From: Methanoplanus endosymbiosus
GTDB lineage: Archaea > Halobacteriota > Methanomicrobia > Methanomicrobiales > Methanomicrobiaceae
Assembly: GCF_024662215.1 (NCBI RefSeq)
Contig: NZ_CP096115.1
Coordinates: 806,001-870,000, forward strand
Direction of reading: 5' to 3'
Length of the DNA stretch: 64,000 bases
The notes beneath the pieces are model-generated. The model ran no database searches and was not told the DNA's origin. It saw only the letters and a program-made list of their open reading frames with translations. A program made the position numbers and the translations under genes. Positions within the stretch are counted from its first letter, which is position 1. Each line of letters begins with the position of its first letter. Shown here piece after piece: positions 1 to 64,000 of the stretch.

Positions 1-426
1 ATTGCCGGATCGCGATCAATTTCAATGGAAGAGGCCTGGGAGGCTGCTGAAATGGCAGGTATAGATGAGGACATAAGGGAGATGCCTATGCAGATGCACA
101 CCATTATCAGTGAGGGATCGGGAAATATTTCAGGAGGACAGAAGCAGCGGATCCTGATTGCACGTGCCATAGCTTTTAGGCCCGGAATTATGTTCCTGGA
201 TGAAGCGACAAGTGCACTTGATAATACCACTCAGAAAAAGGTCATGGAGAGCTTAAAGCAGCTCAATCTGACACGGATTGTAATTGCCCACCGGTTGTCG
301 AGTATAAAGGGTGCTGACCGGATTTATGTCCTTGATAAAGGGAAAATTGCCGAGGCGGGCACTTATGAGGAACTGATTCAGAAGGGTGGTATATTCTCGG
401 ATCTTGCAAGGCATCAACTTATATGA
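1..426 (+). CDS. ABC exporter ATPase, C-terminal part (NHLM bacteriocin-type), 5' truncated
   Basis: The reading frame is open from the first base, so only the end of the nucleotide-binding domain is present. The ABC signature (SGGQKQR), the Walker B strand (IMFLDEATSALD) and the H-loop histidine (IVIAHRLSS) are all seen; Walker A lies outside the window. The wording around the signature and the ending resemble the ATPase subunits of NHLM/NHLP peptide exporters, which couple ATP hydrolysis to peptide export across the membrane. That subfamily is inferred from resemblance. No transporter partner is visible downstream, so it is probably the last gene of its operon. Confidence 0.85.
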   Translation: MAGSRSISMEEAWEAAEMAGIDEDIREMPMQMHTIISEGSGNISGGQKQRILIARAIAFRPGIMFLDEATSALDNTTQKKVMESLKQLNLTRIVIAHRLSSIKGADRIYVLDKGKIAEAGTYEELIQKGGIFSDLARHQLI

Positions 427-587
427 ATATCTGAAAATACCCGCAATATCCGGCATGTGATCTGTCAATATCTGCCGGATATATAAATCCCATGCTCTTC
501 TACCGGATGCTTACGAAATGAGAACAGAAGATAATATGTACCGGAAGTTTACAGAAATATTACTTAAAGGAGAGGACATTGCATAAG

Positions 588-1223
588 ATGTTAATTAACA
601 GTAGCCCGATAACGATCCGCCCGTTTGAAGAGAGTGACTCTCCGGCAGTGAACCGGATACTTGCACAGTCCTTCTTCAGCAAGGTCCATTCACTGACCGG
701 GCTGTCTGAGGAGAAGGCTCTCCGGCTTGCAGAAGACGCAGAGATATTCCCGGACAGGCCAATTGACGGATATTTCATTGCCGAATACAAGGGAGAAATC
801 GCCGGTGCAGTCCTGCTGAAGTTTACAGGACAGAACAGGCCGGCAGAGGATGTGAACTATTGGCAGGTCGCGAAAAAACACGGCATTATCAGGACCTTAA
901 AACTGCTCTTCGGATTTTCAGTGCTGGTTGAGAGCGTAAGGCCGGAGGAATGCTATATAGAATTTATCGCCACCGGAAGTGAATTCAGGGGAAAGGGAAT
1001 TGCTACGGCACTCATCCGCCATGCCGGAAATTATGCAGAAAAAGGTGGCTTTGAGGAGTTTACGCTGTATGTGGCATCCGGAAATCCGGCACAAAAACTC
1101 TACGAGAGACTTGGGTTTAAGGTGCAGAGTTCATACAAGAGCAGGATTACAAAAATAATCTTCGGCATTGACACCTGGGTTTACATGACAATGCCAGCCT
1201 GGAAATCCGGAAGAGAAAAATGA
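588..1223 (+). CDS. GNAT-family N-acetyltransferase
   Basis: A protein of about 211 residues with the GNAT fold. The acetyl-CoA loop is seen as GSEFRGKGIATALIRHA and the C-terminal strand/helix as LYVASGNPAQKLYERLGF. It should move an acetyl group from acetyl-CoA to an amine or protein N-terminus; the substrate is unknown. The start is uncertain: a GGAGAGG ribosome site at 569-575 sits 12 bases before ATG 588, while its GGAG core is 6 bases before an in-frame TTG at 579. The last 288 bases (936-1223) recur as a fragment at 1951-2238, on the other side of a toxin-antitoxin pair. Confidence 0.85.
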   Translation: MLINSSPITIRPFEESDSPAVNRILAQSFFSKVHSLTGLSEEKALRLAEDAEIFPDRPIDGYFIAEYKGEIAGAVLLKFTGQNRPAEDVNYWQVAKKHGIIRTLKLLFGFSVLVESVRPEECYIEFIATGSEFRGKGIATALIRHAGNYAEKGGFEEFTLYVASGNPAQKLYERLGFKVQSSYKSRITKIIFGIDTWVYMTMPAWKSGREK

Positions 1224-1360
1224 GACATTAGGTTACCGGAAATAACCATTACAGAAAGCAAACAGATTTTGTTTATTTATGATAACTACATGATATTATT
1301 ATCCGGATGAATAGAATTAAGAAGTTTAAAATCAGATATAATCACATTGGGAGCTTTAAA

Positions 1361-1540
1361 ATGACATCCTGTTCAGAGCAGTATATTGTAGATGAAAATG
1401 GCAATAAAATATCTGTAATTCTTCCATTTTCAGAGTATCAAAAGATGCAGGAGGATTTACACGATCTTGCTGTTATTGCGGAAAGGAAAAATGAAGAAAC
1501 CATTGACATCAATGAACTGAAGAGAAGAATTGGAAAATAA
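1361..1540 (+). CDS. Antitoxin of a RelBE-like toxin-antitoxin pair
   Basis: A 59-residue acidic protein with a Phd/RelB-like head (YIVDENGNKISVILPFSEY) and a charged helical tail. Such antitoxins bind their promoter and mask the toxin. I chose ATG 1361 because TTGGGAG at 1347-1353 lies 7 bases upstream; an in-frame ATG at 1307 would add 18 basic residues but has no ribosome site. The toxin gene starts 3 bases after the stop, so the pair is translated together. The pair fills the gap between the GNAT gene and a copy of its 3' end. Confidence 0.7.
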   Translation: MTSCSEQYIVDENGNKISVILPFSEYQKMQEDLHDLAVIAERKNEETIDINELKRRIGK

Positions 1541-1543
1541 GAC

Positions 1544-1810
1544 ATGATTCCGTATTCTATTGGATATAAAGACGGAATTAAAAGAGATCTTAATAAAATC
1601 AGTAAAATATATTATGATTCCATCTTTTCACGAATAGGTAAATTATCTATAGAACCTATACCCTCAGATTCTGTGAAAATAGCCGGTTCTGACAATTATT
1701 ACCGTATTCGTTCAGGAGATTACCGAATAATATACACCGTAATACATGAACAAAACTCGGTTATAATATATTATATAAGGCACAGGAAGAATATATACCG
1801 GGATTTTTAA
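1544..1810 (+). CDS. RelE/ParE-superfamily toxin
   Basis: An 88-residue basic protein. The C-terminal block YYRIRSGDYRIIYTVIHE followed by IIYYIRHRKNIY is typical of RelE-type mRNA interferases, which cut mRNA in the ribosomal A site. The sequence supports the superfamily but not whether it acts on mRNA (RelE) or on gyrase (ParE). It follows the antitoxin by 3 bases. Gene order (antitoxin first) is as expected. Confidence 0.82.
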   Translation: MIPYSIGYKDGIKRDLNKISKIYYDSIFSRIGKLSIEPIPSDSVKIAGSDNYYRIRSGDYRIIYTVIHEQNSVIIYYIRHRKNIYRDF

Positions 1811-1950
1811 AGAGTACATCAACATATATTTTTTAGAACATATCTTCTGATCATCCAGGCATACAATACATATGTTTTATTCTAAGTTTAGAAGAGGACT
1901 TCCGGAACACAAAAGACCTCTTTTAATTTTATATTCCTGTCAGAAAAATA

Positions 1951-2238
1951 AGACCGGAGGAATGCTATATAGAATTCCTCGCCACCGGAAGTGAATTCAG
2001 GGGAAAGGGAATTGCCTCGGCCCTTATCAGGCATGCCGGAAATTATGCAGAAAAAAACGGCTTTGAGGAGTTTACGCTGTATTTCGCATCCGGAAATCCG
2101 GCAGAGAAGTTATATAAGAGACTTGGGTTTAAGGTGCAGAGTTCATACAAGAGCAGGATTACAAAAATAATCTTTGGCATTGACACCTGGGTTTACATGA
2201 CAATGCCAGCCTGGAAATCCGGAAGAGAAAACAAGTAA
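1951..2238 (+). pseudogene. 3' fragment copy of the GNAT gene
   Basis: This stretch aligns base by base with 936-1223, the last third of the GNAT gene. About 20 bases differ by eye over 285, and the last 120 bases are almost identical. It still reads without a stop (C-terminal GNAT half, ending in NK instead of K) but has no N-terminal half and no own start. It is a duplication remnant in the same direction as the intact gene, with the toxin-antitoxin pair between them. Confidence 0.85.
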
Positions 2239-2281
2239 ATATATAAATAACAGTCAGATATTGTTATCCTGGATTTTTATC

Positions 2282-3172
2282 ATGACAAAACGTAACTTTC
2301 CACCTGAAATAACCACGGCAGACGGTTCTTTTATAATGTCTCCAAAGAATGACTTTGCCTTCAGGCTGCTCTTTGGGGATGAGAAGAACAAAGAAATAAC
2401 AATATCTTTCCTGCGTGCCATGCTCAAAATTCCGGTCAAAGACATAACTATTAAAGATCCATTTCTCCTGAAACAGGTGGCAGGGGATAAAACGGGAATT
2501 CTCGACATCAGAATTGTGCTGGATACAGAAGTTCAGGTGGATGTTGAGATTCAGCTGAGTGATCATCCGGCAATTAAGGAGAGGGTGCTCTTTTACCAAT
2601 CAAGACTGTATGCCTCACAGATATCATCCGGTGAAGATTACCGCGTGCTTAAGAGGACCATCTCTTTGGTAATTCTTGATTATATCCTCTTTGAGGTTGA
2701 ACAGATGCACACAACGTACAGGTTTTATGACCGGAAAAATGAGATAGAACTGACAGATGTTTTGGAAGTGCATATTGTAGAACTACCAAAACTTAATAAT
2801 ATAATAAGTCAACATAAGAATAATCCTGAAATACCCTGGTTAATGTTTCTGAACGCAGGAACAGAGGAGGAGTTAAAAATGGCCGCTAAAGCTGAACCAA
2901 AGATTTCAAAGGCATATAATCGTTTAATTGAGATGAGTGATGACGAGGAGAACAGGCGATTATACGAGGAGAGGATAACTCAGATAATTGAGGTTGATCT
3001 CAAGATAGAAGCGGCTAAGAAAGAAGGAAGAGAGGAAGGAGCCATCAAAGAACGCATTAATACTGCGAAGAACCTGATATTACTTGGAATGGACAATGAG
3101 ATTATAAATAAGGCAACCGGACTTTCTCCGGATAAGATAACTCAGCTCAGGTCTGAAATCAAACCGGAATGA
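2282..3172 (+). CDS. Rpn-family recombination-promoting nuclease (PD-(D/E)XK)
   Basis: A 296-residue protein of the PDDEXK_2/Rpn family. It has the family opening (MSPKNDFAFRLLFGDEKNKE), a nuclease core with GILDIRIVLDTEVQVDVEIQ containing the D and E-x-Q residues, and the charged C-terminal tail (KKEGREEGAIKERINTAKNL) usual in this family. Family members cut DNA and raise RecA-independent recombination. ATG 2282 is chosen over TTG 2261, which lacks support. The gene starts 44 bases after the duplicated GNAT fragment, so a recombination-linked nuclease lies beside a recent duplication. Confidence 0.85.
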   Translation: MTKRNFPPEITTADGSFIMSPKNDFAFRLLFGDEKNKEITISFLRAMLKIPVKDITIKDPFLLKQVAGDKTGILDIRIVLDTEVQVDVEIQLSDHPAIKERVLFYQSRLYASQISSGEDYRVLKRTISLVILDYILFEVEQMHTTYRFYDRKNEIELTDVLEVHIVELPKLNNIISQHKNNPEIPWLMFLNAGTEEELKMAAKAEPKISKAYNRLIEMSDDEENRRLYEERITQIIEVDLKIEAAKKEGREEGAIKERINTAKNLILLGMDNEIINKATGLSPDKITQLRSEIKPE

Positions 3173-3294
3173 GAACTAAAGATTAATTCTTTATCTTCCG
3201 GAAATACAGATATTCATCACCTGCCATCTCTTACAGAAGTGACGGCATACCCTCAGAAGATAAGATTAAAGAAATGATAAAAAGGTATAGGAAT

Positions 3295-3915
3295 TTAGCT
3301 CTTCTTACCCTTCCCGTATGCCTTATCCATATGCCACTTCTTTTTTACAAGTGTATTGTAAGTGCCCTTTGAGATGATCTCTTTTTTCAGCAGACTCCCC
3401 GCAATTTCCACTCTTCGGTCATATATATCATCATAGATCTCAGACCTGATCACCAATTTCGGGAATTTCCGGAAATTTAAGAGCAGAATTTCTTCATCTG
3501 TTATATTACTGTGCTCAGCCACCAATTTTTTCATCACAATGTACTTGGTTATTGTCTCCGGATCAAGTTTCATTTTTACAATGATCTGCCCTGCAATATC
3601 TCTGCCGTACTCTGTCAGTCCAACATAGCCACCGCTTAGTCTGTCATCTTCTTCAGGTTTTGTGTATCTGAACTCCTCATCGTTAAAGATTGGATCTTCA
3701 ACCGCCCGCCTGACATCTTCAGAGGCTGCACCAAGTTCTGAAGGGAGAAATCTCTTCTCAAAATATACTGAAAGACCACTGTTATAAGCATTAAAGAGCA
3801 TCTTTTCAAATACTGTATATGACATCCTCTTATCACTTAGCCCAAGCATAACGAGGATAAAACTCTCAAGAGTAGCTTCAGCCTCAAATTCTTCTTCATC
3901 TTCATCAAAAAACAT
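3295..3915 (-). CDS. Unknown protein, paralogue of the gene at 6260-7039
   Basis: A 206-residue soluble acidic protein. The start is the ATG at 3915 with AGAGGT 9 bases upstream; a TTG at 3942 would add nine residues. Two blocks are shared with the product of 6260-7039: DDRLSGGYVGLTEYGRDI, and ILLLNFRKFPKLVIRSEIYD leading to a KKxWH ending. The layout (short helical head, a G-rich beta-wing-like block, helical tail) loosely recalls YwgA/Panacea-type helix-turn-helix proteins, but I cannot assign a family. No function is claimed. Confidence 0.7.
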   Translation of the reverse strand: MFFDEDEEEFEAEATLESFILVMLGLSDKRMSYTVFEKMLFNAYNSGLSVYFEKRFLPSELGAASEDVRRAVEDPIFNDEEFRYTKPEEDDRLSGGYVGLTEYGRDIAGQIIVKMKLDPETITKYIVMKKLVAEHSNITDEEILLLNFRKFPKLVIRSEIYDDIYDRRVEIAGSLLKKEIISKGTYNTLVKKKWHMDKAYGKGKKS

Positions 3916-4147
3916 ATGATAACGACCTCTTACTGTCAGCAATCTGTTATAACATTGCCACTTAATAATAATAAACCTAAAGTTTTGATAACTGAAAAAT
4001 TCAGGTCATTTCCGGAAATAAAAGCAGACATGAGATCCGGCAGGAGATGACATTACTCCCAAAAATCCGGCAATCCGGCAATTTTTCTCTGAAATGAATA
4101 AAAATAAGAGGTTCTGATACATACATAACAGACAGTTTTTTTCTTCT

Positions 4148-5368
4148 ATGTCAGCCTCAAAACAGCAGCAGATTACAGATGCCGGAGAAGATCATCACCT
4201 CACAAACTCAGAATATTCTGAGATTCCGGTAGATTTTAGAAATTCCGAAGAGGAAAACAGAGATTTGTGCAACAATAATAATTACCATCATGATGATCAC
4301 AATAATAATTTACCCATGAATAATAATTGCAGGAAGAACCATCCATTCCCAGCCACCCGATACCAGGGATCAAAGGCAAAGATTTCCGGATGGATCTGGG
4401 AGAGCATAAAAGACATAGAATTTGATACCGTACTTGACGCATTCGGCGGTACAGGCTGCATATCCCATATGCTGAAGAGAAAGGATAAGACTGTCACATA
4501 CAACGACATCCTGAAATTCAATCATATAATCGGAAAGGCACTGATTGAAAATGATAATATAACACTGACCGGCCCGGATATTGAAATTCTGCTCAGAAAG
4601 GATGAGAAGAGAGAATATCCAGCTTTTATTCAGGAGAATTTCAGGGATATATTTTACCTTGACGCTGAGAATGCCTGGCTGGATATGGTGATTAAAAATA
4701 TCAGCCACCTTGACGGCGAATATAAACAGTCCCTTGCATATTTTGCCCTGTTTCAGTCATGTATAATAAAAAGGCCGTACAATCTCTTCCACCGGGCAAA
4801 CCTCAATGTCAGAACATCAGACGTAAAGCGTAGTTTTGGCAACAAAACAACATGGGACAGACCATTTGAAGAACTATTCATAAAATTCATAACAGAAGCA
4901 AATAATGCAGTATTCAGCAATAAAAAGCCGTGCAGATCCATAAACTGTGACGCACAAAAAATTCCGGAAAACAATTATGACCTCATATATATCGACACAC
5001 CATACATATCCTCCAAAGGTGTGGGCGTTGACTATATAGACTTCTATCACTTTCTCGAAGGCATGACAGACTATGAGACCTGGGAAAATAAAATACTGAA
5101 GAGATATAAACATCTCCCGATAGACGGAAGAGGAGAGAACGTCTGGGCAGACAAAAAGAGAATCTACGGTGCTTTTGAAGATTTAATCCGGAAATATAAG
5201 GACTCAGTGCTTATCATCTCATACAGAAGTGACGGCATACCTACAGAAGATGAGATAAGAAATCTGCTGAATAAATATAAAGGAAGTGTCTGTGAGGTCA
5301 GAAATACGGATTACAGATACGCCCTCTCAAACAAAAAGACCTCAGAAATCCTCTTTATTGCTGAATGA
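4148..5368 (+). CDS. DNA adenine methylase, D12 class, with Asn/His-rich N-terminal extension
   Basis: A 406-residue protein. The SAM-binding motifs fit D12-class N6-adenine methylases: YQGSK at 72-76 (usual PYxGGK), DAFGGTGCIS at 97-106, and the catalytic motif as DTPY at 283-286. It should transfer methyl from S-adenosylmethionine to adenine in DNA. The first 65 residues are low complexity with runs of Asn and His-Asp; an internal ATG at 4316 begins just before the conserved part. No ribosome site is visible before ATG 4148. No partner restriction enzyme is seen next to it, so it appears orphan. Confidence 0.85.
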   Translation: MSASKQQQITDAGEDHHLTNSEYSEIPVDFRNSEEENRDLCNNNNYHHDDHNNNLPMNNNCRKNHPFPATRYQGSKAKISGWIWESIKDIEFDTVLDAFGGTGCISHMLKRKDKTVTYNDILKFNHIIGKALIENDNITLTGPDIEILLRKDEKREYPAFIQENFRDIFYLDAENAWLDMVIKNISHLDGEYKQSLAYFALFQSCIIKRPYNLFHRANLNVRTSDVKRSFGNKTTWDRPFEELFIKFITEANNAVFSNKKPCRSINCDAQKIPENNYDLIYIDTPYISSKGVGVDYIDFYHFLEGMTDYETWENKILKRYKHLPIDGRGENVWADKKRIYGAFEDLIRKYKDSVLIISYRSDGIPTEDEIRNLLNKYKGSVCEVRNTDYRYALSNKKTSEILFIAE

Positions 5369-5615
5369 TTCAAACCCCGCATAGGTTATGCGAGAACCCA
5401 CATCCATGTAAACATAGTAAAAACCGTTTGTTGTGAATTCTCACACATACGGGCATTTGAAAAAATATATTTCCTCACCGGAAACCTGCCTCAATGAAGG
5501 CAGAAGAGATCCATAGTATCTCTCTTCCGGAAATGAAATTATAACAGACTTTTAAATTTAAAAGGACACAGGATTAATCACTGAACTATCAGATAAAATC
5601 CTGATTAAATATTTT

Positions 5616-5768
5616 TTAGTTGTTGAATTCAGTGTACCCGCACTTACCGCAGGAGACACGATCTTTATGCTGAGCCATATAGACTCCGGCTCCGCAGCGT
5701 GGGCAGTTCTTCTTCTGCACTTCTGCCTTGTCGCCCTCAACATTGTAATACTTGTAGCGGCTCACCAT
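5616..5768 (-). CDS. rps27ae: 30S ribosomal protein S27ae
   Basis: A 50-residue zinc-ribbon protein. Two CxxC pairs are seen (NCPRCGAG near residue 22 and [10 protein letters not shown] near 40), and length and sequence fit archaeal S27ae, a small-subunit protein. It follows S24e on the same strand with 5 bases between the genes, the usual archaeal order. A longer out-of-frame ORF over the same bases is a shadow. Confidence 0.93.
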
Positions 5769-5773
5769 TAGAA

Positions 5774-6073
5774 TCAGGCCTCCTCTTCTGCCTTAACTTC
5801 AGGTGAGTTGCGCTTCACCAGATAATCAAGCTCAGTTGCCTTCAGCATCTCTGCATCTGCATAAATGCGTGCCTTTGCGAGGATTTCCTGCTTACCAAAT
5901 TCGCTTTTGAGTGAATCAATGACGCAGTTTTCAACCGGAACATTGCGCAGTGCACAGAGTTTACCGAGTATCTCTTTTCTCGAAGGTGTCGCACCCTCGT
6001 AATTAATTACGAATTCAAGCTCTGTGCGGTTCAGAAGCTTGTTTTCCCCTTCCTTATTGAATACAAATTCCAT
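5774..6073 (-). CDS. rps24e: 30S ribosomal protein S24e
   Basis: A 99-residue protein matching archaeal S24e: the opening [20 protein letters not shown], the TPSRKEI turn and a basic/acidic tail ending in EEEA. It is a small-subunit ribosomal protein. A TATA-like TTTAAATA lies about 30 bases before the ATG and no ribosome site is present, which suggests a leaderless message for the S24e-S27ae pair. The KEOPS genes that often follow this pair in other archaea are not here; an adenine methylase is. Confidence 0.95.
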
Positions 6074-6259
6074 GAATATCTATAGATATTGTATGCAGAT
6101 TTATTTAAAACTATCAAATAGCAACAGATATTTTTAAAACTGCCCCTGCCAGTCCGGCATCTGCCTGTCTCCGGAGATCAGATATTCACCGGCGTTTTCC
6201 CGGAAAAATTACCAGGCCGCCCGCAGCAGATTTCCGGCCGGAATTAACAGCAGGCCGGA

Positions 6260-7039
6260 TTAATCCTGCCATCTGTGCCATTCATCAACTGCAAGCTCTC
6301 TGTATCTCTCTTTGTCAATCCTGCCCTTTTTCAGCAGCTTTTTGGCTATAACTTCCCTTTTGCCGTATATTTCGTCATAGAGATCAGACCTCTCCGCATA
6401 TTCGGGGAAGGCATTATACGATAACATAAGCATCCCGGCATCGGAATATTCATTATATGCTTTTCTGACAGCCCGGATATTCTTCAGATATCCTTTAAAG
6501 TCCTCATCTGTGCCTGTGTGAATACTCTCATTATACATTTCTTTGCCGGATGCTGTCAGGACGATATGCCCGCCGCTGTAATGGTCATCCATCGCCGGAG
6601 AAGTGTACTCCCATGCACCTTTCAGATACTCCGGGTTCATCACCGCATCTTCGAGCTGATCAGAATATTCACCCATTACATGCGAATGGAACTCAGATTC
6701 AGTATATCCGGAGATACCCTTAAGCTTCAGGACAAAAAATATCTTCTCAAGCAAAAGCAGGGATATTTTCTTCTTATTAGCCCCCAAAACAAGCAGAACT
6801 GAATTTTCAAGCGCAAATTTCAGGTCTTCACACTCTCCCTCACCGGAGACATCATTATTTATATCCGTATTATCTGTACTCTCAGTCATATCTTCACCGG
6901 AGACATCATTATTTATATCTGTATTATCTGTACTCTCAGTCATATCTTCACCGGAGACATCATTATTTATATCCGTATTATCTGTACTCTCTGCCATATC
7001 TTCACCAGCCATATTATCATTTATTTCATTATTATCCAT
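6260..7039 (-). CDS. Unknown protein with three tandem 18-residue acidic repeats
   Basis: A 259-residue protein. Residues 12-65 are three near-identical copies of GEDMTESTDNTDINNDVS; the rest is a folded domain related to the product of 3295-3915. Shared blocks are DDHYSGGHIVLTASGKEM and LMLSYNAFPEYAERSDLYDE followed by YGKREVIAKKLLKKGRI and a W-H ending. A good AGAGGA site precedes ATG 7039. The acidic repeats are probably disordered and may mimic nucleic acid or tether a partner (inference). Function unknown. Confidence 0.75.
   Translation of the reverse strand: MDNNEINDNMAGEDMAESTDNTDINNDVSGEDMTESTDNTDINNDVSGEDMTESTDNTDINNDVSGEGECEDLKFALENSVLLVLGANKKKISLLLLEKIFFVLKLKGISGYTESEFHSHVMGEYSDQLEDAVMNPEYLKGAWEYTSPAMDDHYSGGHIVLTASGKEMYNESIHTGTDEDFKGYLKNIRAVRKAYNEYSDAGMLMLSYNAFPEYAERSDLYDEIYGKREVIAKKLLKKGRIDKERYRELAVDEWHRWQD
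6845..7006 (-). repeat. 54-bp tandem repeat, three copies, in frame
   Basis: Three copies of a 54-bp unit encode the 18-residue acidic repeats of the 6260-7039 gene. The copies differ at only a few bases, so copy number may vary between strains by slippage without breaking the frame. Confidence 0.9.
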
Positions 7040-7216
7040 ATTATTCTTCCTCTTTTCCCTGCCGGAATTTACAGTCAGAAGAACAGTTTAAGGTACACAG
7101 ACCCAGGAGCTGTGCACAGGCAACGGCAAACTTTCCGGTAATGAACACAAATGACATTACGAAATCATGACAGTCCGACAGCAGCCGTGAACGATAACTG
7201 CCCGGCTTTATCTGAC

Positions 7217-8194
7217 TTATAGAAGCAGACTGCCGTCAGAAGGTGTATCCATCTTCAGTTTTGTTACATTCAGGGAATTATTACAGGACTTTATCAGTTC
7301 AATAAAAGCTTTATCTGAATTTTTTCCGGGCAATTTTTTGGAGAAATTATCATCATCAGCCAGAAAATCAGAGATCTCCTTTATCTTTAAACTGTAATCA
7401 TCATGTGCACACTGTACAAGACTGCTGTATTCAGAAGAACTGCATTCATTTGTAGTTATGCAATAGTTTTCGCAGAACTGCCGCCCTAAGACATCGGCGA
7501 AGACATGATAGTCCTTAACAAGCAGCCTGAAGGCCTCATCCCAGTCAAGATAGATATCATAAAAGAGATCACCGGAGTATTCCGGAAATTTATCCCTGAT
7601 CTCATTTAGTTTCCAGTTTACAAGGACCTTATCAGGCCGGCCCATACCGGAGACCTCTTTTGAGAAGAGATTGATACTCCGGGTAAACTCCTGCTCCTCA
7701 GTTATATGTGAAAAACCAAAAGAACTGAGTTTTCCTGCATCGTCTGAATCGAGATAAAATTCCTTCAGTGGTATTGTTCCAAGCCCTTCAGCCTCAGAAG
7801 AGAGATTAAAACTGTTGATATAATCTGAGAACTCCTCACATTCCATATCCCCGGCCTTACTTAAGACCTTATTCAGGAGATAATACTCATATATGCTGAA
7901 TCTGCTGAGATCCTGCCTTTTTTGAAGAAGAGAGGCGGCATCTCCGGATTCATCCCCGGAAACCTTCTTTAACCTCATATTTGCGGATAACAACTCCTCC
8001 ATTTTACTATAGGCATATGCAGATACAGGGCCGTATGGCATCCGGAGATATGTATTATCCAGAATTGTTGTGCCAATCTGGTTATAAGAGATGAGATCGA
8101 TTAAAAAAGGAATATTTACAATCCTGTCCTGTCCTGCATCCGGATATTTCTCAAAAGCATACATTATAGCATTCAAAGATTTCGTGCAGAACAT
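7217..8194 (-). CDS. Panacea/SocA-like domain protein
   Basis: A 325-residue protein. The N-terminal third resembles the Panacea (SocA/DUF4065) fold: LIDLISYNQIGTTILDNTY followed by LRMPYGPVSAYAYSKMEE, where the MPYGPV block is the most typical part. This fold acts as a chaperone-like antitoxin domain in many toxin-antitoxin pairs and prophages; no clear toxin partner is adjacent. The C-terminal 150 residues are not recognised. No ribosome site precedes ATG 8194, and an AT-rich box upstream suggests a leaderless transcript. Confidence 0.65.
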   Translation of the reverse strand: MFCTKSLNAIMYAFEKYPDAGQDRIVNIPFLIDLISYNQIGTTILDNTYLRMPYGPVSAYAYSKMEELLSANMRLKKVSGDESGDAASLLQKRQDLSRFSIYEYYLLNKVLSKAGDMECEEFSDYINSFNLSSEAEGLGTIPLKEFYLDSDDAGKLSSFGFSHITEEQEFTRSINLFSKEVSGMGRPDKVLVNWKLNEIRDKFPEYSGDLFYDIYLDWDEAFRLLVKDYHVFADVLGRQFCENYCITTNECSSSEYSSLVQCAHDDYSLKIKEISDFLADDDNFSKKLPGKNSDKAFIELIKSCNNSLNVTKLKMDTPSDGSLLL

Positions 8195-8297
8195 GAGATA
8201 TTAATGATATATCATAATGTAGTAAATAACTTTTCTTTTGATTAGCACTGTCTGAAAAATCAGTGATGACCCGCACCCTGCTAACGCGGTGATGGGG

Positions 8298-8319
8298 CCG
8301 GATTTAAATATGAATCCGG
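8298..8319 (-). terminator. Possible terminator hairpin after the response regulator gene
   Basis: CCGGATT and AATCCGG pair perfectly over 7 bp with an 8-base AT loop, 9 bases past the stop of the leftward gene at 8329. A T-run is weak, so termination here is only possible. Confidence 0.3.
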
Positions 8320-8328
8320 ATTTGCCAA

Positions 8329-9000
8329 TTAATTTCTTCTCATGCAGACACAAGCATCTTTTAACTCATCAGTCAGCAGATCTGAGAGTCCAAGTTCATC
8401 AGTAAGACTATAAAATATCTTACTCCGGGTCAGGCACTTCTCCATAATCTGATCGAGGATATCAGGCATGCCGGTATAAACTGCACCTTCTTTTAATATA
8501 TCGCCATATTCTTCCTCAAAGACACCTACAAGATTTTTAAGGGTGTAAAACTGCCGGCCATTCTCCGCCCACTGATCCACCTTATCAGAATCGCCGGACA
8601 TCTCATGTGCCTTAGAGACAGCAGAGAGATATTCCTGCCGGATTTTGTAAAAATTATTAATACGCTCAGAAAGGGCATTAAGAGTGAAGGGCTTAATCAA
8701 AAAACCGTCAATATATTCACCATAACTATTGATGTCCTCAATCGTGAGTGCCTTTGCTGTGAGCATCAGAACAGGAATACTCTTTGTCTCAGGATTAGAG
8801 CGGATCTGCATAAGAGTCTCCCATCCATCCATGCCGGGCATCATGATATCCATCAGAACCACATCCGGAACTTCGGTCTTCAGGGTATTGAGGCAATCAA
8901 AACCCGAAACAGAATGTATAACCTCAAAACCCCTCTCCATAAGTCCGGTTGTATAAATCTCAACCAGCATTTTATTATCATCAACAATTAATAGTTTCAT
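8329..9000 (-). CDS. Response regulator, CheY-like receiver with unknown output domain
   Basis: A 223-residue protein. Residues 1-125 are a receiver domain with the acidic pair D7/D8, the phosphorylated aspartate D51 (VVLMDIMMPGMDGWE), a threonine in the MLTAKA block and the lysine in LIKPF. A helical C-terminal 100 residues has no recognised DNA-binding motif. It should be switched by a histidine kinase, but none lies nearby. GGGGA sits 7 bases before ATG 9000. It is read alone. Confidence 0.88.
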   Translation of the reverse strand: MKLLIVDDNKMLVEIYTTGLMERGFEVIHSVSGFDCLNTLKTEVPDVVLMDIMMPGMDGWETLMQIRSNPETKSIPVLMLTAKALTIEDINSYGEYIDGFLIKPFTLNALSERINNFYKIRQEYLSAVSKAHEMSGDSDKVDQWAENGRQFYTLKNLVGVFEEEYGDILKEGAVYTGMPDILDQIMEKCLTRSKIFYSLTDELGLSDLLTDELKDACVCMRRN

Positions 9001-9692
9001 CAGTTTTCCCCATCATCACCACATATCTGGTGCTTCAAATATTTACAGATTCAGACCTGCTTCTGTCAGGTTTTAAGATACTATCATATAGAATTTCAAC
9101 CTGATTAATATATATCTTCTGAACCCCGCATCCATCACAGCTTACAATTCCGGCAATGAAAGCCGGGATCTCCGGCTTAACCATTTAATCCTTAAAGCTG
9201 AACCGTATTATCCTTAATCTTATCCAAAGCTTAGGATTCACTCCTATGAAACATTTGTTTCATCCACCATCTATGAACCCGCAGGTTCATGAATGACTTT
9301 TTTAAATTCAGGTCATGCACAGGCGACAATATATTATTTCCGCCGGATTCTATTAACTTTGCCTTTAGATGGACCGGATATGGTGAACCGGCACTTATTA
9401 TCAACTCAGTATCAGATGTACTTTTCCTTTATGAATGATGCTGTAACAGCCCGGCCGGCCCGTTTTTCCGCCGGAAATCTGATGACAATCAGGACAAAAA
9501 CGTGCAGTTATAAGGCATTTCATAGTAAAACCGCCCATGTGGCATCCCTTAGATAATTACAGATCTTTTGCGCTTCGGTTCTGAATGATTGTCCCCCTTT
9601 GGTTTGCCGGCCGGCTTCTATGTAATGCCAGTTTATTTAACTGTGAAACTGTATAGTTATGTAATAATTTCGTTTAATTCGGGGTATGAATT
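9001..9692. other. 692-bp stretch without a convincing gene
   Basis: An 87-codon ORF at 9293-9556 has no recognisable protein, no ribosome site and atypical composition, so I reject it. Inverted repeats seen are AAGCCGG/CCGGCTT at 9160-9178 and two hairpins at 9246-9290. The rest may be decayed sequence or long leaders for the neighbouring genes. Confidence 0.5.
9246..9290. other. Two consecutive 7-bp hairpins with shared outer arms
   Basis: ATGAAAC-ATTT-GTTTCAT at 9246-9263 and ATGAACC-CGCA-GGTTCAT at 9273-9290 are both perfect 7-bp stems with 4-base loops and common ATGAA/TTCAT ends, 9 bases apart. A short T-run follows on the + strand. They could be a tandem operator, an RNA element or a terminator. 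Confidence 0.4.
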
Positions 9693-10544
9693 ATGAATAA
9701 TAAAACCGGCAGAAATGACCCCTGCCCATGCGGAAGCGGGAAGAAATACAAGAAATGCTGCATGAAGAAAGACAGGGACGAGATGAGGGAATCCGCAGAA
9801 ATAAGAGTTTTTGAAGATGAACTCAAGAGTTTAATCAATAATAAGCAGGACCTGGATGAACCCACGAAAAGACTGCTCTTTGGAGATGAATCTAAAATAA
9901 CTGTTAAGGATGAGGAAGAGTTATATTATAACCTTGCCCCGATTGAAGTTGATGCAATTCCGGATTATGGAGCCTTTCCCAAGGATTATATCACCTTTGA
10001 TCAGAAAAATCTGCTTAGTATGAATCCTCTTGAGCTCTTTTATGATGAACTGTGCTATGGACTTGAGGGGCAGATGGATTTAGAGAAGGCTGCAACCGAA
10101 AATAACCTCTTTGCTGATGAGATGCGGAATAAGATCCAGGATTTAAAAGATCCGGAGTCATTCATTGGAAATTTTGACGAATATTATATTCCCGTCATTA
10201 ACGCATCTGCAATAAAAAAGTCAATGGAGTTTGGCATAGCCACAGGGCCGGTTATCTTTGAACACCTGAAAGATACTGAATCCCTTATTCTCTCAGAACT
10301 GTTTATTAAGATGCTTCATTTCAGTCCCTGTGATTTCAGGGACGGGATTTTGGAGGTTATAAATTTGCCGCCAAAAAACCCTTATGTTCTCTCAGCGCTC
10401 TGCATTGAGCTTTCATTTTATGATAATCCGGAGGATATGCAGATCTTCTGGAACTGTTATAATTTCTTTAAGGAGTACTATCCGGATGTGCCGCTTCAGG
10501 AAGGGCCGGTCATTGCACTTAACCATGTTCCTTCATCCGGATAA
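9693..10544 (+). CDS. SEC-C metal-binding motif protein
   Basis: A 283-residue protein opening with a full SEC-C motif (GRNDPCPCGSGKKYKKCC, residues 6-23), a small zinc-binding module found at the end of SecA and in many unrelated proteins. The remaining 250 residues are acidic and mostly helical and are not recognised. GGGGT lies upstream of ATG 9693. The role is unknown; the motif alone says only that a metal is bound. Confidence 0.75.
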   Translation: MNNKTGRNDPCPCGSGKKYKKCCMKKDRDEMRESAEIRVFEDELKSLINNKQDLDEPTKRLLFGDESKITVKDEEELYYNLAPIEVDAIPDYGAFPKDYITFDQKNLLSMNPLELFYDELCYGLEGQMDLEKAATENNLFADEMRNKIQDLKDPESFIGNFDEYYIPVINASAIKKSMEFGIATGPVIFEHLKDTESLILSELFIKMLHFSPCDFRDGILEVINLPPKNPYVLSALCIELSFYDNPEDMQIFWNCYNFFKEYYPDVPLQEGPVIALNHVPSSG

Positions 10545-10726
10545 TTTCATCTTCTCATTTTTCTGAGCAGGCCTGTTTAACTATAGTCAGTTAACATTCA
10601 GGATCAATTCAAAAGACATTATTGTCTCTTATGCAGAGATCATAATTAGTTCCGGGTTATGTTACCTGAAGGGATCATTCAGGGTTTTTATCCGGATTTT
10701 TAATTAATATTATACGTGAGGTTTTT

Positions 10727-12442
10727 ATGGCGAAGAAATATCTAATTTATCTGATAATTGCAATTGGTATGATTCTCTTTTCATCTCCGGCATATGCAGA
10801 GGAGATTTCAGGAAGTTTCAGAGATGCCGGTATTGCAGAAAAATGGACGCTGATGGTGTACGGGTGCGATACCAAAGTCATATCAGAGACGGATTTTAAG
10901 AATTTAAAGGCTGAACATCCGGCATATTATACTGACAGTGCAGGGGATGTGTACTCAGGAATTCCGCTCACATATATTGCAGGGCTTGCTGATGATGCAG
11001 ATCCTGAGACATTTAATAATACACTTGCTGAAGATGGCTATACTTTTGTCTTTCGGGCCACTGACTGGCATGACAGGCAGTTGTCATCTTCGGGTGTGAC
11101 TGATGAGGGGTATATTATTGCTGATATGGTGAATGGTGAACAGCTGCCGGCACAGTATGGCGATATTAAGATAGCTCCGCTTATGCTTACAGGCAGTGAT
11201 GTCACTGACGATATGGTGATTGGCAATATTATGGATATTACGCTTGACGGCAGTGTTATCTCAGGAGGGGCATTGGATGATAAAATTCCGGTAACTGTGA
11301 TTAAGTATGGTACGGATGGCAGAACGGTTGTGAATGAGACGACAACTGACTGTATGTGGCTTAAGGATAATTTCGCAGTTTACGGTGATGAAAAAACCCA
11401 CTATAAATTCCAGGGACCAACCTTTGATACCGGAGATCTCTGGAATCCGGGCGAAGATAAAAACCTTGAGAAGGTTGATGAGGTTGTGATGGGCACTGCC
11501 ATCTCTGATATATGCAGTCTTGTCGGCGGGATGAGTCCGGGCGATGAACTGAGGCTTACTGCCGATGACGGTTATGTCGTCAATCTGATGTATGAGAATA
11601 TCTATGAGCCAAAGCCCCGGCAGGGAACGGCAATTTTAGCATGGTGGAGTGAGAAGCAGGGTTTTGCACCGGAATTCCGGGGAGCACCGGCACTCTTCTT
11701 CCTCGCTGATGATACTGTCTTTGGCAATGTGGATATGCAGGAGTGTATGAAGAGGAGCTACTGGCGTTTTTATTCCTGTTCGGGCACTGAATATCCTTCA
11801 GCTGCCGGAATGGCTGTCAGGAATGTGAATAAGGCCGAGATCTATCCGGCTACTGAGAAGGACTGGACGTTTGATCTGGATGGTTTTTTTGATGTTGAGA
11901 TTACAAGGCCGGGTTTTGAGATGGGTATCTCCTGCGGCGAGCGGGCCAAAAATCATAAGATGAGTTATACAGATGATGAGGGGCATGAATGGACAGGAAT
12001 GCCGCTTTATCTCTTTGCCGGATATGTGGATGATGCCTGTTCACATGATGAGAATAAGGTTGATAATAAGGCATACAATCTGACCCTTGCAGAGAGTGAT
12101 GCCTATACCGTTGTTGTTGAAGGTATTACCGGGGATAAGGCTGAGTTTTCATCCTCTGAGATTATGTGGGATACAGGTTATATCATTGCCAATGAGGTGG
12201 ACGGTCATAAGTTTGATGAATCGGGTGATTTCTGGCCGGTGACTCTTATCGGTGAGAAGGTAGGCGATGAGAGGGAGGTATTCGGAATTACCGGGATTTC
12301 GCTTAAGTATAAGGATAAAAGTGCAACAGGTGATGATTCCGGCAAAAAGAGCAGTTCTGCAAAAGAGTCATTTATTCCGGAGATTGCTGTTATCGCCGGA
12401 ATTTTAGGTTCGTTTCTGATTGTCAAAAGAAGACGCGGGTAA
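10727..12442 (+). CDS. Secreted, membrane-anchored repeat protein, molybdopterin-binding-like domains
   Basis: A 571-residue exported protein. Residues 1-24 are a signal peptide ending SSPAYAEE and the last 25 carry one membrane span followed by KRRRG, a cell-surface anchor. Two similar domains (about 35-175 and 385-530) share the order YxG(I/M)PL, a D-Y/G-Y block, GYIIA(D/N)xVxG and a closing PLML or PVTLI strand. This order recalls the oxidoreductase molybdopterin-binding fold without its cofactor cysteine, so a binding rather than redox role is more likely. That relation is inference. GTGAGGT lies 5 bases before the ATG. Confidence 0.7.
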   Translation: MAKKYLIYLIIAIGMILFSSPAYAEEISGSFRDAGIAEKWTLMVYGCDTKVISETDFKNLKAEHPAYYTDSAGDVYSGIPLTYIAGLADDADPETFNNTLAEDGYTFVFRATDWHDRQLSSSGVTDEGYIIADMVNGEQLPAQYGDIKIAPLMLTGSDVTDDMVIGNIMDITLDGSVISGGALDDKIPVTVIKYGTDGRTVVNETTTDCMWLKDNFAVYGDEKTHYKFQGPTFDTGDLWNPGEDKNLEKVDEVVMGTAISDICSLVGGMSPGDELRLTADDGYVVNLMYENIYEPKPRQGTAILAWWSEKQGFAPEFRGAPALFFLADDTVFGNVDMQECMKRSYWRFYSCSGTEYPSAAGMAVRNVNKAEIYPATEKDWTFDLDGFFDVEITRPGFEMGISCGERAKNHKMSYTDDEGHEWTGMPLYLFAGYVDDACSHDENKVDNKAYNLTLAESDAYTVVVEGITGDKAEFSSSEIMWDTGYIIANEVDGHKFDESGDFWPVTLIGEKVGDEREVFGITGISLKYKDKSATGDDSGKKSSSAKESFIPEIAVIAGILGSFLIVKRRRG

Positions 12443-12446
12443 AATA

Positions 12447-12475
12447 TAGCAGATATTTACTCTCTTCTTCTGCTA
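12447..12475 (+). terminator. Terminator-like hairpin after the surface protein gene
   Basis: TAGCAGA and TCTGCTA form a 7-bp stem with a 15-base loop, 4 bases past the stop codon, followed by the T-rich AATTTTTATTT. It lies between converging genes. Confidence 0.5.
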
Positions 12476-12512
12476 AATTTTTATTTAGATCTTCAGGATG
12501 AATATTGCAGTT

Positions 12513-12728
12513 TCAGGCGATCTGATCCAGAATTATTCTTTTGTTGCGTTTTATTGCCGGGATTATCTTTACATCAGTCGGCTCTTCTGCTATGACAGCA
12601 TCGGTAATTTTTCGGTTCAGCCGGGCAATCTCTTCGTCTGTGAATTTACCGCCGGTTTCTTCTTTAGTGAGGCCGGAGAAGGTCATAAACTGTTCAATGT
12701 CGGATGGTGTCATTATGAATCGTGTCAT
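12513..12728 (-). CDS. Small unknown protein (71 residues)
   Basis: A short, charged protein (motif GKFTDEEIARLNRKITDAVI) with coding-like composition. AAGGA lies 12 bases upstream of ATG 12728, a little far. An ORF on the other strand over the same bases has an unlikely composition (many F, C and Y) and is taken as the shadow. No family is recognised. Confidence 0.55.
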   Translation of the reverse strand: MTRFIMTPSDIEQFMTFSGLTKEETGGKFTDEEIARLNRKITDAVIAEEPTDVKIIPAIKRNKRIILDQIA

Positions 12729-12895
12729 ATATCGGGTGTTTCCTTAATTTAAGTAATTCTTAGTTTTAGATTTAAGTTTCTGTAAAATTATCTTTTGGTT
12801 GATAACCTGTGTATATATTTATCTTGACGATATACCTTAAAAATGTGGATAGGAACAGATATAATCCCGGATTATTTCTGATGATGACCTGTAGT

Positions 12896-13507
12896 TTACA
12901 AAGAATTCAGAAATGAGATCAGCTCATCCACATTGGTATATGGATTTACTGAAACAGAATGGAGATCCGGGCACTGATTCTCAGTTTCATGAAATTTTCT
13001 GAGCCGTTCTGCATTTTTTATCGCGTCTTTCTCTTTCAGCCTCAGAGAGTTATAGATATTATCAACATCCGGTTTATCATAATTTCTTTCATATTGTCTT
13101 AATTTTTCGATAGGTTCCCGGCAGGCAGGATTATCCTGATAATACCGGTAATGCAGGAGAAACCAGAATTCAAAGTCCGGGTTTGAGATGATGAGATTCA
13201 TGTTTTCAGGCATTTTCTTCATTGCCGATTTAATATCCCCGTCTCTGGCATCATCAAGATCCATAACCAGGAATACTTTATCATTTTTGTTCCTGTTATA
13301 GTCCCTTGCCTTTATATTCTGCTTCGCATAACTGACAAGATCTACCGCAGTTTTTCTGTTAGAATGTACTGCCTCAATTCTGATATTCCGGTTACCCCTG
13401 AGATCACCTTTTTTGAGCCTGAAGTAATTAATTTCCGTTTCTCCGCTTGAAAAGATCAGTATTAAAGGGTTTATCTGCCGTTTTTGGGATTTTCGAGTTC
13501 TTGCCAT
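12896..13507 (-). CDS. RloB/AbiLii-like TOPRIM-type protein
   Basis: A 203-residue basic protein. It has the RloB family layout: GETEINYF (first acidic residue), LVMDLDDARDGD (DxD of a TOPRIM-like core) and the family signature NPDFEFWFLLHY. RloB is the second protein of AbiL-type phage resistance pairs, where it is the likely nuclease effector. It starts 2 bases after the upstream ATPase gene stops, so the two are translated together. Function is inferred from family and pairing. Confidence 0.85.
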   Translation of the reverse strand: MARTRKSQKRQINPLILIFSSGETEINYFRLKKGDLRGNRNIRIEAVHSNRKTAVDLVSYAKQNIKARDYNRNKNDKVFLVMDLDDARDGDIKSAMKKMPENMNLIISNPDFEFWFLLHYRYYQDNPACREPIEKLRQYERNYDKPDVDNIYNSLRLKEKDAIKNAERLRKFHETENQCPDLHSVSVNPYTNVDELISFLNSL

Positions 13508-13509
13508 CC

Positions 13510-14769
13510 CTAAATACTCCCGTAAAAGATATCCGGCAGTCCTCCATAGCGTCCTGAGAGATATGCTTTCTCTACCGAACGATCAACCCGGTCTTCATAG
13601 TCAAAAAGGGAGTATAACTCAGTGTTCCTGTTCTCTTTGTTCTTCTCAGTAAACCAGATCTGCTCTCTCCTGAAGAAATCCTGTGAAAGCATTCTTGTAT
13701 TATGGGTGGTTACGATCAGTTGTGAACCGGATTTATTGTATTCATCGTCATGAAATATCCTGAGCAGGTACATGATAAGATCAGGATGAAGCCTTGTATC
13801 AAACTCATCCATCACAAGAATTCTCTGGTGGCCTTCAAGAGCGTCAAGGAATACTCCAAGCATTTTAAAGAAGACAATGGTTCCTGCGGATTCAAATTCT
13901 TCAAATTCCGAAATGAATTCGCTGCCGTCATCCCTCCTGTGAATACTTTTAAGTTCGGTTTTTGAAAATTCTCCATCTTTCAAAGGCTTGTTTGTATCTT
14001 TTTCAATGGCATCCAGTATGAAATCCGGAATATCCGATCTCTCCATTTTAATCTTTTCACCGGATACATCTTCAATATCAAAATCTGCATTTTTAAGAAT
14101 ATTTAAAACTCTCTTCTTATTTTCTTTTGATTTATTCATGTAGTCAATGATGAGATCATCCCTGATTGCAGCAGTCTGTCCGATGTACTGAAGACTGATA
14201 TTAAACCACTCAAAAACCTCACCAAACGGTTTGTATTCATTATTTGCCTTTGACAAAAAGAGTACATTGTCTCCGGTATGCTTAAATAGCCCCCTTAATT
14301 CATCTTCATCCACAGACACCTCAATCTGATCTCTTTTCCGGCAATAAACCCTGATTTTATTTTTATTTTTGAAATAACTCAGTTCCTCAGAGATAATCTC
14401 ATTCGCATTGTATGAGAAGGAATACCTGTACTCCTTTTTGCCACTGATGAAATCTATCTCAAAATATGTAGGCTCCTCATCATACCCACTGCTAAGCATA
14501 AACGGATAATAAGGAAGTTTATCCCCTTTATTGAGGTTTTTTGACGTTAAAACAATAAATTTGATGAGATCAAGTGCACGGATCTGGTTTGTCTTCCCGG
14601 ATGCGTTGGCACCATAGAGAACTGAACTTTTCAGTAATTTTGTAATACCCGGAATGCCTTTTATTTTGATTAGATTATGCTTCTTCCTTCTCTCTTTTGA
14701 AGTCAGCATGGAAAGTGTCGTTTTATCTGAAATGGAACGGAAATTTTCGACACTGTACTCAATCAGCAT
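13510..14769 (-). CDS. AAA-family ATPase, AbiLi/RloA-like
   Basis: A 419-residue SMC/ABC-like ATPase from ATG 14769. Seen are Walker A (GANASGKT, residues 53-60), Walker B with an ABC-type ending (ILVMDEFDTRLHPDL) and the switch histidine (TTHNTRML). AAA_15/AAA_21 ATPases of this kind act as sensors for phage and control a linked nuclease; here that is the RloB-like product. The frame runs back to 14883, but conserved sequence begins at MLIEYSVENFRS, so the shorter form is preferred. A perfect 9-bp inverted repeat lies 38 bases upstream. Confidence 0.85.
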   Translation of the reverse strand: MLIEYSVENFRSISDKTTLSMLTSKERRKKHNLIKIKGIPGITKLLKSSVLYGANASGKTNQIRALDLIKFIVLTSKNLNKGDKLPYYPFMLSSGYDEEPTYFEIDFISGKKEYRYSFSYNANEIISEELSYFKNKNKIRVYCRKRDQIEVSVDEDELRGLFKHTGDNVLFLSKANNEYKPFGEVFEWFNISLQYIGQTAAIRDDLIIDYMNKSKENKKRVLNILKNADFDIEDVSGEKIKMERSDIPDFILDAIEKDTNKPLKDGEFSKTELKSIHRRDDGSEFISEFEEFESAGTIVFFKMLGVFLDALEGHQRILVMDEFDTRLHPDLIMYLLRIFHDDEYNKSGSQLIVTTHNTRMLSQDFFRREQIWFTEKNKENRNTELYSLFDYEDRVDRSVEKAYLSGRYGGLPDIFYGSI

Positions 14770-14806
14770 GAATATTACAGTGCCCTGAGAGACAATATAA
14801 TTTGTC

Positions 14807-14829
14807 ATTCTACGAAAAAATCGTAGAAT
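14807..14829. promoter_or_regulatory. Perfect 9-bp inverted repeat upstream of the AbiLi-like gene
   Basis: ATTCTACGA-AAAAA-TCGTAGAAT is perfectly symmetrical with a 5-base centre. It lies between the divergent start regions of the two ATPase pairs, so it may be a shared operator; a hairpin in the leader of the leftward mRNA is the alternative. Confidence 0.5.
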
Positions 14830-14984
14830 CTTACGACCAAAATAAGCATAATTATTAATCATATATAAATCAATATCATTCACAGCACATTTGTATTACA
14901 ATAGCACACAGATAAATATACTATTCAGTCTGTGTACAGCCAAATATCAACAGGAAATCTGTAAAATAAATAAGGGGCAGAAAG

Positions 14985-16076
14985 ATGTACAAATCATTCG
15001 GAATAAAAAATTTCAGAGGCTTTAAAGAATTAAAAATAGAGAATTTAAAACGTTTAAATCTGATTTCAGGGAAGAATAACGTTGGAAAAACTGCCATACT
15101 TGAAGCATTATTCATACACTGCGGTGTGTTGAATCCTGAGCTGGTACCTGTAATAAATGCAATTCGTGGATATGATATAATTAAACTGAAGAACAGAGGT
15201 TCATCAGCTGAAACTACCTGGGATCCGATATTTTATAATTACAATACATCCGAGAAAATAGAACTTTCCGGAACTTATTCAGATAACCATAGAAGAATGC
15301 TGGAGATTTCAATCAAATCCAGCAGAAGAATAAACATCCCTGCTGCTATTAAAGAAGAAGATAACTCATATAATCAGATTCATACCAATTCATCAAACGC
15401 AATGGATCAGTATTACCCTGCACTCGAATTAAAAAGTTCTGAACCCAAAAAAAAAGCACTGGTAAATGATATTGTGATATGGCCGGGTGGAATAAGTATA
15501 AAGCAACCATATAAACCCACAAATATTAGTTATTTCCTTCCTTCAGGAAGAATTACTAATCCAAAGGAAAATGCTGAATTACTGGGAGAACTTGAAATTA
15601 ATCTTAAAACTGAAGAGATAATCCCAATAATGCAGATTATTGAACCCAAACTTATAGCCCTGAACACTATCCCAATGGGTAACAATTCAGTAATTCATGC
15701 CAATATTGGTATTGGAAAACTGATTCCGATATCTCTTCTTGGCGAAGGGATTAATAAATTAATGACCATAATAATCCGGATAATTAATGCTGAAAATTCC
15801 TGTATTTTCATTGATGAAATTGAAAACGGATTTCATTACTCAATCATGAATCAAATCTGGGAGGTCATTGACAGTGCTTCAAAAAAGTATAATGTACAGG
15901 TTTTTGCAACTACACACAGCCTGGAGTGCATTAAGGCTGCACATGAAACACTGAGCAGCAGTGATTATGATTTTTCTTTAATCAGGCTTGATAAAACCGA
16001 TGAAATCATTGTTCCGACATACTATGACTCTGAATCACTGGACATCTCAATTGAGAATGAATTTGAGGTCAGGTAA
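14985..16076 (+). CDS. AAA-family ATPase (OLD/AAA15-like)
   Basis: A 363-residue ATPase. Walker A is GKNNVGKT at 29-36, Walker B is CIFIDEIENGFH, and the switch histidine is in FATTHSLECI. The opening FGIKNFRGFKELKIENLKRL is typical of AAA15/OLD-type ATPases. AAGGGG lies upstream of ATG 14985. It is followed after 3 bases by a TOPRIM-like gene. The arrangement is like the PARIS and OLD-type defence pairs, where the ATPase senses infection and releases a TOPRIM effector. The family is clear; the defence role is inferred. Confidence 0.85.
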   Translation: MYKSFGIKNFRGFKELKIENLKRLNLISGKNNVGKTAILEALFIHCGVLNPELVPVINAIRGYDIIKLKNRGSSAETTWDPIFYNYNTSEKIELSGTYSDNHRRMLEISIKSSRRINIPAAIKEEDNSYNQIHTNSSNAMDQYYPALELKSSEPKKKALVNDIVIWPGGISIKQPYKPTNISYFLPSGRITNPKENAELLGELEINLKTEEIIPIMQIIEPKLIALNTIPMGNNSVIHANIGIGKLIPISLLGEGINKLMTIIIRIINAENSCIFIDEIENGFHYSIMNQIWEVIDSASKKYNVQVFATTHSLECIKAAHETLSSSDYDFSLIRLDKTDEIIVPTYYDSESLDISIENEFEVR

Positions 16077-16079
16077 TTC

Positions 16080-16712
16080 ATGTCTCTCCGGATAACAAAA
16101 AGAAACCTCCTCATTGTTGAAGGATGCGATGAACATCACTTTTTTAATGAATTTTTCAGACATATTACAGATTCCGGAAAGGATGACTGCATAGTTCCGG
16201 ACGATATACAGATAATTCCCCTGCATGGAAAGGACAAACTGAAGAGAGAATTAAAGGCACTGTCAATGACAAGTGAATTCAAATCCGTTGAAAAAATCGG
16301 TATCCTGCAGGATGCTGACAATGATCCCAAACTTGCATTTAATCAGATAGCTGAAATATTAAAAGAGCTAAAATTTACCCCGCCGGAAAAACAGATGACA
16401 TTATCCGGAGGAAATCCATCCTGGATAATTCTTATAAATCCTATGGATAAACCGGGTATGCTCGAAGATTTAATAGTTGAGAGTTTTTCCGGAGATCATG
16501 CAATGAAATGCGTTGATTCTTTTCACGAATGTATTCTTAATGCCAGAGAAAATAAGCCAAAAAATTATTCCAAAGCCTATTTGCAGACATATTTTTCATC
16601 AAACCATAAATATATAAAAGACATCGGAGTTGCTGCCAAAGAGGGAATACTTAATTTTGAACATGAAGCTTTTGAAAATCTCAGAACCTTTATTGACATT
16701 TTAACCAGTTAA
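16080..16712 (+). CDS. DUF3226 TOPRIM-like protein, partner of the AAA ATPase
   Basis: A 210-residue protein. The TOPRIM-like residues are seen as LLIVEGCDEHHFF (E14) and IGILQDADND (D78 and D80), with a later acidic LEDLIVESF. This matches DUF3226 (OLD-like nuclease partners). It is probably a metal-dependent nuclease or nuclease-like effector controlled by the preceding ATPase; the start is 3 bases after that gene's stop. The DUF4435 effector AriB of PARIS is the closest known analogue in layout, but this is a different family. Confidence 0.8.
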   Translation: MSLRITKRNLLIVEGCDEHHFFNEFFRHITDSGKDDCIVPDDIQIIPLHGKDKLKRELKALSMTSEFKSVEKIGILQDADNDPKLAFNQIAEILKELKFTPPEKQMTLSGGNPSWIILINPMDKPGMLEDLIVESFSGDHAMKCVDSFHECILNARENKPKNYSKAYLQTYFSSNHKYIKDIGVAAKEGILNFEHEAFENLRTFIDILTS

Positions 16713-16797
16713 CAGAGGCCATTTCAGTCACATACAATAATTATATGTCATTAAGATAATTTATATTGTAACTGAAAGGAATAATCAATAATATATC

Positions 16798-17571
16798 ATG
16801 ACTGCCGGAAAGAGAAAAAAAGCGATCCGCCCCGGATTTCTCCTTTTGCTAATAATATCTGTAGCAGTCGCTCTTCTTCTTATCTTCTCTTCAGCGGCCG
16901 GAATCTCACTCAGGGATAATGTCTATCCTTCCATAACTCCTGAAGGTGATGACACCCCGGTAAATATTACAAACAGTTTCATATTCAGGGGAATAACCCG
17001 TCAGGTCACAGTTCCGGTTGAAAATGACATCCTTACAGGAGCGGTGAATGCACGAAAGGAGGCACAGATCTTTAAGAAATCTGAGATAACCGATACTCTG
17101 AAGAAATATTATGCAGCATTCATATTCGACCCGGCACAGGACGGTATGTACTCTGAAATATCCTCGGCGTTGCGTGAGATAAAAGCCGCTGAAAATCTTT
17201 CAGACTCAGAATATGTCGATCTGATGTCTGCATTTGTCCAGTCAGTTCCGTACAGGGGAAATGCTACGGACACCGGGGCCGGATTTCCGGCTGAAACCCT
17301 CGCTTACGGCGGCGACTGTGACAGCAAAAGTTCCCTTTTAATCGGAATGCTTGCCCGTGAAGGATATAATGTTTCCATGCTGATGTTTCCTAAAGTCCGG
17401 CATACGGCAGTCGGGGTTGCATTCACAGGGGATTTGGAATATATGAATTCCGGCTATATATACATCGAAACGACCACAATCTCACCTGCCGGATTTACCC
17501 CTGATATTGTAAAAGATGCGGAGAGATTTTTGGTAATTCCATACGGGAACGGCGATAAGAGTTATTCATAA
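16798..17571 (+). CDS. Membrane-anchored transglutaminase-like protein
   Basis: A 257-residue protein with one N-terminal membrane span (residues 13-32) and an outward-facing domain. The catalytic cysteine lies in YGGDCDSKSSLL (C174) and the histidine in KVRHTAVGV (H202), as in transglutaminase-like/cysteine protease folds. The substrate is unknown. No ribosome site precedes the ATG, and AT-rich sequence directly upstream suggests a leaderless start. Confidence 0.78.
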   Translation: MTAGKRKKAIRPGFLLLLIISVAVALLLIFSSAAGISLRDNVYPSITPEGDDTPVNITNSFIFRGITRQVTVPVENDILTGAVNARKEAQIFKKSEITDTLKKYYAAFIFDPAQDGMYSEISSALREIKAAENLSDSEYVDLMSAFVQSVPYRGNATDTGAGFPAETLAYGGDCDSKSSLLIGMLAREGYNVSMLMFPKVRHTAVGVAFTGDLEYMNSGYIYIETTTISPAGFTPDIVKDAERFLVIPYGNGDKSYS

Positions 17572-17780
17572 AAGTGAATATCAGACTGAAGACCTAAATC
17601 TTTCATTACAATAAGTCCGCCTGAAAGGACTATTTGAGAATACCTATAAATATAACAGTATCACAGATCAATCAGATACATTTCAACCGCAAAAACCTCT
17701 GACAAAGGGCGGGCAAAGTAATATTGAGAGATTTCGTGGATGCTGCCTATATCTTAGAAGAGATCTCAGGACTATAAAAT

Positions 17781-18602
17781 ATGAAAACAACAGTCTATTA
17801 TTTCACAGGAACCGGAAACAGTCTGTGGGTTTCAAAGGGCCTTGCAGAACAGCTTTCGGAGAAGACCGGCCAGAGCACTGATTTATGCAGGGGCGAAGCA
17901 GAGTTAATTCCGATAGCAGAGGTGATGAGATCAAAAAATCCGGTTAAATGCCCGAAAGGTGCTGCCGGGATAGTCTGTCCGGTGTACCAGGGCGGAATAC
18001 CTCTGATTGTCTCTGAATTCATAGAGAAAGCCGACCTTACACTTCCGGATTATATCTTCATAATTCTGACATATGGTGCATATACCGCATCTGCTGAAGA
18101 TCTGATCTATGATCAGTTAAAAGACGCAGGAAGGGCTCCGGACTATGTCAATAAGATTAAAATGGCAGATAATTATCTACCCATATTTACTCCGCCTTCC
18201 GGTGAGAAACTTGACAGTCTTATGAAGTCCGCTGAATCTGAGCTTAATATCGTTGCCGGAGATATAGCCGGCAGAAAGAAGAGGATTCCGGAATCAGGAA
18301 TAATTGCAGACCTGGTCACAAAATTCATGTACGGCGATCTCATAAGAAAAGGGCACGTTAAGGATAAGAAATTCCATGCAGATGAGAACTGCAACGGCTG
18401 CGGGACATGCGCAAAGGTCTGTCCGGTTGAAAACATCACAATAGAAGACCAAAAACCGGTCTGGCATAACAACTGTGAATTCTGCTTTGCCTGCCTGCAC
18501 CTCTGCCCGAAGATGGCCATACAGTACAAAAATTCCACAAAGAAGAAGCCGAGATACAAAAATCCGGAGATAAATATCAGTGACCTGATGAGAAAGTGGT
18601 AA
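17781..18602 (+). CDS. EFR1-type flavodoxin-ferredoxin protein
   Basis: A 273-residue electron carrier. The N-terminus is a flavodoxin-like domain with the FMN phosphate loop FTGTGNSLW; the C-terminus has two 4Fe-4S clusters, CNGCGTCAKVCP from C204 and CEFCFACLHLCP from C232. EFR1 proteins are common in methanogens and anaerobes and pass electrons between partners that are mostly unknown. It stands alone. A strong hairpin follows the gene. Confidence 0.88.
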   Translation: MKTTVYYFTGTGNSLWVSKGLAEQLSEKTGQSTDLCRGEAELIPIAEVMRSKNPVKCPKGAAGIVCPVYQGGIPLIVSEFIEKADLTLPDYIFIILTYGAYTASAEDLIYDQLKDAGRAPDYVNKIKMADNYLPIFTPPSGEKLDSLMKSAESELNIVAGDIAGRKKRIPESGIIADLVTKFMYGDLIRKGHVKDKKFHADENCNGCGTCAKVCPVENITIEDQKPVWHNNCEFCFACLHLCPKMAIQYKNSTKKKPRYKNPEINISDLMRKW

Positions 18603-18680
18603 CTGTCAGATATAATAGAGTCCGGACCGTAAAAATAATACCGGGAGGGTAATATTCCGGACCGGAAAAATAAGATGATT

Positions 18681-18706
18681 ACCGGCAGACTTTCTAATCT
18701 GCCGGT
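18681..18706 (+). terminator. Strong hairpin downstream of the EFR1 gene
   Basis: ACCGGCAGA and TCTGCCGGT pair perfectly over 9 bp around an 8-base loop, about 80 bases after the stop, followed by TTAT. The T-run is short, so it may instead protect the mRNA end. Confidence 0.5.
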
Positions 18707-18799
18707 TTATGCCTGTATTCATATCAGGCATATTCACGAAATTATGAGGCTTTCACCACATTTTCATATTAAGATATTATTCCGGATGGCATTTGTTGA

Positions 18800-19126
18800 T
18801 CAGACAGGACGCTCCAGGATCTCATAGCCAGTCTCAAGCTCCCTCTCTGCCTCACCGAGGAATGTATCCACCCTCTCACGCCTCTCAGCCCACATATCTT
18901 CAGTTGAATTTTCGATCATTTCGATCTCAACACTGGCCTGGCTGAGATGGCTTTCAAGGTTTTCAAACCATGTCTCAAGTTCTGAGCATGTATCCTTTGG
19001 TGCTGTCTTCATTCTCCTTCTGATGTCCTTTTCCATCCCACGGACTTCCTTCATCCGGGTATTAGCCTGACTGAGGAAGTTTCTCCTCGTTTCACTCATT
19101 TTTTTAACTGATTCCATCTCTGGCAT
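18800..19126 (-). CDS. Small coiled-coil protein of unknown function
   Basis: A 108-residue, highly charged, mostly helical protein without membrane spans. A very strong ribosome site (GGGGGG) lies 7 bases before ATG 19126, which supports it as a real gene. The heptad-like pattern suggests a coiled-coil homodimer. No family is recognised. Confidence 0.7.
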   Translation of the reverse strand: MPEMESVKKMSETRRNFLSQANTRMKEVRGMEKDIRRRMKTAPKDTCSELETWFENLESHLSQASVEIEMIENSTEDMWAERRERVDTFLGEAERELETGYEILERPV

Positions 19127-19351
19127 AATTTATCCCCCCACGTTATGGGTTGCGAGGTATTGCACCTGATAATATTTAAAACCATCTTATGCACAGGAAT
19201 AGCCGGATATATAAAAATCCATCAGGTAATCCGGCAGAACAGACTTAATATTCCGGTTATGCCCGGCAAAACGGGTTTTTTGATCAGGTGAAAGATACTG
19301 CTGTTATAAAAAAAAGGAATGAGCATTATGCCGGGAGATTTCCTGCCGGAA

Positions 19352-20770
19352 TTATACTGCACCCTCTGCCGGGCGGGAAATGTCCGTAATTTCTTTAACA
19401 AGCAGCCTGCTGATGTAGTACTTTGCCCAGATGTATGTGATTATACTGCCAACAATATTTCCGGCAACAATGCCCCACCAGACACCTGCTTCACCCCAGC
19501 CGAATGTGACGGCAAATATCCATGCAAAGACTGCAATAAGAACTATTTCTCTGATGAAGGTTAAGACAAAGGATGTCATTCCCTTTCCGACTGCCTGGAA
19601 AAGTGCCGTTGACATCATGCCGACAGGGACTGCCAGGTAGAACATGCACATTACCCTTAGAAATGCCGTTATTGAGGGTGCAAGATAGGCACTCTCAGGT
19701 GAGTAGGTGAATACTGCCGAGATTGCCGGTGCGAATATGAAAGTTGCAATACTCATTATAATGGCGATTACCATGCCGAGTTTCATTGAGTATGTATGTG
19801 ATACTGCCATTTTACCAAACTGCTCTGCCCCGAATGCCGCTCCGGCGACTGTGACAAGTGCTGTTGCAATTCCCATAAGCGGCACAAGTGCAATCATTAC
19901 CACACGCCACCCGGAGGTGTACACCGCAACTGCATCTGTTCCTGCTACGATTACAAAGATTCCGTTGAGTATTATGACAAGCATTGAGATTAAAAACATC
20001 TCTGCACTTGCAGGCAGGCCGACTCCGAGAATATCTCTGACCACTTTTCTGTCCGGTCTGTATGAACTTTTCTCAAATGTGAGGTATGTATCCTTCTTTA
20101 TAAACAGCCAGTGGCAGAGGATTATACAGACGAATACGTTTGATATGACTGTTGCCCATGCTGCTCCGGCTATGCCCATATCCAGAGTGTATATGAATAT
20201 CGGGTCAAGAACGGCGTTCATTATGGCAGATACCGCCATTAAGTACATTGTTCTTTTTGCATCACCTTCTCCTCTGAGTATTCCGGAACCTACCCCTGAG
20301 AAGAGCATGAATATAATTCCGGCAAATACAACCTGTCCGTATTCGAGTGCCAGTCCGGTTGTTGCTCCTGCACCGGAGAGTTCCATTAAGGGACGGAGGA
20401 AGGGAACGAAGATTACCGTCATTATGACAGAGACAATTACGCAGATGATTACCGAGTGCATTGCACTGTTTTCTGCACCCGGTTTGTCTCCTGCTCCGAT
20501 TCTGCGGGATATCGCTGATGTTGCACCTGCACCAAGTCCGTTCATTAAGCCAATTATTAACATGAAGAAAGGAGTTATAAATCCAATCGCAGCAATTGCA
20601 TCCCCGCCAAGTCCTGCAACCCAGACTGCATCTATGAGGTTGTAGGCACTCATAAGAAGCATTGCAATTACCATTGGAACTGCCATTTTTATGACCGCAC
20701 GTTTGGGATCGCCTGTGATTATATCAACGCCTTCCGTTTTTTGGGCCATGTCTGAATTATTTTCTCTCAT
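19352..20770 (-). CDS. MATE-family multidrug efflux transporter
   Basis: A 472-residue membrane protein with about twelve hydrophobic spans and the MATE pattern: GDPKRAVIKMAVPMVIAMLL at the start and LRGEGDAKRTMYLM between halves. It should export cationic drugs or metabolites in exchange for Na+ or H+. It follows the MarR gene on the same strand after 27 bases, so drug-responsive control by that regulator is likely. A long ORF on the opposite strand is a shadow. Confidence 0.92.
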   Translation of the reverse strand: MRENNSDMAQKTEGVDIITGDPKRAVIKMAVPMVIAMLLMSAYNLIDAVWVAGLGGDAIAAIGFITPFFMLIIGLMNGLGAGATSAISRRIGAGDKPGAENSAMHSVIICVIVSVIMTVIFVPFLRPLMELSGAGATTGLALEYGQVVFAGIIFMLFSGVGSGILRGEGDAKRTMYLMAVSAIMNAVLDPIFIYTLDMGIAGAAWATVISNVFVCIILCHWLFIKKDTYLTFEKSSYRPDRKVVRDILGVGLPASAEMFLISMLVIILNGIFVIVAGTDAVAVYTSGWRVVMIALVPLMGIATALVTVAGAAFGAEQFGKMAVSHTYSMKLGMVIAIIMSIATFIFAPAISAVFTYSPESAYLAPSITAFLRVMCMFYLAVPVGMMSTALFQAVGKGMTSFVLTFIREIVLIAVFAWIFAVTFGWGEAGVWWGIVAGNIVGSIITYIWAKYYISRLLVKEITDISRPAEGAV

Positions 20771-20797
20771 TTTTCTGATTTTACCTTTAATGCCTTT

Positions 20798-21328
20798 TTA
20801 TCCCGAAATCTCTTCCTTATCATGAGATCTTGCATATTTATGGCTTTTTTCGGCAATTATGCGAAATGCCCCGGTTATATGCTCTTTTTCCTCTGTGGAG
20901 AAACCAAAGAGCAGCTCCTCTTCCCATCTCCGGTCCAGGGCCATGATCTCAGGAACGATTCTCCGACCCTTCTCTGTCAGGTATAAGTGATATTTCCGGC
21001 GGTTTTCCGGGTCCTGTCTTCGTGTAATAATTCCATTATCCTCCAGCTTCCGGACCGCCCTTGCTACCGTTCCTTTGTCTATGAGAAAACACTCCGCAAG
21101 TTCGTCCTGTGTGCGGCCCGGTTCAAATGACAGCCTCATGATAAAAGGAAACTGTCCGGCTGTCAGTTCTTCCGATGGTTTATTTGAGTTTACATAAATT
21201 CCATACATGCGGTGGATAACTGATACAAGCCCGGCGAGTGGCATGCCCTGAGGAATGTCACCATTTAAGCATTTTTTTGGCATTTCTGAGGCATTACCGT
21301 TATTTTCATCTACATTTTTCCTGCTCAT
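20798..21328 (-). CDS. MarR-family transcriptional regulator
   Basis: A 176-residue winged-helix protein. The recognition helix and wing are clear: TQDELAECFLIDKGTVARAV then LEDNGIITRRQDPENRRKYHLYLTEKG. MarR proteins are usually repressors released by small ligands. It is the first gene of a two-gene unit with the MATE pump. A perfect palindrome at 21389-21404 in its upstream region is the likely binding site. The first 40 residues are a non-conserved tail. Confidence 0.92.
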   Translation of the reverse strand: MSRKNVDENNGNASEMPKKCLNGDIPQGMPLAGLVSVIHRMYGIYVNSNKPSEELTAGQFPFIMRLSFEPGRTQDELAECFLIDKGTVARAVRKLEDNGIITRRQDPENRRKYHLYLTEKGRRIVPEIMALDRRWEEELLFGFSTEEKEHITGAFRIIAEKSHKYARSHDKEEISG

Positions 21329-21388
21329 TGACTGGATTGTCCTTTTTGATATTTTTTCTGTATAACATTGATTCCTTTCAGCAATAAA

Positions 21389-21404
21389 TGTTGCACATGC
21401 AACA
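21389..21404. promoter_or_regulatory. Probable MarR operator palindrome
   Basis: TGTTGCA-CA-TGCAACA is a perfect 7-bp inverted repeat in the 156-bp gap between the divergent marR and vsr genes. A half-site (GTTGCA) follows at once. Position and symmetry fit autoregulation by the MarR protein; the vsr promoter could also be touched. Confidence 0.55.
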
Positions 21405-21484
21405 GTTGCATAGACAATGAATTAGATATTTACTGTAAGCAACCGTTCATTTCAATATAAAAGATTACAAAATATTCCGGAGAG

Positions 21485-21898
21485 ATGTCTGATGTTCACA
21501 CACCGAAACAGCGTCATTACAATATGTCCCGAATCCGTGGCAAAAATACAAAACCTGAGATGATAATCCGCCGCCTTCTCTGTAAAGAAGGACTAAGGGG
21601 ATACCGGATACATTATACTCTGCCGGGAAAACCGGATATTGTTTACATAAAAAAAAGAGTTGTAATTTTTATAGACGGATGTTTCTGGCACAAATGTCCT
21701 GAATGCTTCAGTATTCCCAAAACAAACACTGATTTCTGGCTCGAAAAAATCAATAAGAATGTTCTGAGAGATAAGGAGATAAATAAAAAACTTTCAGATG
21801 ATGGCTGGACTGTACTGAGATTCTGGGAACATGAGGTAAAAAAAGATCCGGAAGGCGTTGTCAGGAAAATTAAAGAGATATTAGAAATATCCGATTAG
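21485..21898 (+). CDS. vsr: Vsr-type DNA mismatch (very short patch repair) endonuclease
   Basis: A 137-residue Vsr protein. Family features are SRIRGKNTKPEMIIRRLL, the catalytic D51 (PGKPDIVY), H69 in DGCFWHKCPEC, and zinc ligands C66, C71 and C74. Vsr nicks at T:G mismatches that arise when 5-methylcytosine deaminates, which is why it travels with cytosine methylases. It overlaps the methylase gene tail to tail by 4 bases rather than sharing an operon. In defence clusters it may also serve as the restriction nuclease. GGAGAG precedes the ATG directly. Confidence 0.92.
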   Translation: MSDVHTPKQRHYNMSRIRGKNTKPEMIIRRLLCKEGLRGYRIHYTLPGKPDIVYIKKRVVIFIDGCFWHKCPECFSIPKTNTDFWLEKINKNVLRDKEINKKLSDDGWTVLRFWEHEVKKDPEGVVRKIKEILEISD

Positions 21899-23160
21899 TT
21901 TCTGTTTAATCCTTTCTCAATCTCTTTTGCTATTCCGGATGCCATAAGCGGAGGCACTGCATTGCCAATCTGAACGTACTGTGCTGTCCTCGGCCCCTCA
22001 AAGAGATAATTATCAGGGAAGGACTGAATTCTTGCTGCTTCCCTGACTGTAATTGATCTGGCATATTTTATATCCGGATAAATGAAATAATGGCCGTCTT
22101 TTGCAAGATGTGCCAGGACCGCATGTGAAAGCCCTTCCTTATCAATTACCTTAAAACGGTCTGTGAAAACCTTTCTTTTTTTATGGGTTTTTAATTCTTC
22201 AGGCAGTTCATCATAATGAAGTCTCTCTCTCCCGGATTCCCACTTGCTGATTACTTTCCGGTAAATTTCCCTGTCCCTTTCATTATGATTCCTTGCTATA
22301 TGATTTCTAACAACAGGCTCATCAGTTCTGAGACCTTTCTCTTTTAGATAGCCGGAAGATCTTTTGGTTAAATATTTCTGAGGATCATTACTGCCTTCTC
22401 CGGGATAGAGAGGCGGAAGATCATTAAAAAGATCTCCGGTATTATATTCTGATTTATTCTGCTGAAAATCAGGATATTCAAAATCAAGCTCTTTTTTCCA
22501 GCCGATATATATTATTCTTTTCCTGTTCTGGAGTACACCAAAATCAGCAGCGTTGAGTATTCGTGCATTGGGGTCTCCACAATACCCCAGTTTACCAATC
22601 TTTTCGTTAAAATCCTCAAAAACTTTCCCATTTAATGAACTTATAATTCCGGGAACATTTTCAAAGACAAATATTTTTGGTTTAAATGTTTCAATCGCCT
22701 TCAGATAATAGAGATATAACAGATTCCTTGGATCATTCACCATACCATCTTTTGAACGGCCCCTTCCTGCAAGGGAATATGCCTGACATGGAGGACCACC
22801 GATAATAACATCAACGGATTCCTTACCTGTACTATCCAGTCGTTTTTTTATCGAATTTATGAGATCTGATTCAGTTTCCGGAGATATTTCACAATGATAA
22901 ATTCCGGTGCCCTCAGGAAAATAATCCTGACTGCCGGCAATGAAATCTTCACGGGTTATTTCACCGGAAAAATATCTGTAATAGAAATCTTTTTTCCCAT
23001 TATTGCATAATTTATGATACCTAATCCTTGTATCAAGAGTCTGTGTGGCATATTCATTCATTTCAACATGAGCCACAAAATCAAAGGAATGCCGAATAAA
23101 ACCTTCGGTAAGACCGCCCGCACCTGAAAATAAATCAATGCCTGTATATTTCTCTTTCAC
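21895..23160 (-). CDS. DNA (cytosine-5) methyltransferase
   Basis: A 421-residue C5 methylase. Motif I is DLFSGAGGLTEGF (9-21), motif IV holds the catalytic cysteine in GGPPCQAYS (C125), motif VI is FENVPG (167-171), motif VIII is LQNRKRIIYIG, and motif X ends with QIGNAVPPLMASGIAKEI. It moves methyl from SAM to carbon 5 of cytosine at a target set by the region around 250-380, which cannot be read from sequence. It is the last gene of the leftward arm and the only methylase in the 25-kb island, so it is the likely self-marking enzyme. Confidence 0.94.
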   Translation of the reverse strand: MKEKYTGIDLFSGAGGLTEGFIRHSFDFVAHVEMNEYATQTLDTRIRYHKLCNNGKKDFYYRYFSGEITREDFIAGSQDYFPEGTGIYHCEISPETESDLINSIKKRLDSTGKESVDVIIGGPPCQAYSLAGRGRSKDGMVNDPRNLLYLYYLKAIETFKPKIFVFENVPGIISSLNGKVFEDFNEKIGKLGYCGDPNARILNAADFGVLQNRKRIIYIGWKKELDFEYPDFQQNKSEYNTGDLFNDLPPLYPGEGSNDPQKYLTKRSSGYLKEKGLRTDEPVVRNHIARNHNERDREIYRKVISKWESGRERLHYDELPEELKTHKKRKVFTDRFKVIDKEGLSHAVLAHLAKDGHYFIYPDIKYARSITVREAARIQSFPDNYLFEGPRTAQYVQIGNAVPPLMASGIAKEIEKGLNRN

Positions 23161-23241
23161 TTTCGTTATTAATTACGCCCCTTTTGTGGATAAGATTTTC
23201 TTATCCCGGGTCACTTCCTTTCCAGGTGGAAATTGTAATGA

Positions 23242-25689
23242 CTAAGCAGTTCCGGAAACTGAATCACCTTCTTCTGCCTGGGACTGACAGTATTCCTTTC
23301 CATCTTTAGAGAGAGATAATTTGCCGGCAGTCATTTTTTTCTCAATAAAACCTTTCCTGATCAGATCGAGTTTACCCCTCAAGAATTCTTTTTTTATTTC
23401 CCTCACACTAACAGGAATTCCCTTAAACATCCCTGATTCATCATTATGGCTCATATACTGGAGTTCATAGGATACTGTTTTCAGGGATGCTGAACCACGG
23501 TTATTATGCAGAATAAACAAAATTGCTTTTTCAGTATCTGTAAACTCCGGTGAAGGATTTTTCTGAGAATTTAAAGACGAGTTAACTTCATCTGAAATAT
23601 CCGGTTCTTCACTCATATCCGGACTTTCAGGAGTTAATTCCCGGATCATCCTGTCAACATCAAACCCATTAAATTCTGCTTTTTTTATTACAGAAACTGC
23701 ATTTTCAAGTTCCTTTTCAGATGGTTTCCTGTTTTTACGTCCGGCTGTCCTCATAATACCTGCTGTGTTTCTTTCTTCAGGCATCAGATAACCTTTTTCA
23801 CGGGACCAGTCAGCAATTACTGACCATATTTCCGGAGGAAGAGACAAAATATAGTCATATTTCCCATAATCATCCCTTTCATTCTCTTCAGTAGAATCAG
23901 AAACCAGAGCATCAGAAAGATCATGACTTAATGTAATTCCGGATTTCAGAAGGACCTGCCAGCATTCTTCTTTTTTACACCACTCTGTAACATTTCTTCC
24001 ACCCGGAGGATTTGTAATTACTTCCCTGACCTCATGGATTAATTCTGACAATTCATCTTTAAGTTCCGGACGGAGATCCTGTTCATTCCATATTTTTCTG
24101 AGATTGATTTTATGCCCGGTGAGGCTGAAAAGAAGTGATACAGTATACGCTACGATATTTGCCCAGTAACCACTTCCTTTCAGTTCCTTTCTGACAATGG
24201 AATATGTCTGCCGGTGGATAACTGCTTTTGCAACGAGATCACGGAAGTATTCTTCATCAGGCGGAAGAATATTATCTTTCTCCTTTATTCGGTCCAGAAA
24301 TCTGATGTAGTTCTTCTGTCTTCCAAGGCTGACATCATATGGCCTGCATTCATAGAGGTGTTCAAATATTGCTATATCGGGCTTGGTAAATTTCTGAGTC
24401 TTGGGATATTGGCGGTCAAATATCTTTTTCCTGGCTGGTGTTGTCCCTTCCCGGTTTCTTCTGTCATCATACTGACCGCGTACCCTTTCAAAGTACCAGT
24501 AGGTTTCCATCTGACTACCACCGACTGCAGGGGCCCTGATCCTCTTTGAGACTGAATCAAGTTCTACAAGAAACGGATTGTTGGATGAAAAGTCAGCAGC
24601 ATCAATTTTATTCTGTGTATTTGCACACCTGGAAATTTCAGGGACAAATTCATCCAGATCCTCTGTATTGTGGAGAACTGTAAGTTTTACCGGAACATGA
24701 AGGAATGAGAGATCAACTTCATCTTTAAATTTATTGCAGGTATAATGTATCGTTGCTGTGGTCTGTGCTCCGTTAACAATCTGGAAATTTTTAATTCTGG
24801 AAATACATTTCTGTCCTTCATATTCAGTTACAGTAACGTCCTCAGCTGTTGCGGACAGGCCATTGTTATACGCAAGAAACATTTCAGGGTTTTCCAGTAT
24901 GGTATCCTTTATTCCCTTGTTTACTTTACCTCTGACCTGCAGAAAAGATCTTACATTTCTTTCAAGAACTCTCGGACCATAAGTATCATATATTTTTACA
25001 AGAGTATCACCGGGCATAATTAACTGATAGGAAGTGTACACCGGATTATCATCATCAGGGCAGAGAAATGGAAGCATCTTCCCTGTATCCTGATAAAAAT
25101 CAATTTCAATCGGTTCACTTCTGATCCCCGAACTGATAAGCCCGTATATTCTTTTGATATCCCAGACATTATACTGGTAAGTAATTTCGTTTTCTTCATG
25201 ATCCGGAATTTTTTCTGTTTTTACTGTTGAATCCGAGAGAATGAAAAATCTGATTTTTCTTATTATCCCACGGGATTCATACAACTGAATAGCAAGATCA
25301 TATACCGGCTGAGCTTCTTCAAGGTTAACATAATAACCCTCAAAACACCTTTTAAGGAAATTCTGCAGTCTTTTAAAATAGGCATCAATTTCCGTTTTTG
25401 GAAGTGTCGTTATGTCCTGATGACCCTTATAAGCGCTTACAAAAAGCTCAAGGGTATCCCTTTCGTCACCTGTATATGAAAAATTATAGGCATTGACCTT
25501 AATTCCAAGTTGTTTTTTCCGGTGAGGGCTTAAAAAGTAACCCTCAATAATCTCAGTATCTTCAAAGTTCAGAAGAACTGTATCAGTAAATGAATCTTCA
25601 AGTGGAACTTCTTCTTCCGAAGCTTTCCTGTATATATCATTTCTGAAATCACTGTAAAACCTTCGGAATTCTTTTTCCTCAGCTTTCAT
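23242..25689 (-). CDS. AIPR-family abortive-infection protein
   Basis: An 815-residue protein with the AIPR core: VRSFLQVRGKVNKGIKDTIL, then PEMFLAYNNGLSATAEDV and FQIVNGAQTTATIHY. AIPR proteins are tied to abortive phage resistance; their chemistry is unsettled. The N-terminal 200 residues may hold an endonuclease-like fold (EGYFLSPHRKKQLGIKVNAY near residue 40). The last 100 residues look like a winged helix. It lies 67 bases after the Z1 gene and 81 bases before the methylase, in one leftward unit. Confidence 0.88.
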   Translation of the reverse strand: MKAEEKEFRRFYSDFRNDIYRKASEEEVPLEDSFTDTVLLNFEDTEIIEGYFLSPHRKKQLGIKVNAYNFSYTGDERDTLELFVSAYKGHQDITTLPKTEIDAYFKRLQNFLKRCFEGYYVNLEEAQPVYDLAIQLYESRGIIRKIRFFILSDSTVKTEKIPDHEENEITYQYNVWDIKRIYGLISSGIRSEPIEIDFYQDTGKMLPFLCPDDDNPVYTSYQLIMPGDTLVKIYDTYGPRVLERNVRSFLQVRGKVNKGIKDTILENPEMFLAYNNGLSATAEDVTVTEYEGQKCISRIKNFQIVNGAQTTATIHYTCNKFKDEVDLSFLHVPVKLTVLHNTEDLDEFVPEISRCANTQNKIDAADFSSNNPFLVELDSVSKRIRAPAVGGSQMETYWYFERVRGQYDDRRNREGTTPARKKIFDRQYPKTQKFTKPDIAIFEHLYECRPYDVSLGRQKNYIRFLDRIKEKDNILPPDEEYFRDLVAKAVIHRQTYSIVRKELKGSGYWANIVAYTVSLLFSLTGHKINLRKIWNEQDLRPELKDELSELIHEVREVITNPPGGRNVTEWCKKEECWQVLLKSGITLSHDLSDALVSDSTEENERDDYGKYDYILSLPPEIWSVIADWSREKGYLMPEERNTAGIMRTAGRKNRKPSEKELENAVSVIKKAEFNGFDVDRMIRELTPESPDMSEEPDISDEVNSSLNSQKNPSPEFTDTEKAILFILHNNRGSASLKTVSYELQYMSHNDESGMFKGIPVSVREIKKEFLRGKLDLIRKGFIEKKMTAGKLSLSKDGKEYCQSQAEEGDSVSGTA

Positions 25690-25756
25690 TCGGTCACCAC
25701 GGTAAAATCTCTTATCCCGGAACTGTTACCGGCACTCAGATGAATAATATCCATAC

Positions 25757-28606
25757 TTATACAGCCTCATTATTGCTGAATATCCGGTTCACCCGATATT
25801 CTACAACATCACAATACCTGCTTTTTGGAAAACTAACTGCAAAACCAACTGTTTTTATAACTGTTTCACCCCTTCCGGAAATGTTACTGCCATCACTGGA
25901 TTTTTCCCTGAGATCAAGAGGGTACAGAAGTAAAAGTCCGTTTTTTTCAGACCTGTTTTCCCTGATAATTATACCTGAAGGATTCGATGGCGGTTTTTTT
26001 CTTCTGCTTTTTTCCTTTGATATTTCATATTCATTAAGTGTTTCCTTCATAATCCGGTCCTGCATTTCCCTGTCAAAATCAAGCCACTCGTCTCTTGGGC
26101 TTACAAGCCTTTTTATCGAAAATTTACCTCCCTCTCCTTCGATACTTCCTGAAAGACTTCTTATTATACAGCTGACATCATACCCGCCAGCATTTACCCT
26201 TTCCCTTTTACCGGAACTACCCCCTGAGAGCAGTATTACAGTCCATTCCCTGAGTTCATCTCTTCTCAGTGCATTCCGGATATAATTTTCAAGAAGATGT
26301 GAATCTGCTTTAAAAGAGTCCTCATGTGTTTCAATATCACTAAAAAGTCCAGCTACAGATTCTCCGGGTACAGCAGTCCATTTATAATATTCCTTTTTCC
26401 CCTCATACTTAGACGGTGTTTCAAGTTTTCTGAGAAATTCTGAATATATTGCGTTATTTTTCTGAATTATGCCTCTGTCATTATGATATACAACAGATTC
26501 ACTTATTGTTCCTGAATAGGAAACTCTGACAGTTTCTCCTGCCCTCATTTTGTTCAGACTTGTAATTATCAGAGTATCCGGATGATTTCTTACACGAAGA
26601 CCATACTCCTGTGGTGTCATTCCACGGTCTGCCATGTGTCTTAGTTCTTCTCTGAGTTCCATATTTGCCAGTGCAATGTGGCTGTACCAGTCTGAAAGCT
26701 CCGGAGTTGTAAATATTCTGCACAGATCCGGATAACCGGGATGAAAACCAAACCATCTGCCCATCTGCATAAGCGTATCATACATCCTTGAAGCACGGAG
26801 AAAATAACTGACAGTGAGACCTTCAAGAGTCAGACCCCTTGAGAGCTTGTCTCCACCGACTACAATTGCACTAAGACCACTTTCCCTGTGGCTGCGGTAT
26901 TCAAGTGCTTCTTTTGAGGAGCCATTCGCAGTTATTACCTGTGTTTTAAATGCATATTTTAGGAGATGTTTTTCAACATCATCCCATCTGCTGACACCGA
27001 CTGCACTATCGTCAATTTCATCAGACTCAGCAATAAAGGCTGAAACCGGAACAAAATTATCTTCCCAGAGCTTTCTGAATTCATCACGAATGTCCAGGCT
27101 GCTTTTTCCTTCTCCGTACTTCAGACGATGACGTATGATTTCAAGTTCCTTCAGAAGCAGTTCAGCAACCTGATTCTGTACATCAACAAATCTTGTTACA
27201 TGAACCAGCATGGAATTATGGGTATTTTTCTGGCCTCTAACCTCACGGGCAGCAGATGCAAGTATAAAATAACGGACTGATTTTTTCAGGGAGGGCGGCA
27301 GTTCATCAATTTTGAGATATTTGTTATGCCTGTCGGGAATATAATCTCCATAGTCACTGATATTTATCACAAGAGGAAGTCCTTCTGTTTTTTCAACATT
27401 TATTTCCGGAGCTGAATTAAGTCCGAATATTTTATCCGGACCGATATAGCCGGAAGATGAAGGGAGAGACACAATAAAACTTCTTGGGAACAGATCCTGA
27501 CCGCAGATTCCCGATTCACTTTCAGGATCTATGAATATATTGGCAAACGGAGTTGCTGTATAACCTATATATGCAGATTTTTCATATTTGGTAAGTATTT
27601 CCCTGATAAGACCGTTAATGCGTGTTATGTCAGAATCAGTATTGACATTCCCAGACCTGTCATATATTGAATTTGTATTAACTGATGCATTGTCGGCCTC
27701 ATCATCTATCATCAGAAACGGGACATTTTCAATGTATTTTCCCTGTTCCGTATCCTTAGCCCAGGCAGTAGATTCAGTCCACCGGAGTATATTCCTTAAT
27801 ACTGAATAATTCTTTTTTACTACAAGCACCAGTGGGATCTGTCCGGGATAAATTCCTGCCTGACCTGCAACTTTCAGGCTGAAATCTCCGTTTTCAACTG
27901 AAGAAGTAAGCGTTGCTGCCTTATGTTCCCTAAAATCATCAAGTTTACCAACACCGGTTTTATGGGCAAAACGCCCTTCAATCAATGATTTATCAGGAGG
28001 TGTGTCAAAACCAAGAACACCCTCATTAACCCTGATCTGGGTCTGACTTCTGAGACTGTTGTGCATGCCGGCAAGAATGATAATCAATTTATAACCGGAA
28101 TCGAGAGCTTTATTAATCAGACCTATGTAATTTGCTGTTTTACCGGACTGGACATCACCAACAACCATTCCACGCCTGTCCCACTGGCCATCCCTTTCAG
28201 GATCCTCTATTTTTCCAAGAATGAGATCAGTTGAATAGTCAAGACTTCTGATAAGACTCTGACTCCAGTTTTTTCCAAGAGAAAGGTACTGAGCATATCG
28301 GTCCCAGAAATCAAATTTAATCTCAGATTTTCTGTTTTCCAGCCAGGGAATGTGATCCTCATTAAAATCAACAGAATTTATGTCTCCTGCAACGGTAGTA
28401 AGCAGGGAATTAATAAGGGAATTCATAAGTAATTCCTTTATTTCTTCTTTATCACCAGAAAATCCGGGATTTACAAAACCCAGAAAGCTCTGAAAATTAG
28501 AATCGATATATTTCCGGATATAATCCTCTGATAGATCCTCATTATCATTAAGTACAATCCAGAACATCTGCTGTATTTTATTCAGCCACTTCTGATCATC
28601 AGTCAA
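25757..28606 (-). CDS. Z1-domain NTPase (superfamily 2-like)
   Basis: A 949-residue protein. Walker A with the Z1 signature is VVGDVQSGKTANYIGLINKA (K156), Walker B is MIDDEADNASVN (301-305), and GDKLSRGLTLEGL and QMGRWFGFHPGYPDLC are the late helicase-like motifs. Z1 NTPases occur in restriction-like operons next to a MORC-type GHKL ATPase and a cytosine methylase, where they are thought to move on or remodel DNA. It starts 12 bases after the GHKL gene stops. The family is certain; the action on DNA is inferred. Confidence 0.92.
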   Translation of the reverse strand: MTDDQKWLNKIQQMFWIVLNDNEDLSEDYIRKYIDSNFQSFLGFVNPGFSGDKEEIKELLMNSLINSLLTTVAGDINSVDFNEDHIPWLENRKSEIKFDFWDRYAQYLSLGKNWSQSLIRSLDYSTDLILGKIEDPERDGQWDRRGMVVGDVQSGKTANYIGLINKALDSGYKLIIILAGMHNSLRSQTQIRVNEGVLGFDTPPDKSLIEGRFAHKTGVGKLDDFREHKAATLTSSVENGDFSLKVAGQAGIYPGQIPLVLVVKKNYSVLRNILRWTESTAWAKDTEQGKYIENVPFLMIDDEADNASVNTNSIYDRSGNVNTDSDITRINGLIREILTKYEKSAYIGYTATPFANIFIDPESESGICGQDLFPRSFIVSLPSSSGYIGPDKIFGLNSAPEINVEKTEGLPLVINISDYGDYIPDRHNKYLKIDELPPSLKKSVRYFILASAAREVRGQKNTHNSMLVHVTRFVDVQNQVAELLLKELEIIRHRLKYGEGKSSLDIRDEFRKLWEDNFVPVSAFIAESDEIDDSAVGVSRWDDVEKHLLKYAFKTQVITANGSSKEALEYRSHRESGLSAIVVGGDKLSRGLTLEGLTVSYFLRASRMYDTLMQMGRWFGFHPGYPDLCRIFTTPELSDWYSHIALANMELREELRHMADRGMTPQEYGLRVRNHPDTLIITSLNKMRAGETVRVSYSGTISESVVYHNDRGIIQKNNAIYSEFLRKLETPSKYEGKKEYYKWTAVPGESVAGLFSDIETHEDSFKADSHLLENYIRNALRRDELREWTVILLSGGSSGKRERVNAGGYDVSCIIRSLSGSIEGEGGKFSIKRLVSPRDEWLDFDREMQDRIMKETLNEYEISKEKSRRKKPPSNPSGIIIRENRSEKNGLLLLYPLDLREKSSDGSNISGRGETVIKTVGFAVSFPKSRYCDVVEYRVNRIFSNNEAV

Positions 28607-28618
28607 TTATAACCCTCC

Positions 28619-30106
28619 TTAATTATCACAAATATCATCAAGAACTTTCTCAATCAACTCGGATTTTCCGGAAAAACCATCCATCAACTTAATTTTTTCA
28701 GATGCTTTAACAGGTTCATCACCGCCGGTTATCAGGACTTCAAAAAGTATTCTTATATTATTTTCAATCTCCTTTTCATCAGAATATTCAAAAGGAGAGG
28801 AGAAAGAATCAGGGTTCCCGCTGTTTGTTAATGCAATAAGCTGAACGGGAACTGTTTCTTCTATAATACTTATCAGGGCTTTAATTTTATCCGGTTCTGA
28901 ACCATTATCCCCACTCAAAAGTTCGCTGACAAGGGGATGATTCCTGTTAATTCTGAAAAAAAAACTACCATGTTTGCTGATCCTTTCCCACATCTGAACA
29001 AAATCAGCTGATGTATTATGCGAAACAACTTTACCTCTGTGCCTGTAAATTTCCGAGGCTCTTGACCGTGCATGTTTTGCAATTCTGTTTAAATCTTCTT
29101 TTATTGCCGGAGGAGGTCTTGCAACAGCCTTTTTAATATCAATCTGCCATTCACTGTCAAGGGTATTCGGAATGTCAATCAGTATTCTTGCAAGTTTATA
29201 GTGCTCTTCTTTCTTAAAACCAAGATTCAGCCAGCTGCCAGGAACAAGGAGCCTTTTGTTCCGGTAAACATAGAAACCCTGCTGGGCATTCCACCCACGC
29301 GGACCGGCAGCACAGGCATGTTCATCTGAATCCATCTTTGAATGATGGGGCAGTATATAAGGATCTATTCTTATTATTTCATCCATAACCGGCCAGTTCT
29401 CATCGGTAATATCCTGAGTAGCGGGATGTTTTGAAAGGAATGGATCCCAGGGTTCAATTTCAGTCCGGTTTACAAAAATGTGTAATCTTCCCGGTCCTTC
29501 CATATAACGGTGAAATGTCATTGACAGGTGTTCACACACTCCATCAATCATTTTATGGAAGTTATCCATGTCACGTCTGGATTCAGTATTCATGCCTTTG
29601 GTAATCCGGTCAGTATTTTCCCATATGATAAGTGTTCCCGAGTTATAATCTGTGAGATCAGGTGACATTTCCGGTCTATAATAACTGTCAGGAATCAGAA
29701 GCTGCCACTTGTTTACACTTACAACATGGTCAAGGTCCCAGCATCTTGCTTCAGTTCTGCCACCCGGAGGTTTTGATACAACAGTAAGTTTTCTGCACTG
29801 TGAAAACGAGGCAGTTTTAAGGCCAAGTCCAAATCTTCCGAGATCGTTTTTATCTCTCAGATCAAGAGGACTAAAACTTCCCGGACGCATGCCATTAATG
29901 AGATCAGTCTTCGTCATCCCCCGGCCGTCGTCAAAAATGGAGATTACAGAATTTTCACCATCCCATGAAAATTCAATATGAATATTTTCAGCCCCGGCAG
30001 ATATACTGTTATCTATAAGATCTGCGACTGATGTTTTTAAATCATAGCCAAAAGCACGCAGTGACTCTATAAGTGCAGAAGGATTTGGTTCTGCAAATTC
30101 CCCCAA
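28619..30106 (-). CDS. GHKL ATPase, MORC/MutL-like
   Basis: A 495-residue ATPase, first gene of the leftward arm. The Bergerat fold is clear: SVADLIDNSISAGA (N33), FDDGRGM (59-64) and LGRFGLGLKTASFSQ (G2 box, 89-103). A S5-like second domain follows (KKAVARPPPAIKEDLNRIAK). MORC-type ATPases clamp DNA on ATP binding, and prokaryotic ones sit in restriction-modification operons with Z1 and C5 methylases, as here. The ATG lies 71 bases from the palindromes of the divergent control region. Confidence 0.9.
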   Translation of the reverse strand: MGEFAEPNPSALIESLRAFGYDLKTSVADLIDNSISAGAENIHIEFSWDGENSVISIFDDGRGMTKTDLINGMRPGSFSPLDLRDKNDLGRFGLGLKTASFSQCRKLTVVSKPPGGRTEARCWDLDHVVSVNKWQLLIPDSYYRPEMSPDLTDYNSGTLIIWENTDRITKGMNTESRRDMDNFHKMIDGVCEHLSMTFHRYMEGPGRLHIFVNRTEIEPWDPFLSKHPATQDITDENWPVMDEIIRIDPYILPHHSKMDSDEHACAAGPRGWNAQQGFYVYRNKRLLVPGSWLNLGFKKEEHYKLARILIDIPNTLDSEWQIDIKKAVARPPPAIKEDLNRIAKHARSRASEIYRHRGKVVSHNTSADFVQMWERISKHGSFFFRINRNHPLVSELLSGDNGSEPDKIKALISIIEETVPVQLIALTNSGNPDSFSSPFEYSDEKEIENNIRILFEVLITGGDEPVKASEKIKLMDGFSGKSELIEKVLDDICDN

Positions 30107-30176
30107 AGTCGCCTGGCCGGATTTAATGGAACATTTAATGTTATGTATCTGTTTCCCCTCCCATTCTATGGATTAA

Positions 30177-30232
30177 TATTTCTGTTTACTATAGAAATAG
30201 TTATCTCCCGGAGATAATATTGTCAATATTAT
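30177..30232. promoter_or_regulatory. Three adjacent palindromes in the divergent control region of the island
   Basis: TATTTCT(N9)AGAAATA at 30177-30199, TTATCTCC-C-GGAGATAA at 30201-30217 and ATAATATTG-T-CAATATTAT at 30214-30232 are all perfect. They follow each other with almost no gap, and the last two overlap by 4 bases. They lie 71-126 bases upstream of the GHKL gene, and 320-375 bases from the divergent helicase gene. They are likely sites for a regulator of the leftward arm; none of the island genes encodes an obvious repressor. Confidence 0.55.
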
Positions 30233-30330
30233 TATTGGGACATATGAAAAATTTCCAGAGCATTTGAGAATTCATTATCTCTGATTTCAGTCACAGAATC
30301 ATACAATCAGCTCTCACTTACCTTTTTAAA

Positions 30331-30443
30331 TAGGAGTTACGCAGTACAAAACTTAACTTAAACTTATGGAAACCAAAAATTATTATTTTGACCAATTGTT
30401 CATCATATTGGGTCATCAAAATGTTTGTTTCGCGCAAGTCCTA
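30331..30443. mobile_element. MITE-like element between the two arms
   Basis: The ends TAGGAGTTACGC and (inverted) TAGGACTTGCGC match with 2 changes in 12 and remain similar for about 24 bases. The unit is 113 bp, has no ORF and is flanked on both sides by TTAAA (30326-30330 and 30444-30448), or by TA if the ends are taken as GGAGTT. The TAGGACTTACGC type of end is known from small transposon-derived elements. No transposase with such ends is in the window. Confidence 0.5.
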
Positions 30444-30551
30444 TTAAAACAGAAATTCATAGAATCCTGTTTCTAAAAATATGATGCAGAATATAACAGA
30501 CAAATCGTAATATTTATTTCATTTTACATATCAGATTCATACAGGGACAAT

Positions 30552-33500
30552 ATGGGGAATATCAATAAAACTCCGTTATTTAAAACCGGAGAAAATGTAA
30601 GATTTACATCGAATGGTAAAATAGGCACCATTAATGACATAATTGAGAAAAAGAATTCATTTGGATACCATGTAACTCTGGAAGGAAAAAAATACACCGT
30701 TCAGGAGAAGCATCTCTCAAAGATGGAGACTGAAGACAGGATATTTGACTCATTCAGTTCCGGAACAAAGGGGAATAAAGAGGACTTTCAGCTTTTTCAG
30801 ACATGGTTCCGCCTAAAAAGACCTGTTGAGGGTAATTTTTACAGTTATCTTGCCAGTAAAACTGTATTTAATCCTTACCAGTTTAAACCTCTGAGCAAAT
30901 TCATTTCTCCCGGTTCTGACAGTCGTCTGTTTATAGCAGATGAAGTTGGTGTCGGAAAAACTATTGAAACAGGAATTATTCTGACTGAACTTCTTGCACG
31001 CGGAAAAATTGACCGGAAATCTCCTGTATTAATTGTATGTCCAAACTCACTGTTACCCAAATGGGAAAAGGAGATGCGTAAGAGATTTAACCTGCATTTC
31101 CATATCCATGATGGAAAATCCCTGAAAAATTTCTTTAAATCTGCAAAAGACGGAAATATTCCCGATGGGATGATCTGGTCACTTGTCAGCCTGTCACTGT
31201 TGCGGACGGAAAAACATTATAGTAATCTAAGGGAACTTCATGAAAACAGGGAAATTCCCCTGTGGTCCCTTGTTGTTGTGGATGAATCGCATCATATGCG
31301 GAATTCCTCAACCTATAGCTATCAGACCGGAAAATATCTGAGTGATCTGACTGAAATGATGGTAATGCTTTCAGCAACACCACTGAACCTAAAGGACGAA
31401 GACCTCTTCAGTCAGATGCATATTCTCAATTCCAGACTGTTCCCCGATTTACAGTCATTTTCAAATATCCTCTCCCCTCTCAAAAATATTAACATATGCA
31501 GACGTCTTCTGCTTCAGGATACAGAAGAATCCAGAGCTGAAGTTTGTGGAATTCTCAGAAACCTGAAAACCGGTGCTACAGGCGAAGCAATATCGGGCCA
31601 TCCCGGAATAAAAAAACTTGAAGAGAGGCTCTCATCGGAAAAACCCCTTTCAGCAGAAGAAACAGCCCATTATGACAGAGTACTTGGGAATTTAAGTCCC
31701 ATTGACAACTCCTTTACCCGTACGCTTAAGAGAGAAGCATTTGAACACAGGGTGACAAGGGAGCCTATTAAAGTTCCTGTAAAGCTTTCACCGGCCGAGA
31801 AAGATTTCCATGATGAAATAATTGAACTTACAAAGGATCTGTATCTTGATAAGGGTGGCGAACCTTCCGCTATTGGATTTGTAACAAACGTTCCACGCAG
31901 AATGGCCGGGAGCTGCCTTCCTGCAATGAAGGAATATCTTGACTGGTGCATAGAAAATAATTCCGTATATGATTTGAAACCTTCGGAAGATGAACCGGAT
32001 GATGACCTGGCTTTTGGTGAAATGGCTATCAGCCAGGATATTAAGGACAGATTTATTCAGCTTCGTAATGATGCCCGGAAAATTTCCGGGCTGGACACAA
32101 AATACGATGAATTTCTGAAATTAATAGGCAAACTCCAGGCTGAAAGTGAGAATCCACAGATTGTAGTCTTCTCATTTTTCGTAAGAACTCTTAAATATCT
32201 TGAAAAAAGGCTGAAAGAGGATGGATACAGAGTCGGTCTGATATACGGCGACACACCAAACTCAGGTGACGGCCAGGCACAGTCAAGATATGAAATTATG
32301 GAGGCATTTGAAAGGGGAGAATTTGAAGTACTCCTTTCAAGTGAGGTTGGCGGAGAAGGTGTTGATTTCCAGTTCTGTCAGTCCATAATAAATTATGACC
32401 TGCCATACAACCCTATGAGAATTGAGCAGAGAATTGGGAGAGTTGACCGTTTCGGACAGAAGGCAGATAAAATATTTGTTGCATGCATGTATATCCATGA
32501 CAGCATTGATGAAAATATTTATGACACCCTTTACGTGAGAATAAACCTTATTCAGGACAGCATAGGAGCACTTGAACCTATTCTCGGCAATACTCTTGCT
32601 GATCTCAACAATGATATAATACAGGGTTCCTTTACCGATAAACAGATCCAGGAAAGAATTCGGACAATGGAAATAGCCGTTGAAAATTCAAGAATCGAGA
32701 TGGAAAAATACGAACAGAACCGTAAGGAACTGCTTGGGGAAGACCATTTCAACAGCATTATACAGAAGCCTTCAATGAGTACTGAGTTTGTGCAGCCTGT
32801 GGATGCACTGTGGCTTACGGACAGATGCCTTTCATCATGGGATGGGTGTGAATTTAAACAGACTGATTCAGATTCCGGAAAAATCAGACTCTCAAAGGCA
32901 GTAATGTCAGAACTTGAGGATTTCAGGAGAAGACCCGGTTCAGAAGGATGTGAAGATGAACTGGGCCGTATATCAGAATCAAAGGGTTTTACAGAGGTCG
33001 TATTCAACGGAATGGCAGCAACACAAAGGATGAATGCTGTTTTTCTGCCACCATGCGGATTCTGGATAAAATTCCTGCTTTATAAGCTTGAAATGAGTGA
33101 AAATATACCATGTTCCTTTTCTCTGTCTCTTGAAAGCAGTGATGCCGGAATCAGTCCGGGAGATTATTCTGTTCTGTTTTATGAAGTTACACTTGAAGGT
33201 TTTTCCAGGGAAATTAACCTGATGGCCGTGCCTGTTGATATTCAGACAATGCAGGTTCCAAAATGCGATTTCAGAAAATTTTCACGCTTACTGAAAGAAT
33301 ATTCTGTGTCCTGTGAGGATTATTACACAGATTTTGATATTGAAGAAGTCAGTGACACAGCAGAAGATGCTCTGGAATCATTTATGGAGGTGGAAATTTC
33401 TGAGATGGAAGCTGAAAACAGCTACAGAATTCAGTCTTATGTTAACTCTGTTGAAAAGTCAGCAGAATCCCAGACTACTGCAGTTGACAGAAAAATACAG

Positions 33501-33683
33501 GAACATTGTGAGAAGAGAATAAGGGATAATCAGGAACCAAACGAGAAGTTTCTCCGCTTAATGCAATACCAGAAGGATAACATAAAAAAAAGAAGTGAAA
33601 ACAGAATTAAACAGCTAAGGGCTAAAGACGGGCTTTTTATGGGGAAAGACCTTGTTGCTGTTTCTGTACTAAAGGTGATCTAA
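30552..33683 (+). CDS. drmD: SNF2-type helicase, DrmD-like
   Basis: A 1043-residue DNA translocase. A small N-terminal beta domain (6-55) precedes the helicase: Walker A IADEVGVGKTIETG (K136), DESH box (244-247), motif III LSATPLN, and motif VI RIEQRIGRVDRFGQ (626-635). The size, DESH box and C-terminal helical region match DrmD of class 1 DISARM and RapA-like SNF2 proteins. It heads the rightward arm. CAGGGA precedes the ATG by 5 bases and a TATA-like ATATTTATTT lies about 35 bases upstream. The DrmD label is by resemblance and context. Confidence 0.78.
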   Translation: MGNINKTPLFKTGENVRFTSNGKIGTINDIIEKKNSFGYHVTLEGKKYTVQEKHLSKMETEDRIFDSFSSGTKGNKEDFQLFQTWFRLKRPVEGNFYSYLASKTVFNPYQFKPLSKFISPGSDSRLFIADEVGVGKTIETGIILTELLARGKIDRKSPVLIVCPNSLLPKWEKEMRKRFNLHFHIHDGKSLKNFFKSAKDGNIPDGMIWSLVSLSLLRTEKHYSNLRELHENREIPLWSLVVVDESHHMRNSSTYSYQTGKYLSDLTEMMVMLSATPLNLKDEDLFSQMHILNSRLFPDLQSFSNILSPLKNINICRRLLLQDTEESRAEVCGILRNLKTGATGEAISGHPGIKKLEERLSSEKPLSAEETAHYDRVLGNLSPIDNSFTRTLKREAFEHRVTREPIKVPVKLSPAEKDFHDEIIELTKDLYLDKGGEPSAIGFVTNVPRRMAGSCLPAMKEYLDWCIENNSVYDLKPSEDEPDDDLAFGEMAISQDIKDRFIQLRNDARKISGLDTKYDEFLKLIGKLQAESENPQIVVFSFFVRTLKYLEKRLKEDGYRVGLIYGDTPNSGDGQAQSRYEIMEAFERGEFEVLLSSEVGGEGVDFQFCQSIINYDLPYNPMRIEQRIGRVDRFGQKADKIFVACMYIHDSIDENIYDTLYVRINLIQDSIGALEPILGNTLADLNNDIIQGSFTDKQIQERIRTMEIAVENSRIEMEKYEQNRKELLGEDHFNSIIQKPSMSTEFVQPVDALWLTDRCLSSWDGCEFKQTDSDSGKIRLSKAVMSELEDFRRRPGSEGCEDELGRISESKGFTEVVFNGMAATQRMNAVFLPPCGFWIKFLLYKLEMSENIPCSFSLSLESSDAGISPGDYSVLFYEVTLEGFSREINLMAVPVDIQTMQVPKCDFRKFSRLLKEYSVSCEDYYTDFDIEEVSDTAEDALESFMEVEISEMEAENSYRIQSYVNSVEKSAESQTTAVDRKIQEHCEKRIRDNQEPNEKFLRLMQYQKDNIKKRSENRIKQLRAKDGLFMGKDLVAVSVLKVI

Positions 33684-33699
33684 AGGAGGTGTTCTGAAG

Positions 33700-36600
33700 A
33701 TGTCGGTAAATATTGAAAATGAAAGAACACAAAAGCTTGACAGGATAAAAAGATTCCCACCGGAGGAATCAATACACGAACTTCACTCTTTAAGGAAAGA
33801 CTATGACTGGGCAATTCCAGGTTACAGAAACAGTCTGAATATATTAAGTGATACAGCATATCAGGACAGGAAGCATTTTATTCTTGAACTAATTCAGAAT
33901 GCTGATGATGCAGATTACTCAGAAAGAAATCCGGCAATCAGATTTGTAATAGATAATTCCGGAATAAAAATTAATTATAATGAAGATGGTTTCTCCGTTG
34001 ACGATGTAATAGCTATTACAGATACAGGCGAATCCACAAAAATAAAAAAAGACCGTTCATCCCATACTTTTATTGGCGAAAAGGGAATTGGCTTTAAATC
34101 TGTTTTTGCCCTTGCGTCTTCAGTTGAGATCAGGAGTCACCCCTGGTATTTCAGACTTAATAAGGATGAATGTGTTATTCCCTATCCTGTTGAAAACAAA
34201 AAAACTGAACAGACTGAAGGTACTGAATTAAAAATAACTTTTGTAGACCCGGATAAAGTAAATCCGGTTGCTGATGAAATTCTGAAAATTGCAACAGGAC
34301 AGATGGAGTCCATGCTGTTCCTGAATCAGTTGTCCTCCATGACTGTTGAGGACAGAAGAAAAGAACCTCCGGTCTTTAAAGAACTTAATATTCAGCCTGA
34401 AAACAGAAACGGGGAATATCTGGAGATAACCTCAGCCGGAAATCAACATAAAAGAAAGTACTACCTTTATCGTAAGGATCAGGACTTCCCAGGAGATCTT
34501 GTGAAACAAAGATGGGAAAAATTTGATTTCGGAGGGAGTTCATTAAAAAGGCGTGTTTCAGTAGCCTTTCCGGTTGTTGATTCAGCAGAAACCCTGCCTG
34601 AAGGAAGGTTATACTGTTATCTCCCGACTCTTGTAACACTCCCTTCCCCTATGTTCCTTCAGGTTGACGGTGCCACTACAGCTGACCGTGAAAAGCTCCA
34701 CGATCCTGAGAACAATGAATGGAACAGATACATGCTGTCTGCCCTTCCGGGAATAATTGCAGACGCAGTTATTTCACTTAAGAAAGTTCCTGCAGCAGCT
34801 GACAGGCTGCCAGATTATATCCCGTCAGACAGCGGGGATCAGCAGCTTTCACCTCAGTTTGATAAGGTTATAGAGCTGCTTAAGAATAAAAAATGGGTTA
34901 AAACCATGTCATCCGGAAAGGATGAGTGGGTTTTACCTGAGGATGCAGTTATCCCTTCAGAATTCCTGAGAACACTAATAAAGACTGAACCTCTGTTCAG
35001 ATCAAGGGCAGAAAAATATCTTGGGAAAAGATTTGTAAATACTGAATGGATAGTTAAAAAAGAGTGGAAATCCAAACTAAAATCTTACGGTGTTCCTGAA
35101 CTGGATGATATGAAATTTATAGAAATTATCCACGAGGGTGTAATTCCCAAAGAATGGATGAAAAGTTCAGAGAATCTGATTTCACTTTATTCAGAAATCA
35201 GAACTGTATTATCTAAAAATAAACCAAATGATTACCATCACGGAATAAAATATGAAAATTTATGTGATTCTCTGCTCAGATCTCCAATATTTCCGCTTCC
35301 CGAAAGAGGATTTTTCCCTCTAAAATCTCCAGAAAAGGAAAATAAGATATTCTGGATAAAATCCCGGTCCTCAAGAAAAACTGGTCTTGAAGACGGTGTA
35401 GATTATACAATAGTCAGTACCGAATACACTTATGAACCAAGAATCAGAACTGACAGGAAATATACTATAAATGATGAAGCGGAATTAAAATTAAAAATAG
35501 AGAGAAACAGGAAACTAAGAGAACTATTAAAGGAACTCAATGTTCAGGAACTGGATGATGAAAATATATTAAAGGAACTTCAGATTCCATATCTTATTGA
35601 AAATACATTTTCCAAGGATAATGGTAAAACAAAATATAGCATCCTCTATGCAGTTTTTGAAAAATACAGGAACAGAATAAATAAGGACGGCTCTGAAACT
35701 GACAAATTCAACGAAAACCTTTCCAGATTAGGAGAAGCTGAATTTATATCTGAAAAAGGGAATATTTTTAAAATAAAGGATTTATTATTACCGGAAATAC
35801 TTAAACTGTCCTCCGAAGATCATATTTACGACAATTTTTTTGATAATCTGAAAATTCCAGGCAATTATTTTCCAGCATCAAAAAAACCCAGAAGAAAGTC
35901 AGATCGAAGAGCAGATTCAGAGAAAATAAAAAAACTAAAAGAAAACTTCCGTGAATTTCTGATATTGACCGGAATTCGTCACCTGCCCACAATATATACT
36001 ATAAAAGAAGAATATGAGAATGTAAATGATTTCAGAGAGAAACAACCGAAAATATTTGATGTCTGGGATAGGAAAATCAATTCTAATTATACCTATTATA
36101 ACCCAGTAACTACTTATCGGCTTGAACTTGACTCTTATACAAAAAAAATAATAAATAATTGGTCAGATGAAATCTGCTATGTTTCAAAACATATCTATAA
36201 TCAATGGTGTTCTGAGAAAGAAGGAATTAAAAATCCATTTTCTTGGAGAAAGATAAAATTTGGAGATTTTTGTACAGAATATTTTAGAAGAACCGATCAA
36301 AATAAAATATTTAGAGATCCACACTGGTGTGGACTGGAAAGATCACTTATTCCTGTTCAGGACGTTAATGATGAAACGGTTCCTTCAGGAAACTGTATAA
36401 AGGTAAAAGAATCAGATTTGAAGAAATTAAAGAAAGTAGGGAATTATTTCCACATATGTGCCGAATCAGATTGTGTAAACCCGGATGAAAATGGCAAATA
36501 TCACCACGAATATCTGGAATCACTTGAAGTTAAATACCCGGATGTAAATCTGATAAACAGAAAACTAAATGATTCAAAAGCTGATTCTGAATTATATGAA

Positions 36601-38298
36601 GATATTCTGAAAACTGTAACTGAATTTCACTCCGTGGGTACCAACATAAGGGACCTCAAAATAAAAGATAAAGTTACAGGGAATATCAGACCGGTTACAG
36701 ACTTCTGCATGGGAAAAGAGTCTCCCGATAACCGGCCTCTTATTGAGGTCCAGTATGGCAAAACCGGAACAGAGATTGGCGAAATTGTTGGACTTCAGGA
36801 TGCAGCCGGAGCCGGAATTTATTCGGGATTTTTTGAGAGTATATTAAAGAAAAGAGTTATTTCAGGGATAAATCAGGAGATCCTTCTGGATATCCTCCGT
36901 AGTTATCCATCATGGAGCAGATCAGATAAAAGAATGATCGACAATGAATTTTCAGATTTCCTGAGTAGTTCCGGAAGATCTGAAGCAACAATTGTATTTG
37001 GAGATAAAGAAGCTTATGATTCCCTTTACAATGCAAAGATATGGGTTTTTAATGCCGAAGTCTCTGATGATGAACTTTTCGGAATTAAAGAAACTGCAGA
37101 AAACATTGGCTTCATATTCTCAGAAGAGATCGGAGAACTTATTGCTGATGGAAAAAAAGCAATCAGTGAAGAAGAAATTAACTCTCTTAACAGAATTCTC
37201 TTAGAATATGAAAAAAATCTCAGCAATCAAAAAAGCAAATCAAAACTCAAATCCAGATTAAGCAGCATTGGAATATCAGATTTTAATGTTACTGACTTTT
37301 TCAGAGCCAATAAAATATTCCGTAAATTGGACTCCGAAGAAGAAGGCAGACCGATTTCTCTTCCATATTTTGATACCCGGAAAAATATTTTTTATATTAG
37401 CTCAGATGCAGACATCTGTGATATTTTTGCTTTTGTCCTTGAATCTGCCGACTATGGTAACTCTGAGGACCTTATTGAAAGAGTCAGAAAAATTCATGAT
37501 AATATTCTGAAAGGAGATCAGTCCACTGAAACTGATGAATCAGTGGATGATATTGATACAGAAACAGAGATTACTCAGCCGGAAGATAACACTCCGGAAA
37601 ATTCTGTGGATGAAATCAGAAAATTATCAAAAGAAAATCTTGTCCGGAATAAAGGTAATTCGTCCGCAGTGGAAGAAAAATCCGGATGGAAAGTCAGCCC
37701 TGATCCCATTGAAGATTTAAAAATAAGAGAAATTCTCAAAAAAAGACTGAAAAAGAGTCTGGAAGAAGGACCGGAGGTTTATGACCGGAGATTAAGAAAA
37801 CAAAGAAAAAGAACATCAGGAAAAAGCGGCAGTACAGCATTCAAAGATCCCGATTCTGTTGATCCAAAATCTTACTTTGAAGAAGAATACGGGGGCAGAT
37901 GCCAGGTATGTGGTATACAACTCAGACTTAAAAACGGGAACCACTATTCTGTGACATATCATATTGTAGAGAATCAAAAAGGAAAAACATGGTACAAAGA
38001 CCGGCCGTTCAATACAATATGTATGTGTCCAAACTGCCATGCACTCGCCAAAAATGGCGGTTGTGATTTATTAAGTGGTATTTTTGAAGATGCAGAAAAA
38101 TATGACAATAATGATCTGATTCCCGATGAAGTTCCGGAATTTAACGGCGATTATTACCTGACTGAAGTTGAAATTAATGGTGAGAAAAAAACCCTTAAGA
38201 TCAGTCCTAATCATATGAGAGAATTTGCTGCATTCTACTGTATGGAAAGAAATAACGGAACAGACGATGATAAACAGAATAAAAGCAATTCAGAATAA
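33700..38298 (+). CDS. Giant sacsin-like GHKL ATPase with C-terminal HNH-like domain
   Basis: A 1532-residue protein. The N-terminus is a sacsin-type Bergerat ATPase: LELIQNADDAD (62-72, N67), NEDGF (94-98) and IGEKGIGFKSVF (125-136). About 1000 residues of unknown, charged sequence follow. A zinc/HNH-like module ends the protein: C1401/C1404, H1421, N1438, C1443/C1446 and H1447. The first histidine of the usual HHI is replaced by Tyr1420. A perfect ribosome site (AAAGGAGGT) overlaps the stop of the preceding gene, so it is in the same operon. It is probably an ATP-gated nuclease or scaffold; this is inference. Confidence 0.85.
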   Translation: MSVNIENERTQKLDRIKRFPPEESIHELHSLRKDYDWAIPGYRNSLNILSDTAYQDRKHFILELIQNADDADYSERNPAIRFVIDNSGIKINYNEDGFSVDDVIAITDTGESTKIKKDRSSHTFIGEKGIGFKSVFALASSVEIRSHPWYFRLNKDECVIPYPVENKKTEQTEGTELKITFVDPDKVNPVADEILKIATGQMESMLFLNQLSSMTVEDRRKEPPVFKELNIQPENRNGEYLEITSAGNQHKRKYYLYRKDQDFPGDLVKQRWEKFDFGGSSLKRRVSVAFPVVDSAETLPEGRLYCYLPTLVTLPSPMFLQVDGATTADREKLHDPENNEWNRYMLSALPGIIADAVISLKKVPAAADRLPDYIPSDSGDQQLSPQFDKVIELLKNKKWVKTMSSGKDEWVLPEDAVIPSEFLRTLIKTEPLFRSRAEKYLGKRFVNTEWIVKKEWKSKLKSYGVPELDDMKFIEIIHEGVIPKEWMKSSENLISLYSEIRTVLSKNKPNDYHHGIKYENLCDSLLRSPIFPLPERGFFPLKSPEKENKIFWIKSRSSRKTGLEDGVDYTIVSTEYTYEPRIRTDRKYTINDEAELKLKIERNRKLRELLKELNVQELDDENILKELQIPYLIENTFSKDNGKTKYSILYAVFEKYRNRINKDGSETDKFNENLSRLGEAEFISEKGNIFKIKDLLLPEILKLSSEDHIYDNFFDNLKIPGNYFPASKKPRRKSDRRADSEKIKKLKENFREFLILTGIRHLPTIYTIKEEYENVNDFREKQPKIFDVWDRKINSNYTYYNPVTTYRLELDSYTKKIINNWSDEICYVSKHIYNQWCSEKEGIKNPFSWRKIKFGDFCTEYFRRTDQNKIFRDPHWCGLERSLIPVQDVNDETVPSGNCIKVKESDLKKLKKVGNYFHICAESDCVNPDENGKYHHEYLESLEVKYPDVNLINRKLNDSKADSELYEDILKTVTEFHSVGTNIRDLKIKDKVTGNIRPVTDFCMGKESPDNRPLIEVQYGKTGTEIGEIVGLQDAAGAGIYSGFFESILKKRVISGINQEILLDILRSYPSWSRSDKRMIDNEFSDFLSSSGRSEATIVFGDKEAYDSLYNAKIWVFNAEVSDDELFGIKETAENIGFIFSEEIGELIADGKKAISEEEINSLNRILLEYEKNLSNQKSKSKLKSRLSSIGISDFNVTDFFRANKIFRKLDSEEEGRPISLPYFDTRKNIFYISSDADICDIFAFVLESADYGNSEDLIERVRKIHDNILKGDQSTETDESVDDIDTETEITQPEDNTPENSVDEIRKLSKENLVRNKGNSSAVEEKSGWKVSPDPIEDLKIREILKKRLKKSLEEGPEVYDRRLRKQRKRTSGKSGSTAFKDPDSVDPKSYFEEEYGGRCQVCGIQLRLKNGNHYSVTYHIVENQKGKTWYKDRPFNTICMCPNCHALAKNGGCDLLSGIFEDAEKYDNNDLIPDEVPEFNGDYYLTEVEINGEKKTLKISPNHMREFAAFYCMERNNGTDDDKQNKSNSE

Positions 38299-38433
38299 AG
38301 AGAATTCTGCCATAAAATTGCTTCAGAAGAAAAATCTATGGTTTGTACCCAGGGATATAATAAATCAATAATACAAACAGATATTTTTTAAACATGAGAA
38401 TACAATAATTTATTAATCAGGGAATATGGGGAA

Positions 38434-40323
38434 ATGACTTATTATAATATCCGGGAAAACATCGGCTTTCCTGACAATTATCAGAAAGAAATAATAGAAA
38501 CGGCACCAGGAAAAAGAATGATCGTGGATGCCGGTCCCGGAACAGGTAAAACAGCAGTTGCCTGTGCCAGAGTTGCATGGCTCATCGACAACGGCGGTGT
38601 AGAACCGGTAAACATATGGCTTGTCAGTTTTACAAGAACAGCAGTTAAGGAAATTCAGGACAGAATAAAAGATTATCTGAATAACCCCGATGATGTTTAT
38701 TCTGTAAGGACTGCAACACTTGATTCACACGCATGGAAAATACATTCCGGATTTGATAAAAAAGCAGCATTAACCGGAAGATACGAAGACAATATCGAAA
38801 ATCTGAAATATAAAATAAATGAGAATAAAGAAGAAGCAGATTTCATCAGAAATCAGATTAAGCATCTTATAATTGATGAAGCGCAGGACATTGTCAAAAC
38901 CAGAAGTGAACTTATACTGTCAGTTATTAATCACATGGATAAAAGTGCAGGTATTTCAGTCTTCTCTGACGATGCGCAGGCAATTTACGGTTTTAACAGA
39001 GGGAAATACGGACAAATTCTTACAGATTCACTAAAGGAGAATTACGGGGATGAATTCTCCGTAAAACATCTGAAGACAATTCACCGTACAGAATCTCCCG
39101 GACTCAAAAAAATATACAGAGATACAAGAACACAAATCCTTAATAATTCAGATAAGAATAAATTTGAAGCTGTAAGGGAGGACATTATCAGTTACTCCGA
39201 AAAAATACCATACAAAGACAAATATATATTTTCAGATAAGAGCTGTTTTTATCTGCACCGGAAAAAAGCGGGTGTACTAAGAGATTCAGGATTTGTTAAA
39301 ATACCACACCGCCTCAGAATGTCCGGACTTCCTGTATGCATTTATCCATGGGTCGGTATAACACTTCATGATTATACTGAAAAAAAACTGAAAAGAAAGG
39401 ATTTTTACGAACTGTGGGATGAAAGAATAAACGGAAAGAACTTCGGAACAGCAAAGTCTGAAGATGCCTGGAATATTATATGCAGACTGGGCGGCGAATC
39501 CGGGACAAGGATCATTATGGATGTTCTGAGACAGTACCTTGGTGCATCCAGACCTCCTGCGGAGGTTTGCTACCCGGAATTTGGTATATCCGGGCCTGTA
39601 TTAAGTACAATTCATGCATCAAAGGGGAGAGAATCCAGAGAAGTCCGCCTTGTTCTTAACAAAAATTATACAGAAGATGATGAAGATAAAAAAAGTGACG
39701 ATGAAGAAGCCAGGGTACTGTTTGTAGCGGCAACAAGGGCCCGCGAAAAACTTCTGTACAGCGAAATGAATCAGATAAGAACCCTTGATGTTAAGGATTC
39801 ACAAAGAGAATTCTGCCGGACAAATAAAAAAAATTCCCTTCAGATACAGATTGGTATAGCAGGCGATATAAATGCCGAATCAGTTGCAGGAACCGGACAT
39901 TTTTCATCTCCTGATGATATAATTCAGAATATCAGAACAATGGCCGAAAAATGCACGGAAATGACTGATGCATATGCATGGCGGGATGCAGAATGCGGCC
40001 ACTTTTACAGAATTGTACCCTGTGAATCTAAAGGACCAAAAATGTGGGAATTCAATTCCTCCGAACTTAAATCACTCAGAAGGAAATCGATTGCTGTCTT
40101 TGCCGGGTCACTTAACAATGACATATTTAAAGCAAAAGAAAAAATTGGCGCAGAATCCAAATCTATACCCCCCAATCTGAATTACCTCAGAATTTTTGGT
40201 CTCCGGACAATTGTTCTTCCTCCGGGGAGTAAAATGTCTGAAAAACTACACGAACCATGGTCTGAAAGCGGAATTATTCCTGCACCCATTATCTCAGGAT
40301 TTCCGACAATTTATTTTAACTGA
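38434..40323 (+). CDS. UvrD/Rep-like superfamily 1 helicase
   Basis: A 629-residue helicase. Seen are Walker A DAGPGTGKTA (K39), motif Ia LVSFTRTAVKEI, Walker B IIDEAQDI (148-152), motif III FSDDAQAIYGFNRG and motif VI VLFVAATRAREKLL. Such proteins unwind DNA 3' to 5'. A 135-bp gap with an AT-rich TATA-like box precedes it, so it may also have its own promoter. The DrmA gene starts 12 bases after its stop. It is not a standard DISARM component. Confidence 0.87.
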   Translation: MTYYNIRENIGFPDNYQKEIIETAPGKRMIVDAGPGTGKTAVACARVAWLIDNGGVEPVNIWLVSFTRTAVKEIQDRIKDYLNNPDDVYSVRTATLDSHAWKIHSGFDKKAALTGRYEDNIENLKYKINENKEEADFIRNQIKHLIIDEAQDIVKTRSELILSVINHMDKSAGISVFSDDAQAIYGFNRGKYGQILTDSLKENYGDEFSVKHLKTIHRTESPGLKKIYRDTRTQILNNSDKNKFEAVREDIISYSEKIPYKDKYIFSDKSCFYLHRKKAGVLRDSGFVKIPHRLRMSGLPVCIYPWVGITLHDYTEKKLKRKDFYELWDERINGKNFGTAKSEDAWNIICRLGGESGTRIIMDVLRQYLGASRPPAEVCYPEFGISGPVLSTIHASKGRESREVRLVLNKNYTEDDEDKKSDDEEARVLFVAATRAREKLLYSEMNQIRTLDVKDSQREFCRTNKKNSLQIQIGIAGDINAESVAGTGHFSSPDDIIQNIRTMAEKCTEMTDAYAWRDAECGHFYRIVPCESKGPKMWEFNSSELKSLRRKSIAVFAGSLNNDIFKAKEKIGAESKSIPPNLNYLRIFGLRTIVLPPGSKMSEKLHEPWSESGIIPAPIISGFPTIYFN

Positions 40324-40334
40324 GAGGAACACAT

Positions 40335-43300
40335 ATGCCATCTGAAAAAGAACGTGAACTATTACTAAAAAGACTTAAAGAGGACATTTTAGGTCCATAT
40401 GGAGAAGATGAGATTCTGGAGTCAAAGCCATCTGATGTTTATCTTACCGGAATATTATGGCCCAGACAGACACGTTATGATGAGGAACAGGATGAAAGTC
40501 TGAATACAGAGTCCGGTTCAGGTGAAGAGGGTGCCAATGATTCTGATGAGGAAATAGCTGCATCATCAATGAACCGCCAGTCGGTTGCAGGAATCTCATT
40601 TTCAGTTTTGATTAATGGAGAAAATCCTTCGATAATGGCAACAGTATCATTTGCACAATACAGGCACTTTAAGGAAAAGCAGACTGATGAAAAAACCGGA
40701 GAGGAAAAAGAGACTGCAAAGTGGAGAAGGATCCCTTATCTCTTTGAAAATATACCCATATCCACTGAAAAAAGCGGTTCAGAAAGAATTAGCCTGAATT
40801 ATAACGGAGAAACTTCAGGGATATATCTCCACAGGAAAATCGTTTCGAGAGAAAAATTCTGCCTTGTCACTATAACACTTGTTAATGAAAGAAATCCGGA
40901 CATTTCATCCGGGAAAAAAACAGTAAATGTAGAATCAGCAATATTTCAGACAGGAATAAAAATATGTCCAGGCAATAACAGTGAACTTGTTCCGAGACCT
41001 TCATCGGGAACAGACAGATTTGCCGGAAAAACCGATGAGGATGCATCTCTTGCCCTGCTTTACAGGAACTCTCCTGAGTTTGCAACCGGACATACCTGTT
41101 CGGCTGAATGGACCGCAGATCCGGATGACAGAAGAAAAGCAGTTCAGGTCAGAACAGCGTGGATACCAAAAACCAAAGTAGTGGCCACAAATCCCCATGG
41201 TCATGAGGTATTCTCTGAGATCCTAAAAAGTTCCGATGATTCCCCGCTATCTCCTGAATATCTTTCAAGGGCTTCAGATAAAGATCTTAAAGATTCCCTT
41301 CTTAAAATTCCCCGGCTTTACAAAAGATGGATTGAACTGAAAGAAACTGAAATAAGCTCAGTTGATCCGGATTACCGCAGGGCTGCGGAACAGAATCTCA
41401 GTGAATGCCTTGAAGTTATGAACAGAATGCAGGCTGGAGCACTCAGAATATCTGAAGATCCTGTAATGACAGAGGCTTTCAGGCTTGCAAACCGTGCAAT
41501 TCATCTGCAGTACAGCTGGAATAAAGAAAGATCTAAAAAAGGACCATTTATGTGGCGGCCATTTCAGCTTGGATTTATTCTTTTATGTGCAGAATCAGTT
41601 GCAGACAGAAAACATCCTGACAGGGAAGTTATGGATCTGCTCTGGTTCCCTACAGGAGGAGGAAAAACAGAGGCATATCTTGCACTTATAGCCTTTATTG
41701 CATTTTACAGAAGATTATCCTGTGATAATCCGGATGATGGTGCAGGTGTTGCTGCCGTGATGAGGTACACTCTAAGGCTTCTTACAACACAGCAGTTTTC
41801 AAGAGCTGCATCACTCATACTTGCATGTGAAGCAATCCGGAGAGGGAAAACCGGTTATAATTGTTCAGATAAGCTTGGAAATGTCCCTTTTTCAATAGGT
41901 CTGTGGGTCGGTGGAGGAGCAACTCCAAATAACTACAAAGATGCAAAGGGTTATCTCTCCGGTTCCAGAACAAATGAAAATCAGGTTGCATCTCCGAAAC
42001 AGCTTCTTTTATGCCCTGCGTGTGGAAAAAAACTCAAATGGTCTGCTGATGACGAAAAAAGAAAGATTGTTGTTAAATGTCAAAATAAGAACTGCATACT
42101 GAACAGTGAGGAATCACTGCCCGTATATACTGTTGATTCTGACATCTATGATGAACAGCCGACTTTACTTATAGGAACTGTGGACAAATTTGCCCAGATT
42201 GTCCGTAATAAAGAAATAAACAGGTTATTTGGAATAAATACAAATAATCCTCCGGATCTCATTGTTCAGGACGAACTTCACCTTATATCCGGACCGCTTG
42301 GGACAGTAACGGGATTATATGAGGTAGCAGTTGACCGGCTTTTTACCAGAGATAAACATCCGCCAAAAATTATCGGATCAACAGCTACAATAAGAAGGGC
42401 AGACGAACAGATAAAGTCACTTTTTAACAGAGATACCTGCAGGTTTCCACCTTCGGGAATTGATGTTGAGGATTCAGGTTTTGCAGTTACTGATCCGGAA
42501 GCTCCCGGAAGATTATATGCAGCAGTAACAACCGCCGGAAGATCTGGTAAATTTACCCTGCAGGCCGTTTCTGCCTCACTTCTGCAGTCTGCCGGAGAAG
42601 GAATTAATGATGATAAACTCGCTGATCCGTACAGAACTCTTGTAACTTACTTTAATTCCCTTAGAGAACTTGGCGGTGCCCTCGTCCTTATGCATGATGA
42701 CGTGAATGATTCTTTATTAATAATCGCCGAAAGAAGAAAAGAAAATAAATTCAATCCGGAGAGAATAGAGGAACTGACATCCAGAAGAACTCAGGAAGAA
42801 ATCAGGGATATGCTTGAAGATCTTACAATTCAGGCAGGGGAGGAAGATACAGTTGATATTCTTCTTGCAACAAATATGCTCAGTGTTGGTGTCGATATAC
42901 CCAGGCTTGGCCTTATGGTCGTCCAGGGCCAGCCAAAAGGAGTTTCAGAATATATTCAGGCAACAAGCCGTGTAGGAAGAGGAAATGTACCGGGCCTTGT
43001 TGTTTCTATCCTTAATAACGGAAAAGTCAGGGACAGATCAAGATATGAAACATTTGTTTCCTGGCACAATACACTGTACCGCGATGTTGAGGCTACAAGC
43101 GTCACACCTTTTGCTTCCCGGAGCAGGGATCGTGCATTAAAGGCGGTGCTTGTTGCACTTATAAGAAATCTGGGGACTGATATGCTTGAAAATCCGGATT
43201 TATCATCATTAAAAACTGAAGAAAAAGAAGAAATTATCAGATATATCACTGATAGGGCAGAATCCATAGACTGCTCAGAAAAAGATGTTGAGAAGGAGAT

Positions 43301-43544
43301 ACGCAGAAGTATTGATGTATGGTGGAGGATGGCTCCGGAATATTACCTTTACAGAAGAGAACCGGAGAAATCCCTCCTGCAGGATGCTGATGCAGCAGCA
43401 ACCAGAAGAGCAATGGGAATAAATCCCGGTTGTGCCTGGCCTGTAATGAATAACATGAGAAGTGTTGAAACATCCACACCCTTCAAACTCCTCAGAGGAC
43501 TGAAAAATCTTGAAGAATTGAGGAGTGATAATAATGGCATATAA
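40335..43544 (+). CDS. drmA: DrmA-like superfamily 2 helicase
   Basis: A 1069-residue helicase. Walker A is WFPTGGGKTEAYL (K444), Walker B is QDELHLI (DELH, 646-649) and motif VI is QATSRVGRG (875-883). A zinc-binding insert with CPAC at 560-563 and CQNKNC about 25 residues later lies between the motors. This matches DrmA of DISARM, which binds DNA and forms a complex with DrmB. GAGAGGA lies before the ATG. Its stop overlaps the next start by 11 bases, which couples DrmA and DrmB translation. Confidence 0.87.
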   Translation: MPSEKERELLLKRLKEDILGPYGEDEILESKPSDVYLTGILWPRQTRYDEEQDESLNTESGSGEEGANDSDEEIAASSMNRQSVAGISFSVLINGENPSIMATVSFAQYRHFKEKQTDEKTGEEKETAKWRRIPYLFENIPISTEKSGSERISLNYNGETSGIYLHRKIVSREKFCLVTITLVNERNPDISSGKKTVNVESAIFQTGIKICPGNNSELVPRPSSGTDRFAGKTDEDASLALLYRNSPEFATGHTCSAEWTADPDDRRKAVQVRTAWIPKTKVVATNPHGHEVFSEILKSSDDSPLSPEYLSRASDKDLKDSLLKIPRLYKRWIELKETEISSVDPDYRRAAEQNLSECLEVMNRMQAGALRISEDPVMTEAFRLANRAIHLQYSWNKERSKKGPFMWRPFQLGFILLCAESVADRKHPDREVMDLLWFPTGGGKTEAYLALIAFIAFYRRLSCDNPDDGAGVAAVMRYTLRLLTTQQFSRAASLILACEAIRRGKTGYNCSDKLGNVPFSIGLWVGGGATPNNYKDAKGYLSGSRTNENQVASPKQLLLCPACGKKLKWSADDEKRKIVVKCQNKNCILNSEESLPVYTVDSDIYDEQPTLLIGTVDKFAQIVRNKEINRLFGINTNNPPDLIVQDELHLISGPLGTVTGLYEVAVDRLFTRDKHPPKIIGSTATIRRADEQIKSLFNRDTCRFPPSGIDVEDSGFAVTDPEAPGRLYAAVTTAGRSGKFTLQAVSASLLQSAGEGINDDKLADPYRTLVTYFNSLRELGGALVLMHDDVNDSLLIIAERRKENKFNPERIEELTSRRTQEEIRDMLEDLTIQAGEEDTVDILLATNMLSVGVDIPRLGLMVVQGQPKGVSEYIQATSRVGRGNVPGLVVSILNNGKVRDRSRYETFVSWHNTLYRDVEATSVTPFASRSRDRALKAVLVALIRNLGTDMLENPDLSSLKTEEKEEIIRYITDRAESIDCSEKDVEKEIRRSIDVWWRMAPEYYLYRREPEKSLLQDADAAATRRAMGINPGCAWPVMNNMRSVETSTPFKLLRGLKNLEELRSDNNGI

Positions 43545-45372
43545 TCTTGGCAAACTCAGAAGGAGTGCAGTTCTTATGACACACGGGCCAGGTTCAGTAG
43601 TTGACTTCAGGGCAGGAGATGCTGCTGTATCAGCTGTAGTTTCCGGTCTTGATTCTTGGGACTGGGATTTCGGACCTGAAGGCCTTAAAAATGAGCAGGT
43701 TATTTTTGAAGAAAGACTCCAGAAAAAACTCGGAGTAAACGGATTTCGTCTGCCGCCTGTTGTTGAGGAAGATTTTTTTGGGAACAGGAAAACAGAAAAG
43801 GCCCTTTCAGCAGTCAGATTCCCAAACTGGCTGCAGTGTCCGGAATGCAAAAAAATCGGACCTTCAGATAAATGGATGGAAGATCCGGGAAGTGCAGGGC
43901 TTTACTGCCCCTCATGTTCAAACAGAAAACCAGGGAGACAGAAAGCATATGTTGTCCCTGTAAGATTCGTCATTGCCTGTAAATCCGGCCATCTTGATGA
44001 TTTTCCCTGGCACTGGTGGGTAAATCATGAGGAAAACTGTAACAATAAAAAACAAAGGAGTTTTCTAAAACTTGAATCAAAAGGGGCAGGTCTTGCAGGT
44101 ATTATTCTAAGCTGTCCGGAATGTGGTGCATTCAAATCACTTGACGGAATATTTGGTGAAAAGGCACTGAAGGGTTTAACATGCTCCGGAAGAAGGCCAT
44201 GGCTGTATGGTAAAAATGAAGAATGTGACCAAACTCCAAGAGTTCTTCAGAGAGGAGCTTCAAATCTCTATTTTCCGGTAATAGAATCTGCGCTTAGTAT
44301 TCCGCCATGGTCAGATGAACTCAGGGAAGAGATTGGAACTTACTGGAATGATATAATTAATACTGATGATGAAGACAGAATCAGTTTTGTCAGAATACTC
44401 GCAAAGAACAGCCTGAAAAAAACACTTGAGTATCTCCATATGACACCGGAAGAACTTGTCAGGAAAATCAAATCAAGAAAAAAAATGTATGAAAAAATAG
44501 ATCCTGAAAGAATAAAGGATGAGGAGTATCTGCAGTTTACTCTTGGTACAGATACCAGAAGAGAGGATGGGGGTGAATTTGAAACAAGAAAAGAATCTGT
44601 TCCTGAAAATATCAGACCATATATTAATGGAATTGTACGTGCTGTAAGACTCAGGGAGGTCCGTGCAATCAGAGGTTTTACGAGGATCAATCCTCCGGGA
44701 GATGAGGATGACATAAATATATCTCCAATATCTGTTGCAAAAAAAGACTGGCTTCCTGCAATTGAAGTCAGGGGAGAGGGTATATTCATAGATTTTAATA
44801 AGGAAACTCTTAACAGGTGGAAAAAAGGAGAATCTGTATGTAAAAGGGCAGCAGAACTGAATTTCAGGATGGCGGAGGACTGGATGAAGAAATACGGGAG
44901 CAAAACGCCACCCAGAAAAATAACCCCACGTTTTCTCCTTATACATACCTTTGCACATGCCCTCATGCGCCAGCTGACACTGGAATGCGGTTATTCATCA
45001 GCTTCACTGAGAGAAAGACTTTATGTAAGCGAAAACACTCATGAATCAGAAGAAATGGCAGGTCTTCTGATTTACACTGCAAGTCCGGATTCTGACGGAA
45101 CACTTGGAGGACTTCAGAGGCAGGGTGAATCCGGAAGAATTGAGGAGACAATTATTTCAGCGATAAAGTCGATGGAATGGTGTTCTTCCGATCCCCTGTG
45201 TATTACAGGGATGATGGCAGTTCCGGAAAGCCATTCATTTGCATCATGTCATGGTTGCTGTATGGCACCTGAAACATCCTGTGAAGAGTTCAACCGTTTT
45301 CTTGACAGGAGTATGCTAATCGGAGATAATGATGATCCTGAATCCGGATTTTTCAGGAAATTATTAGGTTGA
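43534..45372 (+). CDS. drmB: DrmB-like DUF1998 protein
   Basis: A 612-residue protein. The N-terminal block RRSAVLMTHGPGSVVDFR, two CxxC pairs (WLQCPECKK and LYCPSCSN), and the DUF1998 domain (RFLLIHTFAHALMRQLTLEC, then SDGTLGGLQRQGES and SCHGCCMAPETSCEEFNRFL) match DrmB. DrmB joins DrmA in DISARM and helps load it on incoming DNA. ATG 43534 has TTGAGGAG 8 bases upstream; a GTG at 43525 would add three residues. The order DrmA-DrmB is the conserved core. Confidence 0.88.
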   Translation: MAYNLGKLRRSAVLMTHGPGSVVDFRAGDAAVSAVVSGLDSWDWDFGPEGLKNEQVIFEERLQKKLGVNGFRLPPVVEEDFFGNRKTEKALSAVRFPNWLQCPECKKIGPSDKWMEDPGSAGLYCPSCSNRKPGRQKAYVVPVRFVIACKSGHLDDFPWHWWVNHEENCNNKKQRSFLKLESKGAGLAGIILSCPECGAFKSLDGIFGEKALKGLTCSGRRPWLYGKNEECDQTPRVLQRGASNLYFPVIESALSIPPWSDELREEIGTYWNDIINTDDEDRISFVRILAKNSLKKTLEYLHMTPEELVRKIKSRKKMYEKIDPERIKDEEYLQFTLGTDTRREDGGEFETRKESVPENIRPYINGIVRAVRLREVRAIRGFTRINPPGDEDDINISPISVAKKDWLPAIEVRGEGIFIDFNKETLNRWKKGESVCKRAAELNFRMAEDWMKKYGSKTPPRKITPRFLLIHTFAHALMRQLTLECGYSSASLRERLYVSENTHESEEMAGLLIYTASPDSDGTLGGLQRQGESGRIEETIISAIKSMEWCSSDPLCITGMMAVPESHSFASCHGCCMAPETSCEEFNRFLDRSMLIGDNDDPESGFFRKLLG

Positions 45373-45378
45373 TCATTT

Positions 45379-47067
45379 ATGGCAAAAATGTGGCCGGCAG
45401 ATATTCCTGCCGATATAAGGGAAAATATTCTCAGAAGTGCTGAAATCCGTGTTTTTGAGAAATTCAGACAGGAACTGGATGACAGTTTTATTGTTTTTTA
45501 CTCAAGACCATGGCTTGGTCTGACAAGGTATGGTGAGGAAGTTGATGGGGAGTGTGATTTTGTTGTTGCCCACAGAGAATACGGAATTCTGACAATAGAA
45601 GTCAAAGGAGGAGGAATCTCATATAATCCCGAAACAGATGTCTGGAAGACCACAGACCGCAACGGAATAAATATCAGAATAAAAAATCCTGTTTTTCAGG
45701 CTAAAAATTCCAAATATCAGATTCTTGATAAGCTTAACAGATCACCACTGTGGAGAACAAGGAGAATCAGGAATGCACACGGTGTTATTTTCCCGGATTC
45801 CGTTATGCCAGAAAGGGATCTTGGCATGGATGCACCTCTTGATATTTTCTGCTTTGAGGCTGAATTTGAAACAGATTTAAATGGCTGGATTTGTGACATG
45901 ATGAAAGCAGGATCTGAACCTGAGTTTGGCAAAAATCCTCTCGGTGATGACGGAATAAATGCACTTGAGGACCTGCTTGCAAGACCTTTCAGACTTCATT
46001 ATCCTCTTGGAAATATGATCCGGGATGATGAAAATGAAATCCGTTACCAGACTCAGCAGCAGTTTCATCTATTTGAAATGATGAAAAAAATCAGAAAAAT
46101 TGCAGTCTACGGAGCAGCAGGAACCGGTAAAACTGTCCTGGCTGCTGAAGAAGCTCTCAGATGTGCTGACGAAAATAAAAAGGTTCTTTTCGTCTGCTAC
46201 AACAGTCCTCTTGCAGAATATCTTGATAAAAAAATAGGTTATAAAAGAAACATAGATGTTTTTACTTTTCATAAATTATGCAGTGATTCAGCAGCAAAAG
46301 CAGATCTAAAAATTCCTTCCAATGTACCTGAGGATATACTTTTCAGATATGTATATCCTTACCTTTTAACAGAGGCTTTCAGAACCGGAAATATTCCCCG
46401 TTATGATGTGTTGATTATTGATGAGGGACAGGATTTTTTCAGAAACTGGACGGATGCCATCATGGAAACTTTAAATCCGGATGGTCCGGGTACTGCAAGA
46501 ATATTTCTGGATAATAATCAGAGAATTTATGGTTCCTTAAATTCAGTACCTGCCGAATTTGAGAGATCACCCTTAGTTCTTTCAAGAAATCTCAGAAATA
46601 CAAAAAAGATATTTAATGCATCTGAAAAATATTACTCCGGTTCACCGGTGACTCCTGCCGGACCTGACGGTGTTGACATTGAATACTGTTACACCAAGCC
46701 AATCGTCCCAGAAATAAGAAAAACACTTGAAAAAACTGTTCAGAGGCTGATTTGTGATGAAAAAATACTGCCAGAGGATATTACAGTTCTGGCACCTTCT
46801 GTTTCAGAACTAAAAAAGATAAATCCTGCCGATAAAATAGGAGATTATTATACAACTGATGCCGGAAACACTGCTGAAGGGTATATATGTGCAGACTCCC
46901 TCAGAAGATTTAAGGGTCTGGAAAGCAGTGTGCTTATAATTATTGGAACACCGGATATTTATGCAACAGATGAACTGATGTATACCGGAATAACAAGAGC
47001 AAAATCAATGCTTATTTTCATTGGAAGTGATTTTCAGAAGTTGAAATCTCAATCAGACCTTCAATAA
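45379..47067 (+). CDS. NERD nuclease-domain/UvrD-like helicase fusion
   Basis: A 562-residue protein. The N-terminal 100 residues are a NERD domain with the PD-(D/E)XK-like residues D60, E74 and K76 (GECDFVV then LTIEVKGGG). A helicase follows: Walker A YGAAGTGKTVLAA (K251), Walker B IIDEGQDFF (348-352) and RRFKGLESSVLIIIG with a closing YTGITRAKSMLIFIG. NERD domains are predicted nucleases. It stands where drmC (a PLD nuclease) is expected in DISARM, 6 bases after DrmB, so it may replace that nuclease. That role is inference. Confidence 0.85.
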   Translation: MAKMWPADIPADIRENILRSAEIRVFEKFRQELDDSFIVFYSRPWLGLTRYGEEVDGECDFVVAHREYGILTIEVKGGGISYNPETDVWKTTDRNGINIRIKNPVFQAKNSKYQILDKLNRSPLWRTRRIRNAHGVIFPDSVMPERDLGMDAPLDIFCFEAEFETDLNGWICDMMKAGSEPEFGKNPLGDDGINALEDLLARPFRLHYPLGNMIRDDENEIRYQTQQQFHLFEMMKKIRKIAVYGAAGTGKTVLAAEEALRCADENKKVLFVCYNSPLAEYLDKKIGYKRNIDVFTFHKLCSDSAAKADLKIPSNVPEDILFRYVYPYLLTEAFRTGNIPRYDVLIIDEGQDFFRNWTDAIMETLNPDGPGTARIFLDNNQRIYGSLNSVPAEFERSPLVLSRNLRNTKKIFNASEKYYSGSPVTPAGPDGVDIEYCYTKPIVPEIRKTLEKTVQRLICDEKILPEDITVLAPSVSELKKINPADKIGDYYTTDAGNTAEGYICADSLRRFKGLESSVLIIIGTPDIYATDELMYTGITRAKSMLIFIGSDFQKLKSQSDLQ

Positions 47068-47096
47068 TTTTCTAATTCTGAAAAACAGGGAATACT

Positions 47097-47546
47097 TCAC
47101 GTGACATAAATAACCTCACTCATCACGTCATCCCGGATATGTGGGTTTAAACCGTCATATGTGACAAGGTCAACATTTCTCTTAAAGAGGGATTCAAGAT
47201 AGAATTTAAGTTCCATATAATTGTCAAAAGTTTTTTCTCCTTCCCTGAATTCAACAAATACATCAACATCACTATCCGGAGTATCTGTTCCCCTAACATA
47301 TGAGCCAAATATGCCAATCCTTAATACCCCGAACTTCTGAAATATTTCACCCTCAGATTTTTTCAGGAGGTTAACTGGTGATGTTATGTGTGACAGTGCA
47401 GATGACATAATGTGTGGTATTGTATGTGGTGTATCATTCAGTGGCTTATCATTACTATTATTGTCGCCACAATTATTCTCTGATGTTTTCGGGTTATCTG
47501 ATGAGCCAGTTTTTTCTGTTGATTTTGAATTATATGATGGATTCAT
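47097..47546 (-). CDS. MntA-like nucleotidyltransferase, apparently without a HEPN partner
   Basis: A 149-residue protein. The last 100 residues are a minimal nucleotidyltransferase: RIGIFGSYVRGTDTPDSDVD with the GSxRG and DxD metal residues. MNT proteins usually sit next to a HEPN RNase toxin that they silence by adding AMP. No HEPN gene is adjacent. The first 48 residues are Asn/Ser-rich and may not be translated; an internal ATG (MSSALSHITSPVN) fits the domain better. It converges on the NERD-helicase gene. Confidence 0.75.
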   Translation of the reverse strand: MNPSYNSKSTEKTGSSDNPKTSENNCGDNNSNDKPLNDTPHTIPHIMSSALSHITSPVNLLKKSEGEIFQKFGVLRIGIFGSYVRGTDTPDSDVDVFVEFREGEKTFDNYMELKFYLESLFKRNVDLVTYDGLNPHIRDDVMSEVIYVT

Positions 47547-47710
47547 CTTCTGTACCGGACATATGTTCTTAGATAATAAATAACTGCTGCTTACCCGGGA
47601 CTTTCTGCCTGTAAGAAATTACCAGGTCACCGGTCATACAGAAATCTCTCATTAACTATTATCCATATCTCCGGACAGTTCTGATTTAGGATTAACTAAT
47701 GTCCAACAAT

Positions 47711-47796
47711 ACATAATGTAAGAATTAACTAAAACAGGACATAATTTAATTTAAAAATTAATTAATATTGAATAAAACATAATGTAAAAATTAACA
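47711..47796. repeat. Two 20-bp direct repeats in an AT-rich leader
   Basis: ACATAATGTAAGAATTAACT at 47711-47730 and ACATAATGTAAAAATTAACA at 47777-47796 differ at two bases, with 66 bp between starts. They lie 62-147 bases upstream of the ATPase gene at 47858. The ACATAATGT part is nearly symmetric, so a dimeric regulator could bind. Confidence 0.45.
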
Positions 47797-47857
47797 AATA
47801 CTCATTAAAACATAAATCACACTAAAACATTATATCCTGTCACGGCAATAACTAATC

Positions 47858-49171
47858 ATGCAGGAACTCACAAAACTTGAGATCCTGGAGATCCTGAATG
47901 ACTGGAATTACTGGAACAGGGACTTTGAAGAATACATCCCAAGACAGGAATACCTTGACAGGATAAAACTCTTCAGGAGATCAGGAGAAATAATTGTCCT
48001 GACCGGGATTCGGAGGAGTGGAAAATCAACTCTCCTTAAACTTGAAATGCAGTCTTTAGCAGAGGAAAAAAGCAAAAAAGAACTGCTCTATATCTATTTC
48101 GAAGACCCAAGACTATCAGACAACCTGAACACAAAAACACTTGACCTAATCCTTGAAGTGTACAGGGAGAACATAAACCCGGATGGTGAAATCTTCCTCT
48201 TCCTTGATGAAATCCAAAACGTTTCCGGATGGGAAAAATGGGTCAGAACTGCCTATGAATTAAAAAAAGCAAAAATCTACGTAACCGGGTCATCATCAAA
48301 ACTTCTCTCAGGAGAAACTGCAACGTCAATTGGTGGCAGGTACCTGAACATTGACGTCTATCCCTTAACCTTCCGGGAATACCTCATCTTTAAGGGAATA
48401 AAATGCACAGACCTCATGGAATACACTATAAGAAAAACTGATATAAACCGCTTCTTCACTGAATATCTTAGATACGGAGGATTTCCGCGAATTGCAACCG
48501 TAGAAGAAGACTTAAAAAAAGAGGAACTGATCTCATATTTCAATACAATACTGTTAAAAGACATAATGGCCCGATACGGGCTTAAAAACTACGACAAACT
48601 AAAAACACTTGCCGAATACATACTCTCAAACGACACAAAACAAAACAGCATAAGCAGCATAGGAAAAGCACTAAAATACGGGTATAACACAACCGGAGAT
48701 TACATTGACTACCTAAAACAGGTCTATATGCTCTTTGAAATCAGAAATTACAATTACTCCCTTAAAAAACAGATAGCATCTGATACCAAATACTATACAA
48801 CAGATACGGGTTTTGTAAACACTCTTTCGTTCTCATTCTCAGGAAATACAGGCAGACTGTTTGAAAATATCGTCTTCAACGAACTTAAGCGAAGAGGTGG
48901 GGAGATATTTTTCCTGAACGCTAATGGCCATGAATGTGACTTCATTGTTAAATCCGGTGATAAAATAACAGAATGCTTTCAGGTCTGCTACAAACTTAAC
49001 GAATATAACAAAAAAAGAGAGACTGAAGGACTCCTCATGGCCTGCAGGAAATTCGGGCTGAAAACGGGCTTTATCATAACCGAGAGCTATTCCGAAGCAT
49101 TTTATGAAGATGAAATAAAGATAGAACTAATCCCTATAACAGCGTTTCTGTTAAAAATCCCGGTTAGCTGA
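47858..49171 (+). CDS. AAA_14/DUF4143 ATPase
   Basis: A 437-residue ATPase of the large archaeal family. Walker A is LTGIRRSGKSTLLK, Walker B is IFLFLDEIQNVSGWEKW and the sensor motif is YVTGSSSKLL, followed by FREYLIFKGI. The C-terminal half is DUF4143, ending in a nuclease-like ECDFIVKSGDK and ECFQVCYKLNE. These proteins are common near defence and mobile genes; their target is not known. No ribosome site is obvious, so a leaderless start is possible. Confidence 0.88.
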   Translation: MQELTKLEILEILNDWNYWNRDFEEYIPRQEYLDRIKLFRRSGEIIVLTGIRRSGKSTLLKLEMQSLAEEKSKKELLYIYFEDPRLSDNLNTKTLDLILEVYRENINPDGEIFLFLDEIQNVSGWEKWVRTAYELKKAKIYVTGSSSKLLSGETATSIGGRYLNIDVYPLTFREYLIFKGIKCTDLMEYTIRKTDINRFFTEYLRYGGFPRIATVEEDLKKEELISYFNTILLKDIMARYGLKNYDKLKTLAEYILSNDTKQNSISSIGKALKYGYNTTGDYIDYLKQVYMLFEIRNYNYSLKKQIASDTKYYTTDTGFVNTLSFSFSGNTGRLFENIVFNELKRRGGEIFFLNANGHECDFIVKSGDKITECFQVCYKLNEYNKKRETEGLLMACRKFGLKTGFIITESYSEAFYEDEIKIELIPITAFLLKIPVS

Positions 49172-49355
49172 TAAAAATATCATATCCCTTCTGACGGGAA
49201 TAATCACATACACTTTTTTTGCTGCAAAATGTAATTATTGCTAAAAAGCTGAAAGGAAATTTCTACCGGCACTTTTCCGGCGGTCAGAAAATTCCGGCTA
49301 ATGCAGCAGTATATATCTGATTCCGGGGAAATTCAGACCTTTAAAATTGTCAGAA

Positions 49356-49859
49356 TTACCTTTCCCCTTTATGACCGTGACAGACATATTTATGCTCCTC
49401 TCCGCAGTATCCGGGCACCGGATCATTACCATCATCCCCACCGGTATTGTAACCGTTATTGCTGTCACTATTGTCAGTATTGCTGCTACCATTTATTCCG
49501 GATGAAAATGCCGTGCTCTTTGAATTCTGAACATTTTGCCTTTCAGAGATGTACTCTGAAATTTCATTTAATTTCTCTTCGCCAAGCATCTCTCCAATAA
49601 TTGCATTGTTTAGTGCGTCTACACTCTTTACAATTGGAGAATCCGGATTTATCGAATATTCAGTAACACCACGATCATGAACATTAAGTATATTCCATTC
49701 AGCAAATTTTTTTATAACCCTGCCGGCAGTAACCCGTGAAATTTTAGCCTCTTCAGCCAGTTCTGTAACATTGAATTTAATCTCCCTAAGCGGCAGGAGA
49801 AATTCAAGTATTCTCAGCTCACAGGTATTGCCAAATATTCCTTCAAAAGGACGATTCAT
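49356..49859 (-). CDS. Winged-helix transcription regulator with low-complexity tail
   Basis: A 167-residue protein. Residues 1-75 form a winged helix: CELRILEFLLPLREIKFNVT, AEEAKISRVTAGRVIKKF, WNILNVHDRGVTEYSIN. The tail (after about 110) is rich in Ser, Asn, Asp and Gly and ends with a Cys/His cluster (CGEEHKYVCHGH) that might bind a metal. CTGGTGG lies just before ATG 49859. The target is unknown. Confidence 0.78.
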   Translation of the reverse strand: MNRPFEGIFGNTCELRILEFLLPLREIKFNVTELAEEAKISRVTAGRVIKKFAEWNILNVHDRGVTEYSINPDSPIVKSVDALNNAIIGEMLGEEKLNEISEYISERQNVQNSKSTAFSSGINGSSNTDNSDSNNGYNTGGDDGNDPVPGYCGEEHKYVCHGHKGER

Positions 49860-49978
49860 ATTCCACCAGTATTTTTCAGATATTATTCATTTTACTTTCA
49901 GAGTTTCAGGATGATCATATATATTATCACAAGTGATAAAAATATTTTGCAGAGCCCTGATATTGTAATATTAAAATA

Positions 49979-50254
49979 TTATAATTTGTGAACTCCACCT
50001 TTAGCAATGCTTATTCCATGAGAATCAAGTGCTGAAGATACCTTTTTAATATCAATTATATAATATTTGATATCTTTTTTCTTCACCTCGCTTATATAAC
50101 TCCCATTAAGCAGATAAGAGACAGCATCATCAAATTTTAAATAATCTTTACCAGGATATTTTTTTAAATACAATTTGTTCAACTTTTTAGAATTATAACC
50201 ACGGTCTGATCTGAAGCACCGGCCCTTGTATAATACATTGAGAATATAAATCAT
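49979..50254 (-). CDS. Unknown small basic protein
   Basis: About 91 residues from ATG 50254 (a GTG at 50278 would add eight). It is rich in Lys and Tyr and contains FDDAVSYLLNGSYISEVKKK, which recalls short winged-helix proteins. No family is recognised and no ribosome site fits well. Confidence 0.5.
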   Translation of the reverse strand: MIYILNVLYKGRCFRSDRGYNSKKLNKLYLKKYPGKDYLKFDDAVSYLLNGSYISEVKKKDIKYYIIDIKKVSSALDSHGISIAKGGVHKL

Positions 50255-50365
50255 CTCAGCAATTAATATACAAATCACCTTTAATCATAACTTTTACAAT
50301 TCCGGTCCGTTGAAGATTTCGCAGAACAATTACGAAATAACCCGGAAAAGCAGTAACTTTTTTCG

Positions 50366-50998
50366 TCAGTCCAGGTATGGCATATGTGCTCTGGAAAATA
50401 TCACCGGCGGAAATTCATATAACGGGTCCAGTTCACCTGCATTTTTATTGATAATCTCATAAACCCTGAATATTCCAATATCATCCCCGCTGCCGGATTC
50501 CTTATACCTGTAGTCAATGCCGGCCACAACCCTCAGCTTAAGATCGTATCCAAATGAAATAACCGGACCATCCGGATACATAAGGCCTTCTTCCTCAATC
50601 TCCGGCAGTGAACGATCACAGATCTCACCTGCATTTACTGTATAGGAATAAGGGCTGTTTCTTTCAGAGTGTTCTTCAATGAAATACTGCATACTTCCGG
50701 AATCTGCCGGATTTGCAGGATAATTATGCTTCAGGAATTTCCGGCTTTCCGGATATTGCAGTCCGCTAAAATCAGCGGCAGGCCCTGCAAACATTATCGC
50801 TGCCGGATCTCCGTTCGGTGATAGCAGAAAGTCAATCTCCTTAACCTGCCTCTCTGCATATGTCCCGGAGACTGAATTAAAACTGCATCTGTCAAAGGCT
50901 GTCAGACTGACAGAGGCTGAAGCACCCTGAACAAAAATTCCGGTCAGAATCAAAAATAAAATCAATAACGTAATCTTCCCGTACCATATCTCCCTCAT
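50366..50998 (-). CDS. Secreted protein of unknown function
   Basis: A 210-residue protein with a clear signal peptide (KITLLILFLILTGIFVQGAS, cut near ASA) and no further membrane span, so it is released or surface held. GAGAGGGG lies 6 bases before ATG 50998. The mature part is acidic with two cysteines that could form a disulfide. No family is recognised. Confidence 0.72.
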   Translation of the reverse strand: MREIWYGKITLLILFLILTGIFVQGASASVSLTAFDRCSFNSVSGTYAERQVKEIDFLLSPNGDPAAIMFAGPAADFSGLQYPESRKFLKHNYPANPADSGSMQYFIEEHSERNSPYSYTVNAGEICDRSLPEIEEEGLMYPDGPVISFGYDLKLRVVAGIDYRYKESGSGDDIGIFRVYEIINKNAGELDPLYEFPPVIFSRAHMPYLD

Positions 50999-51131
50999 AT
51001 AATCCCCTCTCCTCAGAGTATCTGTATCAGATCATCTGAACTTACATATTATAATCTGAACTTACACATTATTAAATGTGCAGCCAAAAGAATTTACCAC
51101 ACTATGACCTTCAGATCAAAAATAAGAGAAT

Positions 51132-51485
51132 TCAAAGCCTCCTGACAGCCTTCCTAAGCTCAGAAGAGAGAATATCAATCTCCCAAAATGTAGGCTCATC
51201 CATACCCCTCTTCTCAATACCAAAGTCTGTGGCAGTTATATGAAGGGCAGGCTCAACCCCAAGCGGCTTTAATCTCTTACATGAACAGCAGTCAGAACAT
51301 CCGTCAAAAACAACAACACTCACGCCATCCGGAAATAGACCAACACCTCCGTCACTCAGACCGGAAGCAGAGATATGCCCCTCAAAAACTCCGGGGTTTC
51401 TCTGCATAAAGGCCTTTGCAGCCTGCTCAGTAAGCTTACCTGTAATTGAAATACCCGAACAGGTCACAAGAATCTTATCAGCCAT
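51132..51485 (-). CDS. DGC-domain zinc-binding protein
   Basis: A 117-residue protein. The VTCSGIS loop near the start and the FDGCSDCCSCKRL block match the DGC (putative zinc-binding) family. It is the last gene of the leftward arsenic unit and is related to the N-terminal half of the product of 55344-56243. It probably binds or hands over a thiophilic metal or metalloid; this is inference from cysteines and context. Confidence 0.75.
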   Translation of the reverse strand: MADKILVTCSGISITGKLTEQAAKAFMQRNPGVFEGHISASGLSDGGVGLFPDGVSVVVFDGCSDCCSCKRLKPLGVEPALHITATDFGIEKRGMDEPTFWEIDILSSELRKAVRRL

Positions 51486-51557
51486 ATTATCAAAAACCTC
51501 ATCTGCCGGTCACATCAGAATAATAAAAAATCAGATCATTCCGGGCCGCATCACTCA

Positions 51558-51983
51558 TCAGAAATCCCTTTCATCTCCAAACTCCACATCAATAAATTCA
51601 ATAATCTCATCCCTTACATTCCGGAAAATATCCATAATCTCCCCGTCACTGCCGGAAGCGGACGTTGGATCAGAAAAATCCCCGTGAATCCTCTTCTTTG
51701 CCCAGAGAAACATAGGGCATGTCTCCCTGGCACAATCACAGACAGTTACAATACAATCCATCCGGACTCCAAAAAACTCATCAATTCTCTTAGAACGATG
51801 AGAAGATATGTCAACGCCAATCTCATTCATAGCCCTGATGGCATAAGGATTTACGGAAGTAACCTCAGTTCCGGCTGAAAACGCCTCATATCTATCTCCA
51901 TAAGAAAAATTCAGATACCCTTCAGCCATCTGTGACCTTGCACTGTTATGAGTACATACAAACAGAACCTTCTTCTTCGTCAT
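51558..51983 (-). CDS. arsC: Arsenate reductase, low-molecular-weight phosphatase type
   Basis: A 141-residue protein with the phosphatase-type P-loop VCTHNSARSQMAEGYL and the redox cysteine pair in VCDCARETCPMF. It reduces arsenate to arsenite, in this family with electrons from thioredoxin. A small thioredoxin is encoded in the divergent half of the cluster. ATG 51983 is preferred to GTG 51992. It lies 47 bases after the ArsG-like gene. Confidence 0.88.
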   Translation of the reverse strand: MTKKKVLFVCTHNSARSQMAEGYLNFSYGDRYEAFSAGTEVTSVNPYAIRAMNEIGVDISSHRSKRIDEFFGVRMDCIVTVCDCARETCPMFLWAKKRIHGDFSDPTSASGSDGEIMDIFRNVRDEIIEFIDVEFGDERDF

Positions 51984-52030
51984 AACTATCACAACATCTC
52001 ACAGAATAATCATCATGAAATACAGAGAGA

Positions 52031-52753
52031 TCATAATAACATCCCTTTAATCCACAACACAATATAATAAACTCCTCCGGCAATGAAAATATAACCGGCA
52101 GCAGTCCGGATATACTTATCAGCCTCATTCACCCTGCCCATAAACTTCGCAGCACCCGAAATTCCGCCTGCAAGCAGCACAGAAACCAGGATTACCGGAA
52201 TCGCAGTACCAAGGGCAAAAGAGGCAGGAACAAAGAGGGCATCCGAATTCTTAATGGCAACCGGAATTAACATCCCAAAGAAGAGTGCTGCACTAAACGG
52301 GCAGAAACTCAGAGCAAAAATAAACCCAAGCCCGAAACTGCCAGAAATACCACGCTCAAAGAGCCAGACTTTCAGCCTGCCGGAATAATCCTTACCCGAG
52401 ATACCGGGAATATCAAAAGTGAACTCCTTTAAAATTACAACCCCGATAATCAGAAGAAACGGCCCAAGGAGCATCTCACCATAACTGCGTAAAAACGCTG
52501 AGACAGGTACAACACCAACTCCAAACCAGACAACCAGTGCTGCAACGAGGATATATCCAAAAGCCCGGCCACCGGCATAAAGAATTCCGGCTGACAAAGT
52601 CCTCCGGAAATTCTCACCCTTCCCTGAGATATAAGCAACTGCCGCTATATTGGTTGCAAGCGGACAGGGGCTGAAGGCCGTCATAAGCCCTATGAAAAAT
52701 GCGGCAATAACGGGAATGCTGCTCATTCCCATTGCCTCCATAAACCCTGTCAA
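52031..52753 (-). CDS. arsG: ArsG-family permease (CcdA/DsbD-like membrane protein)
   Basis: A 240-residue membrane protein with about six spans. The CcdA-like motif AFSPCPLATNIAA near residue 27 and the second half's LSFCPFSAALFFG give the paired cysteines. It matches the ArsG family tied to aromatic arsenical handling together with ArsF. It would carry electrons or export across the membrane. TTG 52753 overlaps the ArsF stop by 4 bases and has GGTGG 6 bases upstream; ATG 52741 is the alternative start. Confidence 0.82.
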   Translation of the reverse strand: MTGFMEAMGMSSIPVIAAFFIGLMTAFSPCPLATNIAAVAYISGKGENFRRTLSAGILYAGGRAFGYILVAALVVWFGVGVVPVSAFLRSYGEMLLGPFLLIIGVVILKEFTFDIPGISGKDYSGRLKVWLFERGISGSFGLGFIFALSFCPFSAALFFGMLIPVAIKNSDALFVPASFALGTAIPVILVSVLLAGGISGAAKFMGRVNEADKYIRTAAGYIFIAGGVYYIVLWIKGMLL

Positions 52754-53229
52754 CTACTGCCACCCAGCAGAGGATCAAGAATACCCCTCAGGTATTCTGA
52801 ATATGATTCAGGATCGCTGAGCCTGTACCAGGCACCAACGAGATCTTCCTTATAAAACTCACCCTCACTGTTATAGACACCAATCCAGAGCGAAGAACCG
52901 GCAGCTCCGTATCTCTCAGAGATCTCTGAATTCTCCTCATCATCAATATTGATGTGGGCAAATACGAGCCTTCCGGAATCAAGCTCAGGTTTGTAATACT
53001 TCTGTACAGTATCATTTGCAAGTTCACCAAGAACTACACATGAGTAACACTGGCTGTCAGTATAGAAATGATACAGCTCAATTTTTTCAGCACCGGAATT
53101 TGCTGTATCAGCAGAACCCGGCATGCTGCCATCTCTATTATCAGTACACCCCGCAATGAAAAAAACAGAGAGTAAAGTGATTATAATTCCGGTTTTAACA
53201 ATAATTCTCATCTTCAAACCAATCCTCAT
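52750..53229 (-). CDS. arsF: ArsF-like thioredoxin-fold lipoprotein
   Basis: A 159-residue exported protein. A signal with lipobox ends VFFIAGC, so the mature protein is lipid-anchored outside the cell. The thioredoxin-like part has DSQCYSCVVLGELA with a CxxC pair. Together with ArsG it resembles the ArsFG pair reported with aromatic arsenical resistance. A second ATG six codons in also fits. One of the 20-bp palindromes lies 19 bases upstream of the start. Confidence 0.8.
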   Translation of the reverse strand: MRIGLKMRIIVKTGIIITLLSVFFIAGCTDNRDGSMPGSADTANSGAEKIELYHFYTDSQCYSCVVLGELANDTVQKYYKPELDSGRLVFAHINIDDEENSEISERYGAAGSSLWIGVYNSEGEFYKEDLVGAWYRLSDPESYSEYLRGILDPLLGGSS

Positions 53230-53247
53230 ATAAAATGACCGAATGGC

Positions 53248-53267
53248 ATTTCAAATTTTATTGAAAT
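53248..53267. promoter_or_regulatory. ArsR-type operator upstream of arsF
   Basis: ATTTCAAAT-TTTA-TTGAAAT, one of four copies of the same 20-bp palindrome near ars genes. It indicates a second promoter inside the leftward unit, under the same repressor. Confidence 0.65.
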
Positions 53268-53359
53268 ATTGATGGCATCTTAAAGGATATAAATATTATT
53301 ACAGTTCAGTCTCTGAAACAGTAAAAAAAGTAAGGATAAGATATCAGATTATAGGAATT

Positions 53360-53731
53360 TTACAGATTTCCGGATAAAAACCACTCTCTCCCCTTTTCAG
53401 TGAGATTATACACAATCCAGTTACCCTGCTGCTCCCCTGTAACAAATCCGGCTTTCTTCAGAACAGACAGATGATAAGAGAGCTTTGAATCAGCAATATC
53501 CATTATCACCTTTATAACACAGACACAGAGCGGCTGAACATTAAGCATTGCAAGTATCTTCATCCGGTTCTGATCGGCAAGTACACGATGAATGTTACAG
53601 ATGGCCTCAATATCTGTTTCAGCAGGCAGACACTCTTTTAATCCTTCAATTCCCCCACAGTCACAGAGTGACTTCTCTACACCCACGGGAAGTTCAGGAC
53701 AACCCTCTTCATTCAGGTTTTCTTCTGTCAT
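53360..53731 (-). CDS. arsR: ArsR-family arsenic-responsive repressor
   Basis: A 123-residue winged-helix protein. RVLADQNRMKILAMLNVQPLC, the CVC metalloid site in LCVCVI and SKLSYHLSVLKKAGFV are the ArsR helix-turn-helix hallmarks. An N-terminal tail carries four more cysteines (CPEL, CDCGG, CLPA), which could add to metal sensing. ArsR leaves DNA when arsenite binds. It sits between repeated operators and so controls itself and both halves of the cluster. Confidence 0.92.
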   Translation of the reverse strand: MTEENLNEEGCPELPVGVEKSLCDCGGIEGLKECLPAETDIEAICNIHRVLADQNRMKILAMLNVQPLCVCVIKVIMDIADSKLSYHLSVLKKAGFVTGEQQGNWIVYNLTEKGREWFLSGNL

Positions 53732-53746
53732 CTCTCAGCCATCCAC

Positions 53747-53766
53747 ATTTCAACAGATTATGAAAT
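53747..53766. promoter_or_regulatory. Degenerate ArsR-type operator just before arsR
   Basis: ATTTCAACA-GATT-ATGAAAT keeps the outer arms of the 20-bp palindrome but not the inner TTG. It begins 16 bases before the arsR start and would block that promoter. Confidence 0.5.
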
Positions 53767-53814
53767 ACCTGCATATATATGAGTGCCGATCTATGTTCAT
53801 ATTACCACACAGTC

Positions 53815-53887
53815 ATTTCAAATTATGTTGAAATAGTAAATTATATATTGTCCGGAACACAATAACTATTTCAAATCATATTGAAAT
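53815..53887. promoter_or_regulatory. Two ArsR-type operators in the divergent promoter
   Basis: ATTTCAAAT-TATG-TTGAAAT at 53815-53834 and ATTTCAAAT-CATA-TTGAAAT at 53868-53887 lie 53 bp apart, centre to centre, about five DNA turns, so two dimers would sit on one face. They serve arsR on the left and the permease on the right. Confidence 0.75.
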
Positions 53888-53982
53888 ATCCGGATCAGGA
53901 AAGTTAATGCAGCTTCAACGCTATGGGATGGATAAAGACATATGATTTACTGAAATTAAGATACACGGCCAAGGGGAAAATT

Positions 53983-55053
53983 ATGATTGATCTACTTATC
54001 GGCTCACTGATGACGGGCTGGGATACACTTGCAGGATATCTTGCCGAGCATGTGGTAACCTGTCTTATTCCGGCTTTTTTCATAGCCGGAGCAATAGCTG
54101 CTCTGGTTAAAAAAGAGGCAATACTGAAATATTTCAGTCCGGATGCAAAAAAAAGCACTGCATACGGGCTTGCATCCATATCAGGAACTGTCCTTGCGGT
54201 ATGCTCATGCACCATACTGCCGATGTTTGCCGGACTTTTCAAGCGTGGAAGCGGAATCGGGCCTGCAACGACATTTCTCTATGCCGGCCCCGCGATTAAC
54301 ATCCTGGCAATTGTCTATACTGCCAAAGTATTAGGATTTGACCTTGGAATTGCAAGGGCGGCCTTTGCAGTCGTTATGGCGATAATAATCGGGCTTATAA
54401 TGGCATTTCTCTTCAAATCGCATGATGCCGATACAAAGAAGAAGACAGCCGCCATGCCGTCTGTTCCTGCATCCGGTGATGCTGAAAAACCCCGGTGGGT
54501 AATTCCTGTATTCTTTGTCTTCCTTGTCGGAATTTTGATTGCCGGAACTGCACAGGCAGACTGGCTCATCAAATTTCCGGTGATATACGTCCTTACACTC
54601 GGAACTGCATTTCTGCTGATATACTACTTTGAGCGGGATGAGGTCACTGAGTGGGGGCTTGAGACTTGGGATCTTACAAAGAAGATCTTTCCGATACTGA
54701 TTATCGGAACATTCGCCCTTGGTATGCTCTCGTTCTTCCTGCCCGCCGAGACATTCCAGCCGTTCTTCGGTACAAACTCGCTTGGTTCGACCTTCCTTGC
54801 ATCAATTGTGGGAACGATTCTGTATATGCCGACCCTGCTTGAAGTTCCGGTTATAGGAACGACATTCGGCTATACATCAGGAGTTATGGCCGGAGGGCCT
54901 GCACTCGCACTCCTGCTCTCAGGGCCGAGTGTCAGCCTGCCCTCACTCCTTGTGATTTCAAAGGTTATGGGGCCAAAGAAGACCATTGTATATGCCGGAC
55001 TTGTAATCGTCTTTTCGGCAGTTGCGGGATTTATCTACGGAAATATTATCTGA
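53983..55053 (+). CDS. arsP: ArsP-like organoarsenical/metal permease
   Basis: A 356-residue membrane protein with about eight spans. The conserved SGTVLAVCSCTILPMFAGL block and the later PTLLEVPVIGTTFGYT repeat of the same theme match the ArsP/PF03773 permeases, which export trivalent organoarsenicals. AAGGGG lies 6 bases before ATG 53983; the frame reaches back to 53923 without a better start. It lies behind two ArsR-type operators. Confidence 0.85.
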   Translation: MIDLLIGSLMTGWDTLAGYLAEHVVTCLIPAFFIAGAIAALVKKEAILKYFSPDAKKSTAYGLASISGTVLAVCSCTILPMFAGLFKRGSGIGPATTFLYAGPAINILAIVYTAKVLGFDLGIARAAFAVVMAIIIGLIMAFLFKSHDADTKKKTAAMPSVPASGDAEKPRWVIPVFFVFLVGILIAGTAQADWLIKFPVIYVLTLGTAFLLIYYFERDEVTEWGLETWDLTKKIFPILIIGTFALGMLSFFLPAETFQPFFGTNSLGSTFLASIVGTILYMPTLLEVPVIGTTFGYTSGVMAGGPALALLLSGPSVSLPSLLVISKVMGPKKTIVYAGLVIVFSAVAGFIYGNII

Positions 55054-55103
55054 TAAAGAAGAGAACAAAAACTGAAATGATCAGAATAAGGAATGATTAA
55101 ATT

Positions 55104-55340
55104 ATGAAGATTGAAGTACTTGGAACCGGATGCTTAAAATGCAAGAGACTTATGAAGAATGTCGAAAAAGCTGTCGCAGAGTCAGGTGTATCAGCAGAGA
55201 TTGTAAAGGTTGAGGATATAACGGCAATTATGGAGAGGGATGTCATGCTCACACCTGCACTGATGATAGACGGTGAACTGAAGGTCTCCGGAAGGGTTGC
55301 AGACGTTAAGGAAATAACAGAGCTTATAGGCGGCAACTAA
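55104..55340 (+). CDS. Small thioredoxin-like redox protein
   Basis: A 78-residue protein of the short archaeal thioredoxin family, with the active site GTGCLKCKRL and TPALMIDGELKVSG. It is likely the electron donor for the arsenate reductase in the same cluster or a metal-thiol carrier (inference). AGGAATG lies upstream. The next gene starts 3 bases after its stop. Its last 60 bases are exactly repeated at 56561-56623. Confidence 0.88.
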   Translation: MKIEVLGTGCLKCKRLMKNVEKAVAESGVSAEIVKVEDITAIMERDVMLTPALMIDGELKVSGRVADVKEITELIGGN

Positions 55341-55343
55341 GGA

Positions 55344-56243
55344 ATGTCTGATATTTTACAGTGCAGCTGTACCTGCGGTGATGCACCGGCCGGGAAGAAG
55401 AGAATAATCTTCTCCTGTTCCGGGGCCTCAAATGTCGGTGAACTCTCCAATGCTGCGGCTGTCACCCTTACAAAGGAGGGTTTTGGCAGCAAGGCATGTA
55501 CGGCCTCACTTGCAGTCAAGACACCTTCCGTTATGAAAAAGGCCAAAGATGCGGATGAGATTGTAGTAATAGACGGCTGTCCGGTCGCCTGTGCCGGACA
55601 GATTGCAGAGAATGCCGGAGTGGATGTGGATCAGTATATCATAATAACAAAACTCGGCATAAAGAAGACTGCCGATATGGATATTATTGAAGATGATCTT
55701 GAGACTGTCGTATCTGCCGCATGGGAAGGAAAGTCCCTCTGCCTGGAAGACGATGAAATTCCTGAAGAGGAAATTTCCGGGGATGCAGGATGTACATGCG
55801 GCGGTGGATGCGGGTGTAATTCCGGGGATGAAAATAAAACCGGAGTTTTAACTGTTGAATGGAGGCATGTCGGAGAGGATATAGATTCAACCTGTAAGCG
55901 CTGCTCTGCTACCGGAAACACACTTACAAAAGTTCTGGCTGAGATTGAACCTCTGTTCTATGAAATGGGAATAAAAACAGAGATTACAGAGACTGTACTT
56001 CCAGACGAAAGGATAGATGAGTCCAACATCATACTCTTCAACGGCGTACCGCTTGAAGATCTCATTGAGGATATGACAGTGACAAAAACTCCCTGTGCTT
56101 CCTGTGCCTGCATCACAGGAGACGATGATGTCGAGTGCAGGGCTGTTGATTACGGGGGAGAACTGTATGAAGCTGTTCCGGCTGAAATCATCCGGAAAGC
56201 TGCATTAAAGGCTCTGGAGAACTCCGGTCAGTACCGGACATAA
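55344..56243 (+). CDS. DGC zinc-binding domain fused to DUF2703
   Basis: A 299-residue, cysteine-rich protein. Residues 1-135 form a DGC domain (IFSCSGASNVGELSN, VIDGCPVACAGQI). A flexible linker holds CTCGGGCGCNSG, a likely metal site. Residues 170-299 match DUF2703: VEWRHVGEDIDSTCKRCSAT and TPCASCACITGDD. The AAGGA ribosome site overlaps the stop of the thioredoxin gene. Its cluster suggests metalloid handling or transfer to the permease; the activity is unknown. Confidence 0.82.
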   Translation: MSDILQCSCTCGDAPAGKKRIIFSCSGASNVGELSNAAAVTLTKEGFGSKACTASLAVKTPSVMKKAKDADEIVVIDGCPVACAGQIAENAGVDVDQYIIITKLGIKKTADMDIIEDDLETVVSAAWEGKSLCLEDDEIPEEEISGDAGCTCGGGCGCNSGDENKTGVLTVEWRHVGEDIDSTCKRCSATGNTLTKVLAEIEPLFYEMGIKTEITETVLPDERIDESNIILFNGVPLEDLIEDMTVTKTPCASCACITGDDDVECRAVDYGGELYEAVPAEIIRKAALKALENSGQYRT

Positions 56244-56286
56244 TAACAGGCCCCCCACTCTTTTTTCCCGCCGGGTTTCATATCTT

Positions 56287-56403
56287 TCAGTATTTTTCTG
56301 CATGCTCCTCACAGACAACCTGCCTGCAGCAGCCAAGGATCTGAATTCCTATTGCATCTTTACCGCAGAATTCGCATCCTGATTCTTTCTCAGGAATGGT
56401 CAT
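56287..56403 (-). CDS. Tiny two-knuckle zinc-finger-like protein (38 residues)
   Basis: Read on the minus strand, a 38-codon ORF encodes ESGCEFCGKDAIGIQILGCC followed by RQVVCEEHAEKY. The spacing CxxC, CC and CxxxH is that of a small zinc-binding protein. No ribosome site is seen, but an AT-rich TATA-like box lies about 30 bases upstream, so it may be leaderless. The cysteine pattern argues against chance. Function unknown. Confidence 0.5.
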   Translation of the reverse strand: MTIPEKESGCEFCGKDAIGIQILGCCRQVVCEEHAEKY

Positions 56404-56519
56404 TGAAAAATATTTAGAATCAGAATTATTTAATTATTTTTCCCGGATTTAAATGCATTGTGAATGTACATATGCCGGGTGGATTATACTGAAAATACTG
56501 ACAGGGGATTTATAATCAT

Positions 56520-56680
56520 GGATATTGTGCTCATACCCTGCGCCGGCGACTGACGGTAAACTGAAGGTCTCCGGAAGGGTTGCAGACGTTAAGGAAATAA
56601 CAGAGCTTATAGGCGGCAACTAAGGAATGTCTGATATTTTACATTGCACATGTGGCTGTGGTGATGCAGGTAAGACTGCC
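56520..56680 (+). pseudogene. Partial copy of the thioredoxin/DGC-DUF2703 gene junction
   Basis: Bases 56561-56643 are identical over 83 bases to 55278-55360, covering the end of the thioredoxin gene, the ribosome site and the start of the DGC-DUF2703 gene. Weaker similarity extends on both sides. The copy has neither gene complete, so it is a relic of a tandem duplication. Confidence 0.9.
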
Positions 56681-56721
56681 CGGGAGAATTATATTATGGC
56701 TGTCCCGCCCAAATAATAATT

Positions 56722-57717
56722 ATGATACTTGAAGAGCGGATTGTCCTTAGAACCAGAGAACAGGCCGCAGAATTTGCAGAATGGCTGAAACAGGAAGGAT
56801 GCAGACCAAAAATAAATGAGATTTTCAGTTCCTCAATAGAGGTTCTTGCAAAAGGCACCTTTGACACCATAAATAAATGGTGTGAATATATGTCCGGGCA
56901 GGACGAGGATAAAAGGGAGATGTATCAGCTGATAAAAGAAAATAATCAGAATTATATTGATATAATTTCTATGATCATTGACAACAGCAGGACCAGTGGC
57001 CTGCTATATACTCATGATGACCTGAAAGCCTCAACAATTGCTACATTAATCAGGTATCACGATTTACATCAGACTGAGATACCTTTTGAAATCCCTCAGT
57101 ATTCCTCAGATATATTTAACAAGAAAATATTTGAGAGATATCAGCTCTCTGTAATCCATGCTATCCTCGCAGATGAAGGCTATGTAGAAGAGACCGAAGA
57201 GGGCTATATTCTTGCAACAGATAAAAAAATTGGCGATATGATAACAAAAACCGGTGTTAATGTAATTGCAGACATGCCAATCCCCGAATTTACCGGAATT
57301 GAGATTGTGCCGGGTTTCCTTCCGGAAATGCAGTATGAAGTGTCATTCTCAATGCCGGCATATATTAATGTATATCCTCAGCAGCTTGAAGATGTCCTTT
57401 CAGAACTGGGAACAGAACCTGATGACATCAGAGAATATCTGAATGATTATGCCACCAAAAGAAATATTGTCACTATACTGCTAAAAATGACAGAAAATAA
57501 GGGAACTGTCAGAAATGAGGATCTTAAAGAAGCATTTGAAGAATTCTGGGATACTCAGACTGAAGAAGAAGGGTGTAAATCAAAGGTAAGCATAAGTTCA
57601 GAACTTCTGGAAAAATTTGCTGCTGAACTTAAGCGTGCCGGATATATATCCATAAAAAACAACAGAATTACGCCTGCTTCAAAGAAGGGCCGGAGATGGC
57701 GAATTCCGATGGTTTAA
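56722..57717 (+). CDS. Unknown protein with probable winged-helix C-terminus
   Basis: A 331-residue soluble protein. Two parts look like winged helices: a middle one (YQLSVIHAILADEGYVEETE, then GYILATDKK) and the C-terminal one (LLKMTENKGTVRNEDLKEAF, then LKRAGYISIKNNRITPASKKG). No metal or catalytic motif is seen. It could be a DNA-binding regulator. The start ATG lies 10 bases from the duplicated fragment's end region and lacks a clear ribosome site. Confidence 0.65.
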   Translation: MILEERIVLRTREQAAEFAEWLKQEGCRPKINEIFSSSIEVLAKGTFDTINKWCEYMSGQDEDKREMYQLIKENNQNYIDIISMIIDNSRTSGLLYTHDDLKASTIATLIRYHDLHQTEIPFEIPQYSSDIFNKKIFERYQLSVIHAILADEGYVEETEEGYILATDKKIGDMITKTGVNVIADMPIPEFTGIEIVPGFLPEMQYEVSFSMPAYINVYPQQLEDVLSELGTEPDDIREYLNDYATKRNIVTILLKMTENKGTVRNEDLKEAFEEFWDTQTEEEGCKSKVSISSELLEKFAAELKRAGYISIKNNRITPASKKGRRWRIPMV

Positions 57718-57759
57718 CCTGTCAACATAATAACCACACATATGAATCCGGGTGAACTA

Positions 57760-57782
57760 CCTCTGGGCTAAAGACCCAGAGG
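57760..57782. other. Element-end hairpin downstream of tnpB
   Basis: An 8-bp stem with loop CTAAAGA, preceded by GGTGAACTAC. It is on the 3' side of tnpB, where the guide (omega) RNA and the right end of such elements lie. Confidence 0.7.
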
Positions 57783-57856
57783 CTTCCTGCTTCATACCCC
57801 AAACCATTGTTCGTAAGTCCACAGGCCCTTCCCCTCGTTCCAAGGGTGCAAAGATA

Positions 57857-58969
57857 TTATATTCCAATTAGATTCTGTCTATCTAAAGCAAATTTCCTGA
57901 TATTTATCGCGGCATTGATATCCCGGTCATGATGTATCCCACAATCCGGACAAATCCAGTCTCTATCAGATAAAGTCAAATCCCTGTTGTAATATCCACA
58001 TTCACTACAGATTTTTGTAGATGGTTCAAATTGTCCAATCCGTAAGATAGTTTTACCTTGTTTTTGTGCTTTATATTCCAATTGAGTAACAAATGAACTC
58101 CATGATGCATCAGCAATATGTTGTGCCAGTTTATGATTTTTTAACATCCCTTCAACATTCAAAGTTTCCAGTGCAATTGCTTGGTTCTCGCATACTAATC
58201 TAAAAGAGAGTTTGTGCTGGAAATCGCTTCTTTGATTGTGAATTTTTTCATGAATTTTTGCTACTGCATTTTTTGCTTTATTTCTGTTGTTAGAACCTTT
58301 TTGTTTTCTACTCAATCGTTTTTGCAACACTTTCAGTCGGAGAAGTGACTGCTTCAAATATCGGGGATTGTCAATCTTTTCCCCATTGGAAAGTATTGCA
58401 AAATCTTTGATACCTACATCAACACCCATAGTTGTATTTACATCAAAACATTGTGCAGGAGGTTGCTCCTGTCCATCATCTATCAGAATACTAATGAAAA
58501 ATTTGCCCGTTGAGGTGACTGACACTGTTGCAGTTTTTTCAACTCCTTCATATTTCCTGTGTAATTTTGTTTTAACCCATCCAATTTTAGGTAATTTAAT
58601 TTTATGAGTATCAAAATTCACAATATAATGTTGTGGAACTGAAAATGACTGCACTGGATTTTTTCGGGATTTGAATTTTGGAAATCCTTTCTTTTCCCGG
58701 AAGAAACGAGTAAATGCATTCTCAAGATTTAACAATGCACTCTGTATTGATTGCGAATTAACATCTTTCATCCAATCATGCTCTGATTTCAAATCAGGTA
58801 GCATTTTTTGTAATGCAAATCTCGATATTGATTTTCCATCTGTTTCATAAGTTCGGATCTTATTTTCCAGACCCCAATTGTAGATAAACCTACAGGCACC
58901 GAAATGCTGAAAGAACATTTTCTCCTGTTCTTTGTTAGGATAGATTCGGTATTTGTAGGCTCTCAACAT
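57857..58969 (-). CDS. tnpB: TnpB RNA-guided endonuclease
   Basis: A 370-residue TnpB from ATG 58969, the usual opening MLRAYKYRIYPNKEQ (a TTG at 58990 would add seven). The RuvC residues are complete: D184 in GVDVGIKDFAI, E268 in LETLNVEGML and D350 in DRDINAAINI. The zinc finger has CSECGYYN and CPDCG. TnpB cuts DNA guided by an RNA from the element's end and helps keep the element in place. It is intact, so probably active. Confidence 0.93.
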   Translation of the reverse strand: MLRAYKYRIYPNKEQEKMFFQHFGACRFIYNWGLENKIRTYETDGKSISRFALQKMLPDLKSEHDWMKDVNSQSIQSALLNLENAFTRFFREKKGFPKFKSRKNPVQSFSVPQHYIVNFDTHKIKLPKIGWVKTKLHRKYEGVEKTATVSVTSTGKFFISILIDDGQEQPPAQCFDVNTTMGVDVGIKDFAILSNGEKIDNPRYLKQSLLRLKVLQKRLSRKQKGSNNRNKAKNAVAKIHEKIHNQRSDFQHKLSFRLVCENQAIALETLNVEGMLKNHKLAQHIADASWSSFVTQLEYKAQKQGKTILRIGQFEPSTKICSECGYYNRDLTLSDRDWICPDCGIHHDRDINAAINIRKFALDRQNLIGI

Positions 58970-59061
58970 ATATATTTGGTTTGATTTCAACCCCCCATAT
59001 ATTTTTTGGTAAAACTACAATTACGAAATATATATATGAGAACAAAGATGATGTCGCTTAC

Positions 59062-59088
59062 ATCCCCTTGGCTAAAGACCAAGGGGAT
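59062..59088. other. Element-end hairpin upstream of tnpB
   Basis: A perfect 10-bp stem with the loop CTAAAGA, identical in loop to the hairpin at the other end. Confidence 0.7.
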
Positions 59089-59191
59089 TTACGCTAAATT
59101 TTTAAACTCCATAAGGGAACAATAAAATGACTGAAAGATTCCAGCTTAAAAACAGCGTCCATGTTGATTTCAGGCTTAAATATTCACCATA

Positions 59192-59517
59192 TCACAGGTT
59201 CATCCCGGAGATGAGGAAATACAACCCAAAACCTATCAGAAAAACCCCGCAGGCGGTAAGCAGAACCCGGTATTCCCTCTGCTTAAGTAAGAACCGGCCC
59301 CTGTGAACTCCGGTGGATACAAGGGTAAACCATCCTAAGTCTGATGCCCAGTGCCCGGCAATAAACGCCACAAGCACAGCTCATCCGCCGGAAAGGGCAC
59401 TGATAAGCAGTGAACTTCCGACTGTAAACCACCATATCCAGAAGTAAGGGTTTGAGACTGAGGTTACAATTCCGGCAGTGACCGGATTTTTTGCATTTTT
59501 CAGGCTGCCTGAGAATG
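59192..59517 (-). pseudogene. Decayed 3' copy of the LysE-family gene
   Basis: Read leftward, this matches the last half of the LysE gene at 60224-60847 closely, including TLVSTGVHRGRFLLKQREYR and the ending FLISGMNL. An in-frame TGA at 59381-59383 breaks it and no N-terminal half exists. It is a relic on the far side of the VapBC pair, in the same direction as the intact gene. The bases at 59101-59190 between it and the tnpB element hold no clear gene. Confidence 0.88.
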
Positions 59518-59580
59518 TAATAGATCTCTGTTATTCATAATCACAAAACATTTTTATGCTAATGTGCATATACTGTCATT

Positions 59581-59787
59581 ATGGCTACAGTAACAGTAAA
59601 CCTTTCAGAAGAAGCTTTTGAGAGATTAAATAAATGGAAGAAGACAGAAGAAGAAAGCCTTTCAAATGTGATACTGAGAGTTCTCCCTAAAAACAGGACT
59701 GCTGAAGAGATTGATGAAATATTAAGAGAATCAGAAATATTTCTGACAGATGAAGAAGCCGATAAAATGTTAAAGGACATTGAATGA
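59581..59787 (+). CDS. vapB: VapB-type antitoxin (DUF217)
   Basis: A 68-residue protein opening VTVNLSEEAFERLNKWKKTE, typical of VapB antitoxins of archaea, with an acidic tail (FLTDEEADKMLKDIE) that would cover the toxin's active site. It binds its own promoter as a dimer. A TATA-like box (CATTTTTATGC) lies about 30 bases before the ATG. The stop overlaps the VapC start by 4 bases. Confidence 0.88.
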   Translation: MATVTVNLSEEAFERLNKWKKTEEESLSNVILRVLPKNRTAEEIDEILRESEIFLTDEEADKMLKDIE

Positions 59788-60194
59788 TAATCTTTGACAC
59801 CACTTTTCTGGTTGATCTGATGAGAAGCTACAATAATTCCAATTACAAAAGAGCCATCTCTTATCTGAAGGAAGTTACAGACAGTGATGAAACATTTGCA
59901 ACAACTTTTGCAAATGTTTTTGAGCTATACAAGGGTGCACATAAAAGTGATAATCCTCACAGGTCAATAGAAAAGATAGATTATATTTTAAAATTAATTC
60001 CAGTTCTTGAATTTAACAGAGATTATTATGATTCATATGGTAAGATCTCTGCTGCTCTTGAAAAAAAAGGCACTCCGATTGGCAAATTCGATGAGCTGAT
60101 AGCAGCCATAGCAATATATCATAATGCAGGAGTTGTCACCAATAATACCCGTGATTTTTCAAGGGTTCCGGGTATTGAAGTAATCAACCATTAA
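59784..60194 (+). CDS. vapC: VapC-type PIN-domain toxin
   Basis: A 136-residue PIN ribonuclease. The acidic residues are seen at the start (IIFDTTFLVDLM), in ANVFELYKGA and in GKFDELIAAIA, with the closing VTNNTRDFSRVPGI. VapC toxins cut tRNA or rRNA when released from VapB. The ATGA overlap with vapB couples their translation. Confidence 0.92.
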   Translation: MIIFDTTFLVDLMRSYNNSNYKRAISYLKEVTDSDETFATTFANVFELYKGAHKSDNPHRSIEKIDYILKLIPVLEFNRDYYDSYGKISAALEKKGTPIGKFDELIAAIAIYHNAGVVTNNTRDFSRVPGIEVINH

Positions 60195-60223
60195 AATAAT
60201 CCGGAACTATAACTTTTTTGAAA

Positions 60224-60847
60224 TCACAGGTTCATTCCGGAAATCAGGAAATATATTCCAAAACCTATAAGAAAAAACCCGCAGGCAGTAAGCAAAATCC
60301 GGTATTCCCTCTGCTTAAGTAAGAACCTGCCCCTGTGAACTCCGGTGGATACAAGGGTAAACCAGCCCAAATCCGCCGCCCAGTGCCCGATAATAAACGC
60401 CAGAAATACAATAACCCCTCCGGAAACTGCTGTCAGCAGAAGTGCACTTCCGACTGTAAACCACCATATCCAGAAGTAAGGGTTTGAAGCAGAGGTTACA
60501 ATTCCTGCAACAACCGGATTTCCTGCATTATCCGGACTCTTTGAGAGATCAACAGAGGCATTTTTCGCGTCCAGAGTTGTGAGTGCACCAAATACAATAA
60601 GGGCAATCCCACCCACAATTACTACAAAAAGTGAGTATTCACCGAGAAATACGTACAGCCCGGTGAGGATAAAAACAATCATAAAGATTTCAGCTATTGC
60701 ATGCCCAAGTGTAACAAGCGGTCCGGCTTTCCACCCGGATTTAAGGGTGGAATTGATGGCTGCAACAAGAGTGGGACCTGGTGCAAGTGCACCGGTAAGA
60801 CCGACTGCAAATCCGACTATAAGCATCTCAATAATTCCGGGTGCCAT
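60224..60847 (-). CDS. LysE-family exporter
   Basis: A 207-residue membrane protein with about six spans. FAVGLTGALAPGPTLVAAIN and the charged LGHAIAE are LysE-family marks; the family exports amino acids or related solutes. It stands alone, converging on the VapBC pair 29 bases away. Its 3' half is repeated as a relic at 59192-59517. Confidence 0.9.
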   Translation of the reverse strand: MAPGIIEMLIVGFAVGLTGALAPGPTLVAAINSTLKSGWKAGPLVTLGHAIAEIFMIVFILTGLYVFLGEYSLFVVIVGGIALIVFGALTTLDAKNASVDLSKSPDNAGNPVVAGIVTSASNPYFWIWWFTVGSALLLTAVSGGVIVFLAFIIGHWAADLGWFTLVSTGVHRGRFLLKQREYRILLTACGFFLIGFGIYFLISGMNL

Positions 60848-60962
60848 AATTTTTATCTGCTTATAGTTTAAAGCTTCATCCGGTTAAGAATATTGGTGTA
60901 AATTAGTCTGAAAATGATTATACCGTAAAACTGAGGATCTCCACAACGGATTTATAACAGAA

Positions 60963-61256
60963 CTATCCACCGCCAATAACTCTCAGCAGAATGGCAGCAA
61001 GACTGCCTGCACCGGCACCGATTCCGGCTGAGATCTGCCTCTCCTTCTTATCCATGCCGGTAGTTTCCGACCGGAAAGTCTCAAGTTTTCTAAGCCTCTT
61101 CTCAAAATCTTCATCCCTCCTCTCCATCCGGCGGAGAGCCTCACATATCCACTTCACATCCCCCGATGTCTCATACAGAACCTCAACTGCTCTTTCGTTA
61201 AAATTCCGGTCATCACCTGTACTTCTCCTCTCCGGAGTTCTCTCATTATATCTCAT
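60963..61256 (-). CDS. Small coiled-coil protein with C-terminal membrane span
   Basis: About 97 residues from ATG 61256 (frame open to 61295). A basic head and a charged helix (CEALRRMERRDEDFEKRLRK) are followed by a Gly/Ala-rich span (GIGAGAGSLAAILLRVIGGG). The layout is like small phage-type holin or XhlA-like membrane proteins, but that is only a resemblance. GGAAGGA lies about 11 bases upstream of the chosen ATG. Confidence 0.6.
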   Translation of the reverse strand: MRYNERTPERRSTGDDRNFNERAVEVLYETSGDVKWICEALRRMERRDEDFEKRLRKLETFRSETTGMDKKERQISAGIGAGAGSLAAILLRVIGGG

Positions 61257-61295
61257 TTTAATCACAATCCTTCCGGCACTCATTGATTTACTCAT

Positions 61296-61754
61296 GCGAA
61301 TGTATGCAGTCTGTTTAGTATTGTATGGCCGGGGGGTGATATATGCTTAGCTTTACACCCGGAAATCTCTGCAAATGTCGCCCCCTGATGAGATTAGAAC
61401 TATATCCGTAGAATATTATCAAAATTTCCGGGCCGCACAGGTCTGCACAAAGTGCCATGTCAGAGGCGGCACACCAGACAATCACTTCCGGAATTATATA
61501 TCCGTTTCCTAACAACAAACCGCCAGAAGCTGCACCATTCCGGAAAATAACACCAAAGTAAAGCCAGATTTATCTATATGCAGGTACCACAATGTATTGT
61601 CTGTAAGATGTCCGGACAGATAAGGCACAGACCCGCAAAGGTCTCTGCCGGCACTAAAACCTGAGCTGATTATAAACCGGCCTGATCCCCGGTTAAATTC
61701 AGAGTTCGGGTTTTGGTGCTTTTGCAGGCGATAAAGTCAGGAGATAAGAGATAA
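61296..61754. other. 459-bp stretch without a recognisable gene
   Basis: A 67-codon minus-strand ORF at 61315-61518 is not convincing. No tRNA, repeat or strong hairpin is seen. The right end holds the AGGAG ribosome site of the next gene. Confidence 0.4.
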
Positions 61755-62258
61755 ATGACAGATTTTATCGAGACAAGCAACACAAAGGCATCGACAAGAG
61801 AATTCACAGACAGCATCACAGATCTCTCGGTCTTTCAGTCTGTAATAACAAGCCTCATCGAAGACAACCCCTTTGAGTGCACAAGTTATTACCAGTCAGG
61901 TGAGGAGACTGACGGCGTTGTAAAATCAAAGGAGTATTACACAGCGAAATTCATCTTTGAGGACAACGACGCAAAGACAGTCGGCACACTATCTGTAAAG
62001 TGCCCGACAGTTGCAGCATACAACGCCGCTGTGACAGCAGTACTTGCCGATACCGCCCTTGCAACAGCCATCGGCGGTGACTGCATCCACAGCTCTGAGA
62101 AGGACACCTTCTCATGCACTCTTAAGTGCCATGACCCGAATTCAGAGATCTACTACCTCACACTCACAAAGGAGAAGGCAAGGCTGACATCATACCAGGA
62201 TGAGGCCATCAGGACAAAGGTTGAGACATGGGCAGACGGTGTGGCTGCTCTTGTATGA
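61755..62258 (+). CDS. Unknown protein with highly expressed-type codon use
   Basis: A 167-residue soluble acidic protein, with two cysteine regions (GGDCIHSSEK and FSCTLKCHD). It is not recognised. The ribosome site is good (AGGAGATAAGAGATAA before ATG) and codons favour GCA, AAG and ACA as in strongly expressed genes. A terminator-like hairpin follows, so it is a single-gene unit. Its clean composition suggests a conserved and abundant protein of this lineage. Confidence 0.75.
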   Translation: MTDFIETSNTKASTREFTDSITDLSVFQSVITSLIEDNPFECTSYYQSGEETDGVVKSKEYYTAKFIFEDNDAKTVGTLSVKCPTVAAYNAAVTAVLADTALATAIGGDCIHSSEKDTFSCTLKCHDPNSEIYYLTLTKEKARLTSYQDEAIRTKVETWADGVAALV

Positions 62259-62325
62259 TTTCAGGAAAACAAAAGCAGCCGGATAAAAACCCGGACATAA
62301 CCTCCTAAAAACACACCCCTCCATG

Positions 62326-62347
62326 AAAACCGGATTTTTCCGGTTTT
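62326..62347 (+). terminator. Terminator-like hairpin
   Basis: AAAACCGG and CCGGTTTT form an 8-bp stem with loop ATTTTT; a run of seven or more T follows at 62358. It lies 68 bases after the preceding stop. Confidence 0.55.
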
Positions 62348-62395
62348 ATGACCTCATTTTTTTAAAAAAAACAAAAATCACCCATAAATCCGGTT

Positions 62396-62677
62396 TTAAA
62401 AATCCTTTATATAGCCGATTTCAAAGTTTAAAGGACTTTCAAGGGCAAGATTATCTTTTTCAAAAACATCCATATAAACCAGGCCGTCCTTTGATATGTA
62501 AATATTATGGCTGTATGGCAGTGCAAAAGGCATTGAAAATAGTAAAAACTGCCTGAATTTGTTTATATCGCCCATTGTTGATAGATTGTTTAAGACCTCC
62601 TCTAAATCTTCAATCTCATCCACATTATCTGATAGTTTCAGGATATAATCATTGATCTCAACTTCTTCATTATTCAT
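62396..62677 (-). CDS. Unknown small acidic protein
   Basis: A 93-residue protein with an acidic helical head (LSDNVDEIEDLEEVLNNLST) and a strand-rich tail. TGTGGA lies just before ATG 62677. The overlapping plus-strand ORF has an unlikely composition. Position downstream of the type I methylase gene suggests it may be in that unit, but it is not a specificity subunit. Confidence 0.6.
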   Translation of the reverse strand: MNNEEVEINDYILKLSDNVDEIEDLEEVLNNLSTMGDINKFRQFLLFSMPFALPYSHNIYISKDGLVYMDVFEKDNLALESPLNFEIGYIKDF

Positions 62678-62805
62678 ATATCCACATTGGAATGACAGGC
62701 ATTTATTTGTTCATATGACCCTGCCCGGAAATATCTCATAATCCGGATTTTCAGGATAAAGATCACGGATCTAAGCACTATTTTAACAATTGATGCCGGG
62801 TAATA

Positions 62806-64000
62806 TCATTCCGCTTTTAAATCCTCATAAATATCTGAAAACTGCACAAGTGCAGTCTGAAGGCTCTCAGTAATCTCTTTGGCTATGACATCAGGCTCAG
62901 GCAGGTTTTCAGTGTCCTTTAAGCTGTCGTCTTTGAGCCAGAATATATCAAGGCTGACTTTGTCCCTTTTTATTATATCATCATAGGCAAACTGCCTGAA
63001 ACGTTCAGTTTCCCTTCTTTCGTGCCGGTTTTTCGGGTTATAACAGGCAATGAAGTCTTTTAAATCCTCTCTTGTGAGAGGATTTTCCTTCAGGGTAAAG
63101 TGTATATTTGTCCTTAAATCATAGATCCAGAGCATATCTGTCCATGGTTCTCCCCTACCGGGTTTACTATCAAAGAAGATGACATTCGCCTTAACACCCT
63201 GTGCATAGAAAATTTCGGTGGGGAGCCTTAACAGTGTATGGACATCACATTCTTCAAGTAGTTTTCTTCTGATGGTCTCTCCGGCACCGCCTTCAAACAA
63301 GACATTATCGGGGACAACGACTGCCGCACTGCCGTTTATTTTTAAGAGGCTTTTTACGTGCTGAAGGAAGTTTAGCTGTTTGTTGGATGTTGTCGCCCAG
63401 AAGTCATCCCTTTCGTATGTCTGCTTCTCTTTTTCCGCTTTTCCGTCACCGTTGATTATTGTGTAGCTGCTCTTTTTCCCAAACGGAGGATTGGTGAGGA
63501 CAAGGTCGAAGTGCTCTTTTGGCTCTGAGAGCAGGGAGTCGCCTACGCTTATCGGGCTTTCATCGCTTCCAATCCCGTGCAGATAGAGGTTCATGGCACA
63601 GAGGCGTGCTGCACTGTCTACGATTTCAACGCCCCTGAAGGTCTCTTCCTTTAAAAATCTGCTCTGGTCACGGTCGAGGTTGTAGTTTTTTACGAGATAG
63701 TCCCGTTCTGCGAGGAAGAATCCGCCTGTTCCGCATGCAGGATCGGTTATTGTCTGGAGGGGCTTTGGCCCTGTCACCTCAACTATTGCCTGTATTAAAG
63801 GTCTTGGAGTGAAGTACTGCCCGGCACCGCTCTTTGTGTCCTCCGCATTTTTCTGTAAAAGTCCTTCGTAGATCTCTCCCTTGACGTCCATGTCAAGTCC
63901 AATCCACGTCTCTTTTCCGATGAGGTCAACGAGGCGTTTTAGTTTTGCCGGGTCCTGTATTTTGTTCTGGGATTTTCTGAATATTATGCCGAGAAGACCT
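62806..64000 (-). CDS. hsdM: Type I restriction-modification methylase subunit (HsdM), 5' truncated
   Basis: The frame is open to the window edge, so the N-terminal part is missing; about 397 codons are seen. SAM motif I is DPACGTGGFFL, the catalytic motif IV is LTNPPFGKKS, and the leading KGEIYEGLLQKNAEDTKSGA is the HsdM signature. It methylates adenine together with the HsdS specificity subunit. No HsdS follows it; the next leftward gene is a 93-residue unknown. Confidence 0.93.
   Translation of the reverse strand, partial: GLLGIIFRKSQNKIQDPAKLKRLVDLIGKETWIGLDMDVKGEIYEGLLQKNAEDTKSGAGQYFTPRPLIQAIVEVTGPKPLQTITDPACGTGGFFLAERDYLVKNYNLDRDQSRFLKEETFRGVEIVDSAARLCAMNLYLHGIGSDESPISVGDSLLSEPKEHFDLVLTNPPFGKKSSYTIINGDGKAEKEKQTYERDDFWATTSNKQLNFLQHVKSLLKINGSAAVVVPDNVLFEGGAGETIRRKLLEECDVHTLLRLPTEIFYAQGVKANVIFFDSKPGRGEPWTDMLWIYDLRTNIHFTLKENPLTREDLKDFIACYNPKNRHERRETERFRQFAYDDIIKRDKVSLDIFWLKDDSLKDTENLPEPDVIAKEITESLQTALVQFSDIYEDLKAE

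Follow-up and report, generated by a model that had tools for sequence, protein, structure and literature searches.

Among the closest described counterparts of the locus analyzed here are the two classes of the DISARM system, i.e. class 1 (DrmD, the adenine methylase DrmMI, DrmA, DrmB and DrmC) and class 2 (DrmMII, DrmA, DrmB, DrmC and DrmE). In Serratia DrmAB, residue V1296 of DrmA senses methylation and the ATPase activity is methylation-dependent (PMC9142583). DISARM can do without DrmC, and the nuclease by which it degrades DNA has been called a mystery (PMC9142583). Further counterparts are ARMADA, TALON and BRIGADE, which are YprA-family systems (PMC12458937). ARMADA encodes an unsplit YprA-DUF1998 protein with a C-terminal Vsr nuclease, together with a PglX-like methylase, and in its type II the YprA-type helicase is combined with SNF2 and UvrD/GajB-like helicases; TALON encodes an unsplit ARMADA-like YprA, a NERD nuclease and the products of TPR-CSD and TBP genes (PMC12458937).

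The gene run under study occupies positions 30552-47067 of the window, i.e. of the whole stretch of 64,000 nucleotides that was analyzed. It contains six open reading frames on the + strand and is composed of two modules, A (30552-38298) and B (38434-47067). The run and the relevant genes to its left are as follows (positions within the window):

21485-21898, + strand: Vsr-type nicking endonuclease (PADLOC Vsr, 1e-25)
21895-23160, - strand: DrmMII-type cytosine-5 DNA methylase (PADLOC DrmMII PDLC02649, 2e-173, full length)
23242-25689, - strand: MzaE (PADLOC, 4e-95)
25757-28606, - strand: MzaC (PADLOC, 8e-195)
28619-30106, - strand: MzaB (PADLOC, 6e-108)
30552-33683, + strand: module A gene 1, SNF2/DrmD-like helicase, 1043 aa (PADLOC DrmD)
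33700-38298, + strand: module A gene 2, sacsin-type GHKL ATPase with a C-terminal zinc/HNH-like motif, 1532 aa (NCBIfam sacsin, PADLOC TmtA)
38299-38433, + strand: junction gap of modules A and B, 135 bp, AT-rich (27% GC)
38434-40323, + strand: module B gene 1, UvrD-type SF1 helicase, 629 aa (Pfam UvrD-helicase)
40335-43544, + strand: module B gene 2, DrmA, YprA-type SF2 helicase, 1069 aa (PADLOC, PDB 7s9v)
43525-45372 (alternative ATG start at 43534), + strand: module B gene 3, DrmB (DUF1998/MZB), 615 aa (PADLOC, NCBIfam, PDB)
45379-47067, + strand: module B gene 4, NERD nuclease fused to an SF1/Schlafen-type helicase, 562 aa (Pfam NERD)

The six close-packed rightward genes that a first-pass annotation had reported are present in the order it gave, with intergenic gaps of 16, 135, 11, -20 (-11 if DrmB starts at the ATG) and 6 bp that agree with its values to within one base. 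The gap between the modules is the widest of the run and could be the place of a promoter for module B; scans for sigma-70 promoters and terminators, which do not cover archaeal promoters, yielded no more than chance-level hits in this gap, and an Rfam search of 20-50 kb of the window gave no match.

In the case of module B, the products of the adjacent but separate genes for DrmA (PADLOC PDLC02571, 1e-215; PDB 7s9v, 6e-142; NCBIfam score 948.0, marginally below the cut-off of 950) and DrmB (PADLOC PDLC02583, 2e-94; NCBIfam score 528 against a cut-off of 240; PDB 7s9v_B, 3e-88) are full-length homologs of the Serratia DrmAB proteins of known structure and show the core feature of DISARM. The methylation-sensing Val is retained as V1044, which aligns with Serratia V1296 (Val in 103/111), and a Pfam scan of the DrmA and DrmB proteins gave no nuclease match. 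The UvrD protein (Pfam UvrD-helicase, 3e-27; it also scores with PADLOC GajB models) has Walker A (K39) and Walker B (D148/E149) residues that are unchanged in 84/84, and in the NERD-helicase (NERD domain Pfam 3.4e-7, above the Pfam cut-off) 49-50 of the 50 homologs retain the catalytic residues E22, E58, D60, E74 and K76 as well as Walker A/B. The locus resembles class 1 DISARM in DrmA/DrmB and in the SNF2 helicase upstream, but differs from it in the presence of UvrD and the NERD-helicase, in a run that lacks both DrmC and an adenine methylase (none was found among the genes identified at 21-49 kb), in a DrmA that lies on another branch and in an SNF2 protein that is discussed below.

Relatives of DrmA were gathered by an alignment-based scan of genome contigs (a single-protein DrmA scan gave no match), and the counts below refer to 87 relatives of the UvrD type. 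UvrD is encoded immediately upstream of DrmA at 80 of the 87 loci, usually overlapping it or at most 30 bp apart; together with records from plasmids and viruses, these 80 loci show the order UvrD-DrmA-DrmB in no fewer than ten phyla, among archaea and in many bacterial phyla. As the 80 loci were picked for the similarity of their DrmA, the counts describe relatives and not DISARM as a whole. The NERD-helicase follows straight after DrmB at 48/87 loci, the PLD nuclease DrmC occurs at five, and no locus combines the two; the actinobacterial cassettes are without NERD-helicase, which is also found alone (G106, G296, G023). The gaps between the genes have medians of -8, -14 and -1 bp. Module B is conserved as a tightly coupled cassette, its catalytic motifs are intact, and it is related to DrmA/DrmB of DISARM.

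Could the locus instead be a plain class 2 DISARM to which UvrD and the NERD-helicase were added by chance as unrelated neighbours? It does have a DrmMII-type m5C methylase nearby, its DrmA falls on the same major branch as class 2, i.e. where DISARM with m5C methylases is placed in the tree, and at one relative (L051) DrmE adjoins UvrD-DrmA-DrmB-NERD. Nevertheless, the placement of UvrD right before DrmA across many phyla excludes chance, and the window differs from class 2 in that UvrD lies upstream and the NERD-helicase downstream, the methylase stands outside the operon, and DrmC and DrmE are lacking (a scan of window proteins gave no match to DrmE); this reading is largely refuted and very unlikely. 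As eight class-2-like DrmA proteins without UvrD branch within the 95-tip group of the DrmA tree, the UvrD type is to be seen as an architecture and not as a proven clade.

The absence of DrmC that the first-pass annotation had pointed out is correct: no gene for a PLD protein, usual though dispensable in DISARM, is present in the run, and the NERD-helicase occupies its place. Its proposal of a separate DISARM-related type is supported for module B, with UvrD and a NERD-helicase where DrmC normally is, but not for a recurrent unit of all six genes. UvrD-DrmA-DrmB-NERD-helicase is a widespread DISARM type that apparently is undescribed so far; no description was found in a search of freely accessible papers. 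With a DISARM type that has an invariant NERD nuclease-helicase in the position of DrmC, the nuclease question can be put to a direct test in bacteria that carry the cassette, e.g. Pseudomonas (Pseudomonas sp. Irchel s3b2, L053) or Rhizobium (on a plasmid, L129).

The run was also said to have no methylase of its own, which is right within 30552-47067 but overstated for the locus, since the DrmMII-type methylase, which is on the other strand and 18.4 kb from DrmA, and Vsr lie 7.4 kb from the SNF2 (DrmD-like) gene, beyond MzaE, MzaC and MzaB of a neighbouring system, and homologs of both adjoin module B in the two nearest relatives, the confamilial archaea L038 and L039. The closest relatives of the window Vsr are those very proteins (62% identity in L038, 59% in L039). 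Nor is the absence of a methylase a feature of the type: an m5C methylase and/or Vsr occurs near 36 of 49 NERD-type loci, and module B is usually accompanied by one or both. The methylase is likely the shared modification enzyme, but it may belong to Mza instead. As a further alternative, module B could serve DNA repair, as an operon of the YprA/MrfAB-like kind, and not defence. The YprA family and UvrD helicases do act in repair (PMC12458937), but the split of DrmA and DrmB is the DISARM arrangement (PMC12458937), the spread is patchy (DrmA, UvrD and NERD-helicase together in 3/393 genomes of the phylum), plasmids and viral contigs carry relatives of the cassette, methylase and Vsr are its partners, and the locus is flanked by AbiL-like, Mza and PDC-S01 genes; a repair function is therefore most improbable.

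The conserved context of module A is a different one. Its SNF2 protein matches PADLOC DrmD (PDLC02623, 1.6e-123) but scores 288 against a cut-off of 610 with NCBIfam DISARM_DrmD, and it groups with sacsin-paired SNF2 proteins, apart from DrmD of class 1. At 9/9 other archaeal places where a relative of the SNF2 gene occurs the next gene is of the sacsin type, and at none of them is DrmA/B next; these SNF2 genes make up a single group. The sacsin-type protein (NCBIfam sacsin 60.4 against a cut-off of 50; Pfam SACS 1.2e-7, slightly below the Pfam cut-off; PADLOC TmtA 5e-59) ends in a motif C-x2-C ... H ... N ... C-x2-C-H with faint PDB matches (TagI, E 0.07; EcoKMcrA, E 0.24), in which C1401, C1404, N1438 and C1443 are unchanged in seven relatives, and two relatives have Arg instead of the first His. 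Because the AlphaFold model of this C-terminus is poor (pLDDT 45), the HNH assignment rests on sequence, which hints weakly at a nuclease role. Of the earlier suggestion that NERD and HNH domains together supply the nuclease, the presence of a NERD nuclease-helicase where DrmC normally stands is supported, and the HNH part only weakly. An SNF2 relative follows the cassette at L049, where the next gene is not of the sacsin type. In alphaproteobacterial cassettes (L079) the SNF2 gene has a partner of ~1000 aa that matched no family and whose fold resembled beta-sandwiches only in an unspecific way.

Whether the two modules form one obligate machine, a separate DISARM type that cannot do without the sacsin-HNH protein and the SNF2 helicase as subunits, can be judged from these contexts. 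The genes share a strand with at most 135 bp between them, and GC3 is low and alike in both modules (0.295-0.374). Yet the six-gene order is seen nowhere beyond the window, the SNF2-sacsin pair does without DrmA/B at all nine other archaeal places, module B of L038 and L039 (40-76% identity) lacks the pair, and the closest relative of the sacsin gene belongs to a free-standing pair (G233, 46% over the full length) and not to a GHKL-SF2 fusion. On balance we find such a machine unlikely. The first-pass annotation had regarded an order found only once, or accessory genes that usually occur without DrmA/B, as a sign of chance stacking, and this is what we observe for module A and not for module B. 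Pure chance stacking of the two modules has nevertheless been softened as an explanation, because many relatives turned out in profile searches to have a GHKL gene ahead of UvrD: GHKL ATPases occur at 28/87 UvrD-type loci versus 2/24 other DISARM loci. GHKL-SF2 helicase fusions precede UvrD directly in Actinobacteria (20 co-directional cases including the window), mostly overlapping it, and they fill the same slot at L070, L078 and L089, which would favour an obligate machine in so far as the pairing arose or was kept several times. These fusions make cooperation of modules A and B plausible. A bolder proposal, which we put forward only tentatively, is that UvrD-DrmA-DrmB-NERD-helicase constitutes a third class of DISARM that brings a nuclease of its own, that pairs of a chaperone-like ATPase and an SF2 helicase act as sensors and are exchangeable in a socket ahead of UvrD (in the window sacsin-HNH with SNF2, in Actinobacteria the GHKL-SF2 fusions), and that the six genes in the window work as one machine. 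Four motor proteins in one unit, earlier called exceptional, are not so, as at 17 loci an SNF2 helicase is found together with UvrD, DrmA and the NERD-helicase.

We consider it probable that the locus is a predicted DISARM-related antiviral system of the recurrent UvrD-DrmA-DrmB-NERD-helicase type, with a separable SNF2-sacsin(HNH-like) pair in front. In such a system the methylase at 21895-23160 would mark host DNA, and DrmAB, with V1044 in place of the methylation-sensing V1296, would load, like its Serratia counterpart, for which this has been shown, onto unmethylated or 5'-overhang DNA, in this case that of the invader. The unwinding could then be extended by UvrD and by the SF1 motor in the NERD protein, and the NERD nuclease, in the gene position of DrmC, would cut the exposed DNA. 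Module A may be an ATP-driven helicase and chaperone-like add-on, self-standing in other archaea, that here supports or backs up module B.

With ARMADA type II the locus has the combination of a YprA-type helicase with SNF2 and UvrD/GajB-like helicases in common, and with TALON the NERD nuclease, but in the window DrmA and DrmB are split, the NERD domain forms one protein with an SF1 helicase, and no TPR-CSD or TBP gene is found among the cassette genes. MORC/paraMORC restriction-modification operons (PMC2292703) and Mza likewise combine a GHKL ATPase with an SF2 helicase, a cytosine methylase, Vsr and an HNH or other nuclease; they have not been described with DrmA/DrmB, however, and the sacsin-type protein is not a MORC. 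TmtA of Tiamat resembles it in the sacsin-type GHKL N-terminal region, but the PADLOC match covers only residues 42-816, and the window protein has an SNF2 partner and an HNH-like end. The recurrent pairing of sacsin-like or other GHKL ATPases with module B links DISARM to the GHKL-type restriction operons. Gabija needs the OLD/TOPRIM ATPase GajA beside GajB, and no GajA adjoins the UvrD gene in the window. PADLOC nevertheless assigns UvrD to GajB and the NERD protein to reverse-transcriptase systems, and RefSeq labels DrmA of the module B type 'helicase-related protein'; current tools recognise just the DrmA/DrmB half of the cassette.

The six open reading frames that the first-pass annotation had placed in one orientation are borne out by the ORF coordinates, and their families (SNF2/DrmD-like, sacsin-type GHKL, UvrD, DrmA, DrmB and NERD-SF1 helicase) by family searches. 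Within the window (bases 806001-870000 of a 3.16-Mb single-contig genome) the successive gaps between them are 16, 135, 11, -20 (-11 if DrmB starts from the ATG of position 43534) and 6 bp. The proposal that the six genes form one recurrent unit is not supported, however: single-protein searches in 393 genomes of the host's phylum split them into module A (30552-38298, the SNF2 and sacsin-type genes) and module B (38434-47067, the remaining four), with the 135-bp gap (38299-38433) as junction. Among these genomes the high-identity DrmA relatives reside in two members of the host's family, G096 and G385, where the order is UvrD, DrmA, DrmB, NERD-helicase (identities to the window proteins 60/69/76/70% and 40/55/58/44%, respectively) and the SNF2 and sacsin genes are absent from the cassettes; the UvrD gene of G096 is fused with an additional SF2 helicase. 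A further locus, in G113, holds UvrD, DrmA, DrmB and the PLD nuclease DrmC. The SNF2-sacsin pair shows 61/46% identity in genome G233 and is more distant elsewhere in the phylum; a sacsin-type GHKL gene follows the SNF2 relative in 9 of 9 places outside the window (E up to 1e-60), none of which has DrmA/B nearby within the stretch read, and the sacsin-paired SNF2 genes constitute one group, apart from the DrmD of class 1 DISARM. Two archaeal loci (L186, L187) carry a larger form of module A, i.e. an SNF2 helicase with a sacsin-type protein of ~2000 aa, and three loci of one archaeal genus (L183, L184, L185) carry solitary NERD-helicases (41-42% identity) with no DrmA/B nearby.

Module B is a real and widespread cassette. 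Scanning 84,980 species genomes with an alignment of DrmA yielded 304 relatives. The top 80 were inspected with flanks of 10 kb, as far as each contig reached, and a tree was built of 111 distinct DrmA sequences from these and from archaeal, plasmid and viral loci. In the tree, 16 tips of class 1-type DrmA stand apart from the other 95 (support 1.0), which comprise 87 UvrD-type loci and 8 class-2-like ones without UvrD. Because these 8 lie within the 95, adjacent to the actinobacterial sequences (support 0.97), "UvrD type" denotes a gene architecture rather than a proven clade. UvrD lies immediately 5' of DrmA in 80 of the 87. Of the other seven, three are cut off by a contig end, one is broken, one is frame-shifted, one has UvrD downstream, and in L093 Mza-type genes intervene; median gaps within the cassettes are -8, -14 and -1 bp. 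The lack of a PLD gene noted at first pass recurs along with UvrD-DrmA-DrmB: DrmC occurs in only 5 of the 87, the NERD-helicase comes next after DrmB in 48 (49 including a broken-up case), and no locus has both. Members are found in archaea, Pseudomonadota, Bacteroidota, Synergistota, Desulfobacterota, Acidobacteriota, Actinomycetota, Planctomycetota, Myxococcota, Bacillota and Chloroflexota, on plasmids (Rhizobium, Azospirillum) and on viral contigs. Two class-2-like loci (L141, L162) have NERD-helicase-profile matches upstream of DrmA, not after DrmB.

The YprA-family systems described are DISARM, Dpd, Druantia, ARMADA, BRIGADE and TALON (PMC12458937); other papers report a DISARM-like cassette together with McrBC (PMC11090510) and restriction operons that contain GHKL proteins (PMC2292703). 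Neither PADLOC 2.0 nor RefSeq assigns the UvrD and NERD genes to DISARM. No description of UvrD-DrmA-DrmB-NERD turned up in the part of the literature that was searched, so that an earlier mention elsewhere is possible.

The sacsin pair of the window occupies a slot before UvrD in which other members of the type carry different sets of ATPase and helicase, and it is mainly for this reason that we do not call the placement of module A pure chance. Actinobacteria have a ~1600-aa protein, a fusion of GHKL and SF2 helicase, whose gene abuts or overlaps UvrD, and in many cases another GHKL gene (~700 aa) diverges from it; the fusion also occurs in loci L070, L078 and L089. GHKL genes are present in 28/87 UvrD-type loci versus 2/24 other DISARM loci, which, given the kinship of the actinobacterial loci in the DrmA tree, probably reflects some three or four independent events. 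Rhodobacterales and their relatives carry, divergent from UvrD, an SNF2 helicase alongside a protein of ~1000 aa, which brings the helicases to four in 17 loci; four motors in one locus, initially regarded as exceptional, are thus recurrent. DrmE takes the slot in L051, and a chaperone-like ATPase, Hsp70 (Pfam 6e-41), does so in L121 of Paenibacillus (6207-7649), directly 5' of UvrD-DrmA-DrmB-NERD. In the actinomycetal loci L099-L128 the fusion heads the operon and the divergent GHKL gene resembles the PADLOC candidate PDC-M33A. The conserved ~1000-aa protein (L079, 4490-7456, with equivalents in ~16 loci), SNF2-paired and divergent from UvrD-DrmA-DrmB-NERD, has no Pfam or PADLOC match; its predicted structure suggests beta-sandwich domains between helical ends.

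The catalytic motifs of module B are intact. Of 50 NERD-helicases, 49-50 keep NERD residues E22, E58, D60, E74 and K76 and the Walker motifs of the helicase part unchanged; the UvrD Walker motifs are invariant in 84/84, and K444 and D646/E647 across the 111 DrmA. DrmA V1044 (Val in 103/111) aligns with Serratia V1296, the sole base contact of DrmAB and a proposed methylation sensor; m5C DNA decreases the ATPase activity of that complex (PMC9142583). The sacsin-type protein retains C-x2-C, C-x2-C-H and Asn at its C-terminal end, a putative nuclease judged from sequence; in L042/L043 Arg replaces the first His of the HNH-like motif. Beside the observed presence, order and motif integrity of the genes, we infer a mechanism as a whole: self DNA would carry m5C marks, DrmAB would load onto unmethylated ssDNA or 5'-overhang DNA and translocate, UvrD and the SF1 motor of the NERD protein would unwind further, and NERD would cut. 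In module A, the GHKL and SNF2 parts would use ATP, perhaps acting on DNA-bound complexes, and the HNH-like end might nick.

The surroundings of both modules contain the following features:

12896-14883 and 14985-16712, two AbiL-like gene pairs (PADLOC)
21485-21898, Vsr, beyond three Mza genes from module A
21895-23160, DrmMII-model cytosine methylase, likewise beyond the three Mza genes
23242-30106, Mza system genes MzaB, C and E, divergent from module A
47858-49171, PDC-S01-type ATPase, candidate defence gene (2e-118), immediately after the cassette

The claim that the system has no methylase of its own holds within 30552-47067 but is overstated. The window methylase lies 18.4 kb from DrmA. 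A methylase and Vsr pair adjoins module B in its nearest relatives, L038 and L039, whose Vsr genes are the closest relatives of the window Vsr, and a methylase and/or Vsr lies within 13.5 kb in 36 of 49 NERD-type loci, a count from which the window is left out for that distance. Either module B or Mza, or the two together, may be what the window methylase works for. An MzaB-like GHKL gene is present in L038, not in L039, and Mza-type genes also accompany UvrD-type DISARM at L038, L051, L088, L093 and L122. The AbiL-like pairs (AbiLi 3e-87 with AbiLii 2e-22; AbiLi 3e-105 with PDC-M38B 1e-13) mark the region as a defence island.

Follow-up and report, generated by a model that had tools for sequence, protein, structure and literature searches.

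Paired palindromes around a TATA-like box are predicted ArsR operators at an archaeal ars-type gene cluster

In an ars-type gene cluster of Methanoplanus endosymbiosus, arsR and a permease gene diverge from an intergenic region that carries repeated copies of one palindrome, and a further copy precedes arsF. The locus raises the questions of which protein reads these sites, which promoters they control and how far the regulon reaches. We analysed the surrounding 64,000 nucleotides (the window, to which coordinates refer unless stated otherwise), the complete genome and related loci. Comparison of these sequences makes it highly likely that the palindromes are ArsR operators, predicted to repress the divergent arsR and efflux promoters together with a separate arsF promoter. 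The genes of the cluster are listed below, with scores in bits against the model cut-offs.

51132..51485, minus strand: stand-alone DGC-domain protein (PF08859, 63.9 against 27)
51558..51992, minus strand: ArsC-like low-molecular-weight phosphatase of the arsenate-reductase type (PF01451, LMWPc, 58.4 against 23.2)
52031..52753, minus strand: ArsG-family membrane protein (NF040495, 248.9, above the curated cut-off of 200)
52750..53229, minus strand: ArsF-family protein (NF040494, 91.7, above the curated cut-off of 60)
53360..53731, minus strand: arsR1, ArsR/SmtB-family repressor with Cys-Val-Cys in helix 3 (HTH_5, HTH_metalloreg)
53983..55053, plus strand: ArsP_1-family permease (PF03773, 243.6 against 32.3)
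55104..55340, plus strand: MTH895/ArsE-family small thioredoxin-like protein (TIGR00412, 103.6 against 62)
55344..56243, plus strand: DGC and DUF2703 two-domain protein (domain search)

The ArsC-like protein scored below the cut-off of the thioredoxin-coupled arsenate reductase equivalog (TIGR02691, 133 against 174.3 bits). The permease fell below both equivalog models that it matched (SaoE, 96.7 against 325; SO_0444, 84.4 against 300), and its nearest named ArsP relatives belong to Methanomicrobiaceae. Its start was placed at ATG 53983, which is common to the sister genome G001 (L070:11165; by eye), the longest ORF beginning at 53923.

Palindromic sites in the cluster and the genome

The sites and the TATA-like boxes near them are arranged as follows.

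53248..53267, no strand: predicted operator at the arsF promoter, exact ATTTCAA-N6-TTGAAAT (sequence match)
53286..53293, minus strand: TATA-like box of the putative arsF promoter, 32 bp from the centre of operator 53248 (by eye)
53747..53766, no strand: degenerate predicted operator nearest arsR, with one core change giving the half-site TTTCAT in the arsR orientation
53772..53781, minus strand: TATA-like box of the putative promoter proximal to arsR; the degenerate operator is centred about 20 bp away (by eye)
53815..53834, no strand: arsR-side predicted operator of the conserved pair, exact (sequence match and relatives)
53841..53848, no strand: TATA-like box lying between the two operators of the pair (columns conserved across 30 non-redundant pairs)
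53868..53887, no strand: permease-side predicted operator of the pair, exact (sequence match and relatives)

Sequence matching bore out the three exact copies and the degenerate one at the positions given by a first-pass annotation, as well as its 53-bp distance between the central copies, 53815 and 53868, measured start to start. The motif as drawn there needed correction: the palindrome stands, and the AT that followed CAA belongs to the spacer, which differs in other copies. Thus ATTTCAA-N6-TTGAAAT is a symmetric, conserved 20-mer core with a variable 6-bp spacer. Markov models of orders 1–3 trained on the window predict about 0.003–0.005 exact 20-mers per window, against the three found.

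The site is also rare in the genome (3.16 Mb, one contig); the annotation had named a motif common across the genome as a finding that would refute it. The exact 20-mer occurs five times, against 0.13–0.23 expected (Markov orders 1–3), and all five copies are intergenic and upstream of genes. Besides the three in the window, one precedes a TauE/SafE permease gene (PF01925, 184.8 bits) that starts 16 bp past the end of the site, and one lies between a second ArsR gene and a YeeE/YedE pair encoding two Sulf_transp proteins (PF04143). At the latter locus, a further copy with one mismatch in the 18-mer stands 53 bp on and overlaps the ArsR start codon. The earlier view that four copies define the regulon was thus too narrow, the regulon being wider than the cluster. 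The shorter 18-mer TTTCAA-N6-TTGAAA has nine exact copies against 1.5–2.1 expected (Markov orders 1–3), comprising the same five intergenic sites and four inside ORFs. Four 20-mers carry one mismatch, namely the 53747 copy, one in an ORF (genome position 327200) and two intergenic ones (178206 and 414871). These two (L009:3207-3226 and L011:2872-2891) precede genes that, by eye, are not of the ars or sulfur kind; they may be chance occurrences or sites of unknown targets.

Paired sites around one TATA-like box

A search of 60 genomes (host included) with ArsR1 gave matches in 50, and the regions around all matches but one (G027), together with L008 and the window, yielded 69 ArsR-like ORFs, among which related loci are not independent. 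Upstream of 39 of them stands a pair of sites spaced 51–53 bp, their mismatches totalling three or fewer (18 pairs at 52 bp, 14 at 53 and 7 at 51). The other 30 comprise nine with single sites, five with pairs at 48 bp, and 16 with no such site upstream, the third ArsR of the host among these; L061 and L082 carry sites elsewhere in the cluster, though none upstream of the ArsR-like gene. Counting 18-mers with at most one mismatch, the 300 bp upstream of ArsR-like genes carry 3.8 sites per kb and the rest of the loci 0.04 per kb, and 48 of the 69 regions have a site within 450 bp.

The pair recurs in the class and in some Thermoplasmatota. Sought as an exact pair of TTCAA-N6-TTGAA cores, it turned up in 40 of the 232 class genomes searched, and its reversed control in 0 of 232. 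A sample of the phylum gave the pair pattern in 21 of 392 genomes, with 20 of 83 inside the class and 1 of 309 outside. This scarcity outside the class, like the 16 ArsR-like genes with no upstream site, weighs against the operator reading. Of 80 named ArsP-centred loci, drawn in part from these genomes, a pair at 48 or 51–53 bp is present in 35 (control 0/80), and 194 single sites were counted against 10 for the control. Within this set, the pair is absent from all nine Methanomassiliicoccales loci, while six of the seven other loci that we place in Thermoplasmatota, DHVE2 and Haladaptatiplasma being among the groups so placed, carry it (L213, L215, L217, L222, L223 and L226; absent from L230). 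Six relatives hold 15 exact 20-mers, against none for the control; ArsR/ArsP, YeeE or TauE genes account for 13 of these, and of the other two, one falls within an ORF and one precedes a gene that looks universal-stress-like (by eye). Separately, in a record titled Clostridia bacterium (L197), a 53-bp operator pair accompanies an ArsP gene of 68% identity; the record is possibly a misbinned archaeal contig.

A subgroup of ArsR/ArsP loci (L102, L103, L104, L106 and L109) combines 48-bp spacing with a TTCAA-N6-TTGAA core whose outer bases are changed. Regarding these loci as site-less was rejected, given their cores and a clear TATA-like box.

Alignment of 30 non-redundant pairs revealed one conserved A/T box at columns 8–12 from the arsR-side operator. 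Its best five-column A+T fraction reaches 0.98, the highest value among 2000 shuffles being 0.77, and all five columns are A/T in 27 of the 30. A symmetric central box was rejected, since, measured between centres, the box lies about 20 bp from the arsR-side operator and 31–33 bp from the other. In the 48-bp pairs, the corresponding distances are 17/31 and 20/28 (by eye) instead of an exact 20/32, so that strict helical phasing is not required, which weakens phasing as the cause of the spacing of about 52 bp.

Given these distances, each operator should cover a start site. A passage of PMC3729527 places a methanogen TATA box 27 nt before a mapped start; if this value is valid here, both starts fall inside operators. 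We thus propose a putative model for the divergent region. Dimers of an ArsR-type repressor would occupy the palindromes as operators, transcription would start about 27 bp from the shared box in both directions, and each paired operator would cover one start, so that a bound dimer may block the transcription machinery both ways. The third, systematically degenerate operator would cover a second arsR promoter, and the separate operator with its own TATA-like box would control the arsF-arsG-arsC side.

Read by eye, the distance from site to box is 32 bp for arsF and for the sister-genome ACR3 gene, 30 bp for three TauE genes, and 20 bp for the degenerate copy; ArsF sites in four other relatives lie 33–38 bp from a box. 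Effector promoters accordingly cluster near 30–33 bp, some being longer, and arsR promoters near 20 bp. The first-pass suggestion that arsF has its own controlled promoter gains from this, because 32 bp separate the copy there from a TATA-like box, nearly the 33 bp of the permease side (by eye). Operator 53248..53267 is predicted to cover the arsF transcription start.

The degenerate copy near arsR also recurs. A third site with at most two mismatches was found near arsR in 15 of the 22 pair loci with room for it, against 0.5 expected, several of these loci being close relatives so that the counts are not independent. The same half-site TTTCAT is present in 14 of the 15, and at that base of the half-site, the pair's far operator carries A in 38 of 39 cases. 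The 53747 copy is thus a conserved operator, and judged by its sequence probably a weaker, autoregulatory one.

This third site gives some weight to a different, rather unlikely reading, in which the box between the operators drives the efflux operon only. The promoter next to arsR, at the degenerate operator, would then supply arsR itself, and the arsR-side operator of the pair would cover a B-recognition element instead of a start. Two observations would fit this: the third operator near arsR, which recurs in 15 of the 22 loci with room for it and in the host has its own box, and an AA resembling a B-recognition element that is conserved (23/30) two bases ahead of the box when read towards the efflux genes. 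However, there is no space for a further arsR promoter in the ArsR2/YeeE loci and in several others, whose proximal operator begins no more than 25 bp from the start of the ArsR ORF. In the five ArsR2/YeeE loci, this operator even overlaps the ArsR start, so that the ArsR promoter has room only between the operators.

The same layout bears on whether the palindromes could instead be RNA hairpins in the leaders. Each exact copy can indeed form a stem of 8 bp (−4.6 to −5.2 kcal/mol) that outscores all of 200 shuffles, but a DNA palindrome gives such a fold by construction, the stems are weak, and the degenerate copy is unremarkable (z −0.95; 34 of 200 shuffles as good). Moreover, the sites are located at the predicted start and not downstream of it, and near-fixed spacing around a TATA-like box would have no obvious reason in RNA. 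We consider the hairpin explanation hardly credible.

Repressors and candidate signals

ArsR1 has a winged-helix ArsR domain (HTH_5, 43.1 against 22 bits; HTH_metalloreg, 72.8 against 55). Its Cys-Val-Cys comprises residues 69–71, and all 69 of the ArsR-like proteins aligned have both Cys of the CxC. Such a helix-3 pair is the core of the arsenic site in As(III)-type ArsR and is also used by metal sensors of the CadC type. E. coli ArsR has a third Cys in helix 3, which is absent from ArsR1, where residue 74 is Lys; the N-terminal Cys 23 and 25 might substitute for it. The nearest solved relatives of ArsR1 by sequence are CadC-type and other ArsR-family proteins, the arsenic ArsR 6j0e being a weak match.

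The second ArsR of the genome is 53% identical to ArsR1 over 92 residues and lacks the N-terminal Cys pair. The presumed recognition helix contains SKLSYHL in both proteins, consistent with a shared operator. The first-pass proposal that the ArsR encoded here recognises the site agrees, on the sequence record, with a palindrome that tracks ArsR-like genes across an archaeal order; assignment to this one repressor does not follow, because the second ArsR adjoins a copy of the same site. With the operator before TauE/SafE and, beside the second ArsR, YeeE/YedE, the two repressors may share targets.

That a DNA-binding protein other than ArsR owns the site is very improbable, given that the site follows ArsR-like genes across the order and beyond, and that core and spacer are common to the bacterial ArsR consensus. 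A passage of PMC9137774 gives the core of the bacterial site as ATCAA-N6-TTGAT. The TCAA-N6-TTGA within it recurs in all three exact copies here, with the 6-bp spacer, the dyad symmetry and an ArsR-family repressor likewise in common, so the core is of a known kind. The archaeal site differs from the bacterial one described there in its outer base (T for A, giving TTCAA), in its extension to TTTCAA-N6-TTGAAA, and in its setting, an archaeal TATA-type promoter with two operators near-fixed around one box.

In the proposed mechanism, arsenite or another thiol-seeking metalloid would bind the Cys-Val-Cys of ArsR and lift repression, upon which the permease, the thioredoxin-like protein, ArsF and ArsG, and the reductase-like protein would be made. 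It is conceivable, though distinctly unlikely, that operator and repressors are right but the repressors chiefly sense something other than arsenic. Since sulfur-type transporters make up two of the targets (TauE/SafE, PF01925; Sulf_transp, PF04143), a sulfur species (sulfide, persulfide or sulfite) or another thiol-binding metal comes into question; the lack of the N-terminal Cys pair in the second ArsR points the same way, and a portion of PMC12423496 describes sulfane-sulfur-responsive ArsR-type repressors. Against this, ArsR1 is encoded among ArsF, ArsG, an ArsC-like protein and an ArsP_1 permease, and SBF/ACR3-type proteins occur in the same loci in relatives. The invariant helix-3 CxC also argues for arsenic, though it is shared with the CadC-type sensors.

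The SBF/ACR3-type assignment comes from a cluster of 14 related proteins in 14 relatives' loci, two members of which were tested and both matched this type. In the sister genome, such a gene directly follows an ArsR gene, with a one-mismatch site ahead of it. The query with four ACR3 matches in the sister genome found none in the host genome or in G013.

Two further features of the sister genome were observed by eye. A ferredoxin-thioredoxin-reductase-like gene and a second permease gene (L070:9857-11101) lie between the operators and ArsP; inserted genes of this kind may explain the long arsR-to-ArsP distances in other loci. An exact operator (L070:7862-7879) stands about 110 bp before a universal-stress-like gene, which is followed by a cation-efflux-like gene.

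Wider targets and known systems

Six of the ArsR loci encode a protein that we take to be HgcA from its signature. The one of these proteins that was tested matches CdhD (PF03599). In six Methanomicrobiales genomes, an operator, mostly as a pair, lies between arsR and the HgcA-type gene, the latter being of the mercury-methylation kind (L113:4882-4951 in G041; L245 and L249:2570-2639; L080, L081 and L085). The pair is present in G041, G175, G140 and G023, and in G006 with two mismatches in one member; G017 has a single site. A scan of 30 hgcA loci, from the 85 class genomes with a match, covered at most about 1.5 kb on each side and was often ended by contig ends; within these limits, 27 of the 30 have no operator, and hgcA was rejected as a general target. 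The host genome gave no match for hgcA.

Related arrangements are known in part. PMC10349881, in one of its passages, reports arsR upstream of hgcA in 14 genomes, of which one, of Methanosphaerula, is archaeal; it also cites ArsR-like control of hgcAB in Pseudodesulfovibrio. That case resembles ours in having ArsR beside hgcA and differs in being bacterial; ours concerns an archaeal operator, which some relatives of a host without an hgcA match carry between arsR and hgcA. As described in part of PMC7994332, Pseudomonas putida ArsR1 and ArsR2 have similar, non-identical operators, and each can repress the other's promoter. Two ArsR paralogues with similar operators in one genome are common to both cases; in P. 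putida both serve ars clusters, whereas here the second lies beside YeeE/YedE, and cross-talk is putative. For the autoregulation of MsvR in methanogens, including the divergent promoter pair of M. thermautotrophicus, a section of PMC3729527 likewise locates repressor boxes at the start site or at the BRE/TATA, with another regulator and another box sequence. Haloarchaeal metal resistance is the subject of PMC3600143. No archaeal ArsR operator of this paired layout was found in the open-access literature searched, as far as the accessible portions of those sources extend. The operator sequence is thus of the ordinary ArsR kind, and the conserved archaeal paired layout and the wider targets appear to be new.

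We put forward only tentatively, and with less than even confidence, a broader reading of these data as a portable archaeal bidirectional switch. In it, one TATA core would be read both ways between two near-fixed ArsR operators, with a weakened third for autoregulation; the layout would be common to Methanomicrobiales and some Thermoplasmatota, and sulfur-type transporters would have acquired the operator, as would hgcA in several relatives. If true, the uptake by hgcA would put archaeal mercury methylation under arsenic control. The layout calls for a test of an archaeal TATA core working in both directions under one repressor, and the targets raise the question of arsenic control over sulfur-type transporters and, in some methanogens, over mercury methylation. 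Site and layout are precise enough for regulon prediction by scanning.

Finally, near-identical OrfB/TnpB-like transposon-type genes (by eye) were observed in the window at 57857-58990, beside the third ArsR gene (L053:4084-5217) and beside the TauE gene (L007:3892-4197).
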